From assembly GCA_963576735.1 (NCBI GenBank), contig OY755187.1, positions 16,120,001 through 16,184,000 of the forward strand: a DNA stretch of 64,000 nucleotides, given 5' to 3'. The stretch is from Bedellia somnulentella (lineage: Eukaryota > Arthropoda > Insecta > Lepidoptera > Bedelliidae). Positions 1 to 64,000 of this stretch are shown in pieces. The position numbers and the translations under genes are program-made. The notes below the pieces were generated by a model that was not told where the DNA came from, did no database searches, and saw nothing but the letters and a program-made list of their open reading frames with translations. How positions within the stretch are numbered: position 1 is the stretch's first letter; every line of letters begins with the position of its first letter.

Positions 1-93
1 AGCTTCAGCGTAACAATATTCATATTTTAGGATCATAAAAAGAAAACTGAAATTGAAAAATATTTATATCCAACGAGTAATATTCAAATATAC

Positions 94-345
94 ATACATA
101 TTCTCACTTCGTTTGTTCGCATTGAGGTAGGCAGAGACTATCGATCGCCACTTTGTACGATTCCGGCAAATCTCTCTAGCTTTCGTTCACGTCCATCAAT
201 CTGTTAATACATGCTCTTTTATTCTTCATACTTAAGACACCTGCCTCTTAGGCACGCTCAACTTGGTCCGAATTTGTCCTCCGAGGTCGTCCTCTACTAA
301 CATAGCAATCTACATTGGCTTTTAAAATCTTAAGGATAGTATTTT
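94..345 (-). mobile_element. RTE-type LINE 3' end fragment
   Basis: Read on the minus strand this is a decayed copy of the final coding stretch of an RTE-like non-LTR retrotransposon, best preserved at 51208-51489. The 'RGRPRR' box, the 'MKNKRAC' stretch and the closing region before the tail are recognisable, with substitutions and a lost reading frame. Its 3' end lies at the left, next to a short (TACA)n stretch. It is a 5'-truncated, dead copy. Confidence 0.75.
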
Positions 346-426
346 TAGTGATTCTATCTCTTCCTTACTAAACTTCAAAAAGTAGATAATTTCTAAGCAT
401 GTAATGCAGTATGCATTATTTGTTTT

Positions 427-456
427 TCACATGAAAACCTCATGTGGGAATTATTA
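427..456 (-). repeat. Short match to the 3' body of the 47-kb tRNA-like element
   Basis: The block containing CCTCATGTGG and ending in GGGAATTATTAC resembles the segment after the tRNA-like units at 47150-47185 (and its inverted copy near 47485). It is too short to define an element boundary. Confidence 0.35.
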
Positions 457-697
457 CATACATACATACTCACGGCTGTAATTCCCTAGAAGGGGTAGCT
501 AGAGCCAAGGAATTATAAATTCCTCAGCCACTTTTGGAAGTTGTGCGGGGAAAAGATAGTAAAATAAAGGTTTTTGGTGATGGGTCTCCAACCGCATCGC
601 CCAAAAATCCAATAAAAAGCCCCAATACCTTTAGTCGCTTCTTACGACACCCGTGGGTAGGAAGGGGTAGCGACATTCTTAGCCGGCATTACACGGC
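456..697 (-). mobile_element. SINE-A, near full length, subfamily starting TGCCGTGTAATGCC
   Basis: Minus-strand copy of the commonest repeat in the window. Its 3' (CATA)n/(TATG)n tail is at the left and its 5' start is at about 697. It carries the family landmarks 'GTAAGAGGCGACTAA', 'GGTTGGAGACCCATCACC' and 'GGCTACCCCTT..AGGGAT'. Positions 686-694 hold GTGTAATGC (reverse strand) as a single copy. This is the uninterrupted version of the site that is duplicated around the giant foldback element. Confidence 0.85.
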
Positions 698-698
698 A

Positions 699-832
699 AA
701 TTACTAATTAATTAATTAAGCAAACAAAACTTTTTCAACGCCAGCTCGGGGACGTATACCCGAGGTCGTAGGTTCGAGTCCTGCTGGTATAGAAAAATGT
801 TTGTTTGCTTTATTAATTAGCTTAGGAATTGC
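699..832 (+). mobile_element. Small foldback unit carrying a half tRNA-like sequence
   Basis: A tRNA-like core at about 739-792 (ACGTATACCCGAGGTCG, then B-box-like GGTTCGAGTCC) is flanked by imperfect inverted repeats of about 38 bp (699-737 and 794-832) that share AAGCAAACAAA. The core resembles the 3' two-thirds of the tRNA-like units at 46906-47439 but lacks the D arm. It cannot be a working tRNA. It may be a non-autonomous element that picked up a tRNA relic, or a rearranged SINE. Confidence 0.5.
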
Positions 833-1297
833 TAATCCTTAAACTCTGGCTACCCCTTTATTAGAATGTATAGCTTAAGTATGTTATGTATGTGCTCCTA
901 AACAATTAAATACGCTTAACTCATAGCGGAAACTTTGTTTTTTAGCTTATTTGCTGAGACGTCTGTTACTCTGAAGAATTTAATTAATTTAAGTCTGAAT
1001 TGCGTTTCTCAGCAAACATACGGCAATGTGTATGTGTAGTTCATAAACACTCGCTGAATAATAAGTTATGCAGAGTAACTCGATGGGGAAACACGCTGCT
1101 AAGATGGCATGTTTCATTTGAAAGCTCATATAGTTGTGAGAAAGATTTTAAAAGTTAAGAAAAACTAAATTAATGAAAGAATTGAACAACATATTTTGTT
1201 ATAATAAGGATTGTATATGATCGGTTGCGGTTAAAACTTCAGCCGCACTATTGAAAATTATTAAACATAAATACAGTATTACTACAAATTTCTTTAT
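833..1297. other. No recognised feature
   Basis: AT-rich sequence. I see no coding, RNA or repeat signal that I can name. Confidence 0.4.
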
Positions 1298-1642
1298 TCC
1301 GTTATGTCTTACACTAACCTACTTAAAAAATACAACCTACAATCACTGACAGACAGACGACAACTTATTGATCAAATGACGCTCCATAACATATGTTTTA
1401 ACCATTACGATTGCATTCCCCTGTCCAACGAAATAGGCTACCGCGTCCCGCGTCGGCCCGAAAGCCGGCTGCCGCACACGGCCGTATTCGCGGTGGAGCC
1501 CGTCCGCACGGTGGCTGGCGAGCGCGCCCCTCTTCGTAGGATTTGTGAATCACACAATAAAAACTACAGCTCTATAGACATATTTAGTTCGTCTAAACTC
1601 CAGCTCAAGCGAAGCATACTGATAAATGATACCATTAAATGA
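1298..1642 (+). pseudogene. Non-LTR retrotransposon pol C-terminus, truncated
   Basis: The 112-codon frame from ATG 1304 to the stop at 1642 looks like the extreme C-terminus of a Jockey/CR1-type LINE ORF2. It has 'LLKKYNLQSLTDRR', 'YRVPRR', 'VRTVAGERAPLRRICE' and 'SSIDIF', matching the usual order in these proteins (helical block, FRVP-like box, RT..SPL.RI box, acidic DIF end). The reverse transcriptase core is absent, so this is a 5'-truncated copy. The centre (1440-1545) is GC-rich and unlike its surroundings, possibly the element's own composition. The (AC)n tract follows directly. Confidence 0.6.
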
Positions 1643-1657
1643 TCAATTCTAGTATAT

Positions 1658-1658
<1 letters not shown>

Positions 1659-1727
<69 letters not shown>
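1659..1727. repeat. (AC)n microsatellite, 69 bp
   Basis: Uninterrupted AC dinucleotide run of about 34 copies, immediately downstream of the LINE C-terminal fragment. Confidence 0.97.
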
Positions 1728-1729
<2 letters not shown>

Positions 1730-1992
1730 CATAAACTTGTACAAACACAATCCCATTTAATAGATGTATTAGTAATAAGCTTTATAATGTTTAAATGCTG
1801 ATAATATATTTTATACAAACTGCAGTTTCATATAAGTTTTTAAAATATGTTTATAATGATAAGATAAATAGAATAATAATAGAAATGTAAATATTCTGTG
1901 ATGAACAGTTCTGGATACAGACTGATTTCACCTTGTAATTTAATTAGAAATAATGTATTTAGTCTGTGTCTGTTGTTTGTCCGAAATAAATA
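1728..1992 (+). other. AT-rich, possible LINE 3' UTR
   Basis: Ends in CGAAATAAATAATA, resembling the 3' end of the LINE fragment at about 4360-4386. No other signal is seen. Confidence 0.3.
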
Positions 1993-2076
1993 ATACATAT
2001 ACTCACGGCCATAAGTCCCAAAAAGGGGTAGACAGAGCTTAAGAGCTGGAAACTCTTCAGCGACACTTGGAAGTTA
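1993..2076 (-). mobile_element. SINE-A 3' fragment
   Basis: Tail-proximal part only: TATACTCACGG, then AAAAAGGGGTAG, then the CTCTTCAGC box. Confidence 0.75.
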
Positions 2077-2270
2077 AAAATTTAAAATTACTGAAGACAA
2101 GCATTTTTAATGTATTCTTAATTAATAACGAATACAGAAATTTTGTGCATGTGTGCCAAATCAAATACACGGTAGTGTAGGCAATTAATGATGTAGTTTT
2201 CGTTAGCGGCGTGGACGGAGACTTTCGATCGCCGCCGCTTTGTTTGTAAAATATAACCTTTCCCCATAGT

Positions 2271-2419
2271 CCGGTCAATTAGGCCTAAAATAAGGAGAAA
2301 GGTTACATAAATTCATAAGAAGCTGAAAATCGGCACAATTGTTCAAAACATGATTATAAATGAAACCTCTTTTCAGCTTCTTATGAATTTATGTAACCTT
2401 GAATGTATAAATTGACCGG
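2271..2419. repeat. 149-bp foldback (MITE-like) with long hairpin
   Basis: Outer 10-bp inverted repeats CCGGTCAATT (2271-2280 and 2410-2419) enclose a perfect 31-bp inverted repeat (2299-2329 and 2370-2400) around a 40-base loop. No coding content. A clear target duplication is not visible, so the exact ends are uncertain. Confidence 0.7.
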
Positions 2420-2460
2420 ATTACCATAGCACCTCAAAAAGTGTCTCAAAAATTTCTGAT

Positions 2461-2522
2461 TCTAAAACTTTTGCTACCCCTTTTAGGGGTTTATAGCCGT
2501 GAGTATAATGCATGTATGTATG
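2461..2522 (+). mobile_element. SINE-A 3' fragment
   Basis: Tail end only: GCTACCCCTTTTAGGGG, CCGTGAGTATAATG and (TATG)n. Confidence 0.7.
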
Positions 2523-3017
2523 AAATAGTTCTATAACTCCTTGAATCTCTCTATAAGAAATACGGTCAAAGTCAGAGACAATACTTGTTTACTCTCCTCG
2601 CAGCGCAAACAAAACGTGAGTGAAGGAAGGAAGTAAATGATTTTCTTTAGTCAACTCTGTTACCGTAGTTTAAATAATAAACTGGGCCGTTTCAGTGTAC
2701 ACTGCCGGGGTTTTAATTAAAGAAAAGTTAAATGCTTTATTTGTCTTAGAAAAAACAAACACAAAGAAGTCCCGTTTGAAATATGGCATGCTTAATTAAT
2801 ATCTAAGACGCTTTTGTTTTTATCTCTGATATTTTATTATATGAACTGTACGGGGTCAGATCCCGAGTTAATTTTGGATTCAATCAATCAAGATTTAAGG
2901 TCTATTTTATTTCGCGTGATAAAGAAAAAAATACTGTTGAAATGAAACTCATGGAGTGGAGTAGATTATATGCGTTAGTATAAAACGTGACAGTCATCTA
3001 CAGTTATGGTTTTTATC
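2523..3017. other. No recognised gene; short copia-LTR match
   Basis: Only 2617-2638 stands out. It matches 22 bases of the putative copia LTR at 60692-60713 (opposite strand). Confidence 0.35.
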
Positions 3018-3274
3018 CCAAAAATGGGTGTCATACGTTTCACCGAATGTCGCGAGCTTGACGCATGACGCACGCCGTAAGAGGCGACTAAGGGTATGGG
3101 GGCTTTCTTAAGTAATTTTTGGGCGATGCGGTTGGAGATCCATCACCAACGATACTTGGTTTCTATCATCTTGTCCCCTATCAACTTCCAAATATGACTG
3201 AGGAGTTTCTAGCTCTCAAGCTCTGGCTACCCCTTTTTGGGATTTATGGGAGTGAGTAAATGTATGTATGTATG
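3018..3274 (+). mobile_element. SINE-A, diverged copy
   Basis: Carries GTAAGAGGCGACTAAGGG, the GGTTGGAGATCCATCACC box and the CTCTGGCTACCCC..GTGAGTA tail ending in (TATG)n. The 5' third is diverged. Confidence 0.75.
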
Positions 3275-3449
3275 CAGGATTCTCTAGAATTGGCTATAAT
3301 AATGTTCGGTAATGCAAATAACAAGGATTACATTACTCGGGTCAAAGACTCAAATCCTTTGTTGCCACATACAACACTCGAAGGAAGAAATAACGAACAA
3401 ACAAGAATAGTCTCGGCTATAAGCATGTGGAATAATATATGATAAGCAT

Positions 3450-4386
3450 GTGGATTATATAGTCAAGAAAGCGTACAAAGCTCTAGGCTTTATCATGAGA
3501 AGCTCAGCAATATTCAAGAAAATAAAAACAATTAAAATACTTTACTGCTCTTACGTAAGGCCTATTTTAGAGTATGCATCGGAGGTTTGGAACCCGCAGT
3601 ACGATATATATAAAGACCGTATTGAAAGCATTCAAAAACGTTTCCTCAGGTATTTGGATTATAGAGCTCATGTCAAGTCTCCATCTTATGAAGCGCGATG
3701 TAAGAGATACCATATTTTACCGTTAGCACTTAGACGCGACATAGCGGACATGAGTTTTTACTTGAAAGTATTCAATGGCGCTGTTGACTGTCCGGAATTG
3801 TTATCCAAAATTAATATAAATGTACCAAACAGGCAACAAAGAAGGCATTTACCATTGGTGATTGAGCGTTTTAATTCCAACTATAGGAAAAATAGCTTCA
3901 TGATAAGAGCTTCTAGGCTTATAAATATGAATGACGTTGATTTGTTTAGCGATAGCGTGAGATCTATCAGAACTAAGTTAGCCCAACAATTCTTTGATTC
4001 AGTGAAGATGTGAATAGTTTAGTTGTTTCGTTGCATTCGTATTTTTTTCTTATTCAAAATATACATTTTTATCTTTTTTATATTATCGTATTTTTTTCTT
4101 TTATTTGTTGTATGTGGCTGTATATTGGCGTAAGTTTTAAATTTAGTCTTAGTTATGTTTATTTATTTTTTGGCATATTACATATTAGCAACTGAAAATA
4201 ACTTACATTAATATATTTCACCTATGTTATTATTATTTGTAGAGTCTAGGACCTTTTTTATATTCATGATATAGATATGTATATGTGAAGATTTTTCAAA
4301 TGGCTTCCTGTAATAATTTTGGTTTTTTTTAAATGGATATAAAGCTGTAAATCTTCCAAACGAAATAAATAAATAAATAAATAAAT
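3450..4386 (+). pseudogene. Jockey/CR1-like LINE ORF2 C-terminal fragment with 3' UTR and (AAAT)n tail
   Basis: The frame 3450-4013 (187 codons, no ATG at its start) begins in what is normally the thumb and post-thumb region of a LINE reverse transcriptase. 'YCSYVRPILEYASEVWNP' followed by 'IQKRFLRYL' is the classic signature of that region. The polymerase palm with its YADD box is missing, so the copy is 5'-truncated. The AT-rich stretch after the stop and the AAAT repeats at about 4363-4386 look like the element's 3' UTR and tail. Clade assignment is inference. The truncated frame is open but has no catalytic part. Confidence 0.75.
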
Positions 4387-4435
4387 ATACAAGCTTTCGA
4401 GACAAAAACTACTATTTAATATATACAACATACAT

Positions 4436-4506
4436 ATTCACATGACATGACAAACCTCACGAGCTTCATCTACATCCACCATTTTCACCTGCCTTTTTGA
4501 GCATAT
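4436..4506 (-). mobile_element. RTE LINE 3' fragment
   Basis: A short piece of the RTE C-terminal coding region (the AACCTC..GAGCTTC and GCCTTTTTGAGCA boxes seen also at 42095-42185). It was interrupted by the SINE-A insertion that follows. Confidence 0.6.
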
Positions 4507-4788
4507 TATCTTATTAATGGTGCTGTGTAGTGACGGGTTAGAATAGCACTACCCCATTTCTTCCGGTGGGTGTACGTAAGAGGCGACTAACGGTATTGGG
4601 GCTTTTAAGGGATTTTTGGGCAATGCGGTTGGAGACCCATCACCAACAACCTTTATTTTTACCATCTTTTCCCCACTCACATTTCCAAAAGTGGCTGAGG
4701 AATTTTTAATTCCTTAGCTCTGGCTACCCCTTCTAGAGATTTACAGCCGTGAGTATATGTATGTATGTATGTATGTATCTTATTAATG
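4507..4788 (+). mobile_element. Full-length SINE-A with 13-bp target duplication
   Basis: The perfect direct repeat TATCTTATTAATG (4507-4519 and 4776-4788) brackets a 256-bp element (4520-4775). The element begins GTGCTGTGTAGTG and ends GTGAGTATATGTATG(TATG)n. A 13-bp duplication plus a short simple-sequence tail is the hallmark of target-primed reverse transcription. The last ~50 bp (GCTACCCC..GGGATTTA..GCCGTGAG..TATG) resemble the 3' end of the RTE LINE at 51460-51524, so RTE machinery probably mobilised it. No clear tRNA or 5S head is visible. Confidence 0.92.
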
Positions 4789-4856
4789 TAAAGCCCTGGT
4801 TGCCCTTTAACTACATTACCATATTTGTGAACATATTCGTATACATATTTTATAAA

Positions 4857-5221
4857 TAGAACCGTGATAGCTCAATGGGTAGAACACCGGTTATCGTGCA
4901 AACGACTAGTGTCCAAATCCCGGGTCGGGCCTACACCAATTTGTCTTTTCTAAAGACATATGTGTGGTTACTTTATCATGGTTGTTTACGGTGAGGGAAA
5001 ACATCGCGAAGAAACCCACATGGCTGAGTTGTACTTAGTCATGTGACAGTGTATTCATAAAAAACGGCGATAGGCCTGCCCCCTATCATGCGAGTACACT
5101 GTCCATGCAAAACGTGGCTACTCTGAACATCAGGTGACACAGTCACGTGATGTTCAGAAGTATTAGTACCTCTGCCAACCCCTTCGGGAATATTCGGCGT
5201 GAACGTTTATGTTATGTTATG
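4857..5221 (+). mobile_element. SINE-C, tRNA-derived, near full length
   Basis: The 5' head holds a tRNA-like A box (GATAGCTCAATGGGTAG) and a B-box-like GTGTCCAAATCCC about 40 bp later, consistent with RNA polymerase III transcription. The body has CACCAATTTGTCTTTTCTAA, CACATGGCTGAGTTG, GTGAGTACACTGTCCATG and CCAACCCCTTCGGG. It ends in (TTATG)n. Same family as 5839-6204 and 16798-17161, both with visible target duplications. Confidence 0.88.
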
Positions 5222-5252
5222 CTGTATCTCGTAGCTGCTTTAGTGTGCGTAG

Positions 5253-5487
5253 CTCTGTAGTGTCGGCTTAGAATTGCACTACCCCGATTCTTACGACTAA
5301 GGGTATTGGGGCTTTTTAATAGATTTTTGAGCGATGCGGTTGGAGACTCATTATTTTATCACTTAACAACCTTTATTTTACCATCTTTTCCCCACTTAGC
5401 CGCCGAAAGTGGCTGAGAAAGTTCTAATTCCTTTGTTCCGGCTACCCCTTCTAGGGATTCATAGCCGTGAGTATATGTATGTATTGT
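5253..5487 (+). mobile_element. SINE-A
   Basis: Starts near TGTAGTGTCGGCTTAGAAT and ends CCGTGAGTATATGTATG. About 15 bp are missing around the usual GGTGGGTGTACGTAAGAGG stretch. Confidence 0.85.
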
Positions 5488-5825
5488 ACATCTACAAGTA
5501 AAGACAAAATACAACAAATGTAATATAATAGACGTAATTCTGCGAAGCGTAATTTTCCATTACTGTAATCAAAACAAACAGTCTGAAATAAAAACCAAGA
5601 ACTTTTTTTTGAAGGTGGGAGCATGAAAAGAATATTTAAAACATTAAAGGAAATTATACCAACACTAAGGCACCATTATTTAATTTCATATCCTGAGCAA
5701 TATATTAAAAGGGATGTCTGTATACGAACATGGATTTAATACAACAGATGAGTTAAAATTCAAAGCAATTTAACTCACTCTACTACTCACACTCAACGAC
5801 TACTCTCTTCTAAATGGAAACATAG
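5488..5825. other. No recognised feature
   Basis: AT-rich; nothing recognised. Confidence 0.4.
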
Positions 5826-6217
5826 AAAATGGAATTTACATAACATAACGTTCACGCCGAATATCCCCGAAGGGGTTGGCAGAGGTACTAATACTTCTGA
5901 ACATCACGTGACTTTGTCACCTGGTGTTCAGAGTACCCACGTTTTGCATGGACAGTGTACTCACGTGATAGGGGGCAGGCCTATCGCCGTTTTGTACGAA
6001 TACACTGTCACTTGACTAAGTACAACTCAGCCATGTGGGTTTCCTCACGATGTTTTCCCTCACCGTTAACAACCATGATAAATTAACCACACATATGTCT
6101 TTAGAAAAGACAAATTGGTGTAGGCCCGACTCAGGATTTGAACACTAGTCGTTTGCACGATAACCGAGTGTTCTACCCACTGGGCTATCACGGTTTTTTT
6201 TTTTAAAATGGAATTTA
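5826..6217 (-). mobile_element. SINE-C with 13-bp target duplication
   Basis: AAAATGGAATTTA occurs at 5826-5838 and 6205-6217. Between them is a minus-strand SINE-C with its (CATAA)n tail at the left and its tRNA-like head (reverse of CCGTGATAGCCCAGTGGG) at the right, next to a T run. This copy defines both ends of the family. Confidence 0.92.
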
Positions 6218-6261
6218 ATATGCGAATTAAGTTGGAAAGATGTTTGGTTGGAAAGTAGAAA

Positions 6262-6580
6262 TAACCGTGATAGGTCAGTGGTAAGAAGACCGCTTATCGT
6301 GAAGACGATAAGGATTCAAATCCCGGGTTAGGCGTATATCAATTTGTCTTTTCTAACGTCAAATGTGTGGCTAATTTATCATGGTTGTTAACAGTGAGGG
6401 AAATCATCGTGAGGAAGCCCACATGGCTAAGTTGCACTTTGTCGTGTGGCCTGTCCCCTATAATGTGAGTACACTGTCTATGCAAAACGGTGGCACTTTG
6501 AACACCAGGTGACAATGTCACGTAATGCTCAGAGGTATTAGTACCTCTGCGAACACCAATGCTCTGGATATTCAACATGA
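6262..6580 (+). mobile_element. SINE-C, diverged
   Basis: tRNA-like head (CCGTGATAGGTCAGTGGTAAG; B box GGATTCAAATCCC) followed by the usual body. The 3' end is degraded after GTACCTCTGCGAAC. Confidence 0.82.
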
Positions 6581-6674
6581 ACAAACGTTCAAACAGTCGA
6601 GCTATTCGCTTTTTGAGCAAAAAGCAATGCATGCCAATATTATTGCCTCATACAAAACAAACTTTAACCGTATA

Positions 6675-6937
6675 TCCTATTAATATTATAAAGGCGAAAG
6701 TTTGTAAGTATGGATGTATGGATGTTTGTTACTCTTTCACGTAAAAACTACTAAATGGATTTGAATGAAACTTTACCACAATATAGCTTATACATTAGAA
6801 TAACACATAGGCTATAGCTTATACATCAGAATAACACATAGGTTACAATTTTTGAGGTTTTATTAAATTAATTAAAAAAACGCCTTAAGCTTTGTCATAA
6901 GCTAATTTGACAGTACGAAGTCTGTCGGGTCAGCTAG
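6675..6937 (+). mobile_element. Short Helitron (Helitron-2 family), 263 bp
   Basis: Begins TC (TCCTATTAATATTATAAAGG) and ends CTAG (6934-6937). It sits between A (6674) and T (6938), the expected AT target of Helitrons. The 3' end GTACGAAGTCTGTCGGGTCAG can form a weak subterminal hairpin. There is no Rep/helicase, so it is non-autonomous. The same 3' end occurs at 33638 and 59551 on the other strand. Confidence 0.8.
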
Positions 6938-6945
6938 TATATATA

Positions 6946-7377
6946 TATATCCCTTAATAAATCCCCGACCATTATAAGTAATGGTAATTTTACATAGGGG
7001 CACAATTATCGCTCTGCACCAATCTTGTGATACTTTTCCACCCGACCAGCACTTCTGGAAAAGGAAGTACAACCAAGAAGCCACCAACCCTTTACCAGCC
7101 CTCAGCATTACAATACTCATCCTGGCAAACCCTGCCGCTTTTTCTACTTTCATACTTTTCAGTGTTTTCATTATTTCTTCCATACTAATCTCACTTTCAT
7201 AAAGTCCCCCATCGTTTCATTCCAATCAATGTTACTGTCAATTGGCAAAGAAATATTTTTATTTAATCTTCGTTAGTTTATCATTTAAATTTAGCCATTA
7301 TCATTATTTGATAAAAACATTTTTTTACCGCATATCCCGTAAGAAATCCCCGACCATTATAAGTAGCGGTACAGTAA
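6946..7377 (-). mobile_element. RTE-like reverse transcriptase fragment between ~45-bp direct repeats
   Basis: On the minus strand 6981-7200 encodes 'MKVEKAAGFARMSIVMLRAG' and 'CWSGGKVSQDWCRAIIVPL', the stretch just upstream of the reverse transcriptase palm in RTE LINEs. Catalytic motifs are absent. It is bracketed by similar direct repeats containing AATCCCCGACCATTATAAGTA (6964-6984; 7348-7368). The repeats might be a duplicated element end. No reading frame leads through the whole unit. Confidence 0.6.
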
Positions 7378-7830
7378 GAGGCAAATGAAAAGCCGCGGGC
7401 GACTTGACAGCGCGAATTTATTCGATTCGCCAAAAGTAGCTGAGTTTTCGCGACGATTTCAACCCGAATGAGACGTTAGATCCGTCCCGTTACTTTGTGA
7501 TGTAATGTGATGGTAATTTTATTGAAATATTTATTGAGTTGCATGTCGCCTTTGCTTTGATTGCGATTGGAATATAAATAACTTACTTAGGATGCTTACC
7601 TACTCTGCTCACAGGTTTAATTTCTGGTTGGCTAAGCTGGAAATTTGTGATGAAACATTTCATAGATTTATTAAAGCCGAATGGTAAAAATAAAAATAAA
7701 TGGTAATAGGTTTTCAATCGCGTTGTATGATCTATTGCTTGTCTTCTCCTCGTTTGTGGATTGTGATTGTTTGTGCATGAAGCAGAATAAATTTGTTCTT
7801 TTACAGTATGAATGAACTGTATTATTTTAA
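7378..7830. other. No recognised feature
   Basis: Slightly GC-richer around 7395-7490. Nothing recognised. Confidence 0.4.
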
Positions 7831-7949
7831 TCTATACTTATAATAAATCTGTAGAGAGGTCAATTCTGTACATGAAATATATTTTCAAAATAACTATCAG
7901 GTGATGATTAGGGATCGATACTGATGCCAAAAATGCAATCTGTAAAATT

Positions 7950-7999
<50 letters not shown>

Positions 8000-8816
8000 G
8001 GTTTGTATGTTCCTTATGGAAACAAAAACTACTCGACAGATTCTAACGAAACTTGGTACAATTATTCTTCATACTCCTGCGCAGGTTTTTGTATACTTTC
8101 CAGCAGAGTAGTAAAGGGGAATTTTGGGAAATTTTGGGAAAACGGGAGAAGTTACTCCATTTTTTAAGCTTCCGTCGCGTGTGCAGCCTTAATGGTAAAA
8201 CTTACATAGAAATCATGTGTTACGGAAATATTCTTCATAAAATTACCTAAAAAAAATCCTCAACAGTTTATGTCTATCTTTTACGGTTGACTCACAATAA
8301 CACGTGTAATTCCTGATAGCTTAGCAGTTCGGAACATTCTGATTATATTTGTTTACTCTTACGTTTGTAAACCATTCACTTATCCCTAATTTAAAAAAGG
8401 TAACATTATTACCTATTCAATAAAAAAAGAATCATAGAAATCGGTAGAGAAACACCGAAATTATACATAAAATAAGCCATCGCGCCCGTGACCAAAACCA
8501 AATCTTTACTAATTTACATATAACATACTAGATGGCGCCAGTAGTTGCATCCTACATTACGTAATGATTTATTTTTTAGATTGTTATAAATACTTCATAG
8601 CGTTTTATTCCAAAATTTGCTATTAAACGGAAATACTGAACCGTTCATTAAAGCGCATTCAAAATCACCAAACTACACTGTTTAGGGAGTGCTATAAATT
8701 TAATAAATTGAAAACATTGCGCTGAATTTCACAATGCTTGAGCAGTGACTGAAGAAAGAAACCTCAGATATTTAAAAAAACAACGCTACCCGTGCGAAGC
8801 TGGGACGATCCACTAG
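7831..8816 (+). mobile_element. Non-autonomous Helitron-1, copy 1 (986 bp)
   Basis: 5' end TCTATACTTATAATAAATC, 3' end ..CCGTGCGAAGCTGGG..CCACTAG, inserted between A (7830) and T (8817). There is no target duplication, as expected for rolling-circle elements. Two other near-identical, similar-length copies are at 42486-43462 and 58415-59397. A (GTCT)n tract (7953-7999) sits at the same internal position in all three. The small open frames inside are not conserved as proteins. It must be mobilised by a Rep-helicase encoded elsewhere. Confidence 0.93.
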
Positions 8817-8877
8817 TTTCAAATATAAAGCTAGATAATTTACGAAATGCAAATATTCCTTATATTAAATTAATAGC

Positions 8878-9084
8878 TGTGTGTTGTAGAATAGCAGTAA
8901 TCCGTTTCTGCCCGTGATTTAGACGTAAGAATCACTTAGGGCCTTAAAAGTGATATGATGGCGATGTCACTTGAGACCTATAACCGATAATCCTGTATCC
9001 CCCTTGCAATGCAAAAATGGCTGAGGAATTTCCAATTCAAAAGTACTGGCTACCCTTTTGATATATACAGCCGTGACAATATGT
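8878..9084 (+). mobile_element. SINE-A, degenerate
   Basis: Scattered landmarks: TAGAATAGCA near the start, GCTGAGGAATTTCCAATTC, GGCTACCC and CAGCCGTGA at the end. Confidence 0.55.
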
Positions 9085-9536
9085 GTTGAACTGATATGCC
9101 TACCTACTCAAAACTTTAAGTCATGCTAATAAATCGCTGCAAGTATTATGTTCACATATACGTTATAAATCGCTGAGCTGTCACGTGCAGCAGTCATGTT
9201 CACAATTAATAATATCTTGTTAATTATTCCGGCGCCTTTGTTAGCTAATTGATAAGCTATGCAGATTAATATTACAGAGTTGATAGGTCGGTAGTAGAAG
9301 TTCAGCTTTTTATTAGAAATACTAAGTTCACTTCCCAGTTTACATCCATACATCATTTATTTGCAAATACTTGTTATTGGCTAAGTTGATAACTGAATTT
9401 ATCAACACTAAGTGTATGGTTTGCTGTAAATATTCCGAACAAATAAAATGAAATAAATAAAATCAGGTCTTAAAAATTACTCATCCACTTCAGGAAGTTG
9501 ATTGGGGAAACGTTGGTTTAATATTTAAGGCTGGTA
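9085..9536. other. No recognised feature
   Basis: AT-rich; nothing recognised. Confidence 0.4.
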
Positions 9537-9775
9537 CATACATATACATACATATACTCACGGCAATAAATCCCTAGAAGGGGTAGCCAGAGTTAGAAGA
9601 TCCTCAGCCACTTTTGGACAGTTGAGTGGGGGAAAGATGGCAAAATAAAGGTTGCTGGTGATGGGTCCCCAACCGCATCGCCCAAATATCCCTTAAAAGC
9701 CCCAATACCGTTAGTCGCCTCTTACGTACACCCACCGGCAGAATGGGGTAGTATTATTCTAAGCCGACACTACAC
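9537..9775 (-). mobile_element. SINE-A, near full length
   Basis: Tail (CATA)n and TACTCACGG at the left, 5' start (reverse of GCTGTGTAGTGTCGGCTTAG) at the right. All family boxes are present. Confidence 0.88.
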
Positions 9776-10132
9776 AGCAATTAAATTTAAACCCCTTATA
9801 AACACTTAAGGGTTACTTAATTCAAACCTTAGGGATGCTGTAATAAAAAGTCATTCATTATAACGAAGACATATCTTGTTATAATAAAGTTATAAACAAA
9901 TTGATACAATAAAACGGAGGAAAGGGGTATAAATTAATCTTTGCCAACTATAAATAAACAGCAAAATGATATTTGCAGTTCTCGTTTTAAAAATGTGAGG
10001 TTGTGATGATGAATTACGTATCGCATTAACTTTAATACAGTGCACATAGCGGCCATGGAGACGAATGACTTACGACTGAGTGTAAGTGACCATGATTTCG
10101 GAAATTTGAAAGAATTTTCTTTTTATTACATA
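9776..10132. other. No recognised feature
   Basis: Nothing recognised. Confidence 0.4.
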
Positions 10133-10300
10133 CATACACAAAACCCCAAAAAGGGGTAGCCACAGCTTCGGAGTTAGAAACTTCTCAGCCTCATTTGAAT
10201 GTTGACAGGTAGGACAAGTTGGTAGAAATAAAGTATCGTTGGTGATGGTTCTCTAGTGTTGGGGTGTAATGGGGTATCTATATCAGCAAAATAAGAAAAT
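10133..10300 (-). mobile_element. SINE-A, degenerate 3' half
   Basis: CCCCAAAAAGGGGTAGCC, CTTCTCAGC and TTGGTGATGG are still readable. Confidence 0.6.
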
Positions 10301-10498
10301 TCTCAGCTAACTTGGAAAGTTGTGGGTTTTAGTCTCTGCTACTCTTTCGGTAATATACAGCGTAAATGTTTAAGTAGAGTTGTTTTACAATGAATTATAC
10401 TTTTGATATATTTTTTTTATACTTAAAGTGACCGAATAAAAATGAAAAGTAAGTGAGAGTTGACATTTGTGTGTGTGTGTGTGGTTTCTATATGATTT

Positions 10499-10760
10499 TA
10501 CTCTTACCAAATACATACATATACTCACGGCTATAAATCCCTAGAAGGGGTAGCCAGAGCTAAGGAATTAGAAATGCCTCAGCCGCTTTTGGAAGTTGCG
10601 AGGGGAATAGATGGTGAAATAAAGGTTGTTGGTGATGGGCCAACCGCATCACTCAAAAATCCCTTAAAAGCCCCTATACCGTTAGTCGCCTTTTACACCC
10701 ACCCGCCGGAAGAAATGGGGTAGTGCTCTTTTAAGCCGACACAACACAACTTCTTCTTCT
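10499..10760 (-). mobile_element. SINE-A, near full length
   Basis: All family boxes are present. The flanks TCTTACCAAATA (left) and TCTTATCAAATA (right) differ at one base and may be the decayed target duplication, though about 15 bp separates the right copy from the expected 5' end. Confidence 0.85.
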
Positions 10761-11490
10761 TATCAAATAAACGTTATTTTATTCCTAATATTTACTAACC
10801 AAACCATGGTCACCGTACGAGCAGCTCACTCGAGGTTAGACCGTTTCAAAGTGCACGTTGTGAAAATTGTCGCATATTTACTGAGCGCGTTGCAAACGAC
10901 ACACATCTGAGCAGACTCACTAACTTCCTCGTTTGTTACTCGCTATAAGATTGAGGTTGTGGAGACGTTTTCTTTTTGGGTTTAGAACTCGAATAATTTG
11001 ATTTTAAAAATACGCCTTTATTATGATTCTTAATTATCTCACTATTTTGGAAGTTATTGCGTACAGCTATATAAGAATAGCGAGATTTTATCTCTTCTGA
11101 AATAGTGAATTTTGTCTGTATCATATTAGAGTTGGTACCAATGTATTAAAGATTTTATTTTAAAAAACAATTATACAAAATAAAGATATAGGTAAGAAAA
11201 TTAGTCAAAAAATAGCAATCCTAAGTGCAGAGAGCATTTCCTCCATTGTGATAGTTAAGCTCACATTTCCAGTACCGAAACCTAAGTAATACCGAAATAA
11301 CAGTAAAATAGCTTTAATTTCTCTAATGAATTCCAAGCAGGCAATATAAAATCAATAAACTAGTATAAAAATAGTACTTCCTATTAAAATAAATCAAACA
11401 ATTAAAAGTTAATGAATGCCAAATCAATTCAATCAGAAATAAGTTACATTACATTGTAAATATAATGAGTTTTGATAATTAGTAGTACAT
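10761..11490. other. No recognised feature
   Basis: AT-rich. A 62-codon minus frame (10936-11124) has no recognisable domain. Confidence 0.35.
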
Positions 11491-11740
11491 ATAGAAAGAA
11501 AGAAAGAAAAGTTATTTATTTGCTATTAAAGGCACAAAAATTTACAAAATACACACAGTAAGTGGAAAATGAAAAAGATATCATTTAACTAAATCTAAAA
11601 CTAAACACATCAGTAAAAAAAAAACAAAAACAATAATAATAAAATTTTGGGATGTTGTGCCCTCCAACAGCAAAAAGGCACTGACTCAGCAAAAGTTGTG
11701 AGTTTTACCTCACAACACTGATTTCTAAACACTACAACAT
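11491..11740 (-). mobile_element. Probable LINE 3' UTR and tail
   Basis: (AAAG)n at 11497-11511 reads as a CTTT-type tail on the minus strand. The block 11682-11735 (TGACTCAG..TGAGTTTTACCTCA..ACACTGATT) closely resembles 52997-53045, so both are probably 3' ends of one LINE family. No coding part remains. Confidence 0.4.
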
Positions 11741-12066
11741 ATCTAAACACTACATCTATTAAGAAAATAATAGTATAAACAAGCAGATTCTAAACTGTTG
11801 AACCTTTAATTTACAGCTCAATAGCTATCAAATAAACGTACGAAGCCTTAAATACGTCTACGAGAGAAGATTGACTACGAAACCGCGTAGACGAGTTGTT
11901 GCTCCGAAGCGCAGACAATTACAAGTTCCTAATGAATTCACCAAAATTTAGATCACTTCAATATTCCTCATTGCACAAACAGAATTAATAATTGAATTTA
12001 TAAATTCAATACAATTAAGAATAAATTTTATTTGTAAATATAAGTTTAAAAAAGATTAAATACATA
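11741..12066. other. No recognised feature
   Basis: Nothing recognised. Confidence 0.4.
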
Positions 12067-12144
12067 TTCACAAGAATTCTAATTCCTTAGCTCTGGCTAC
12101 CCCCTCTAGGGATATATAGCCGTGAGTACATGTATGTATGTATG
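12067..12144 (+). mobile_element. SINE-A 3' fragment
   Basis: AATTCCTTAGCTCTGGCTAC through GCCGTGAGTACATGTATG(TATG)n. Confidence 0.8.
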
Positions 12145-12164
12145 TCACAATACGAAATTATAAT

Positions 12165-12315
12165 TGGTTGGAGACTCATCACTTACAAACTTCATTTTAA
12201 AATCTTTTCTCTCTCAACTTCCAAAAGTGGCTAGAGTGTTTTTTATTTTGAAGCTCTGGGTACCTCTTCTAGGGATTTGCAGCCGTGAGTATAATTATGC
12301 ATGTTTGTATGTATG
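12165..12315 (+). mobile_element. SINE-A, 3' two-thirds
   Basis: From GGTTGGAGACTCATCAC to GCCGTGAGTATAATTATG. It lies head-to-tail just behind the previous fragment. Confidence 0.8.
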
Positions 12316-12712
12316 AAATAAAAACGAAGTTATGTGTGGTGCCCTTATAAGCCAATGGTTAATAATAATAAATAATCTTCAGGTTCTGATTCAGCGTAGA
12401 ACTCAGCCTTTCAGTGAGCTGTGATAATAAGGGACACCGTTTATTTCTAAAAACTGGAATTTCCATAACCAGTAAGTCTAAATAACGGAACAAAATGGCA
12501 ATATAAAATAAGTAGACTCACCCGGAACGTGGATCGTAAAATAAATAATATTGATATATAAACCCCGTTTTATGTTTTCGCTTTTACTTTTAATGTTTAT
12601 TGTTCGCACTTTGTACTGCTCCATACGACTTTATATCAATGACGAGGTTATTACTCCTATTTGATACGAATTTATTTAGGAAGTTAAACCTATGCGTTGC
12701 AAACAATGATGT
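12316..12712. other. No recognised feature
   Basis: Nothing recognised. Confidence 0.4.
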
Positions 12713-13873
12713 TAAACATTAATCGCCTCAGTATTGAGCACTTTCAGGCAGCGGGAGTGCATCTACCCAGAGTGCTTTCTATGTTATATACGTTTTGTAT
12801 TCGACATAATTATCTGCCACGAAATGTTGAAGACGGTTGTTGTGCCAATAACTAAGAATAAAACGGGGGATGTTGCTGACAAGGGAAACTACAGACCCAT
12901 ATCATTGGCCACAATAACAGCTAAGGTGTTTGATGGTCTGCTTGATTCACAGCTCAGAAGTCACTTAAATATGCATGATTTGCAGTTTGGTTTCAGACAG
13001 GGAGTGTCTACTGAATCTGCTATACTGTGTCTCAAGCACACTGTCAAATACTACACTGATAGGTCCACACCTGTATTTGCATGCTTTTTGGATCTCAGTA
13101 AGGCTTTTGATATGGTTTCTTATAATCTTTTGTGGAGTAAGCTAGAGCGCACCACACTTCCAGCGGAAGTTACTGGGATTCTTAGGTATTGGTACAGCAA
13201 CCAAGTAAACAATGTAAGGTGGAATAATGTGTTATCTGACGAGTACAAGCTAGAATGTGGAGTGAGACAAGGAGGCCTGACCTCGCCAAACTTGTTCAGC
13301 TTGTATGTGAATGGTTTGATCGAGACGCTGAGCAGCATGCATGCGGGTTGCTATATTGACGGTATAGCCATTAATAATATAAGCTATGCGGATGACATGG
13401 TGCTAACACTAAAAACTGCAAGTCAGATCAAATATCTAGGTCACATAGTAACCTGTGATTTAAAGGATGACCTTGATTTTGAAAGAGAACGGAGGACATT
13501 GGCCGTCCGAAGCAATATGTTGGCTCGCAGGTTTGCTAGGTATACGAAGCATGTCAAGATAACCCTATTTAAGGCGTTTTGTCAGGTTTTCTACACCAGT
13601 AGCTTGTGGGTCAATTATACGCTTAGGGCATACAATGCTTTCCGGGTACAGTACAAAAATGCCTTCAGGAGGCTGTTGGGGCTGCCCCGATTTTGTAGTG
13701 CGTCACAAATGTTTGCCCAATATCACACGGATGAATTCTAAGCCATCAGGCGCAAAAGAGTGGCGTCCTTACTAAGCAGGGTGCAGGCCAGCTCCAACCG
13801 TGTCCTGCGGGTTATTGCTGACAAGGTGGACTGTCCCATCCTCAAACACTGGGTCGGACTAATTATTAAGTAA
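12713..13873 (+). pseudogene. Non-LTR retrotransposon reverse transcriptase, broken copy
   Basis: This is a recognisable reverse transcriptase that once copied a LINE RNA. It starts in one frame at about 12719 ('NRLSIEHFQAAGVHLPRVLS'). It continues in another from about 12820 ('VVVPITKNKTGD', 'NYRPISLATITAKVFD', 'LQFGFRQGVSTESAI', 'FLDLSKAFDMV', 'GVRQGGLTSP'), so there is a frameshift near 12820. The catalytic box YADD is intact at 13385-13396. Directly after it about 60-70 residues are missing, and the text resumes at 'IKYLGHIVTCDL'. A premature TAA at 13739-13741 interrupts the C-terminal region, which continues in frame to a stop at 13871-13873. A related copy lies on the minus strand at 54466-54963. 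It is not functional. Confidence 0.88.
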
Positions 13874-13984
13874 TGATTTTGTATTTATTGACCTGAATTT
13901 GTGTAATTTATAAACTAGAGTAATTTTATATTAATAAATTAATTTGAATTGTTTTGTTACTAACATAGGTTAAGAAGTACTAAC

Positions 13985-14297
13985 AATAATTATTATTAAA
14001 AACAGACAGGCGTGAGTTGAAATCCTGGGTCGGGCCTACATCAATTTGTCTTTTCTAAAGTCATCTCATCATGTCACCAACTATGATAAAGAGTACAGAA
14101 ACATCATCATGTTTATTATAGTTATTAGCGGTTAGGGAAAACATCGTGAGGAGGACGTAAGGCTAAACGGCGATAAGCTTGCCCCCTTTTACGAAAGTAC
14201 ACTGTCCTAGCAGAACGTTGGTACTCTGAATACCAGGTGACAATGTCTGCCAATGCCTACCCCTTCGGGAATATACGGCGTGAACGTTTTGAGATTG
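13985..14297 (+). mobile_element. SINE-C, 5' head damaged
   Basis: B-box-like GTTGAAATCCTGGG, then CATCAATTTGTCTTTTCTAA, the CGGCGATAAGCTTGCCCCC block and the CCTACCCCTTCGGG end. The A-box half is missing. Confidence 0.75.
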
Positions 14298-14542
14298 AGT
14301 TATTTTATTGCTTTTAAAATGCTTATTAAAAATAAATTCTAAAAATACCAAGTTATACCAATAATTAGTCTCTTTAACTATATATAGAAAAAAACACATA
14401 TATTTAATGTTTTTGTACAAGTTACTTTTCGTTGTACATCGTATCTGATGAAAAAATAAATTAAGCTGTCTGTTCAGAGCTTGCTCGCCCATCTCTTGTG
14501 GCAGGTTGTACCGCACTGATCAAACACATTTGTAAAACACAT

Positions 14543-14819
14543 AAAGAAAACATACATACATACATACATATACTCACGGCTATAAATCCCTAGAAGGGGT
14601 AGCCAGAGCCAAGGAATTAAAAATTCCTCAGCCCCTTTTGGAAATGTGAGTGGGGAAAAGATTGTAAAATAAAGGTTGTTTGTGATGGGTCTCCAACCGC
14701 ATCGCCCAAAAATCCCTTAAAAAAAGCCCCAAGTCCGTTAGTCGCCTCTTACGTACACCCACCGGAAGAAATGGGGTAGTGCTATTCGAAGCCGACACTA
14801 CACAGCTGAAAGAAAACAT
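14543..14819 (-). mobile_element. Full-length SINE-A with 11-bp target duplication
   Basis: AAAGAAAACAT at 14543-14553 and 14809-14819 flanks a complete minus-strand copy. Its 5' end (reverse of GCTGTGTAGTGTCGG) abuts the duplication exactly, which helps fix the family start. Confidence 0.92.
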
Positions 14820-14825
14820 TTACTT

Positions 14826-14985
14826 CTTGTCGGTTTAGAATAGCACTGGACCATTTAGGTGTCGTACGAGTATTGTTGAGCCATGTGGCTGGAGACACAT
14901 TACCAACACTCAAATTCCAAACGTTGCTGTGAAATTTTGTCATGAAGCTCTGACCACAACATTTTGATATATATAGCCGGGAGAC
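14826..14985 (+). mobile_element. SINE-A, degenerate
   Basis: GTCGGTTTAGAATAGCAC, GGCTGGAGACACATTACC and GAAGCTCTG remain. It is older than its neighbour. Confidence 0.6.
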
Positions 14986-16040
14986 AAAAGATATGTACTA
15001 AAAGGAACTAGGGTGTAACCTTACTAACCTAGGGTGTAAGATTTAAATTTTCGTTTAAATTCAATTCAATTACACTTTTATATTCTACAACTATTAATAT
15101 AAGCACATAGATTTCAGTTGGTTTTAATCTCTCTGGCAAGCGAAATTGCGTATATTTTTATCATTACTATCTAAAACTTGGTTTCAGGTACTTTATTTGT
15201 AACTCACAAACGGATAAACCGATTTGGCCGAATATTAGAGAGGAGGCCGTTTATAACCAGGATACAGACATAGAATTATTATTGACCTATAACCTTCAAA
15301 AGAGTCCAAGCATATAGTGACCTGTGAGAAAGAAACAAATAATTTTGGGTATGACCAGAACAACCCAATTAACCCAACTAGATCAGTGATCCAGAACAAA
15401 CATCAGTAACAAGACGAAGGATACTGCCGGCCTGCCTACCCCGTCCAGCTCATTAGCGAGCGGAATGAAAGGGGTCTTTGTGACTGACATCAAAGGGCAC
15501 GGGCACAATCATTTATTTGGCCCATTCAATCGAATGATTTCACGAATTTCATACGGAATTACGATTATTTCGTTTGGGAGTTCGCATTTGCGTTGAGGTA
15601 GACAGTAGACATAGATTTGGAAAGTGGATGACAAAAACAAGCTTTATCTGCCTTGAACGAACAGAAAAAAGTAGAGTTGAGTTGAGCTATCCTAAAAACC
15701 AAAAATATAAAATAAACCAAAATAACTCACCCAGAGCGCTGTTTAAATGTTGAAATTTTTGCATTTTAAAAGCTGAATCCAAAGTGTAAATCCTGGTCTA
15801 CGATACTTAGCGTTTGAGCTGCACAGCTGCAAGACAAGTATTTTAAAGGCTTTCAACTATCTGAAAAGCTTCTAAAAAGGCTTCTGCAATTTGAGTGCTT
15901 TATAATGGAGATACAGTTTATAAATATCATAAAAAATTGCTTGCGCTGAGCGATCTGAAAGCAAAACTTTCTAAGGGGATGAACTGTTGTCGGTATATGT
16001 TTTAAGCTTTATCAGATAAAAGCTTTTAGAATAAACTAAC
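14986..16040. other. No recognised gene
   Basis: 15575-15615 has a weak match (GTTCGCATTTGCGTTGAGGTAG) to the RTE 3' end at 114-132. Otherwise nothing recognised. Confidence 0.35.
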
Positions 16041-16335
16041 TCTGTATACTCACGACTATAAATCGCAAAAAGGGGTAGCTAGAGATGCGTAATTAAAAAA
16101 AATGAGCCAGTTTTTAAATTTAGTAGGATTATTTATATACATAGTTTTCAGTGATTTTTTTAAGATAAGTACATACATACACATACTCACGGATATAAAT
16201 CCCTTAAAAGGGTAGTCAAAGCTACAAAAACAGCAACCTCATCAGCCACTTTTGGAATGAAAGTGGGTAAAAGATTGTAATAAATGTTTTTGAGTGATTC
16301 GGCTCCAACCGCTACGCCCAAAAAACACTTAGAAA
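16041..16335 (-). mobile_element. Two degenerate SINE-A fragments
   Basis: 16041-16115 and 16167-16335 each begin with a TACTCACG(G/A) tail box followed by the AAAAGGGTAG box. The second also keeps TCAGCCACTTTTGGAA and a GGCTCCAACCGC box. Confidence 0.65.
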
Positions 16336-16414
16336 TAAGATAAGTACAAGTGCAATATTATAAAAATAAAGTACAGACAAAAACGAAGTGTGACTACCTT
16401 TTTGTTTTAACTTA

Positions 16415-16550
16415 CATATGCTCACGACTATGCATCTCATATAGAGTTAATTGGGCAAATGATAGGAAAAATAAAGTACCGTTGGTGGTGGTAAAGTACC
16501 GCCACCCGCGGGAAGAAATGCGGTAGTGATATTCCAAGCTGGCATGACCC
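16415..16550 (-). mobile_element. SINE-A, degenerate
   Basis: TGCTCACGACTAT, then AAATAAAGTACCGTTGGTG, then GGAAGAAATGCGGTAGTG. Confidence 0.5.
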
Positions 16551-16786
16551 ATCTTTGTTTTTTAATGTAATATTACAAACTTGTTTCACCGAGCCATGCA
16601 TTATTGCTGTAAAAAATAGAAAATTAATAAGCGTCCTAAGTAAATAAATGTGAGAAGTACGCAATTTCTCACAAACTATTTAAATAAATTCTATTGGTAA
16701 AAGTTACACACACATCATGTTACAGATTCCTTTTTATATCATAAGAAGCGGGCCCAGCAAACAATGTTTTGATATACACATTATAT

Positions 16787-17172
16787 TTAGGGAATTTACA
16801 TAACATAACATAAACATAACATAACATAACATAAACGTTCAAGCCGAATATCCCCGAAGGGGTTGGCAGAGGTACTTATACTTCTGAACATCACGTGACT
16901 TTGTCACCTGGTGTTCAGAGTACCCACGTTTTGCATGGACAGTGTACTCACGTGATAGGGGGCAGGCCTATCGCCGTTTTGTACGAATACACTGTCACAT
17001 GACTAAGTACAACTCAGCCATGTGGGTTTCCTCACGATGTTTTCCCTCACCGTTAACAACTTTAGAAAAGACAAATTGGTGTAGGCCCGACCCAGGATTT
17101 GAACACTAGTCGTTTGCACGATAACCGAGTGTTCTACCCACTGGGCTATCACGGTTGACGGTTAGGGAATTT
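16787..17172 (-). mobile_element. SINE-C with 11-bp target duplication
   Basis: TTAGGGAATTT at 16787-16797 and 17162-17172 brackets the element. The (CATAA)n tail is expanded at the left. A short internal deletion removes part of the AACCATGATAAATT box. The tRNA-like head is at the right end. Confidence 0.9.
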
Positions 17173-17350
17173 CTAGTTGGTAAAATAAAAATAAAATGTT
17201 CGGGGTGTACTACTATTTTTAGTAGAAAAATAGTTAGAAACCTATCTTCAGACCTACCGAATGTGTACGCGAAATTTCATTGAATGTGGTTCAGCCGTTT
17301 CGTAAGAGTTTGGTGTCAAACACTATGACACGTCCATATATATTTTAGAT
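17173..17350 (+). repeat. Transposon-like remnant
   Basis: The block CTACCGAATGTGTACGCG..TTCATTGAATGTGGTTCAGC..CACTATGACACG reads like the near-terminal part of a common insect repeat (a 'GGTCCAGCCGTTTCG'-type motif). The family is not identified. Confidence 0.35.
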
Positions 17351-17711
17351 GATCACGCTTTACAAAATTTGTATAAAATCAATGTACAAACCTCAGAAGT
17401 TCACAATATCACAAATTATACAACGAATTAAATTAATATGCTCGTCGTAAACTGTATGTAGTTGAATCCTCAATAGGATTAATGTTTATGTAAACCAATA
17501 TGGACCAAAATGTTCATTATAAGAAAAGAAAAGCTGTGAGGTGTCAGGTTAAATTAGCACTAGCATGTCAGCAGGGCAAGCACGAGCGCTATTTTATCGA
17601 CACGATAACGGTTAGAATGAGATGGCAGTATACGATACAAAGTCAGTGCGTAAGAGATGGCTGCTTTATCCCACGTGATAACTAGTTTAAACACGGCTCG
17701 TGTTTGCCCTC
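17351..17711. other. No recognised feature
   Basis: Nothing recognised. Confidence 0.4.
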
Positions 17712-17905
17712 GTGAGGTGACTTATGGTTATTGAAATTTTAGGTAATTGTTGGGCTATGTGTTTGGAGACCAATCACCAAACATCCTCTTTTATACTAAC
17801 CTGCTCCACACAGCTGCTAAAAGTTACTACTAAGTATCTTTTTCTGAAGCTCTCATTCACCCTTTCGGGGATTAACAGCCGTAACTTTATGTGTGTAGAA
17901 AAGAA
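17712..17905 (+). mobile_element. SINE-A, degenerate
   Basis: Resembles the family from ATTTTAGGTAATTGTTGGGC to CGGGGATTAACAGCCGTAAC. Confidence 0.5.
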
Positions 17906-18111
17906 AAGAGAAGTACAAAAAATACAAGCAATTTTAATCGGTTTAATGATGTTACGTTGAAATTGTTAATTTACGCAAAATATTTCAATATTCGCGATAC
18001 ATTAATCAGTTTAAAAACCAGCTCAAATTGTTTACCGTTTTATCTCGTGAGATTTAAATTACATTCAGTAATAAATAATCTATGCACATCATTAAAAAAT
18101 TGACACATGTG

Positions 18112-18290
18112 TTGTTTAATATGTTGGTAATATCAGTAGAGGACGACAACAGAGAGCACACATTTAGATCAGTTAGAGAATGAGTTCAAATAGGTAGGCG
18201 TCCAAAATAAAATCATAATGTGTAAAAATACATAATGTATTTTATATGATAAAGCTAGAGAGGTTTGCGAGGGTCGTTGTTAAAATGTGA
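18112..18290 (+). mobile_element. RTE LINE 3' coding fragment, degenerate
   Basis: AATATCAGTAGAGGACGACAA matches the 'VSRGRPRR' coding block and AGAGAGGTTTGCGAGGGTCG the 'AREVCQDR' block, with the middle diverged. Confidence 0.55.
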
Positions 18291-18433
18291 TATCATTGCC
18301 AAATGTTAATATTCTATTGTATCAAATTGTCTGTGAAACAGAACACACTATGTCGTTTATGGATCTGAACTTTCCAATAATTAGATTAAAAAAAATGGCC
18401 GATTATTGAATATACTGTTCTTTTTTTAATGCC

Positions 18434-18442
18434 GTGTAATGC
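18434..18442. repeat. Left 9-bp target duplication GTGTAATGC
   Basis: Identical to 41779-41787. Extending by one base on either side breaks the match. The element then begins ACCGGTGTGAAG. If CACCGGTG is taken as the terminus instead, the duplication would be 7 bp. Confidence 0.88.
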
Positions 18443-18669
18443 ACCGGTGTGAAGTTAGCGGCCGATTCCAGCGGCCGATTATAACCCGACCAAATTAAAA
18501 AGTTTCAATATTAAAAGGTGTAAAACCAGGAATTTCAGCATCTAAGAAGCCTCATTGCCACATAAATAGCTGCATTAACACTCTAGGCCATTAACCTGCC
18601 CGAACGCGAACCTTAAACCCATGAAACAAAATGTAGAGCAGCCACCCTAGATGAATTATTAAAAACTTT
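18443..18669 (+). repeat. Left terminal tip (unique part of the arm)
   Basis: About 227 bp matching 41550-41778 in inverted orientation. By eye I find about two substitutions over the first 225 bp. It holds two direct copies of AGCGGCCGATT within the first 40 bp, the motif repeated in the array. It is the best candidate for the transposase-recognised end. Confidence 0.9.
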
Positions 18670-21600
18670 TCTGACACGAACCCAAAGCTTCTACACACCT
18701 TGAGTGTGGTATCAAAAGAACCGTATAAAATAGTTCTACAGGATGCATACCAAAATATTTTAATATGAAGAGATTTTAACCCTTCAATCGCAAGTTTAAC
18801 CCTCAGCGGCCGATTTCAGCGAAATGAATAGTTGTGATAAAATCTGTCCAAAGCTTCTACACACCTTGAATATGGTATCAAAAGAACCGTATAAAATAGC
18901 TCTACAGAATGAATACCAAAATATTTGAATATGAAGAGATTTTAACCCTTAAACCATACGATGGAGCAATTTCACGTACAAAAAAATTATAAATATTTTC
19001 TGACACGAACCCAAAGCTTCTACACACCTTGAGTATGGTATCAAAAGAACCGTATTATATAGCTCTACAGGATGCATAGCAAAATATTTTAATATGAAGA
19101 GATTTTAACCCCTCAATCCCAAGGTTAACCCTCAGCGGCCGATTTCAGCGAAATGAATAGTTGTGATAAAATCTGTCCAAAGCTTCTACACACCTTGAAT
19201 ATGGTATCAAAAGAACCGTATAAAATAGCTCTACAGAATGAATACCAAAATATTTGAATATGAAGAGATTTTAACCCTTAAACCATACGATGGAGCAATT
19301 TCACGTACAAAAAAATTATAAATATTTTCTGACACGAACCCAAAGCTTCTACACACCTTGAGTATGGTATCAAAAGAACCGTATTAAATAGCTCTACAGG
19401 ATGCATTGCAAAATATTTTAATATGAAGAGATTTTAACCCTTAAACCATACGATAGAGCAATTTCACGTACAAAAAAATGATAAATATTTTCTGACACGA
19501 ACCCAAAGCTTCTACACACCTTGAGTATGGTATCAAAAGAACCGTATTAAATAGCTCTACAGGATGCATAGCAAAATATTTTAATATGGAGAGATTTTAA
19601 CCCCTCAATCGCAAGTTAAACCCTCAGCGGCCGATTTCAGCGAAATGAATAGTTGTGATAAAATCTGTCCAAAGCTTCTACACACCTTGAATATGGTATC
19701 AAAAGAACCGTATTAAATAGTTCTACAGGATGCATAGCAAAATATTTTAATATGAAGAGATTTTAACCCCTCAATCGCAAGTTTAACCCTCAGCGGCCGA
19801 TTTCAGCGAAATGAATAGTTGTGATAAAATCTGTGCAAAGCTTCTACACACCTTGAATATGGTATCAAAAGAACCGTTTTAAATAGCGCTAGAAGATGCA
19901 TAGCAAAATATTTGAATATGAAGAGATTTTAACCCTTAAACCATACGATAGAGCAATTTCACGTACAAAAAAATTATAAATATTTTCTGACACGAACCCA
20001 AAGCTTCTACACACCTTGAGTATGGTATCAAAAGAACCGTATTAAATAGCTCTACAGGATGCATAGCAAAATATTTGAATATGAAGAGATTTTAACCCCT
20101 CAATCGCAAGTTTAACCCTCAGCGGCCGATTTCAGCGAAATGAATAGTTATGATAAAATCTGTCCAAAGCTTCTACACACCTTATATATGGTATCAAAAG
20201 AACCGTATAAAATAGCTCTACAGAATGCATACCAAAATATTTGAATATGAAGAGATTTTAACCCTTCAACCATACGATAGAGCAATTTCACGTACAAAAA
20301 AATGATAAATATTTTCTGACACGAACCCAAAGCTTCTACACACCTTGAGTATGGTATCAAAAGAACCGTATTAAATAGCTCTACAGGATGCATAGCAAAA
20401 TATTTTAATATGAAGAGATTTTAACGCCTGAATCGCAAGGTTAACCCTCAGCGGCCGATTTCAGCGAAATGAATAGTTGTGATAAAATCTGTCCAAAGCT
20501 TCTACACACCTTGAATATGGTATCAAAAGAACCGTATAAAATAGCGCTACAGAATGCATACCAAAATATTTGAATATGAAGAGATTTTAACCCTTCAACC
20601 ATACGATAGAGCAATTTCACGTACAAAAAAATGATAAATATTTTCTGACACGAACCCAAAGCTTCTACACACCTTGAGTATGGTATCAAAAGAACCGTAT
20701 AAAATAGCTCTACAGAATGCATACCAAAATATTTGAATATGAAGAGATTTTAACCCTTAAACCATACGATAGAGCAATTTCACGTACAAAAAAATGATAA
20801 ATATTTTCTGACACGAACCCAAAGCTTCTACACACCTTGAGTATGGTATCAAAAGAACCGTATTAAATAGCTCTACAGGATGCATAGCAAAATATTTTAA
20901 TATGGAGAGATTTTAACCCCTCAATCGCAAGTTTAACCCTAAGCGGCCGATTTCAGCGAAATGAATAGTTATGATAAAATCTGTCCAAAGCTTCTACACA
21001 CCTTGAATATGGTATCAAAAGAACCGTATAAAATAGCTCTACAGAATGCATACCAAAATATTTGAATATGAAGAGATTTTAACCCTTCAACCATACGATA
21101 GAGCAATTTCACGTACAAAAAAAATATAAATATTTTCTGACACGAACCCAAAGCTTCTACACACCTTGAGTATGGTATCAAAAGAATCGTATTAAATAGC
21201 TCTACAGGATGCATAGCAAAATATTTTAATATGAAGAGATTTTAACGCCGGAATCGCAAGGTTAACCCTCAGCGGCCGATTTCAGCGAAATTAATAGTTG
21301 TGATAAAATCTGTCCAAAGCTTCTACACACCTTGAATATGGTATCAAAAGAACCGTATAAAATAGCGCTACAGAATGCATACCAAAATATTTGAATATGA
21401 AGAGATTTTAACCCTTCAACCATACGATAGAGCAATTTCACGTACAAAAAAATGCTAAATATTTTCTGACACGAACCCAAAGCTTCTACACACCTTGAGT
21501 ATGGTATCAAAAGAACCGTATTAAATAGCTCTACAGGATGCATAGCAAAATATTTGAATATGAAGAGATTTTAACCCCTCAATCGCAAGTTTAACCCTCA

Positions 21601-24600
21601 GCGGCCGATTTCAGCGAAATGAATAGTTGTGATAAAATCTGTCCAAAGCTTCTACACACCTTGAATATGGTGTCAAAAGAACCGTATAAAATAGCTCTAC
21701 AGAATGAATACCAAAATATTTGAATATGAAGAGATTTTAACCCTTAAACCATACGATAGAGCAATTTCACGTACAAAAAAATTATAAATATTTTCTGACA
21801 CGAACCCAAAGCTTCTACACACCTTGAATATGGTATCAAAAGAACCGTATTAAATAGCTCTACAGGATGCATAGCAAAATATTTGAATATGAAGAGATTT
21901 TAACCCCTCAATCGCAAGTTTAACCCTCAGCGGCCGATTTCAGCGAAATGAATAGTTGTGATAAAATCTGTCCAAAGCTTCTACACACCTTGAATATGGT
22001 ATCAAAAGAACCGTATAAAATAGCTCTACAGAATGCATACCAAAATATTTGAATATGAAGAGAATTTAACCCTTCAACCATACGATAGAGCAATTTCACG
22101 TACAAAAAAAATATAAATATTTTCTGACACGAACCCAAAGCTTCTACACACCTTGAGTATGGTATCAAAAGAATCGTATTAAATAGCTCTACAGGATGCA
22201 TAGCAAAATATTTTAATATGAAGAGATTTTAACGCCGGAATCGCAAGGTTAACCCTCAGCGGCCGATTTCAGCGAAATTAATAGTTGTGATAAAATCTGT
22301 CCAAAGCTTCTACACACCTTGAATATGGTATCAAAAGAACCGTATAAAATAGCGCTACAGAATGCATACCAAAATATTTGAATATGAAGAGATTTTAACC
22401 CTTCAACCATACGATAGAGCAATTTCACGTACAAAAAAATTATAAATATTTTCTGACACGAACCCAAAGCTTCTACACACCTTGAATATGGTATCAAAAG
22501 AACCGTATTAAATAGTTCTACAGGATGCATAGCAAAATATTTGAATATGAAGAGATTTTAACCCTTAAACCATACGATAGAGTAATTTCACGTACAAAAA
22601 AATGATAAATATTTTCTGACACGAACCCAAAGCTTCTACACACCTTGAGTATGGTATCAAAAGAACCGTATTAAATAGCTCTACAGGATGCATAGCAAAA
22701 TATTTTAATATGGAGAGATTTTAACCCCTCAATCGCAAGTTAAACCCTCAGCGGCCGATTTCAGCGAAATGAATAGTTGTGATAAAATCTGTCCAAAGCT
22801 TCTACACACCTTGAATATGGTATCAAAAGAACCGTATTAAATAGTTCTACAGGATGCATAGCAAAATATTTTAATATGAAGAGATTTTAACCCCTCAATC
22901 GCAAGTTTAACCCTCAGCGGCCGATTTCAGCGAAATGAATAGTTGTGATAAAATCTGTGCAAAGCTTCTACACACCTTGAATATGGTATCAAAAGAACCG
23001 TTTTAAATAGCGCTAGAAGATGCATAGCAAAATATTTGAATATGAAGAGATTTTAACCCTTAAACCATACGATAGAGCAATTTCACGTACAAAAAAATTA
23101 TAAATATTTTCTGACACGAACCCAAAGCTTCTACACACCTTGAGTATGGTATCAAAAGAACCGTATTAAATAGCTCTACAGGATGCATAGCAAAATATTT
23201 GAATATGAAGAGATTTTAACCCCTCAATCGCAAGTTTAACCCTCAGCGGCCGATTTCAGCGAAATGAATAGTTATGATAAAATCTGTCCAAAGCTTCTAC
23301 ACACCTTGAATATGGTATCAAAAGAACCGTATAAAATAGCTCTACAGAATGCATACCAAAATATTTGAATATGAAGAGATTTTAACCCTTCAACCATACG
23401 ATAGAGCAATTTCACGTACAAAAAAATGATAAATATTTTCTGACACGAACCCAAAGCTTCTACACACCTTGAGTATGGTATCAAAAGAACCGTATTAAAT
23501 AGCTTTACAGGATGCATAGCAAAATATTTTAATATGAAGAGATTTTAACGCCTGAATCGCAAGGTTAACCCTCAGCGGCCGATTTCAGCGAAATGAATAG
23601 TTGTGATAAAATCTGTCCAAAGCTTCTACACACCTTGAATATGGTATCAAAAGAACCGTTTTAAATAGCGCTACAGAATGCATACCAAAATATTTGAATA
23701 TGAAGAGATTTAACCCTTAAACCATACGATAGAGCAATTTCACGTACAAAAAAATTATAAATATTTTCTGACACGAACCCAAAGCTTCTACACACCTTGA
23801 GTATGGTATCAAAAGAACCGTATTAAATAGCTCTACAGGATGCATAGCAAAATATTTGAATATGAAGAGATTTTAACCCCTCAATCGCAAGTTTAACCCT
23901 CAGCGGCCGATTTCAGCGAAATGAATAGTTATGATAAAATCTGTCCAAAGCTTCTACACACATTGAATATGGTATCAAAAGAACCGTATTAAATAGTTCT
24001 ACAGGATGCATACCAAAATATTTGAATATGAAGAGATTTTAACCCTTCAACCATACGATAGAGCAATTTCACGTACAAAAAAATGATAAATATTTTCTGA
24101 CACGAACCCAAAGCTTCTACACACCTTGAGTATGGTATCAAAAGAACCGTATTAAATAGCTCTACAGGATGCATAGCAAAATATTTTAATATGGAGAGAT
24201 TTTAACCCCTCAATCGCAAGTTTAACCCTCAGCGGCCGATTTCAGCAAAATGAATAGTTGTGATAAAATCTGTGCAAAGCTTCTACACACCTTGAATATG
24301 GTATCAAAAGAACCGTTTTAAATAGCGCTACAGAATGCATACCAAAATATTTGAATATGAAGAGATTTTAACCCTTCAACCATACGATAGAGCAATTTCA
24401 CGTACAAAAAAATGATAAATATTTTCTGACACGAACCCAAAGCTTCTACACACCTTGAGTATGGTATCAAAAGAACCGTATTAAATAGCTCTACAGGATG
24501 CATAGCAAAATATTTGAATATGAAGAGATTTTAACCCCTCAATCGCAAGTTTAACCCTCAGCGGCCGATTTCAGCGAAATGAATAGTTATGATAAAATCT

Positions 24601-25803
24601 GTCCAAAGCTTCTACACACCTTGAATATGGTATCAAAAGAACCGTATAAAATAGCTCTACAGAATGCATACCAAAATATTTGAATATGAAGAGATTTTAA
24701 CCCTTCAACCATACGATAGAGCAATTTCACGTACAAAAAAATGATAAATATTTTCTGACACGAACCCAAAGCTTCTACACACCTTGAATATGGTATCAAA
24801 AGAACCGTATTAAATAGCTCTACAGGATGCATACCAAAATATTTGAATATGAAGAGATTTTAACCCCTCAATCGCAAGTTTAACCCTCAGCGGCCGATTT
24901 CAGCGAAATGAATAGTTGTGATAAAATCTGTACAAAGCTTCTACACACCTTGAATATGGTATCAAAAGAACCGTATAAAATAGCTCTACAGAATGCATAG
25001 CAAAATATTTTAATATGAAGAGATTTTAACCCTTCAACCATACGATAGAGCAATTTCACGTACAAAAAAATGATAAATATTTTCTGACACGAACCCAAAG
25101 CTTCTACACACCTTGAGTATGGTATCAAAAGAACCGTTTTAAATAGCTCTACAGGATGCATAGCAAAATATTTTAATATGAAGAGATTTTAACCCCTCAA
25201 TCGCAAGTTTAACCCTCAGCGGCCGATTTCAGCGAAATGAATAGTTGTGATAAAATCTGTCCAAAGCTTCTACACACCTTGAATATGGTATCAAAAGAAC
25301 CGTTTAAAATAGCTTTACAGAATGCATAGCAAAATATTTGAATATGAAGAAATTTTAACCCTTCAACCATACGATAGAGCAATTTCACGTACAAAAAAAA
25401 AAAAAAAAAATTCTGACACGAACCCAAAGCTTCTACACACCTTGAGTATGGTATCAAAAGAACCGTATTAAATAGCTCTACAGGATGCATAGCAAAATAT
25501 TTTAATATGAAGAGATTTTAACGCCTGAATCGCAAGGTTAACCCTCAGCGGCCGATTTCAGCGAAATGAATAGTTGTGATAAAATCTGTCCAAAGCTTCT
25601 ACACACCTTGAATATGGTATCAAAAGAACCGTATAAAATAGCTCTACAGAATGCATACCAAAATATTTGAATATGAAGAGATTTTAACCCTTCAACCATA
25701 CGATAGAGCAATTTCAAATGATAAATATTTTCTGACCCGAACCCAAAGCTTCTACACACCTTGAGTATGGTATCAAAAGAACCGTATTAAATAGCTCTAC
25801 AGG
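18670..25803 (+). repeat. Left satellite array, 329-bp dimeric unit, about 22 copies
   Basis: Each unit is two related halves of about 165 bp, both starting AAAGCTTCTACACACCTTGA. Half A goes on to CTCAGCGGCCGATTTCAGCG..AAAATCTGTCC. Half B goes on to ACCATACGATAGAGCAATTT..CTGACACGAACCC. Homogenisation is visible: the variant GTTTTAAATAGCGCTAGAAG recurs 3124 bp apart (19875 and 22999), about 9.5 units. One unit has an A run replacing the usual ATGATAAATAT (25393-25410). Short open frames in every unit are by-products of repeat composition, not genes. Confidence 0.95.
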
Positions 25804-25805
25804 AA

Positions 25806-27980
25806 AGAATTGACAAAAATTTAGAAAACATTAAATCTGACGATGTTTTCCGAAAAATTAGATCTGTGGCATTAGCAATAAATGACCGCAACAAAAATGA
25901 TGTTCTTGATCTATATTTATACCAAAACGATCATCAAAATTTTGTTCAAGAGTTATCATTTCCCTTGGGCATAAAAATGTACAGCGCAAAACAAGTAAAA
26001 ATTTTAAAAAAAGTTAATGAAAAGCCTACTTTGTATTTTGATGCCACGGGTGGTGTGATAAGAAAACTTAATACAGAAACAAAAAAGATGAGAACGTTTT
26101 TGTACGCAGGTGTCATAAGTTTAAATCAAAGGATTTGCCCTATATTCTCATTTATATCGGTAAAACATGACACTAATACCATATTTAAATGCCTAAATGA
26201 CTTTAAGAATTTTTTTAAAAAAAGTAATGCCTGGCCAGTTTTTTCGGGAGTGGTAACCGATTTTTCTTTCGCATTAATTAACGCCACATGTGAAGCATTC
26301 AACAAATTAACCCTGAACCAATATTTGGAAATATGCTTCGAAGCAAAGCAAAAAAAGATACCCGAAAATATTACGCCTTTATTTCTTTGTTGTGCGCACC
26401 TTATGAAAAATATGTGCAAAGATATAGATAATAGCGATGTCGAGTGCGAAGAAAAGAAAATATTAAAAGATATGATGGCTAAATTATTTTCAGGTACAAA
26501 TTTAGCTTTTTTGGAAAATTATATTAAAAACTTATATATAATATTGCAATCCCCTTGGGTATCTCAGGATGTAGTTAATGCACAAAAATTATTTAATTCA
26601 TCGGATTCTGAAGATTTTGAGTGTGTTCGAAATTCAGATATTGCTCAATCTGGCATAAAATGTTTAAATAATGACCCTAATTATGTTAAAAGCCCCTATT
26701 ATAGACATTTTAAAGACCTTCTCGAACTCATCAATATAAATTACACACCATCTTTGTCTGTAGAACATATGAATAATTTTTATGATCCCCAGCTATTTGA
26801 GTCAATAATGATAAAATACATTCCCTACTTACCTATGTGGTGTAATATTTTTAAAAAACAACGTTTAAGTAATGCTGTCGTTGAAAATTATTTCGGTCGC
26901 CTAAAATCTATTGCATTAAATAATCAAAAAAATTTAAAACCTACACAACTGATAAGAATAATTACCCGTGAAACATCATCGCTTAGTTCCGAATTTTTAG
27001 AAAATATTGGCAAATCGCAACTTTGTAACAAAAAACACAAGATTTATAAAAAATCCAAAACTAATAGTATCATTGAAGATGAGAAGCAATGGAACCGCAA
27101 AAAAAAACCATCTAAAACCACTCATTTTACCGGTAAATACTTAAAACGATTTAAAATAGAAGAATATAAAACCGATGAAACATGTATCGTCTGTAAAGAA
27201 GGGTCACATGTTGATAAAAAAGTAACTAAATGGATAGAGTGTGGAAAATGTAGTGGATGGTTGCATGAAACGTGTGCACAATCGTTTAATAAAAAAATAG
27301 ACTTTACAAAAAAATTCATTTGCTTTTGGTGTGAAACTACAAAATCTTCAAAAAACAACTTAAAAGATGCAAAAAGTATAAGCATAATAAGCACTGAAAT
27401 ATTTAACATTAAAAATACTGTAAGACAATTGATTAAAGATGATCTAGATACATTGAATCCACCAGAATATCTTTCTAGTTTCGTCGTCGATTATGCACTG
27501 TATTTGTTAAACGAAGACGAATACTACATTTTGCCAGTTGAACAAGCATCTCACCTATATGGCCCAAATAACAAACTTGCGTCTTTTTATGACAAATTAG
27601 AATTTGAGTTAGATAAGGATATTATTTTTCCCATATGTTTAAACTCTCATTACATCCTCGTATTTTTATCTTTAACTTCAAAAGTTCTTCAAATCTATGA
27701 TCCCATGGGCAATGAATCCGTTGTAGGAAATAAAATTATTATGGAAACCAATAAACTTTTGGAAATAAAAAAGAAAAAAATACATTTCCGCAAATATGAA
27801 TCCCCGTCACATGTTTTGCAAACTGATGGCTATAATTGTGGTCCAATAATTATATCTTTTTTTGAATGCATAAAAGAGAAAAAAAATCCTACATCTAAAA
27901 TAAATTTTGATGAGTATCGTACGTTTATAAAAAATTTGATTCTTCAGAAAAGCGACGCAGTAAAGTCAAAAAAACCATGA
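25806..27980 (+). CDS. DDE transposase-PHD-Ulp1 (C48) fusion protein, 5'-truncated
   Basis: A frame of about 725 codons without stops. It has no ATG near its start: the frame runs back into the satellite to a stop at 25788-25790, and the first Met lies well inside the fold. Residues are counted from codon 25866. Candidate catalytic acids are D59 (LYFDATGG), D132 (VVTDFSF) and E340 (NAVVENYFGRLK). A C-x2-H motif (175-178, CCAH) lies between D132 and E340, as in Mutator/hAT/P-like transposases. A C4HC3 PHD finger follows (C440, C443, C459, C462, H467, C470, C486, C489). The C-terminus is a Ulp1-like cysteine protease with H595, D612, Q652 and C658 at spacings typical of C48 peptidases. It probably cuts and joins the element ends. 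PHD could read chromatin and the protease could act on SUMO-like conjugates (inference). The Cys/His-rich N-terminal part found in the decayed copy at 32826-33053 is missing here, so this copy may lack its DNA-binding region or use an unseen upstream exon. Confidence 0.9.
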   Translation, partial: RIDKNLENIKSDDVFRKIRSVALAINDRNKNDVLDLYLYQNDHQNFVQELSFPLGIKMYSAKQVKILKKVNEKPTLYFDATGGVIRKLNTETKKMRTFLYAGVISLNQRICPIFSFISVKHDTNTIFKCLNDFKNFFKKSNAWPVFSGVVTDFSFALINATCEAFNKLTLNQYLEICFEAKQKKIPENITPLFLCCAHLMKNMCKDIDNSDVECEEKKILKDMMAKLFSGTNLAFLENYIKNLYIILQSPWVSQDVVNAQKLFNSSDSEDFECVRNSDIAQSGIKCLNNDPNYVKSPYYRHFKDLLELININYTPSLSVEHMNNFYDPQLFESIMIKYIPYLPMWCNIFKKQRLSNAVVENYFGRLKSIALNNQKNLKPTQLIRIITRETSSLSSEFLENIGKSQLCNKKHKIYKKSKTNSIIEDEKQWNRKKKPSKTTHFTGKYLKRFKIEEYKTDETCIVCKEGSHVDKKVTKWIECGKCSGWLHETCAQSFNKKIDFTKKFICFWCETTKSSKNNLKDAKSISIISTEIFNIKNTVRQLIKDDLDTLNPPEYLSSFVVDYALYLLNEDEYYILPVEQASHLYGPNNKLASFYDKLEFELDKDIIFPICLNSHYILVFLSLTSKVLQIYDPMGNESVVGNKIIMETNKLLEIKKKKIHFRKYESPSHVLQTDGYNCGPIIISFFECIKEKKNPTSKINFDEYRTFIKNLILQKSDAVKSKKP

Positions 27981-28021
27981 TTAATGAATGAAACTTAATT
28001 TAAACTTTAATTTTTTATTTA

Positions 28022-28305
28022 TGAAAGTATTTGTGCTGTGTAGTGTCGGCTTAGAATAGCACTACCCCATTTCTTCCGGTGGGTGTACGTAAGAGGCGAC
28101 TAACGGTATTGGGGCTTTTAAGGGGTTTTTGGGCGATGCGGTTGGAGACCCATCACCAACAACCTTTACTTTTACCATCTTCTCCCCACTCACATTTCCA
28201 AAAGTGGCTGAGTAATTTCTAATTCCTTAGCTCTGGCTACCCCTTCTAGGGATTTACAGCCGTGAGTATATGTATGTATGTATGTATGTATGTGAAAGTA
28301 TTTGT
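28022..28305 (+). mobile_element. Full-length SINE-A nested in the foldback element
   Basis: TGAAAGTATTTGT (28022-28034 and 28293-28305) is a perfect 13-bp duplication around a 258-bp SINE-A starting GCTGTGTAGTGTCGG. It lies 42 bp after the transposase stop codon and inserted after the foldback element was in place or in a progenitor. Confidence 0.93.
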
Positions 28306-29107
28306 CGTATGAGAAATGCTGATATCATATTCAGTTTATCTGATCCAGAACCACATGACTGAAGAGTTTTTTTGAACATCGATTATTTTCACTTTGTTAC
28401 AGTTGGAATACGCTGATTCTAATTATTATACTAGAGTTGATTTTGGGAATAAAAATACTAAGGAAGAAATAAATGTTAACGCGATGAAGGTGAAAATCAA
28501 AGTTTTTCATTTTTTCAGTTATTATTTACACAAGTCAAATATCATAAACAAATCAAAAACTGAACACAGGATAGAAAAGAGTTCTTAACATTCTTCCACT
28601 CTTCAGAACTTACTGCTTCATTTTTATTGACACCTTAAGGTTCATGGCAGACCTGATTTATAATATTTTCAGTTTGGTATCCTTTTCCTGCAACATGAAA
28701 TAAGGAATTCCATCTCGACTTTAATCTATTTTGGTATTTTACCTATGAAATTAATTCATATGTATTATTGTCACCACACAAACTTTGTGAAAAAGCTCAA
28801 AAGTTAATCGTATTTTTAGTTTGGCCATTTTTTCTGCCTTGATTTATATGAATAAGTCTAGAGAAGTTCGTCCAAGAATTTATAAAAATAACATATACTG
28901 GTTATAAATATTTTACACACCGTGAATTGCGAAAAAACAAAAACCCAAAGAAGAACTATAGACTAAACTAAAAAGAGACTCGAAACAAACTTCTTAATAA
29001 ATCAAGCTTTGCTTTCCAGTTTAAGCTTTTAACTACTTTACTGGTAAAATAATTACAGAGTACAAAAAAGTTATTGTATCAGTATTACTAACTCTTATAC
29101 AATTTAG
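28306..29107. other. Foldback interior without recognised gene
   Basis: A pyrimidine-rich stretch ending TTTGTTACAG (28392-28401) resembles a splice acceptor and is followed by a short open frame ('LEYADSNYYTRVDFGNKN..') to 28588. I do not recognise a family; it could be a terminal exon or chance. Confidence 0.3.
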
Positions 29108-29400
29108 ACTGCTTCCGTGGTCTCAGGTTCGATCCCGGGGGTAAACTCATAAATTTAATTTGTAAGATCTAACCCAGTATGGAAGTATATTGCAGGCTTG
29201 AGTCACCTGATTATCCGAAATTCGAGATGATTCCTTGCTTTGGAGGGCACGTTAAGCCGTCAGTCCCGGCTACTATTACAGTAGTAGTCGTTAGTCTGCT
29301 AACCCGCAATTGGCCAGCAGCGTGGTGGACTAAGGCGGAATCACTTTATATAGGGTAGGCTCCAGCCCCTTGGTGGGGACATATATAGGCTCTGTGAGGA
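29108..29400 (+). mobile_element. Lepidopteran-type SINE ('CACGTTAAGCCGT' family), nested in the foldback element
   Basis: A B-box-like GGTTCGATCCCGGG near the start, then ATTCCTTGCTTTGGAGGGCACG, TTAAGCCGTCAGTCCCGGCT, CAGCGTGGTGGACTAAGGC and CCAGCCCCTTGGTGGGGAC. This body is, from memory, typical of widespread moth and butterfly SINEs. The A-box end is degraded and no target duplication is obvious. Confidence 0.75.
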
Positions 29401-30544
29401 TACAAATTGATATTTAAAAAGTCTTGAAAAAGTTTACTTCTGTTTACGTCTGTCTCCGAAATAATAACATTGGTATCATTACCATAATCTTCCATTGATA
29501 TCTTTATGTTACTTGTCATGTAACTAACAATATAATATATTGAGTAAATAATTAAAAAAAATCCTAAAATTAAAACTTGGGGTTTACTCTTATTTATTCT
29601 TAATATTTTAGATTAAGAAAGAAATAAATTAATTTACATAGATTTAACTGTAAGTTGTTAAAGAAAAGACAAATTATTTTTCACACCTGAATCGTTTAAT
29701 TCCAACCAATTGGTACCTTTTAGTTTGTTCAACAGGATAGCAAATGATGGGTCTATAAACAACATACTCAAAGTTTGTTAAAGTTTTGTGTAGATTTTTA
29801 AATCTCTATAAAACACTTGTTTTAACATGCTCAAGAATAATAGAAGATAAAGCTTTATTACACAAATGATTTATTATATAATCAGTTTGCCATGCAAAGT
29901 CAGAAAATTTTGGCATACATGGTGAAGCACTTAAATTCATACTGTTCGGGTCAGATACAGAGAGTGCAAATCCATAACACCATATCACCTGGATCTCATG
30001 TAAAAATATTTTATTTCGCAGGGTGTTGTTTTGGGCTAATTTTTATTTTGGGCATATCTTAATGATTTTACATACATGGTCGAAGGCGTGTTCGAGTGAG
30101 TATTATTTGCTGATGATATTCCTTTACTCTTTGATGTTTAAAGAAATGAAAAGAAAGTGGTCGAGGTTATTAGCACGTTTTCACAGATTAGGTTGCTTGG
30201 TTTGCTTCCAATGATCCTGATCATTGCAGATCATTGCTGATGATGAATGAATTTGCTTCAATGTCCAAATAAGGCAAACGTTTTAAATTTCCATCATCCA
30301 TCGTGAAGAGTGTTGATAATGAAATGTTAGTATTTTCGGATGACGCAGTTTTCTTAGGTTTGAATCCGAGCTCTAAAAGTGTGACCCACATAAAATCACT
30401 AGCTGGCAGGCTAAGTAATACTGCGTATGCAAATACAGTTTATTGAAGCTATTTTAATATTTTTTAATTTTTTATGGTAATATTGGTTAGAGGTTATTCT
30501 TTAATTTATTAATGCAAAATATAAATTAGTTACTACTCCAAAAA
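29401..30544. other. Foldback interior, unrecognised
   Basis: Short frames at 29806-29988 (-) and 30023-30214 (+) have no motif I can name. They may be remains of a cargo gene. Confidence 0.3.
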
Positions 30545-30910
30545 AAAAACAAGCCAGGTATATAATTTTTCTGAAAATTTCTAAGTCATTTAATCATGTT
30601 TTACCGATATAAATGAGAATACGAGGCAAATTCTTTGATTTACACTTTGTTTTCTTTTTGTTTCTGTATTTATTTTTTCACGATACCACCCGTGGCATCA
30701 AAATATTAGAAGCTTCTCAATCACTCTTTTTTAATTTGTTTTGCGCTGTTTGACTTTGTTTTTATTTCTTTTGTGTATTCATTAGTAAACAAAAGAAATG
30801 ATATTATTATATTTATATATATTTTACAAATACTAACACTACATACAAATATTATAAAATTCTTTTTTTGTGGGTTTGCATAGTCCATAGGTATAGTTTT
30901 GGGGTTTTCT
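30545..30910 (-). pseudogene. Third, highly decayed copy of the foldback transposase gene
   Basis: 30545-30780 follows 32365-32640 (around the CATGTTTTACCGAT, TTTTTGTTTCTGTATT and ACCACCCGTGGCATCAAAAT boxes, the last encoding the first catalytic D region). 30810-30905 follows 33035-33120. The stretch between is deleted. Many small indels; no reading frame. Confidence 0.75.
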
Positions 30911-30930
30911 CATTATTCACATTTTTTTTT

Positions 30931-33110
30931 CCAAATTTCATTGATTTCTATTATAACTTTATTTCTTACAACGGATTCATTGCCCCACTTGCCATAATTA
31001 TAGCCTTTAGTTTGCGAAACATTTGACGGGGATTCATATTTGCGGAAATGTATTTTTTTCTTTTTTATTTCCAAAATTTTATTGGTTTCCATAATAACTT
31101 TATTTCCTAGAACGGATTCATTTCCCATGGGATCATAGATTTGAAGAACTTTTGAAGTTAAAGATAAAAATACGAGGACGTAATGAGAGTTTAAACATAT
31201 GGGAAAAATAATTTCCTTATCAAAATCAAATTCTAATTTGTCATCAAAAGACGCAAGTTCGTTATTTGGGCCATATAGGTGAGATGCTTGCTCAACTGGC
31301 AAAATGTAGTATTCATCTTCGTTTAACAAATACAGTGCATGATCGACGACGAAACTAGAAAGATATTCTGGTGGATTTAACGTAACTAGATCATCTTTGT
31401 TCAATTGTCTTACAGTATTTTTAATATTAAATATTTCAGTGCATATTATGCTAATACTTTTTGCATCTTTAAAGTTGTTTTTTGAAGATTTTGCAGTTTC
31501 ACACCGAAAGCAGATGAATTTTTTTGTAATGTCTATTTTTTATTAAACGATTGTGCACACGTTTTATGCAACCATCCACTTCATGTTCCACACTCTATCC
31601 ATTTAGTTAATTTTTATCAACTTGTGACCCTTCTTTACAGACGATACATGTTTCATCGGTTTTATATTCTTCTATTTTAAATCGTTTTAAGTATTTACCA
31701 GTAAAATGAGTGGTTTTAGATGGTTTTTTTTGCGGTTCCATTGCTCTTCATCTTAAATGATACTTTTAGTTTTGGATTTTTTATAAATCTTGTGTTTTTT
31801 GTAACAAAGTTGCCATTTGCCAATATTTTTTAAAAACTTGGAACTAAATGATTATTCTTAAAAATTGTGCAGTTTTTTTTTTTATTATTTAATGCAATAG
31901 ACTTTAAGCGACTGCAATAATTTTCAAAAGTAACATAATGAGGGTCATTATTTAAAGATTTTATGTCAGATTGAGCAACATCTGAATTTCGAACACTCTC
32001 AAAATCTTCAGAATCCGATGAATTAAATAATTTCTGTGCATTAACTACATCCTGAGATACCCAAGGGGATTGTAATATTTATATATAAGTTTTTAATATA
32101 ATTTTCCATAAAAGCTAAATTTGTACCTAAAAATAATTTAGCCATCATATCTTTCAATATTTTCTTTTCTTCGCACCTGACATTGCTATTATTAATATTT
32201 TTGTCCATATTTTTCATAATGTGTGCACAACAAAGAAATAAAGGCGTAATATTTTTTGGTATCTTTGCTTGGAGCATATTTCCAAATATTGGTTCAGGGT
32301 TAATTTGTTGAATGCTTCACATGCGGCGTTTATTAATGCGAAAGAAAAATCGGTTACCACTCCCGAAAAACGGGCCAGGCATTACTTTTTTCAGAAAATT
32401 TCTTAAAGTCATTTAGGCATTTAAATATGGTATTAGTGTCATGTTTTACCGATGTAAATGAGAATAAAGGGCAAATCCTTTGATTTAAACTTATGACACC
32501 TGCGTACAAAAACGTTCTCATCTTTTTTGTTTCTGTATTAAGTTTTCTCATAACACCACCCGTGGCATCAAAATACAAAGCAGCTTTTCATTAACCTTTT
32601 TTCAAATTACTATTTGTATTGCGCTGTACATTTTTATGCACAAGGGAATTTTCATGATCGTTTTGATATAAATATAGATCAAGAACATCATGTTTGTTGC
32701 GGTAATTTATGGCTAATGCCTCAGATCTATTTTTTCGGAAAACATCGTCAGATTTAATGTTTTCTAAATTTTTGTCAATTTTTAGTTTTTTGCCTTATTC
32801 ACAGACTTCAGTTGTTTTTGGTTAATTATAAAAGATTTTTCGTGCAAAAGTTGGTTTTTAGTATATTTTTTTCAATCTCTCTCACTTGATTTGTACACAT
32901 TTCATTGTGACAAAAATTCTCACTTTCGCTTAGTACCGTGACTTTCGTATGTTTAATTTTATTTTTAAATGACTTACAATGTTGTTGCTTGCATCTAGCA
33001 GTAACAATTATTTCTTTATTTTTTAGATATTTAACATTTTTAAATACTAACAAACAAGTATTATTAAAATTCTTATTTATAAGTTTGCGTAGTGCATAAG
33101 TATAGTTAGG
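30931..33110 (-). pseudogene. Second copy of the transposase-PHD-Ulp1 gene, inverted and inactivated
   Basis: Mirrors 25806-27980 over its whole length with frameshifts and stops in the transposase and PHD parts (for example the PHD region at 31490-31640 and the C-x2-H region at 32205-32235). The protease part is still open (30913-31404). His and Asp of the triad are kept ('NSHYVLVF', 'IYDPMGN'), but the Cys box reads GYNYG instead of GYNCG and then jumps back to a repeat of 'GNESVV', so the nucleophile is lost. It extends further 5' than copy 1. At 32826-33053 it encodes 'CKQQHCKSF' and a downstream C/H pair (ENFCHNEM), plausibly the N-terminal zinc-binding DNA-recognition domain. Confidence 0.9.
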
Positions 33111-33389
33111 TGTTTAGTTTATTGTTTTGGTTGAACATATTATCGTATACTAAGGGATCAATTGTGGATTCACCTTCTTTTTATGCATTTTTTGATTTAG
33201 ACAAGTTTGCTGCGTTTTGAGTTTATTTTGGTATTATAAGCATTGAGTTTTCTCAACTGGATATCCAAACCACTAAAAGAGGAATGGAGAGGAAGGAATT
33301 GCTTAAGGGTCTTTTTTATTATCAAGATGATGGTCAATTGGTCTTGTGATGTCTATTCACCATTAGACCATTTTTGAGTTTCTTTTACA

Positions 33390-33550
33390 AAATGATGATG
33401 ATCATTTTGACATAGATACAGATTTAAAATAATCTTTTTTGTTGAGGTCATTGCTGATGCCTCAGACCTGATTTTTGAAAACCTTAGACATTATTGATTA
33501 TAATATATTAAAAGTGTCGCCTTATTTGCAGACATCAGTTATTTCACTCA
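33390..33550 (-). pseudogene. Fourth fragment of the transposase gene (N-terminal region)
   Basis: TTTTGACATAGATACAGAT, GCTGATGCCTCAGACCTGAT and TTGCAGACATCAGTT parallel 32660-32820 of the second copy. Degenerate, no frame. Confidence 0.65.
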
Positions 33551-33637
33551 ACTATAAACGTTCGTCGTAACAAAAAATATATCAATTATTTTCAGTTCGT
33601 CACCGCTGAACTGGTTGTTGTAATTTTATTTCCTGAA

Positions 33638-33722
33638 CTAGTTGACCCGACAGAATTCGTACTGTAAATTTGCTTATGCTAAACTTTAGGCATTTGTTCC
33701 GATATATCTAAGCTCAATCAGA
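33638..33722 (-). mobile_element. Helitron-2 3' end at the inner edge of the right arm
   Basis: CTAG at 33638-33641, then GTTGACCCGACAGAATTCGTA, matching 59551 onward and the 3' end of the copy at 6675-6937. It stops abruptly where the satellite array begins (33723). Confidence 0.7.
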
Positions 33723-36700
33723 CTCTTCATATTCAAATATTTTGCTATGAATCCTGTAGAACTATTTTATACGGTTCTTTTGATACCACACTCAAGGTGT
33801 GTAGAAGCTTTGGGTTCGTGTCAGAAAATATTTATCATTTTTTTGTACGTGAAATTGCTCTATCGTATGGTTGAAGGGTTAAAATCTCTTCATATTCAAA
33901 TATTTTGCTATGCATTCTGTAGAGCTATTTAATACGGTTCTTTTGATACCATACTCAAGGTGTGCCGAAGCTTTGGGTTCGTGTCAGAAAATATTTATAA
34001 TTTTTTTGTACGTGAAATTGCTCTATTGTGTGATTGAAGGGTTAAAATCTCTTCATATTCAAATATTTTGGTATGCATTCTGTAGAGCTATTTTATACGG
34101 TTCTTTTGATACCATATTCAAGGTGTGTAGAAGCTTTGGACAGATTTTATCACAACTATTAATTTCGCTGAAATCGGCCGCTGAGGGTTAACCTTGCGAT
34201 TGAGGGGTTAAAATCTCTTCATATTAAAATGTTTTGCTATGCATCCTGTAGAGCTATTTAATACGGTTCTTCTGATACCATACTCAAGGTGTGTAGAAGC
34301 TTTGGGTTCGTGTCAGAAAATATTTATAATTTTTTTGTACGTGAAATTGCTCTATTGTGTGATTGAAGGGTTAAAATCTCTTCATATTCAAATATTTTGG
34401 TATGCATTCTGTAGAGCTATTTTATACGGTTCTTTTGATACCATATTAAAGGTGTGTAGAAGCTTTGGACAGATTTTATCACAACTATTCATTTCGCTGA
34501 AATCGGCCGCTGAGGGTTAAACTTGCGATTGAAGGGTTAAAATCTCTTCATATTAAAATATTTTGGTATGCATCCTGTAGAACTATTTTAAACAGTTCTT
34601 TTGATACCACACTCAAGGTGTGTAGAAGCTTTGGGTTCGTGTCAGAAAATATTTATCATTTTTTTGTACGTGAAATTGCTCTATCGTATGGTTGAAGGGT
34701 TAAAATCTCTTCATATTCAAATATTTTGGTATGCATCCTGTAGAACTATTTAATACGGTTCTTTTGATACCATACTCAAGGTGTGTAGAAGCTTTGGGTT
34801 CGTGTCAGAAAATATTTATCATTTTTTTGTACGCGAAATTGCTCTATCGTATGGTTGAAGGGTTAAAATCTCTTCATATTAAAATATTTTGGTGTGCATT
34901 CTGTAGCGCTATTTTATACGGTTCTTTTGATACCATATTCAAGGTGTGTAGAAGCTTTGGACAGATTTTATCACAACTATTCATTTCGCTGAAATCGGCC
35001 GCTGAGGGTTAACCTTGCGATTGAGGGGTTAAAATCTCTTCATATTAAAATGTTTTGCTATGCATCCTGTAGAGCTATTTAATACGGTTCTTTTGATACC
35101 ATACTCAAGGTGTGTAGAAGCTTTGGGTTCGTGTCAGAAAATATTTATAATTTTTTTGTACGTGAAATTGCTCTATTGTGTGATTGAAGGGTTAAAATCT
35201 CTTCATATTCAAATATTTTGGTATGCATTCTGTAGAGCTATTTTATACGGTTCTTTTGATACCATATTGATGGTGTGTAGAAGCTTTGGACAGATTTTAT
35301 CACCCTTATTCATTTCGCTGAAATCGGCCGCTGAGGGTTAAACTTGCGATTGAGGGGTTAAAATCTCTTCATATTAAAATATTTTGCTATGCATCCTGAA
35401 GAACTATTTTATACGGTTCTTTTGATACCACACTCAAGGTGTGTAGAAGCTTTGGGTTCGTGTCAGAAAATATTTATCATTTTTTTGTACGGGAATATGC
35501 TCTATCGTATGGTTGAAGGGTTAAAATCTCTTCATATTAAAATATTTTGCTATGCATTCTGTAGAGCTATTTAAAACGGTTCTTTTGATACCATATTCAA
35601 GGTGTGTAGAAGCTTTGGACAGATTTTATCACAACTATTCATTTCGCTGAAATCGGCCGCTGAGGGTTAACCTTGCGATTGAGGGGTTAAAATCTCTTCA
35701 TATTAAAATGTTTTGCTATGCATCCTGTAGAGCTATTTAATACGGTTCTTTTGATACCATACTCAAGGTGTGTAGATGCTTTGGGTTCGTGTCAGAAAAT
35801 ATTTATAATTTTTTTGTACGTGAAATTGCTCTATTGTGTGATTGAAGGGTTAAAATCTCTTCATATTCAAATATTTTGGTATGCATTCTGTAGAGCTATT
35901 TTATACGGTTCCTTTGATACCATATTCAAGGTGTGTAGAAGCTTTGGACAGATTTTATCACAACTATTCATTTCGCTGAAATCGGCCGCTGAGGGTTAAA
36001 CTTGCGATTGAGGGGTTAAAATCTCTTCATATTCAAATATTTTGGTATGCATCCTGTAGAACTATTTTATACGGTTCTTTTGATACCATACTCAAGGTGT
36101 GTAGATGCTTTGGGTTCGTGTCAGAAAATATTTATAATTTTTTTGTACGTGAAATTGCTCTATTAAGTGATTGAAGGGTTAAAATCTCTTCATATTCAAA
36201 TATTTTGGTATGCATTCTGTAGAGCTATTTTATACGGTTCCTTTGATACCATATTCAAGGTGTGTAGAAGCTTTGGACAGATTTTATCACAACTATTCAT
36301 TTCGCTGAAATCGGCCGCTGAGGGTTAAACTTGCGATTGAGGGGTTAAAATCTCTTCATATTCAAATATTTTGGTATGCATCCTGTAGAACTATTTTATA
36401 CGGTTCTTTTGATACCATACTCAAGGTGTGTAGAAGCTTTGGGTTCGTGTCAGAAAATACTTATAATTTTTTTGTACGTGAAATTGCTCTATTGTGTGAT
36501 TGAAGGGTTAAAATCTCTTCATATTCAAATATTTTGGTATGCATTCTGTAGAGCTATTTTATACGGTTCCTTTGATACCATATTTAAGGTGTGTAGAAGC
36601 TTTGGACAGATTTTATCACAACTATTCATTTTGCTGAAATCGGCCGCTGAGGGTTAAACTTGCGATTGAAGGGTTAAAATCTCTTCATATTAAAATATTT

Positions 36701-39700
36701 TGCTATGCATCCTGTAGAACTATTTTATACGGTTCTTTTGATACCACACTCAAGGTGTGTAGAAGCTTTGGGTTCGTGTCAGAAAATATTTATCATTTTT
36801 TTGTACGTGAAATTGCTCTATCGTATGGTTGAAGGGTTAAAATCTCTTCATATTAAAATATTTTGCTATGCATTCTGTAGAGCTATTTAAAACGGTTCTT
36901 TTGATACCATATTCAAGGTGTGTAGAAGCTTTGGACAGATTTTATCACAACTATTCATTTCGCTGAAATCGGCCGCTGAGGGTTAACCTTGCGATTGAGG
37001 GGTTAAAATCTCTTCATATTAAAATATTTTGCTATGCATCCTGTAGAGCTATTTAATACGGTTCTTTTGATACCATACTCAAGGTGTGTAGAAGCTTTGG
37101 GTTCGTGTCAGAAAATATTTATATTTTTTTTGTACGTGAAATTGCTCTATTGTGTGATTGAAGGGTTAAAATCTCTTCATATTCAAATATTTTTGTATGC
37201 ATTCTGTAGAGCTATTTTATACGGTTCCTTTGATACCATATTCAAGGTGTGTAGAAGCTTTGGACAGATTTTATCACAACTATTCATTTCGCTGAAATCG
37301 GCCGCTGAGGGTTAAACTTGCGATTGAAGGGTCAAAATCTCTTCATATTAAAATATTTTGGTATGCATCCTGTAGAACTATTTTATACGGTTCTTTTGAT
37401 ACCACACTCAAGGTGTGTAGAAGCTTTGGGTTCGTGTCAGAAAATATTTATCATTTTTTTGTACGTGAAATTGCTCTATCGTATGGTTAAAGGGTTAAAA
37501 TCTCTTCATATTCAAACATTTTGCTATGCATTCTGTAGAGGTATTTTATACGGTTCTTATGATACCATATTCAAGGTGTGTAGAAGCTTTGGACAGATTT
37601 TATCACAACTATTAATTTCGCTGAAATCGGCCGCTGAGGGTTAAACTTGCGATTGAGGGGTTAAAATCTCTTCATATTCAAATATTTCGGTATGCATCAT
37701 GTAGAACTATTTTATACGGTTCTTTTGATACCATATTCAAGGTGTGTAGAAGCTTTGGACAGATTTTATCACAACTATTCATTTCGCTGAAATCGGCCGC
37801 TGAGGGTTAACCTTGCGATTGAGGGGTTAAATTCTCTTCATATTAAAATGTTTTGCTATGCATCCTGTAGAGCTATTTAATACGGTTCTTTTGATACCAT
37901 ACTCAAGGTGTGTAGAAGCTTTGGGTTCGTGTCAGAAAATATTTATAATTTTTTTGTACGTGAAATTGCTCTATTGTGTGATTGAAGGGTTAAAATCTCT
38001 TCATATTCAAATATTTTGGTATGCATTCTGTAGAGCTATTTTATACGGTTCTTTTGATACCATATTCAAGGTGTGTAGAAGCTTTGGACAGATTTTATCA
38101 CAACTATTCATTTCGCTGAAATCGGCCGCTGAGGGTTAACCTTGCGATTGAGGGGTTAAAATTTCTTCATATTCAAATATTTTGCTATGCATCCTGTAGA
38201 GCTATTTAATACGGTTCTTTTGATACCATACTCAAGGTGTGTAGAAGCTTTGGGTTCGTGTCAGAAAATATTTATCATTTTTTTGTACGTGAAATTGCTC
38301 TATCGTATGGTTGAAGGGTTAAAATCTCTTCATATTAAAATATTTTGCTATGCATTCTGTAGAGCTATTTAATACGGTTCTTTTGATACCATATTCAAGG
38401 TGTGTAGAAGCTTTGTACAGATTTTATCACAACTATTCATTTCGCTGAAATCGGCCGCTGAGGGTTAAACTTGCGATTGAGGGGTTAAAATCTCTTCATA
38501 TTCAAATATTTTGGTATGCATCCTGTAGAGCTATTTAATACGGTTCTTTTGATACCATATTCAAGGTGTGTAGAAGCTTTGGGTTCGTGTCAGAAAATAT
38601 TTATCATTTTTTTGTACGCGGAATTGCTCTATCGTATGATTGCAGGGTTAAAATCTCTTCACATTAAAATATTTTGGTATGCATCCTGTAGAACTATTTA
38701 ATACGGTTCTTTTGATACCACACTCAAGGTGTGTAGAAGCTTTGGGTTCGTGTCAGAAAATATTTATCATTTTTTTGTACGTTTAATTGCTATATTGTGT
38801 GATTGAAGGGTTAAAAGCTCTTCATATTCAAATATTTTGGTATGCATCCGGTAGAACTATTTAATACGGTTCTTTTGATACCACACTCAAGGTGTGTAGA
38901 AGCTTTGGACAGATTTTATCACAACTATTCATTTCGCTGAAATCGGCCGCTGAGGGTTAAACTTGCGATTGAAGGGTCAAAATCTCTTCATATTAAAATA
39001 TTTTGGTATGCATCCTGTAGAACTATTTTATACGGTTCTTTTGATACCACACTCAAGGTGTGTAGAAGCTTTGGGTTCGTGTCAGAAAATATTTATCATT
39101 TTTTTGTACGTGAAATTGCTCTATCGTATGGTTAAAGGGTTAAAATCTCTTCATATTCAAACATTTTGCTATGCATTCTGTAGAGGTATTTAAAACGGTT
39201 CTTTTGATACCATATTCAAGGTGTGTAGAAGCTTTGGACAGATTTTATAACAACTATTCATTTCGCTGAAATCGGCCGCTGAGGGTAAACCTTGCGATTG
39301 AGGGGTTAAAATCTCTTCATATTCAAATTTTTTGCTATGCATCCTGTAGAGCTATTTAATACGGTTCTTTTGATACCATACTCAAGGTGTGCAAAAGCTT
39401 TGGGTTCGTGTCAGAAAATATTTATAATTTTTTTGTACGTGAAATTGCTCTATTGTGTGATTGAAGGGTTAAAATCTCTTCATATTCAAATATTTTGGTA
39501 TGCATTCTGTAGAGCTATTTTATACGGTTCTTTTGATACCATATTCAAGGTGTGTAGAAGCTTTGGACAGATTTTATCACAACTATTAATTTCGCTGAAA
39601 TCGGCCGCTGAGGGTTAAACTTGCGATTGAAGGGTTAAAATCTCTTCATATTAAAATATTTTGGTATGCATCCTGTAGAACTATTTTATACGGTTCTTTT

Positions 39701-41549
39701 GATACCACACTCAAGGTGTGTAGAAGCTTTGGGTTCGTGTCAGAAAATATTTATATTTTTTTGTACGTGAAATTGCTCTATCGTATGGTTGAAGGGTTAA
39801 AATCTCTTCATATTCAAATATTTTGGTATGCATCCTGTAGAACTATTTAATACGATTCTTTTGAGACCATACTCAAGGTCTGTAGAAGCTTTGGGTTCGT
39901 GTCAGAAAATATTTATAATTTTTTTGTACGTTAAATTGCTATATTGTGTGATTGAAGGGTTAAAAGCTCTTCATATTAAAATATTTTGGTATGCATTCTG
40001 TAGAGCTATTTAAAACAGTTTTTTTAATACCATATTCAAGGTGTGTAGAAGCTTTGGACAGATTTTATCACAACTATTCATTTCGCTGAAATCGGCCGCT
40101 GAGGGTTAAACTTGCGATTGAGGGGTTAAAATCTCTTCATATTCAAATATTTCGGTATGCATCATGTAGAACTATTTAATACGGTTCTTTTGATACCATA
40201 CTCAAGGTGTGTAGAAGCTTTGGACAGATTTTATCACCACTATTCATTTCGCTGAAATCGGCCGCTGAGGGTTAACCTTGCGATTGAGGGGTTAAAATCT
40301 CTTCATATTCAAATATTTTGCTATGCATTCTGTAGAGCTATTTAAAACGGTTCTTTTGATACCATACTCAAGGTGTGTAGAAGCTTTGGGTTCGTGTCAG
40401 AAAATATTTATCATTTTTTTGTACGTGAAATTGCTCTATCGTATGGTTGAAGGGTTAAAATCTCTTCATATTAAAATATTTTGGTATGCTTTCTGTAGAG
40501 CTATTTAATACGGTTCTTTTGATACCATACTTAAGGTGTGTAGAAGCTTTGGACAGATTTTATCACAACTATTCATTTCGCTGAAATCGGCCGCTGAGGG
40601 TTAACCTTGCGATTGAGGGGTTAAAATTTCTTCATATTCAAATATTTTGCTATGCATCCTGTAGAGCTATTTAATACGGTTCTTTTGATACCATACTCAA
40701 GGTGTGTAGAAGCTTTGGGTTCGTGTCAGAAAATATTTATCATTTTTTTGTACGTGAAATTGCTCTATCGTATGGTTGAAGGGTTAAAATCTCTTCATAT
40801 TAAAATATTTTGCTATGCATTCTGTAGAGCTATTTAATACGGTTCTTTTGATACCATATTCAAGGTGTGTAGAAGCTTTGTACAGATTTTATCACAACTA
40901 TTCATTTCGCTGAAATCGGCCGCTGAGGGTTAAACTTGCGATTGAGGGGTTAAAATCTCTTCATATTCAAATATTTTGGTATGCATCCTGTAGAGCTATT
41001 TAATACGGTTCTTTTGATACCATATTCAAGGTGTGTAGAAGCTTTGGGTTCGTGTCAGAAAATATTTATCATTTTTTTGTACGCGGAATTGCTCTATCGT
41101 ATGATTGCAGGGTTAAAATCTCTTCACATTAAAATATTTTGGTATGCATCCTGTAGAACTATTTAATACGGTTCTTTTGATACCACACTCAAGGTGTGTA
41201 GAAGCTTTGGGTTCGTGTCAGAAAATATTTATCATTTTTTTGTACGTTTAATTGCTATATTGTGTGATTGAAGGGTTAAAAGCTCTTCATATTCAAATAT
41301 TTTGGTATGCATCCGGTAGAACTATTTAATACGGTTCTTTTGATACCACACTCAAGGTGTGTAGAAGCTTTGGACAGATTTTATCACAACTATTCATTTC
41401 GCTGAAATCGGCCGCTGAGGGTTAAACTTGCGATTAAAGGGTTAAAATCTCTTCATATTAAAATATTTTGGTATGCATCCTGTAGAACTATTTTATACGG
41501 TTCTTTTGATACCATACTTAAGGTGTGTAGAAGCTTGGGGCTCATGTCA
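33723..41549 (-). repeat. Right satellite array, 329-bp dimeric unit, about 24 copies, inverted
   Basis: Reverse complement of the left array. Besides the common B-half variant (CGTATGGTTGAAGG) it holds many units with TTGTGTGATTGAAGG, which I do not see in the left array. Larger duplications are visible: the block at 38187-38960 recurs at 40652-41425 (shift 2465 bp, about 7.5 units) and 37318-37500 recurs at 38963 onward (shift 1645 bp, 5 units). The arms are therefore homogenised mainly within themselves. Confidence 0.95.
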
Positions 41550-41778
41550 GAAAAGTTTTTAATAATTCATCTAGGGTGGCTGCTCTACATTTTGTTTCAT
41601 GGGTTTAAGGTTCTCGTTCGGGCAGGTTAATGGCCTAGAGTGTTAATGCAGCTATTTATGTGGCAATGAGGCTTCTTAGATGCTGAAATTCCTGGTTTTA
41701 CACCTTTTTATATTGAAACTTTTTAATTTGGTCGGGTTATAATCGGCCGCTGGAATCGGCCGCTAACTTCACACCGGT
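41550..41778 (-). repeat. Right terminal tip (unique part of the arm)
   Basis: Inverted partner of 18443-18669, ending CTTCACACCGGT. Confidence 0.9.
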
Positions 41779-41787
41779 GTGTAATGC
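41779..41787. repeat. Right 9-bp target duplication GTGTAATGC
   Basis: Partner of 18434-18442; continues directly into the SINE-A sequence CGACTTAGAAT. Confidence 0.88.
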
Positions 41788-42012
41788 CGACTTAGAATGT
41801 CACTACCCCTTTCTACTCATGGTTGTCGTAAGAGGCGGCTTAGGGAATGGGGGTTTCTAAGTGGTTTTGGGCGATTCAGTTGGAGACCCATAACCAAAAA
41901 TACTTTATTTCACCATCTTGTCCCCTATCAACTCCAAAATTTGGTTGAGGGATTTCTAGCTCTAAAGCTCTGGTTCCCTTTTTGGAATTATGGTGTCAGT
42001 ATATGTTTTTAT

Positions 42013-42290
42013 ACATACATACATACATATACTCACGCCATTAGATCCCATTGGGGTAGGCAGAGACTATTGATCGCCACTTCGTACGATCCTGACAAAC
42101 CTCTCTAGCTTCGTTTACATCCATCAATCTTTTCATGCGTGCTCTTTTATTCTTCATACTTCGGACGCCAGCCTTTTTGAGCACACTCTCAATTTGGTCC
42201 AAGTGAGTTCTCCGTGGTCGTCCTCTACTAACATTACCATCCACACTAGCTCTATAGATCCCTTTTACCAATTTTCTATCATTAATCCTC
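42013..42290 (-). mobile_element. RTE LINE 3' end
   Basis: The minus strand encodes 'VKGIYRASVDGNVSRGRPRR', 'MKNKRARMKRLMDVNEAREV' and 'KWRSIVSAYPNG' before the stop and the (TATG)n tail (at the left). Same family as 51184-51524. 5'-truncated; the reverse transcriptase is absent. Confidence 0.85.
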
Positions 42291-42485
42291 TTGTTATCAT
42301 GTTTTTATCTTGTCGTATAATATAATCTAAAATTACTGATATACCATCAAGAATTATAGATACTGTCTTCTGAATTAAGGTATCCGTTTACTGTCGTAAA
42401 AAGTCGCGGCCGATAGTTTTTGCTTACCCAATGAGTACTAATGGCATAAGTATAATACATGGCTGTATTGCATGAACGCAATCTA
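42291..42485. other. No recognised feature
   Basis: Nothing recognised. Confidence 0.35.
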
Positions 42486-42606
42486 TCTATACTTATAATA
42501 AATCAGTAGAGAGGTCAATTCTGTACATTAAATATATTTTCAAAATAACTATCAGAGGGTGATTAGTGATCGATACTGATGCCAAAAATGCAATCAGTAA
42601 AATTTT

Positions 42607-42662
<56 letters not shown>

Positions 42663-43462
42663 GGTTTGTATGTTCCTTATGGAAACAAAAACTACTCGGC
42701 GGATTTTAACGAAACTTGGTAGAATTATTCTTCATACTCCAGGGCAGGTTATAGTGTACTTTTAAGCAGAGTAGTGAAGGGGAATTTTGGGAAAATTTGG
42801 GAAAACGGGGGAAGTTACTCCATTTTTTAAGCTTCCGTCGCGTGTGTAGCCTTAGTGGTTATAGTTACATAGAAATCATGTATGACGGAAATATTTTACA
42901 TAAAATTTTCTTAAAAATATCCTTCTGCAGCATATGTCTATCTTTTATGTTTGACTCATAATAACACGTGTAATTCCTGATAGCTTAGCAGTTCGGAGCA
43001 GTCTGATTATATTTGTTTACTCTTACGTTTATAGTTCTCTCATTCATCTCTCATTTAACAAAGTTTACATTATGACCTATTCAATAAAAAAAGAATCACA
43101 GAAATCGGTATAGAATAACCAAACTTATACATGAAATAAGCTATCGCGCCCTGTCGTCGCACGTGAATGCTATAAGGATAATTTTTTAGTAATGGTTGCG
43201 CGCGCAAAAGATAGCCGGGAGTATACAATATACATATACTCCCTTTATGTATGCAAAGTTTGTAACTCTGATTGTTTGTTTGCATGGTTTTATTTTCGGA
43301 GATACTGAACCGTTCATTAAAGCGCTTTCACAATCACAAAGCTACACTATTCAGGAATGCTATAAATTGCACTAAATTTCACAAAGGTTGAGCAGTGATT
43401 GAAGAAACCTCAGATATTTTTAAAAGTACGCTACCCGTGCGAAGCTGGGCCCGATCCACTAG
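42486..43462 (+). mobile_element. Non-autonomous Helitron-1, copy 2 (977 bp)
   Basis: TCTATACTTATAATAAATC at the start and CCACTAG at the end, between A (42485) and T (43463). The (GTCT)n tract is at 42608-42662 with one interruption. It differs from copy 1 mainly in a diverged block at about 43140-43300 (for example GCGCGCGCAAAAG), which may be a small replacement. Confidence 0.93.
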
Positions 43463-43704
43463 TTAGAAATATAACTGTCTTAGTGCCATTTTTAACCGAA
43501 TTTATATAAATAACTTATTACTTAAAATCCTTTGCCTGAACAGACCGCAGAAGTGTTACGAGTATGAGCTTCTTACGTCAACCTTCTACGAACGCTCATA
43601 TGTTTATGCCACCTTAAGATAATGGACGTATTTATAAGTATAAGTGCACACACACATAATATACTAGTTTCATATTTTTTTAAATTTTTGGTAAGTAGTT
43701 TAGA

Positions 43705-43905
43705 ATTTAAACATCCACACATCTACTGAGGGCTAGAGATACCAAAAAGAGGTAGGCAGTGCTTCAGAAATTACTTAGCGCCTTTTGGAAATTGAGAGGG
43801 GAAAAGATCATATGAAACGCTATTAGTAATAAACAGTGATGGGTCTCCAACACGACACCCGCAGGAAGAAATGGGTTGGTGCTATTATAAGCCGACACAA
43901 CACAG
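43705..43905 (-). mobile_element. SINE-A, degenerate
   Basis: CTACTGAGGGCTAGAGATACC, AAAAGAGGTAGGCAG, GTGATGGGTCTCCAAC and the 5' end ATAAGCCGACACAACACAGC. Confidence 0.65.
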
Positions 43906-44129
43906 CTATACAGCCAAACCTAAAGTGCTAGAAATTATTACTATAGAGAAGAAGGTATATCTGTTAAATAAAATAATCAACTCACCAGTTATATTTATTA
44001 CAGTAATTATTCCATAACAATTAGCTAAGGCACTAATTGGGAGCGGTTTTGTTTGTCTTGAATTGCAAACGTTAGATTTTACTAGCGGTTTCAAGTCGAA
44101 ACTTCGGTTTCTGCTAGTTTACTTACTTA

Positions 44130-44200
44130 TACTCACGTCATTTATATATTTGGGGTGGGCAGAGACTATCGATAGCCACTTTGTACGATACTGACGAAGT
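44130..44200 (-). mobile_element. RTE LINE 3' fragment
   Basis: ACTCACGTCAT..GGGTGGGCAGAGACTATCGAT and CACTTTGTACGAT match the RTE terminal coding block. Confidence 0.65.
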
Positions 44201-44339
44201 TTTCTTGAGTTGAAGTTTTGAATCTCTTATTAACACGCTTTTATTAGGTCGACCTGTATGTATGTAACTATGTAATCAAATCTAAGAAAACGAATTTAAC
44301 GATCTTCTAAAGGTCATAGCGTTATGAAAATTGGCAGTT

Positions 44340-44869
44340 GTATGTGATTTCGATGACAATACAATAATATGGTACTGTCGAGCTGATCTGATGATGGAGC
44401 CGGAAGATATGAACTGGAACTTCATGATGGATGATCGTATCATAGCCGTGTTTGGACTTGTTAAAAAGGTCTTGTAATGAACGTTGACCATGATTAGGTT
44501 TCAAGGTCTGATGATGAAGCCGGAAAGCATTCCATGATGAAAAATCGTATCATAGCCGTGTTTGGACTTGTTAGAAAGGTCTTGTAATGAACCTTGACCA
44601 CGATTAGGTTTCAAGGTCTGAATACAATAATATGGTACTGTCGAGCTCATCTGATGATGGAGCCGGAAGATATTAACTGGAACTTAATGATGGATGATCG
44701 TATTATAGCTGTATTTGGACAGGCATATGTGGCGCTAAGTCGAGTAAAATCACTTAGTGGTCTCCAGATTGAAGAGTTAGATTGTTCTAAGCTGACAGGT
44801 AAGACACCATGCAATACAGACGCACTGGCGGAGATGGAGAGGATGGGCTCATTCGTCTATTTGAAATAA
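44340..44869 (+). pseudogene. PIF1/Helitron-type helicase C-terminal fragment with upstream tandem duplications
   Basis: 44594-44869 encodes 'GQAYVALSRVKSLSGL' (the motif VI region of PIF1-family helicases, with the ALSR arginine) followed by 'DCSKLTGKTPCN' and 'ALAEMERM', a C-terminal end seen in insect PIF1-like and Helitron helicases. The ~100-bp block around GATGATGGAGCCGGAAGATAT and GATCGTATCATAGCCGTGTTTG occurs three times (44358-44505, 44506-44625 partial, 44626-44720). The helicase core (Walker A/B) is absent. It is a relic, either of a Helitron's own helicase or of a PIF1 gene copy. Confidence 0.7.
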
Positions 44870-44913
44870 ATGTTTAAAATATGCCATTAGCAAAGACTAA
44901 AAAGCATAAAATA

Positions 44914-45439
44914 AATTAATAGTTTAAAAAACACTAAAAAACACGCTTTTATAAGTGCACTTAAAAGTCAAAAATAAATTACGGGTCGTTCAAGTTGTCT
45001 CTATTTTTGGGCTGAAGTGTAAACTATGTGCTTTTAATTATAATATTTGATTGTAAAAGCGTGGGGCGCTGGAGCAGGAAAAACTTTCTTGTAAACAAAT
45101 ACACGAACAAGAACTCTACATTTTGCCACTGCTGACTAGTACTTTGAACAGACTGTTTAATATAGAGCCTCCAACTAGTGGTGCTGCAACTCTAGTTAGA
45201 GTGCCGATCTCTGTAACCTGCTTCCCGAAACATCGCTTAACTTCATTTCTTAGCAAGGTAAACAAAAAATCTTTCCTTTTCCAGCGCCCCACGCTTTTAC
45301 AATCAAATATTATAATTAAAAGCACATAGTTTACACTTCAGCCCAAAAATAGAGACAACTTGAACGACCCGTAATTTATTTTTGACTTTTAAGTGCACTT
45401 ATAAAAGCGTGTTTTTTAGTGTTTTTTAAACTATTAATT
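44914..45439. mobile_element. 526-bp foldback element with perfect 160-bp inverted repeats
   Basis: 44914-45073 and 45280-45439 are inverted copies with no mismatch that I can find. They contain CACGCTTTTATAAGTGCACTT near the ends and GTGGGGCGCTGGA at the inner edge. The spacer is 206 bp. TTAA lies near both outer ends and might be a piggyBac-like target, but it is part of the repeat, so this is not decisive. The spacer has a protein-like minus frame (for example 'GTLTRVAAPLVGG') that I cannot assign. Perfect arms suggest recent origin or conversion. Confidence 0.8.
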
Positions 45440-45566
45440 ACAACGACTTACGTGGCCGTCCTCTACAAACAACATCGTCCATATAAACTTTGTATATATG
45501 TTTCGCCAATCCGCTTTCATCCATCATCGGTATTCGCCTATGCCCAAATCACCTTAAAATTCCATT
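45440..45566 (-). mobile_element. RTE LINE fragment (second subfamily)
   Basis: Minus strand reads 'FGHRRIPMMDESGLAKHIYK' then 'CRGRPRKSL', the conserved RTE C-terminal block. Different subfamily from 51208-51489. Confidence 0.7.
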
Positions 45567-46365
45567 TTTTATAATTCAAGGCGAAATGGGTGTTCGTGAC
45601 TACTAATATTAAATAAATAAATATACAGACATATTATACAACAACAACAACAACAACAGATCAAGTAGGCCCTAAACAAAGTAGGACTAGTATTATGGGA
45701 TACGAACTCAACGATACATTTAATAGGATATAATACACATATAAATAACACCATTCGCACTCATCACATAGATGTTGCTCTCAGCGGGGACATAACCCGT
45801 AACCTCCAGACCGAGAAGCTAGGCACCTACCTACTCGACTACTCACGTCGTCAAATTATAAAATGTTAAGTGATTTTTGGGCGATGCGTTAGGAGACCTA
45901 TAACGATCGTTTTTTTTCTTTATTATTCTTTTCTTTTTTATTCAAACAATCTTAACGTTAAATGATATGTACAGTCATAATACTAATCTCTCTTTCTGCA
46001 AATAATAAATAAGTAAGGTATTTTGGTAGTTTTTGTTTTACCGATCCCTGCGATACCGGCTCCGCCTAGTGCAATTAAGTACCGTTAATTTACTCCGTAT
46101 CTGTAATTTTTGGTGTGTTAATAAACTCTTTTTTTAGCTCAGGCTCTTTAAAATAGTGTAATTTTAAAAGTAAAATAGGAGCGCTGGTCAAGAGTCCTTT
46201 TTTTTGCATAACGTTTTAGAGCAATTAGTTACTCTTTATCAAAAAAATTGTAGCCGCACATTTGAATCACATTTTGTAGAAACCGATTTTAATATGAAAA
46301 AAAATATTTCTCTACATATTTTTTGTTTCTTTCCCTTGAAAATTGAAATCGAAAAAAAAAATTGA
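45567..46365. other. Mostly unrecognised; small SINE-A scrap
   Basis: 45845-45910 resembles SINE-A (GTGATTTTTGGGCGATGCG, GGAGACCTATAAC). A (CAA)n run is at about 45641-45657. Nothing else recognised. Confidence 0.4.
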
Positions 46366-46640
46366 ATTGAAATTGAAAAATTGTTTATTTGCCTTAAAAT
46401 ATTTACAAATTTAAAAGTAAAAAAAGTAAAAGTAACAGCCATTTATTTGGCAAATTAACACACATACACACAAACGTAAACAGAATGATACATAATAGAA
46501 AACACATTGAAAACACAAAGATAAAAAATATATATAGGAAAAACATTAATTAACATTGCCAAAAGGGTGTCGTCTCAGCATGTGTGCCTGGAACGGGACA
46601 CAGACCGTTCCGAGACACGCTGGTTTTCAGCCGACACCGC
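46366..46640 (-). mobile_element. Probable LINE 3' UTR
   Basis: AAATTGTTTATTTGCCTTAAAA with A/T-rich tail at the left is typical of insect LINE 3' ends read in reverse. It contains a palindrome around GGAACGGGACACAGACCGTTCC. No coding remains. Confidence 0.35.
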
Positions 46641-46905
46641 CTAATTTAAACAAAACAAAAATATAATATAACAAGATAAAACAAACCTACACATTATTAT
46701 TTTATAACTAACAACGTTTCAAATACTAACAAAATTTCAATAACTAACAATAAAATAAAAAAAAAACACTCATTATATTGTAAGTACATACCAATTAATA
46801 AATAAAGTAAAAATTATAAAAATAGATATATAGGTAATATGATGTAATACATATAACATTCTATAGGAGTAAATAAAAGATGTTATTAAAGGAAAGAAAA
46901 ATTTC

Positions 46906-46978
46906 GACACTGGCGGGGTTCGAACCCGCGACCTTCGGGTATACGCCCCCGTCGCTCTGCCAACTGAGCTACAGTGTC
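46906..46978 (-). tRNA. tRNA-like unit 1 (likely pseudo-tRNA)
   Basis: 73 nt. Full 7-bp acceptor stem (GACACTG/CAGTGTC), D arm (GCTC..GAGC), T arm (GCGGG TTCGAAC CCCGC), strong A and B boxes. The anticodon arm has only four good pairs (CGGG/CCCG) and an 8-nt loop GGCGTATA without a U33-anticodon arrangement, so no decodable anticodon can be assigned. Confidence 0.6.
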
Positions 46979-47220
46979 AGTTGGCATCCAGCGCGAAATT
47001 TCTCTATCCTTTGTTTCTTTTTTACACGTTCAAGTAGTGTTTGCGTTTCCTACCTCCGAATTTTAAGTAATTCGGACGGCCACTTGTCTACCTTTTCAGA
47101 TAGAATGCAAATGTTGGAAACGCCTAACTATCACATAATTTAATGTTTTTTGACATGAATTCCTCATGTGGGGATTATTACTCATAAATAAAAGATGTTA
47201 TTAAAGGAAAGAAAAATTTC

Positions 47221-47293
47221 CACACTGGCGGGGTTCGAACCCGCGACCTTCGGGTATACGCCCCCGTCGCTCTGCCAACTGAGCTACAGTGTC
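47221..47293 (-). tRNA. tRNA-like unit 2 (likely pseudo-tRNA)
   Basis: Same as unit 1 except the last acceptor base, which breaks the first pair. Confidence 0.55.
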
Positions 47294-47366
47294 AGAGAAC
47301 GCAAACACTACTTGAACGTGTAAAAAAGAAACAAAGGATAGAGAAATTTCGCGCTGGATGCCAACT

Positions 47367-47439
47367 GACACTGTAGCTCAGTTGGCAGAGCGACGGGGGC
47401 GTATACCCGAAGGTCGCGGGTTCGAACCCCGCCAGTGTC
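47367..47439 (+). tRNA. tRNA-like unit 3 (likely pseudo-tRNA)
   Basis: Plus-strand copy with intact acceptor, D and T arms. Same 8-nt anticodon loop. G follows as discriminator, no encoded CCA. Confidence 0.6.
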
Positions 47440-47711
47440 GAAATTTTTCTTTCCTTTAATAACATCTTTTATTTATGAGTAATAATCCCCACATGAGGAA
47501 TTCATGTCAAAAAACATTAAATTCTATAGGAGTAATTTATAATTCAATAAATGATCAGTCGAAATATATTAGTAGATAAATATCGCGTACAAAGGCTAGA
47601 AGAGTTATCATAATATTTATATATGCGACAGTAAATTATAATTTAAATGTAGAACATAGATTTTTTAACGTTATATTTGAACGACGCAGTAGAGGTAAGA
47701 TCTTTTAGCGG

Positions 47712-47930
47712 TTTGAACCATTGCCGTGTAGTGTCGGCTTAGAATAGCACTACCCCATTTCTACCCGTGGGTGATAGTAAGAGGCGACTAAGGGTATAGG
47801 GGCTTTTTAAGTGATTTTTGGGCGATGTGGTTGGAGATCCATCACCTAAAACGTTTATTATTATCATCTTTTCCCCAATCAACTATAGCCTATAGCCGTG
47901 AGTATATGTATGTATGTAAATTTGAACCAT
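47712..47930 (+). mobile_element. SINE-A with 10-bp target duplication
   Basis: TTTGAACCAT at 47712-47721 and 47921-47930. Starts TGCCGTGTAGTGTCGG, ends GTGAGTATATGTATGTATG. About 40 bp are missing upstream of the tail. Confidence 0.9.
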
Positions 47931-48176
47931 ATAATTTAAACTTATATGAAACAACAAATGGCAAAAAGGAACAGTCTCAGCATTTGCTGCAAACCTTCAT
48001 AGAAGGATATCCTTACGAGATTTAATCCCAGCCAGTCCCTACGAGATGTGGGTGTAACGTTATGCTTAGAATATTAATGAAACCCTTGTACTAAAAGCAT
48101 ATTTATTGGTTTAAAGGTTGTTAATGAAAGTAAGCCGGGATAGCTTTTGCAATGGCCTATTATTATTATTAGCACA
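47931..48176. other. No recognised feature
   Basis: Nothing recognised. Confidence 0.35.
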
Positions 48177-48260
48177 CTAGCTATTTGCCTCGGCTTTGCA
48201 TGGTTAGTAAGCTATTTTAAAAATAACGGACTTGACCTGAAGGTCTTCTCTTCACGCCGA
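48177..48260 (-). mobile_element. Helitron 3' terminus remnant
   Basis: CTAG (48177-48180) preceded by A, then CTATTTGCCTCGGCTTTGCATGG, the reverse of the usual CCxTGCxAAGCCGxGG hairpin plus CTAG end. The 5' end is not found. Confidence 0.5.
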
Positions 48261-48478
48261 GAACAATTATTATCATACGTTTATTGGCATTAGTACAAGT
48301 TATACATATGTATATACATATATATACATCTTTTTTCTCGCCAAGTCATTTAAGTAGGTGAATTATTTATTTCAGGCAACTGGAGAGAATACATATATTA
48401 CGCAGTTCATCTGGGTTTGTATACCTTACGTACTAAATTATATGGTTTTAATTGTATTCCGCCGCTAACACCGTCCGT

Positions 48479-48830
48479 AGCCGTGATAGCTCACTGGGTA
48501 GAACACCGCTTATCTTGCAGCCGATGAGGTTCAAATCCCGGGTCAACCCTACACCAATTTGTCTTTTGTACAGTCATATATGTGGTTAATTTATTATGAT
48601 TGTTAACGGTGATGGAAAACATATTGAGGAAACCCACATGGCTATGTTGTACTTAGTTCTGTGACACTGTATTCGTACGAAACGGCGATAGTCCTGCCCA
48701 TATCACGTGAATACACTGCCCAAGACAAACATGGGTACATTTAACACCAGTTGACAATATCACGTGATGTTCAGAAGTATTAGTACCTCTGCCAACCCCT
48801 TCGGGTTATAAGTCGTGAAAATTTCAGTTA
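48479..48830 (+). mobile_element. SINE-C
   Basis: Well-kept promoter boxes: GATAGCTCACTGGGTAG and GAGGTTCAAATCCCGGG. Body and CCAACCCCTTCGGG end present; the tail is degraded. Confidence 0.87.
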
Positions 48831-49190
48831 GAGTTTTCCGCCTCTAAATAACAAAATAACTTAGTAAAACCTACTCATTATTACTCACAATAAGAAAATA
48901 TAAATCAAGTTACACCACGTATGAAAGCCAGAGTTTTCATTAAATCTTTTTCGCGGATATATTTCGCCGGTCCCCGGGCGCGCGGATTGTCGCATTGCAG
49001 CCCGGCACTGCAGCCTGGAATCGCACAAATAAATCGCCGCGACGATTATCCTGCTTCGTCTATCTGTGCTAAATAACTGCAAACAAATCTTTCTTGTAAA
49101 ATAGCTCGACTGCTTATGGTTAGATGAATTGTAATTAAATTTTTGAGATTAAGATGAACGACTTATTAGCCTTCTGTTGCGATAACAAAC
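48831..49190. other. No gene; GC-rich patch
   Basis: 48958-49060 is markedly GC-rich (CGCCGGTCCCCGGGCGCGCGG) in AT-rich surroundings. Could be a relic of an element or a small CpG-rich regulatory patch. No domain in the minus 65-codon frame. Confidence 0.35.
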
Positions 49191-49194
49191 AAAC

Positions 49195-49285
49195 AAAAAA
49201 GACGTTCACTGCTGGACATAGGTCACACCCAAGTTTTTCCACAACGACCTTATGTTGACCTCATCCATTGGCTTCCCATGGCAAA
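49195..49285 (-). mobile_element. RTE LINE 3' end (YVQQW subfamily)
   Basis: The minus strand has CCTATGTCCAGCAGTGAACGTC, the coding end '..YVQQW' followed by the stop region of a common insect RTE, frameshifted. Confidence 0.6.
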
Positions 49286-49552
49286 TATCAATTAAAATGT
49301 AAGTCTTACAAATAATATCATGTAAACTGTCGAGCATTTTTCCACATATTTTTCCCTCATTCGAAGCTTAAAGTGCGATGTTACCTTCCGAAGCCGCGCC
49401 GTATAATTTTTACGGACCATTGAAAATATTGGAACACATCACTTGCCAATTTCAATCTTTTATGTTTGTTCAGCAAAACTAACAAATGTAGCATACATTA
49501 AGGGATATGCGGCAAAAAAGCTGACTTTATATTTTTATTTAATTACGAGAAG

Positions 49553-49600
49553 TCCACCCTGGCTTCGCACGGATGGTGTTATGTATTTTCCATTGCTTAC
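49553..49600 (-). mobile_element. Possible Helitron 3' hairpin remnant
   Basis: CCACCCTGGCTTCGCACGGATGG is the reverse of the usual CCGTGCGAAGCC hairpin. The terminal CTAG is lost. Confidence 0.35.
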
Positions 49601-49639
49601 CCCCGACGATATTAACCGTGATGATGATACATAGGAAAA

Positions 49640-49800
49640 AAAAAGAAAAGAAAAGTTTTTTTTTATTTAGCACACATATACAGTATTCAATGACATAATT
49701 TAAGAAATGGTTTCGCTAAATTGGGCCCACAATCAGTAATTTCTGATTTGTGTATGAGTATACACAAAATCAGAACTGGTTTTCATTATGAGCCTTACAT
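49640..49800 (-). mobile_element. Probable LINE 3' UTR and tail
   Basis: (AAAAG)n/T-run boundary then TTTATTTAGCACAC. Similar in layout to 52890-53060. Confidence 0.35.
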
Positions 49801-50162
49801 GGTGATGACAGTACGTCAGCAGCTTTTTATATAAACATATATAGACATAGGCTATTCCATTTTTGAAAGAATTTTTAAAATCGTTTTTGTAATTTTTTGA
49901 GCCTATTCATTACAATAAAACAAAGTTTTCCTCGTTATAATATTATACCTATATTTGTAATTAGATTAAAGTTTATTTATTTCTGCTCTGTAGTCTATTA
50001 TTATTTTCTTGACTCCACTTCCCAAGTAGAGGCCGATCAAATTAAAGTTCCAAAGCTCTGACTATACTTCTATCTAATAACGTAAAACCTCTTTCAAATT
50101 GCTTGCCTGCTGAGTCTTTAGTTTAATATTTTTTGTATCTCACCCCGCTTATTAAAAAAGAA
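49801..50162. other. No recognised feature
   Basis: Nothing recognised. Confidence 0.4.
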
Positions 50163-50325
50163 CATATATACTACTCACGGCTATAAATCCCTAGAAGGGG
50201 TGGCCAGAGCTTAGGAATTAATAATTCCTCAGCCACTTTTGGAAGCTAAGTGGAGAAATGATGGTAAAATAAAGGTTGTTGGTGATTGGTCTCCAACCGC
50301 GTCACCCGAAAATCCATTGAAGTCT
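50163..50325 (-). mobile_element. SINE-A, 3' two-thirds
   Basis: ACTCACGGCTATAAATCCC to CCAACCGCGTCACCCGAAAA. Confidence 0.82.
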
Positions 50326-51183
50326 TGAGTAGTTTAACAATATTTGTATCTCACTCCGCTTCGTAAAACCAAGAATTCAAATGATGTATAAAATAAAATC
50401 TAAGTACTTTCCTCTCGACGGAAGCGCATTACAAACGAGGAGTCTGCTGAAAGAGCCATCAAAAGTGAAGCTCGGAATCATTAGTAAAATTCTTGCTCAA
50501 TTTCACTAGAAAATAGTCTTGGTGAATAGAAATGTATGGACCGAATGCATAATATTATTCAGACTAAATTGCAGGAATAAAATAAAATAATTTAATGTTA
50601 TGTTTATAAACGTTTACAAACTTTTACGGAAGTTAGTTCTCTTTCAATTTCGGGGTCGAAAGATGATATAAATATAAATAAAAAAAGATTTAAATAAAAT
50701 AACACACAAATTATACACAAAATGTAATAATTCAGTTTTGCAAAGAAATACCATCGGCGGTTTTATCACTTAAAGCGATCTCTTCTAGATAACATAGATG
50801 GTGACGTAAATTTTATGGTCATTGTTGGTTAAATAAAATAATAATATCAACCACTATAAGGAAATAAAAGGACACGAAAATAAAACCCTAGAAACGTTTT
50901 TGGATTTAAATTTCCATTGCTGAGACAAAGACGACTTGACGTTCGATTACGTCCCACCAAGAAACACTAAAACCTTTTATAACACAACATGCTCTTTGAA
51001 GACGAATATTTACTTTAAAATAGAAACATCCAAGATAAAAACGGCTAGCCCCATATTACGCAGACAAAGTGTATTATATTTATATAGTCAGCAACTATGT
51101 AATAATTGGTCCTCTTGACCGTAAAAGATTAAGTGGTAGAAATACAATGGGAGCTTCAAGGTAAAAATAAGAAATTAGAGGTG
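50326..51183. other. No recognised feature
   Basis: Nothing recognised. Confidence 0.4.
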
Positions 51184-51524
51184 TTTTAGATATCATGTGG
51201 ATGTATAATGATTATGTTGAGATGGTTTGGGCACATAGAGAGGATGGATGACAGTAAATTGGTGAAAGAGATATATAGAGCCAATGTAGAAGGTAATGTT
51301 AGTAGAGGACGACCTCGGAGGACACATTTGGATCAAATAGAAAATGTGCTCAAAAAGGCAGGTGTCCGAAGTATGAAGAATAAAAGAGCATGTATGAAAA
51401 GATTGATGGATGTAAACGAAGCCAGAGAGGTTTGCCAGGATCGTACAAAGTGGCGATCGATAGTCTCTGCATACCCCAATGGGAACTAACGGCGTGAGAA
51501 TATGTATCTATGTATGTATGTATA
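51184..51524 (+). pseudogene. RTE-type LINE, intact C-terminal reading end and (TATG)n tail
   Basis: Frame 51208-51489: 'MLRWFGHIERMDDSKLVKEI', 'VSRGRPRRTHLDQIENVLKK', 'MKNKRACMKRLMD' and 'DRTKWRSIVSAYPN' before the stop. The LRWFGH..RGRPR layout is the signature of the RTE C-terminal domain, downstream of the reverse transcriptase. The endonuclease and polymerase are missing (5' truncation). The tail GGCGTGAGAATATG(TATG)n resembles that of SINE-A. Best-preserved copy of this family in the window. Confidence 0.85.
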
Positions 51525-51639
51525 AATGAGTAAGTGGTAAAGCAAATACAGAAATGTTTAACGAAGGTATAAAAATCATTGAGTTAGTCTATTAAAAGTC
51601 TTTAAAACGTTTGCATGAAAATATTTGATAAGTATTAGT

Positions 51640-51880
51640 GATGCTCATGCAACTTTGTATGATGCTGATGAATTTCATCAGGATCGTACAAAGTTTCAAT
51701 AAAATGAAATAAAATGAAATGAAATGAAAAAATGAAAAAAACTTTATTTGAAATTTTTAACCTTTAAACGTATACAAAATATTCTGCCAAACTTAGAAAG
51801 TTTGTCGGCAGCAATAACGCTCCATATACACTAATGATAATATATGATAATAGAAAGTATCTGCTTACCCCAGTATTTAT
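51640..51880 (-). repeat. RTE scrap and probable LINE 3' tail
   Basis: 51677-51700 (CATCAGGATCGTACAAAGTTTC) matches the RTE 'DRTKW' block. (AAATG)n at 51703-51728 followed by ACTTTATTTGAAATTTTTAA looks like a LINE tail read in reverse. Confidence 0.4.
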
Positions 51881-52889
51881 CTTAATGCTACCATTCTTTG
51901 CAAATATTTTATTAGTTTTACTTCCAAAGAATAATTAAAGAAACCTGGACACACAGAACACAAAGAAACACAGCTTTTAAGCAAACAATAAGTAACTCAG
52001 GTCACCTGAACAACGAGAAGTTTAATAAGACTTTGCAATCAAGTAATTGCAGGAAAGTAAATAATAGTACAGTTAATCCATTAAGCAAGGAAACGCATTT
52101 AATCCATCACTCAAGGTAACACTTCGTAATACAACCGAGTAAACATCTAGTACTTTTAATTTTTTTAGCGCTGCAGCGGCCAAAGACGTCGGCTAATTGT
52201 GATGAATCGTGTAGTTTCTTCCCAGTCAGGGCCCGTATGAATTACAAATGATTTTTGGTTTATTTATGACGCAATTTACTTGCTTTGTTTTCTTTGTTTT
52301 TGGGCCATTATTTTTGGACGTTGGCTTTTTTAAGGTCACGTGCGGTGCCGTCATGATTCAGTGATTTAGAGCCGAAATGTTCGGCTGAATTGTTTTTTTA
52401 AATGTTTTGTTCGTTTTGTAAAAGTATCGCGCACAAATATCGAAGTTACAAGTGTTGAACGTTTCGTAGTTTTAATTTAGGAAAAATCTGTTAAATTACT
52501 TAGATAATAGACTGGTGTTTGGATATAACCATGGAAAAAGTGTTAAATAACTATCAAAACCAAACGTTAAAAAGTGGCAAAATATAATCGGTTCATCTGT
52601 GAATCATCATAGGAGCATACAATTCATAGATAAGAGTACCTTTCAGCTATCCTCTATTATATTTTAAAAATCTTGTAATGAGAATTTACAAAATGAAATG
52701 GCTGTCTGTATCATATAAAAGTTTTATTTGTACAGCGAGAAATCTAGAAATTACGTCATTCAACCTTTACAAATCCACTAACACTTATATATAGATCGTG
52801 AAAGAAAACAGTTATTCGCTGCTGCAATTCGACTTAAAACTACGGATACAAATAAAAAGTTAAAAGAATACAATAGGTAGCCTACTAAA
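51881..52889. other. No recognised feature
   Basis: AT-rich. Nothing recognised. Confidence 0.4.
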
Positions 52890-53060
52890 ATATAAAAATC
52901 ATTTATTTATTTTTAAAGAAACGGACGACTACAAATACATAAATTTATTACTCCACTACTAATTACTTTTCATGCGCAGCAACGAATAGGAATCTGACTC
53001 AGTATTCGTTATGAGTTTTACCTCATTACACTGATTGTAGGGTGTAGAATCTTACACTTA
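52890..53060 (-). mobile_element. Probable LINE 3' UTR
   Basis: ATTTATTTATTTTTAAAG at the left and CTGACTCAG..TGAGTTTTACCTCATTACACTG, shared with 11682-11735. Confidence 0.4.
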
Positions 53061-53449
53061 AATAAATACGATGAAATGATGGAATATTTCATATGTTATG
53101 ATAGTTAACATATATTTAGTTGCTCTGTTTACACTAGAATGATAAATGATAGTTGAGAGTGCGCGCGTGTTGCTATCTTAACGCAAACTGACAATAATGG
53201 CGTATTTAACATAAAACAATTATTATAAAACTGCTTACAATACAATTTTGTTTCTACTGAACCGTACATTGATTTTTAGTCAGTCCTATATTTGTAACAA
53301 TGACACCCTATAATTTTAACTTGATTAAAATAACGATACAAAATATAATAAAGAATATAGCACATACCACGCTAACAAATTAAAAAAATATATCATTTAT
53401 CTCATACAATGCAATGACTAAAAAAAACATATTAAATACTTAAGACATA
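53061..53449. other. No recognised feature
   Basis: Nothing recognised. Confidence 0.4.
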
Positions 53450-53620
53450 AGACATTAAGACATTTATTATTTCAAGAAAAACACATTACATTAGAATTTA
53501 CAATGATTCACGCACTAGGCATTGCCTGTATCGCATGAATCTAGGGAACACATTTAAAATACACAACAAATAATACAAGTCTTAATTAAGAGAGAAAAAG
53601 AAACAAAAAACTGGTTTAAA
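53450..53620 (-). mobile_element. Possible LINE 3' UTR
   Basis: ACATTTATTATTTCAAGAAAAAC with GCACTAGGCATTGCCTGTATCGC; general resemblance to LINE tails. Confidence 0.3.
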
Positions 53621-53694
53621 TAAAAATAAAACTAACTAAATTACAAAAGCAACTAAGTAATAGTTTGTGCATATTGCGAAGTGTTTAGTTACGA

Positions 53695-53790
53695 GTGTAT
53701 GTGTGTGTGTATTCGATATGTATGTGAGAATGAATGTATGTGTGACTGTGTGTATGTGCGAGGGTGAATGTTTGTGAGTGAGTAAGTGTA
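53695..53790. repeat. TG-rich low-complexity stretch
   Basis: Irregular (TG)n with GTATGTGTG and GTGAGTG motifs. Confidence 0.7.
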
Positions 53791-53890
53791 CTTACATACA
53801 TACATATACTCATCAGCCACAGCCATAAATTACTCAGCCACTTCTGGGAGTTAAGTGGGGAAAATACTGTAAAGTAAATGTTTAAAATTA
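53790..53890 (-). mobile_element. SINE-A 3' fragment
   Basis: TACATACATACATATACTCA, then CTCAGCCACTTCTGGGAGTT. Confidence 0.7.
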
Positions 53891-54465
53891 ATAATGCTAA
53901 TAATAATACTTAATACTTACTCTAAGATATATTATTCTAAGATAGATATATTATATAATAATTAATACTTACTCCAAGATATATTTATATACCATTCTAT
54001 ATACACCACAAAGTATTTCCTCGCACAAACAACAGATAAAATATACTTAAAATAAGACGCTAGATTTAGAATTTCTCTACAAAGTTTTGCATAATCTGCA
54101 TTGTTCAATGAACCGTGCGGGGATTAGCGGAGGCGATATATCTTCGAGTCCCGGGCGGGGTTCACCTGCAACCGCCACTTTCACAATACGGATTACTGTG
54201 TCCACGCTGCCTTCTTGGCTACAGTTTAAGGCTTTTATATTTTGGTGGTTTCGTTGGCCCCGTTTTTCGTATTTGTATCCTTAATGAGAATGCTGGAGAA
54301 CCTTATTTTTATATTTCTGTTGTGTGTGAAGATAGGGATTTGGGTTTGTTTTGGTGTGGTAGTATTGGATCATATAACTAGTGTTAGTTTTTCATAGTTT
54401 TTCATAGTTTAATAGATAGAACTAGCAGATTTAATTGATATAAAACTAATTTATGATTATATAAT
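53891..54465. other. No recognised feature
   Basis: 54110-54380 is open in two plus frames and GC-richer (TCCCGGGCGGGGTTCACC), but I recognise no domain. Confidence 0.3.
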
Positions 54466-54963
54466 AATAATAAATAAAAATCATTTATTTCAGACAAATC
54501 AGTTACAAAATGTCCATATAGCTGTTAGTGAAAAGACTTATAAACTATGTTAGTAGAATTTGAAATTTATATTACTCATCACATGGAGTGATGACCAATG
54601 ATTTAAAATTGGACTATCAACTCTGTCCGTAATGATCTCCAGGTGCTTGTTGGTAGTACACCTAATTCGGGTCCATAGGGAGGCTACTCGTTTACGCAGA
54701 ATAGCCTGGAAGCCATCTGTGCCGTGTTGTGTGAACATCCCAGATGCGCTGCAGCGCCAGTGTAGCCCCAACAAACCCCTGAAAGAATTATTATATTGGA
54801 CCCGCAGAGCATTGTAGGCCTTCCTGGTATAATTGCACCACAGGCTGCACGTATATAATGTTTGGCAATAACTTTTGAAAAGTGTGATCTTCACATCACG
54901 TGACCAGCGTGCAAACCTGCAAGATAGCATATTTCCCCTCACCGACAATGCTTGATGATGCAA
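54466..54963 (-). pseudogene. LINE ORF2 C-terminal fragment, same family as 12713-13873
   Basis: Minus-strand frame 54550-54963: 'GNMLSCRFARWSRDVKITLF', 'YCQTLYTCSLWCNYT', 'YNALRVQYNNSFRGLLGL' and 'DSPILNHW', aligning with 13520-13860. It lacks the catalytic core. The 54466-54549 stretch with (AATAA)n looks like the 3' UTR and tail. Confidence 0.83.
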
Positions 54964-56154
54964 GGATTTTATAAAGACTTTATTTTTAACAAATTTTACA
55001 ATTAAGATAATTATTTGTATTATATTATCTTAATATACTATATTGAGTACACAATACAATACGGAATATGTTTCAGGAAAAAAATACGTATTCAACAGTA
55101 TCATCTATGTACAACTATCTACAAAATTATAAAGGAATTCCCTCGTTAGTACAAGTTATGATGCAAATGAAACAATCAGTGGATGAGACGAAGTTATAAT
55201 GATATATCTTAAGACTTTGGTTTGTTTGCGTGAGTTAATTTATGAGACAAATAAAGAAGGTATTTTTTTGAATGCTTGTTAATATTTCCTATTAAACGCA
55301 TACACTCTCACTCATTTCAATACAATACGTTAATACCATGTTTCTTTAGAGAGATTTTTGCATTAGTAATTTTTTTAATGATTTCGCTTATTAATTCTGA
55401 AATGGATCGCTCATAAAAGACGTCACTCCTTTAATCCAATTCCCGTTTTTGTATTGTACAGTTATCAAAACATATCATCATAATTATCTATATCTACATA
55501 ATTCTATTAACAAGACTCAAGAGGCACAAAATAAACCTACAACTAAACCTTAGATATAGGGTCCCGTTTTGCCCTTTTTGATACACAACCCTTAAAATAA
55601 TAAAGCAAAACTCAAAATTCTAAAACTCTTATGACTGTAGGTCACACACAAATCAAATAAACCTTGCAATGAATATGACCGGACCTCTACATTCATTTAA
55701 TATTTAAAAATCGACAAAAGATAATTTAAAATGTTAAATATTCATCCAGGATCCTTTGATTTCTGGACGGCACATGAATATTTCATGAATACTGCTCTGC
55801 CTTGTTTTTGGTCGGGATAAAGGGATTTTCTCAGTTATCTTTATTATCCTAATGAAAAATTCAGTGAGAAATTCGTCTTTATTACAACGACGTGATGAAC
55901 TAACAAGAGTCAACATCGTTTAAACATATATTTTAACACTAGTGAACCTGTATTTTCTGTTTGGATATTTTATTATCCGAACATTTTAAGGAGCAAAAAT
56001 ACAACAAAGATAGGGAAATCAATTTAAGAAGAAACCAACTCGGAAAACCAAGTTGAAAATATTATTCATTCTTTTAAATTTACATATCCTTTTAAAACTA
56101 TATGGTTTTCTTTTGGATTGGGAAACTTGATATTTTTGTGTTAGGGAAAACCCT
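54964..56154. other. No recognised feature
   Basis: AT-rich; short frames without motifs. Confidence 0.4.
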
Positions 56155-56250
56155 GCTCACCAGATGGCAATAATCACACCTGATGTCTCTTCCATTAGTA
56201 CCCCCCTACTACTTCGGAGAAATACGGGGTGAACGTTAGAGTCTGAGTTA
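56155..56250 (+). mobile_element. SINE-C 3' remnant, degenerate
   Basis: CACCAGATGGCAATAATCACAC..CATTAGTACC..ACTTCGGAGAAATACGGGGTG follows the last 100 bp of SINE-C. Confidence 0.5.
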
Positions 56251-57354
56251 TTGAAGAACTAGTTCGTGTAAATAAATTATAAAAGCTCTGCAATTAAACC
56301 CCTTTACAACAATTATATTTTTATAAATTAGTTAATCTTTAAATTTAAAATATTTACTACATTTAATAAATCTGTCAAATGTTTATTGACGCAAATGCGT
56401 ACATAAAGATTTATTTCTTGCCCTGTATAAAATAATAACTTTTACAAAGATATCCATACATATCTAATTCAAAGCACTTTAAATGGGGAACTGAAAAACA
56501 ACAGATTGTGTTGATGTTTCCAGTATACAATAAAAATAGTGCTTAAGATGCTGTATAAACATTAAAGGCAGTGCCTTTGCTGTTTTCAAGGTGCCAAAAA
56601 AATCCTTGTGCTTGTATTTCTTTATTCATGAAATGTTCAAAATACACACATTATTAAAGCAAGGCCCAAAATAATCTGTGCACTGTTTAACTTCACAAAA
56701 AACATAGATTGTACATTTGAGGGATATGGTCTATGTGATCACGAGATAAAAAAAATATATACAAAATAACATTTCATCGAGAAACGTGATATAACTCACA
56801 ACGAACCTGATGTATGAAAAAACCCACCCTCTTTAAAAAGTTGAGTAAAGATAAGAAATAAGTAAAGCAAATAGAATAATTAAGAAAATAAAAAAGCCCA
56901 AATAGTTTAGTGGACAGCGGAATATACCTGTTGGAACAGCAAAGATTTATTGGCCAGTACATCCCACTGTGTATCAACTTATGATTTATATAGATAGAGA
57001 AATATTTAGACACCGCGATGTGGGTTTATGAGACGCTACTACTGTGCGAGTGAGTCCGCGAACTAGAGGTCGCTACCATACATAAGCAAAACACCCGCTA
57101 AGTTGGCGTAATATATAATTAATGCGTAATTGAATCATTATTACTCTATTCCTTCGATATTACCCTTCGTTGTTTATTTCCGACTAAAACAGCTCGCATT
57201 ATTTCCTCGCATAATGGATAAGAGTGTAAATAGAAACGGTTGTTTTTTCCTTTTATTCTTGTATTCGAATATTTTGTATATGGTAATAAGTCTTGAGTTC
57301 CTTAGCACTTGTATGAACGATTGTTGTTTTGAGTTGGTCGCTATATTCTTAATT
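56251..57354. other. No recognised feature
   Basis: Nothing recognised. Confidence 0.4.
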
Positions 57355-57500
57355 CGACCTGTTTTTCTTGGACAGTGTACTCACGTGATAGGCCTATCGC
57401 TGTTTCGTCCAATACGCTTCACATGACCAAATACAACTTACCCGTGTGCGTTTTATCACGATGTTTTCCCTCATCGTTAACAACCATGATTTTGTAGGAT
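57355..57500 (-). mobile_element. SINE-C internal fragment
   Basis: GGACAGTGTACTCACGTGATA, GCCTATCGCTGTTTCGT and CACGATGTTTTCCCTCA. Confidence 0.75.
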
Positions 57501-57519
57501 GTTCCATGGTTCTCATAGA

Positions 57520-57580
57520 CTGTTTCATCTTCATCATTAGCCAATAGACGGCCATTGCTGGTCATAAATATCCCCTGAAA
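57520..57580 (-). mobile_element. RTE LINE 3' scrap (YVQQW subfamily)
   Basis: CATCATTAGCCAATAGACGG and CATTGCTGGTCATAAATATCC match the typical end of this family. Confidence 0.45.
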
Positions 57581-57817
57581 ATGGTCAAAAAACTTATTCG
57601 TTATATTTTAATCGAACATCGAAGATAGGAAATTTTACCAAGTACAAAAGCTATTTACGCACGGTATTCGCGTAAAATTTATTGCTTTAATTGATGCAGT
57701 TTTAATGCAGTAAGAACATTTATTAAAATTATGTATGGTTGAATTATTGGATTAATGCGCTATTGAATTAATTTTATATCTCATTCTGGTAATAACAAAG
57801 GAAGAAATTTGATTGAA

Positions 57818-57900
57818 TTTGATTGAATTGAATATATTTATTGCGCAGATAAAAGTGTAGCATATTATTTTGATATTTCTCGACTACCATCATCATTTTA
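57818..57900 (-). repeat. Possible LINE tail
   Basis: (GAATT)n then ATATATTTATTGCGCAGAT. Confidence 0.3.
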
Positions 57901-57967
57901 AACTCTCATCTGAATAAAATACCTAATGCTTCATTGTGTACAAAACTTCTGTCTTAAGTCTTAACTG

Positions 57968-57993
57968 TGTCATGTCGGCTTAGAATAGCACTA
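57968..57993 (+). mobile_element. SINE-A 5' scrap
   Basis: CATGTCGGCTTAGAATAGCA followed at once by another repeat. Confidence 0.5.
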
Positions 57994-58150
57994 TTTATTT
58001 ATTTATTTCAACACTTTATTGCATACAAAAACACAACACACAAACAGTATTTAAAAATTACAAAACAGTCAATGTACACAAAGGCAGATTTATCGCCTTA
58101 ACGCGATTTCTTCCAGTCAACCTTTATGGTGAGGAACAAATGAATAACTC
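57994..58150 (-). mobile_element. Probable LINE 3' UTR
   Basis: (ATTT)n, then CAACACTTTATTGCATACAAA and ATTTATCGCCTTAACGCGAT, typical of insect LINE 3' ends read in reverse. Confidence 0.45.
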
Positions 58151-58204
58151 TTTAATTTAAATTACGGTCAAATATGAATGCAATTTAAACGGAACTTAAT
58201 TGAA

Positions 58205-58380
58205 CAGGGCGATAGGCCTGCCCCCTATCACGTGAGTACACTGTCCATGCAAAACGTGGGTACTCTGAACACCAGGTGGCAAAGTCACGTGATGTTCAGA
58301 AGTATTAGTACCTCTGCCAACCCCTTCGGGGACATTCGGCGTGAACGTTTATGTTTATGTTATGTTATGTTTATTAATTG
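58205..58380 (+). mobile_element. SINE-C 3' half
   Basis: GGGCGATAGGCCTGCCCCCTA through CCAACCCCTTCGGGG to (TTATG)n. 5'-truncated. Confidence 0.85.
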
Positions 58381-58414
58381 AACACAACTTATTTACAACC
58401 GATATATTAATTTA

Positions 58415-59232
58415 CTAGTGGATCGTCCCAGCTTCGCACGGGTAGCGTTGTTTTTTTAAATATCTGAGGTTTCTTTCTTCAGTCACTGCTCAAGCATTGT
58501 AAAATTCAGCGTAATGTTTTTAATTTATTAAATTTATAGCACTCCCTTAACAGTGTAGTTTGGTGATTTTGATTGCGCTTTAATGAACGGTTCAGTATTT
58601 CCGTTTAATAGCAAATTTTGGAATAAAACGCCATGAAGTATTTATATCAATCTAAAAAATAAATCATTACGTTATGTAGGATGCAACTACTGGCGCCATC
58701 TAGTATGTTATATGTAAATTAGTAAAGATTTGGTTTCGATCACGGGCGCGATGGCTTATTTTATGTATAATTTCAGAGTTTGTCTACCGATTTCTATGAT
58801 TCTTTTTTTATTGAATAGGTAATAATGTTACCTTATTTAAATTAGGGATGAATGAGAGGTTTACAAACGTAAGAGTAAACAAATATAATCAGGATGTTCC
58901 GAACTGCTAAGCTATCAGGAATTACACGTGTTATTGTGAGTCAACCATAAAAGATAGACATATACTGTTAAGGAATTTTTTTTAGATAATTTTATGAAGA
59001 ATTTTTCCGCCACACATGATTTCTATGTAAGTTTAACCATTAAGGCTGCACACGCGACGGAAGCTTAAAAAATGGAGTAACTTCTCCCGTTTTCCCCAAA
59101 TTTCCCAAAATTCCCCTTTATTTCTCTGCTGGAAAGTATACAAAAACCTGCGCAGGAGTATGAAGAATAATTGTACCAAGTTTCGTTAAAATCCGTCGAG
59201 TAGTTTTTGTTTCCATAAGGAACATACAAACC

Positions 59233-59278
<46 letters not shown>

Positions 59279-59397
59279 AATTTTACTGATTGCATTTTTG
59301 GCATCAGTATCGATCCCTAATCACCACCTGATAGTTATTTTGAAAATATATTTCATGTACAGAATTGACCTCTCTACAGATTTATTATAAGTATAGA
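58415..59397 (-). mobile_element. Non-autonomous Helitron-1, copy 3 (983 bp)
   Basis: Minus-strand copy: CTAG at 58415-58418 is the 3' end and ..GTATAGA (ending 59397) the 5' end, again between A and T in element orientation. The (GACA)n tract at 59233-59276 is the (GTCT)n of the other copies. Very close to copy 1. Confidence 0.93.
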
Positions 59398-59550
59398 TGT
59401 ACCTAATAATAATTATATCAAATATACTATACAATATCTTAATACATACTTATATAATAAAATAAATACAAATATATACATATACCTAACGTTATAAAAT
59501 CTGTTCTCAAAAAAATGGGATTTCAGTTTATTTTTAAATATATGTAGTGA

Positions 59551-59760
59551 CTAGCTGACCCGACAGACTTCGTACTGTTAAATTTGCTTATTACAAAATT
59601 ATAGGCGTTTTTTCCGGTACTCTTAGTTCAATCAGCCGTGAATATTTTATTGATCATTTTTTTCCGGGATGTAAAGTATTTGGATCATTATCTTGCATTC
59701 TGCCAAATTTCATTCACGCAAATTATGTACTTGAGGAGCCTTTTCGCCTCAAACACACAA
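59551..59760 (-). mobile_element. Helitron-2 3' part
   Basis: CTAGCTGACCCGACAGACTTC at the left edge, preceded by A. The internal text matches 33642-33722. The 5' end is not clear. Confidence 0.65.
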
Positions 59761-60100
59761 ACAACCGAAACTTAACTACCTAATTTTTACTTATTCAAGG
59801 TTTCTTTGTACAAAATTATTATTTAAAATTAATCACATAAATTAAATTTTAAAAATCAATCGAAGCGCCGCGCCGCGCCGCACTGAAAATTTCATAATTC
59901 GACACAACCATCAACGTTGTCTGCCCGTTCGGGTCGCGCACCTCAATATGAGCCCACCCCACAGACATGTATTTGAATAGATGCCGCAAGTGCATGTACT
60001 TCGCGTGTAAAAACTGAGTAAAATTATCTTAGTTTATCGCCATTTGATTGAGTCCGTGCTCGAAGGTTCTCGGTGACAGATGTCAAGCTAAATATAAAAA
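59761..60100. promoter_or_regulatory. Upstream region of the THAP exon
   Basis: Contains GC-rich GCGCCGCGCCGCGCCGC (59866-59882). No TATA box at a convincing distance. Possible promoter or 5' UTR by position only. Confidence 0.3.
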
Positions 60101-60180
60101 ATGCCTAATTGTGCCGTATTGAGTTGCAAAAACTATCTAAATAAAGCGGGACTAATTAAGAGAAAGATTTCCTTTCATCG
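60101..60180 (+). CDS. First coding exon of a THAP-domain protein
   Basis: ATG at 60101 opens 'MPNCAVLSCKN' and continues to 'KISFH' before a strong splice donor GTAGGT at 60181. THAP zinc-finger proteins characteristically start M-P-x-C-x4-C and reach SFHRFP after about 25 residues, and many have an intron just at FHR, as here (80 nt, phase 2). The remaining zinc ligands (C-x2-H) and the AVPTIF box would be in a later exon. None is evident before the antisense copia remnant. It may be a host transcription factor or a domesticated or active P-like transposase. The window does not show the rest. Confidence 0.65.
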
Positions 60181-60580
60181 GTAGGTCACTTTATTATTAG
60201 ATTATATGGTTTTTATAGCAAAATCAATTATTTCGTGTTCGTTGTGGTTTTAAACTGAAAACTTTTAAACGAGTGTGTATCGCTTAATTTATAATACATT
60301 GCCGCTTTTAGTTACAAGGCTATCTGGTATGGCTTGTCTATTAAAACACGCAATGAACATCAAAATGAACGATATTTTCACGTGTCAATCAGCTACATGA
60401 TACGGTAGCTATTGTCATATTTCTGTCATTTTAAGCAAAATGTGTTGTACCTATACAGATAGTTGTATTCGATTCTAATTCTAATCGATTTTGGGAACAG
60501 ACAAATGATAATATTCGCGATGGATGTTCCATGTATCTTAAATATTTTTATTACTACAATGTTTTTGTTAAATAATTAAT
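60181..60580 (+). other. Presumed intron, no features
   Basis: Follows the THAP exon donor. AT-rich. Confidence 0.4.
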
Positions 60581-60741
60581 TGGAATACTCTTGTTTTAAC
60601 TTTGTTTTTATTTAATAAAAGAACAGTTTAATTTTAGTTACAAGTTTTTCTCTAAGCTACATCTCTTAACGTGTGGTATGTGTCAGTCTTTATTTACTTC
60701 CTTCCTTCACTCAGTGTTGCCAATATAAATGTACACGAACA
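60581..60741 (-). mobile_element. Putative Ty1/copia 3' LTR
   Basis: On the minus strand a polypurine tract (AAGGAGGCG, 60742-60750) is followed by TGTTCGTGTACATTT starting at 60741, as expected for an LTR start. The end near TATTCCA (60581) is only a guess from a CA ending. The other LTR is not in the window. Confidence 0.45.
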
Positions 60742-60768
60742 CGCCTCCTTACATAAGTTCAAAGCTTC

Positions 60769-61145
60769 TTAAGTACTACAGTAATTATAATCAATTAGGT
60801 AACTATACTCCTTTAAATTTAACATTTTTAAGTTAGTGAATTTAACATTTCCCACAGGTTTTGTAAATATATCTGCAATTTTATTTTCTGACTCTATTTT
60901 GAATACTTCCCTGCTAAACAATTTAATTTACAAAATTATAGTGAACTTCAATGTGCTTAGAATTCTTTGTAAAGTTTCCATTCTTAGAAATAGCTACAGC
61001 TGCTGAATTATCGTCATAGATTTTAACTGGTTTACAAACCTTAGTAAAGACATCATTCATTACACAAATGAGAAAATTTAATTCTGTTACTGCTTCTGAT
61101 AATTCTATATATTCAGCAAATGTTAAAGAGTTTTGTCATAGCGCC
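60769..61145 (-). pseudogene. Ty1/copia Pol C-terminus (RNase H end), broken
   Basis: The minus strand reads 'TFAEYIELSEAVTELNFLIC', 'KIYDDNSAAVAISKN' and 'TKNSKHIEVHYNFV'. This is the copia RNase H region with its catalytic-type D and the SKHI.VxYHFV signature. After an in-frame stop and shift it continues 'ENKIADIFTKPVGNVKF', the usual end of copia Pol, to a stop at 60769-60771. The upstream portion also has stops. Integrase and reverse transcriptase are absent. Confidence 0.82.
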
Positions 61146-61506
61146 TTCTACTGGCTTTCCTTTTTGTAGATAAAATTTCTTCTCGGGGTTTTTTTTTAAT
61201 CATTTTGTAACTTTCCGAGAACAAATTATTAAAACTAGTTAATTAGGTAGGTTATCAATAAGGACAAGTTATTATAATAATAAAGGCTACGGAACTACTC
61301 ACTGACTAACTGACTCATTTACTCACTGATTTAGATCGTTGTTCTCCGAGAAGATGTAGTGGTGGAATAAAATAATGTAGGAAGAGTTGCTCAGAATAAA
61401 AATGAGACCATGAAAATATAGCGTTATTAAAAACAGGTATAATTCTAGATTTATCATTCTTCTGTCAATTTATCATTCGTCTGTCGATGCACTCGAATAT
61501 AATCGA
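61146..61506. other. No recognised feature
   Basis: Nothing recognised. Confidence 0.35.
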
Positions 61507-62031
61507 TTGAATCGTTTACGCGCTGACGGGGAGTTCCCATCACTAAATTGCTCATGTGACGTCACAGTAGGTGGAAAAATAATGGCACGCTTGGTTTCTA
61601 TACAAGAAATGACACTTGCGTTATCTATTCAAATACAGATCTGTGGCCCACCCCCACCACCGCCGTCGCCGCCGCGCGCCGCCACTCGCCGCCACTGTCG
61701 GTCGTGCTATGCGGACCGACCGGACCGACTGACACAACGACGGAACGCAGCCGCCGCCGCCGCCATCACTGCCCTCGGCATTGTAAATGCATCTTGTGTA
61801 TTAATATTAACATAAAAGTGTTATGATATGTATATATTCGGAATCCTCATTTCATCAGCTTTAATTTGATATGCATTTTGGGTCCTTTGCACAACGCCAT
61901 CTATCGGACCTTGGATTCCAACTATCAACATTCGCGCTTCAGTCGCCGTAGTAAACGTACCTAATACTACGCTAACTATTTTTTGCATTTTTAGTAAAAC
62001 ACAGTTTCTCAAACTTAATTCTTGTGTCATA
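61507..62031 (+). promoter_or_regulatory. Probable LINE 5' UTR with GC-rich (CCG)n block
   Basis: 61645-61770 is very GC-rich with repeated CCG/GCC triplets (CCGCCGTCGCCGCCGCGC). It lies 260 bp ahead of LINE ORF1. LINE internal promoters are often GC-rich, so I infer a 5' UTR. The true 5' end is not marked, and a host CpG-type promoter is an alternative. Confidence 0.4.
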
Positions 62032-63027
62032 ATGAGTTCAAAAAACTGTGGTCACTGTGATGAGCTATTCACTGAAGGGGTTCATTGCAACGCCTGTGAG
62101 CTTGATATTCACTACGAGTGTGCAGGTATAACCGAGAAGGGCTACCGGAAGCTGGGTGATAAAAGAAAACAGCTGTGGAGATGTTTTAAATGCAATCAGT
62201 CCGGAATCCAGATTGCCTCTCCTCAAGCTTCAAAGGCACCGTTGTCAGCCATGTCTGCTAAATCCCCATCAGGAAACACCACTGAAAACTACGCTACCAT
62301 TCTGCAAGAAATCAGACAACTTGGTAGTAAGTTGATTCCTCTTGAATCTCTACCTGAAGATATAAGAGTATTGCGGAGCGAAATTGCAAGTTTGAAAACA
62401 TCTTTTGCGGAAATAAATGGTACTATAAAGCTACTATCTGACCGAATGTTGAAGACTGAAGACAGGTTAACTGTGCTGGAAAATGGTATAAGCGACCAGA
62501 ACAATGCTTTGCAGAAGCAGATTGATAAAATGATTGATGATAGTGAAGAAAGGGAACAATTTGCAAGATCGAAAAACGTAGAGTTAAAGGGCGTACCACA
62601 AGCCAAAAATGAGAACCTTTTCGATTTATTGACTGCTGTAGGAAAGAAGATCCAATACCCTGTTTCTAAAAGTCAAATTGATTTCATAACAAGAGTACAA
62701 ACACGTAACCCCGACGACACTAAACCTATAATTATTTGTTTTAATAATCGGTACGTGAGGGATGACTTTGTTGCAGCCGCTCGATCCGCTATAAAGAACT
62801 CTCCCTTGTTAGCGGCCGATTTTGGGCTGCAGGGTCATTCAAAAATATTTGTTAACGACCATCTCACTATACGAAACAAGAATCTTCTTTCTAATGCCAA
62901 AAAAATTGCCCTTGAACGTGGATATAAGTACATATGGGTAAAATTTTGCAAAATATATGTAAGGAGAAACGAAAGTTCACCGACTATATTGATACGTACA
63001 GAAAAGGATATCACGAAAATTATTTAA
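62032..63027 (+). CDS. LINE ORF1 protein: PHD finger, coiled coil, FP-like C-terminal domain
   Basis: 331 residues from a true ATG. The N-terminus is a PHD-type zinc finger (C6, C9, C19, C22, H27, C30, C51, C54). A Ser/Pro/Ala-rich linker follows, then a long heptad-like coiled coil (about 85-180: 'LPEDIRVLRSEIASLK', 'LSDRMLKTEDRLTVLEN'). The C-terminal half resembles the baculovirus FP25K/'FP protein' domain found in many insect LINE ORF1s ('NVELKGVPQ', 'RVQTRNPDD', 'KPIIICF', 'IFVNDHLT'). It probably coats the LINE RNA as a multimer and assists priming. ORF2 follows 510 bp later. No frame damage is seen, so the element may be young. Confidence 0.85.
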   Translation: MSSKNCGHCDELFTEGVHCNACELDIHYECAGITEKGYRKLGDKRKQLWRCFKCNQSGIQIASPQASKAPLSAMSAKSPSGNTTENYATILQEIRQLGSKLIPLESLPEDIRVLRSEIASLKTSFAEINGTIKLLSDRMLKTEDRLTVLENGISDQNNALQKQIDKMIDDSEEREQFARSKNVELKGVPQAKNENLFDLLTAVGKKIQYPVSKSQIDFITRVQTRNPDDTKPIIICFNNRYVRDDFVAAARSAIKNSPLLAADFGLQGHSKIFVNDHLTIRNKNLLSNAKKIALERGYKYIWVKFCKIYVRRNESSPTILIRTEKDITKII

Positions 63028-63537
63028 TTACATTCGTTTTTCGATGTTCTACTTGTGTTTTATCAAAACCAATGTTATTACTCTTCCTTATGAACCTTTC
63101 TGAGAATGGTAAGTACTCGCTCGCTTGTAGAATTGCTGGTATTTATTATAAAATAACGATTTTTAATTACTATTATATCTCTAATATTATAGCCTTTATG
63201 ACCCAACTTAAATGTTATTCTCATTCATCTGGTTTGAGAATCGCTGTCAACTGTCGAACACAATGTCCCTTATCTCTTTTGAAACCGATAAGTCAATCTC
63301 TGCACTCAAATTTGAGCCTTAGCGCTACAACTAAACCGTTAATTCCGCTTGAAATGTTACGTCTACCTGTGAACGATAGGTGCGACCCAAGTTTTATTAT
63401 GTGTCAATCATCCTTTGTATTCGTCTATTCATTACTTTATTATTGTAATTGTCTACTTATTTATGTTGAGATGTTTTCGTGTTTAACACATGAACTTATT
63501 TCAAATGATTTGAATAATTTTGTAGTAATAGTTATTA
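63028..63537 (+). other. Inter-ORF spacer of the LINE
   Basis: 510 bp between ORF1 stop and ORF2 start. The long frame through it (62934-63551) starts inside ORF1 in another phase and has no domain, so I treat it as chance. Confidence 0.5.
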
Positions 63538-64000
63538 ATGGCGTCACTTGACATATTTTATCAGAATGTGCGTGGTTTACGCACAAAAACAAGTAACTTT
63601 TTACGAAATGTGTGCTTAAATGATTACGATATCATATGCTTGACTGAAACTTGGCTTTTAGACGGTATTTTGAACTCTGAGCTATTTGATTCGCGGTACT
63701 TAGTTTGGAGACGAGATCGTGATTATGTAAAAACTCGTCAAAAGATGGGCGGCGGTGTTTTGATCGCAGTTAAGAAGCAAATAATAGCGTCTGAAAGACT
63801 GGATTGGCGAAGTTCAGCCGAAGATATTTGGCTCACTATATCTTTACCTAAATCAGCACCACGGTCAACCACAAAATATGTTCATTTATGTACACTTTAC
63901 CTGTGCGATGAAAACTGTGGATATTCTTATACTACCCAACTTAATAACTTTATTAATAATTTAAATGACATTGTTATGAGTAACTTAAGTGATATTTTCT
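63538..64000 (+). CDS. LINE ORF2, N-terminal endonuclease, runs off the window
   Basis: From ATG 63538 the frame stays open for 154 codons to the window end. It begins 'MASLDIFYQNVRGLRTKT' (the QN of the apurinic-type endonuclease), then 'CLTETWL' with E37 as probable metal ligand, then 'RQKMGGGVLIAV', the standard order of the EEP-fold endonuclease of CR1/Jockey/Daphne-type LINEs. It nicks target DNA to prime reverse transcription. The polymerase must lie beyond 64000. Confidence 0.88.
   Translation, partial: MASLDIFYQNVRGLRTKTSNFLRNVCLNDYDIICLTETWLLDGILNSELFDSRYLVWRRDRDYVKTRQKMGGGVLIAVKKQIIASERLDWRSSAEDIWLTISLPKSAPRSTTKYVHLCTLYLCDENCGYSYTTQLNNFINNLNDIVMSNLSDIF

Follow-up and report, generated by a model that had tools for sequence, protein, structure and literature searches.

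Introduction

Satellite DNA is widely suspected of having originated inside transposons, and the Foldback structural class of DNA transposons is marked by long inverted terminal repeats which themselves consist of tandem repeats; the units of these are short in FB elements. Rehavkus is a Repbase group, regarded as a sister or an early branch of the MULEs, and includes Rehavkus-1_TC from Tribolium castaneum. The published range for the terminal repeats of Rehavkus is 26–400 bp. The group is described as having a 9-bp duplication, a PHD finger in the transposase and a minisatellite near the 3′ end; Rehavkus-1_TC, of 9.5 kb, is reported to carry the 164-bp satellite TCsat23 in its inverted termini, mostly as five and eight monomers (PMC6446971, PMC10218199). 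A 2026 study surveyed the MULEs of 4,268 arthropod genomes, with Rehavkus as the outgroup; the complete elements given there measure 1,875–9,972 bp, and their terminal repeats 13–1,193 bp in the text, with one row of a table reaching 1,527 bp (PMC13359780).

We analyzed a 64,000 nt stretch of the genome of Bedellia somnulentella (contig OY755187.1; hereafter the window), in which there is a dispersed (TGTC)n-bearing element, compatible with a lepidopteran host. Its positions 18443–41778 are occupied by a DNA transposon of foldback design that has satellite arms and codes for a multi-domain DDE protein, a description that is well supported by the results below.

Several described systems share part of this design. 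Tetris, from Drosophila virilis, is likewise a foldback element with an outer flanking domain, ~220-bp tandem repeats, an inner domain and 8–9-bp duplications, and it is reported to seed satellite arrays; it differs in being non-autonomous, with no transposase found in its published description, and in its terminal repeats of at most 1,735 bp (PMC4079207). Galileo, from the P superfamily, has tandem repeats in its long terminal repeats, which hold transposase-binding sites (PMC3688188), and internal sequence has been drawn, inverted, into these repeats (PMC3573991), whereas its P-type transposase with a THAP domain, terminal repeats of up to ~1.25 kb and 7-bp duplications set it apart (PMC3688188, PMC3573991). 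The Phantom-like Mutator/Foldback element Tm1 from Meloidogyne contains a MULE transposase within composite tandem-repeat ends and is flanked by 9-bp duplications, but its units are of ~14 bp and its transposase has a FLYWCH-type N-terminus; the words PHD and ULP1 are absent from the main text of that paper (PMC3169594). Some members of the published Phantom group have neither a FLYWCH nor a SWIM finger. Long inverted repeats (~700 bp in FB4) and 9–10-bp duplications are described for FB4/FB-NOF of Drosophila (PMC8277862). Finally, Ulp1 and PHD domains are reported as attachments of transposases such as Ginger1, and Ulp1 also from Mutators of hydra, lancelet and plants, although Ginger1 has terminal repeats of 44–270 bp and a DDE domain of the Gypsy-integrase type (PMC2836005).

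Results

Tips and Target Site of the Element

The element spans 23,336 bp and is delimited by the inverted tips that a preliminary description had placed at both ends: ACCGGTGTGAAG starts at position 18443 and, as its reverse complement, at 41778, ACCGGTGTGAAGTTAGCGGCCGATTCCAGCGGCCGATT opens both ends and the first 69 bp show no difference. The outer, non-satellite tip domains (left, 18443–18675, forward strand; right, 41546–41778, reverse strand) are identical in 231 of the 233 bp outside the arrays, with 2 mismatches, and each contains GCGGCCGATT twice (at 18458 and 18471 in the left tip and, as reverse complement, at 41754 and 41741 in the right one). A search of the window found ACCGGTGTG confined to the two element ends, and BLAST at E 0.01 revealed neither tips nor satellite elsewhere in its left part, its right part or the centre of the element. 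The exact 19-bp tip pattern had no match in viral contigs.

GTGTAATGC occurs as a perfect 9-bp direct repeat on either side of the element (18434–18442 and 41779–41787), as also noticed in the preliminary description. One copy of a dispersed repeat of ~258 bp forms the right flank, and 30 pieces of this repeat could be aligned within the window, counting the self-match and short pieces. Joining the left to the right flank with one GTGTAATGC between them generates TGCCGTGTAATGCCGACTTAGAATGTC, which is the 5′ end of this repeat, and the join aligns without a break to the paralogous empty sites in repeat copies such as those at 698–455, 47722–47881, 9779–9535, 14806–14550 and 4520–4778; the uninterrupted end in copy 698–455 reads TTGCCGTGTAATGCCGGCTAAGAATGTC. 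Only repeat pieces that keep their 5′ end are informative here, and those starting further in are not. Restoration of the 5′ end of the dispersed repeat indicates that GTGTAATGC is a real target-site duplication and that both tips belong to one insertion; the whole element, then, landed as a single unit near that end of the repeat. The window shows no further copy of the element, so that its mobility is deduced from one insertion and its empty-site paralogues.

Satellite Arrays of the Two Arms

The arms consist of a 329-bp satellite in opposite orientation, as originally proposed, which TRF delimited at 18682–25804 (21.7 copies) and 33723–41536 (23.8 copies), with lengths as assembled and hence uncertain. 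The mutually inverted arrays, of ~7.1 kb (left) and ~7.8 kb (right), also give 163/166-bp period rows with TRF, and the 329-bp unit is a dimer of a 166-bp monomer (A) and a 163-bp monomer (B). Counted from anchor to anchor, the left array (18669–25804, forward strand) contains 43 monomers, 21 A (166 bp) and 22 B (~163 bp), and the right array (33723–41554, reverse strand) contains 47, 22 A and 25 B. All 43 A monomers from both arms are 166 bp long, and the 47 B monomers are of 163 bp except for one of 153 and two of 162 bp. A and B monomers are ~79% identical to each other and alternate in order, with AA or BB now and then.

Mean identity among A monomers is 0.970 within the left arm, 0.958 within the right arm and 0.959 across arms, the corresponding values for B monomers being 0.963, 0.941 and 0.945. 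The closest relative lies in the same arm for 74.9 of the 90 monomers (ties shared), as compared to 44.1 ± 5.3 after shuffling of labels, and none of 500 shuffles reached 74.9. Exact internal duplications extend over 903 bp in the right arm and 724 bp in the left arm, and the longest exact match between arms is 247 bp, with monomers L38, R04 and R19 being identical. From the own-arm nearest relatives, the internal duplications and the between-arm matches we infer that each arm grows mainly on its own, with some exchange between arms.

GCGGCCGATT is present in 43 of 43 A monomers and in none of the 47 B monomers. Tips included, there are 23 CGGCCG in the left arm and 24 in the right arm, and three in the rest of the window. 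Additionally, the 12-mer CAGCGGCCGATT is common to tip and satellite unit; of 500 dinucleotide-shuffled tips, two shared a word of at least 12 nt with the unit on either strand. By its position, CGGCCG is the likeliest candidate for a transposase-binding site, a guess made by analogy with Galileo because the monomers of its terminal repeats hold such sites.

Inverted Copies of the Transposase Gene

The inverted repeat runs past the arrays, with 25804–26688 pairing to 32783–31931 (91.0% identity) and 26881–27841 to 31927–30992 (91.8%). The element had been credited with a transposase-like gene inside; the gene is indeed present, but as two inverted and incomplete copies belonging to the arms. 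The left copy (25791–27980, forward strand) has 729 codons from stop to stop, with the first ATG at 25974, and codes for a DDE core, a PHD finger (aa 465–514) and an Ulp1/C48 domain (aa ~540–721). Two domains of its full-length relatives are missing from it, the zinc-like one at the N-terminus and the zinc finger at the C-terminus: it begins at residue ~341 of relative P0001 and stops short of the last zinc finger. The right copy (30992–33113, reverse strand) is decayed, with frame changes, stops and deletions, and the catalytic Cys position of the C48 domain is occupied by Tyr (GYNYG versus GYNCG in the left copy). Only the right copy retains a remnant of the N-terminal zinc-like domain, presumably DNA-binding (32856–33104, reverse strand; 50% identity over 84 aa by tblastn with P0001).

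A local alignment of both copies spans 2,166 columns, 306 of them gapped, with 93.6% identity when gaps are excluded; dN/dS between them, over 606 codons, is 0.68 (Fisher p 0.07), which gives no clear indication of past constraint. When 160-bp windows of the left arm were compared with the right arm, the best identity was 0.994 for the tip (one window), a mean of 0.976 for the satellite (44 windows), which is biased upwards as a best-of-many value, and 0.795 for the gene (12 windows), where indels are counted as differences.

The centre of the element (27842–30991; 3.15 kb) is outside the inverted-repeat pairing. It contains additional short duplicates of parts of the transposase gene (30505–30985, reverse strand) and a nested, dispersed retroelement-like repeat (28033–28293, forward strand), which is another copy of the ~258-bp repeat in the right flank and, having the direct repeat GAAAGTATTT on both sides, entered later than the element. 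A complete transposase gene is therefore absent, since the left copy is without its N-terminal domain and C-terminal finger and the right copy is broken, and this copy of the element is probably non-autonomous, moving only in trans.

Protein Domains and Relatives

The multi-domain nature of the protein, previously suggested from the sequence, is well supported, with a DDE core, a PHD finger and an Ulp1-type protease. In a 17-sequence alignment, D84 is invariant and D157, C200 and H203 are conserved in at least 90% of the sequences; the window protein shows VENYFG, and a C-x-x-H motif (CCAH) lies between the second D and the E. Matches to the Pfam MULE domain (PF10551) scored 14.2 bits for the window protein and 19.5 for relative P0021, neither of them reaching the cut-off of 27.6. 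Taken by itself, the window protein gives a weak PHD finger match (E 0.018 in Pfam, under the cut-off; E 0.001 with a PDB PHD structure), although the Cys/His pattern of the finger is preserved in the alignment with relatives above the Pfam cut-off (e.g., P0009, E 7e-8).

In structure comparisons, ISCth4 and the P element were tied (less than 1 apart in Z) with a high rmsd, and Hermes (hAT) was among the Foldseek matches (E 0.008–0.012). Fold alone thus leaves MULE, P and hAT unseparated, and the MULE class is assigned from three other features, namely the 9-bp duplication, the sub-threshold matches to Pfam MULE and the C-x-x-H motif. A single-sequence AF2 model of the left protein was discarded (mean pLDDT 33). 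Foldseek against viral models produced four matches at E ≤0.001, the top one being an uncharacterised bracovirus protein (E 4e-7, rmsd 25, TM 0.22–0.28).

Protein searches, each scoring the ~8,000 candidates that shared most words, retrieved 31 relatives, of which six carry names, all from beetles. A YqaJ nuclease domain, reportedly mentioned in the PHIS/Harbinger literature, is present in 13 of the 31. Pfam detected no FLYWCH or SWIM finger in the 19 relatives scanned (E limits of 0.1, 0.05 and 0.01), a result that distant forms could escape. Pattern matches occurred in 10 (protein query) and 33 (alignment query) stretches of viral contigs, and in seven stretches of bacterial or archaeal genome contigs, and none was confirmed as a relative. 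A literature search, with most subscription papers and Repbase Reports outside its scope, found neither a description of a PHD-YqaJ-Ulp1 transposase nor a satellite-armed MULE in Lepidoptera.

Discussion

We consider it likely that the locus is one cut-and-paste transposon of 23.3 kb, a Mutator-class element of Rehavkus type that has a foldback architecture. Its long inverted ends built of tandem repeats are those of the Foldback structural class, so that the foldback design and satellite arms of the preliminary description stand, but the closest kind is probably Rehavkus, by unit length, 9-bp duplication and PHD finger, instead of the FB, FB-NOF or Phantom elements that it proposed. The element is Rehavkus-like because a 9-bp duplication, a PHD finger and a ~164-bp satellite in inverted ends (163/166 versus 164 bp, the units being likened by length) make up the published Rehavkus description; it is likened by that description and not by sequence, its membership being unproven, and Rehavkus is accordingly the closest described kind. 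The named relatives of the window protein are from beetles, as is Rehavkus-1_TC, and no Rehavkus label appears among the 31 relatives, only six of which have names. Differences from Rehavkus-1_TC are the length of 23.3 kb, the 43 + 47 monomers, the dimeric A/B units and a transposase gene that has been duplicated into the arms. Likewise, the Rehavkus terminal-repeat range fits only the 233-bp outer tip, beyond which the inverted repeat continues through 7–8 kb of satellite and a gene part of ~2 kb. Altogether, the element has the appearance of a crippled and unusually large relative of the little-studied Rehavkus group.

An element of the Foldback/FB-NOF or Phantom groups, with unit length and PHD finger convergent with Rehavkus, is an unlikely alternative, considered since FB4 has long inverted repeats with 9–10-bp duplications (PMC8277862), the Phantom-like Tm1 has terminal repeats of tandem repeats with 9-bp duplications (PMC3169594), and relative P0002 gave a sub-threshold match to the ZSWIM1-3 RNase-H-like domain (E 0.06). 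However, the repeats reported for Tm1 are of ~14 bp (PMC3169594), the 163/166-bp unit and the PHD finger suit the Rehavkus description, and FLYWCH and SWIM fingers are lacking by Pfam in the 19 of 31 relatives scanned, even if distant forms could go unseen.

The integrity of the element can also be questioned. The inverted gene copies are 6–9% apart and have different deletions, and chimeric Galileo copies are on record (PMC3573991), as would suit two elements lying side by side or one within the other, or a recombination product of copies from different sites; we regard this as very improbable given the perfect 9-bp duplication, the near-identical tips and the occurrence of ACCGGTGTG at two ends only. 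The restored paralogous site largely refutes the two-element version, and the chimeric Galileo copies are described as having different 7-bp sequences at their bounds (PMC3573991). Still less credible is an assembly artefact, either a mirror image from a fold-back or chimeric read or mis-sized arrays: tandem arrays and long near-palindromes pose difficulties for assembly and we deal with a single assembled sequence, but a fold-back read would make near-identical arms, and these are unlike in monomer number (43 versus 47), monomer order and gene-copy deletions.

For a single transposon of Rehavkus type, the transposase would be supplied by an intact family member elsewhere, and would bind the tip with its N-terminal zinc-like domain, possibly at CGGCCG. 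With this motif once in every A monomer and twice in each tip, each arm may offer a long ladder of secondary sites for binding. The arrays would have grown by unequal exchange or segmental duplication inside each arm, plus some exchange between arms, and the transposase gene could have been pulled into the arms by inverted duplication of internal sequence, as in Galileo, after which its two copies would have decayed differently.

More speculatively, and with rather low confidence, the element might be viewed as a near-complete palindrome, with ~20.2 of its 23.3 kb in inverted arms (unpaired stretches counted), whose arms would be a working satellite nursery where binding-site monomers are amplified and copied between arms, and from which ready-made arrays might spread through the genome. 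The inverted gene copies might, in principle, correct each other, and the relatives might constitute a so far undescribed family of transposases, in which a zinc-like domain is followed by DDE, PHD, YqaJ nuclease, Ulp1 and a zinc finger, in this order.

The published cases for comparison have few repeats and short ends (mostly five and eight TCsat23 monomers, PMC10218199; up to 1,735 bp in Tetris, PMC4079207), and the longest complete element of the arthropod MULE survey is 9,972 bp (PMC13359780), less than half of the 23.3 kb found here. This one insertion holds 90 monomers in two facing arrays, beside gene copies that provide a yardstick of unique sequence, so that arm growth, between-arm exchange and gene decay are measurable in one object. 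The element is thus a good natural case of satellite DNA growth within a transposon, and it draws notice to a multi-domain family of insect transposases with PHD and Ulp1 domains and, in 13 of 31 relatives, YqaJ.

Other repeats in the window

A dispersed element of about 600 bp with a (TGTC)n tract is present in three copies in the window (7830–8434, 42485–43100, and 59398–58797), which show 89–96% identity among themselves. A review (PMC9659126) names (GTCY)n MITEs of Lepidoptera, which the (TGTC)n element resembles; it is compatible with a moth or butterfly as host. The flank of a (TGTC)n element (59550–59591) shows a 42-bp match (93%) to positions 33637–33677, where the right arm of the foldback transposon has its inner end, immediately outside the satellite.

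Many copies of another dispersed repeat, of approximately 258 bp and with a TATG tail, occur throughout the window (e.g., 4520–4778, 14806–14550, and 9779–9535); this repeat looks like a small retroelement because the copy inside the transposon (28033–28293) has a direct repeat, GAAAGTATTT. There is also a tandem repeat with a 110-bp unit (44423–44621; 1.8 copies, 93%).

By eye, open frames at 12716–13741 (+), 3423–4013 (+), and 54550–55029 (-) resemble reverse-transcriptase fragments of non-LTR retrotransposons, and a 385-aa frame (61870–63027, +), likewise assigned by eye, looks like the ORF1-like protein of such an element, with a PHD-type zinc finger and a coiled-coil.

Multi-domain relatives of the transposase

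In three protein relatives of the window's transposase (P0011, P0017, and P0018), the PHD, YqaJ nuclease and Ulp1 protease domains all scored above the Pfam cut-off, and the DDE core is on the same chain. The combination of DDE, PHD, YqaJ, and Ulp1 in one chain is possibly an undescribed family architecture.
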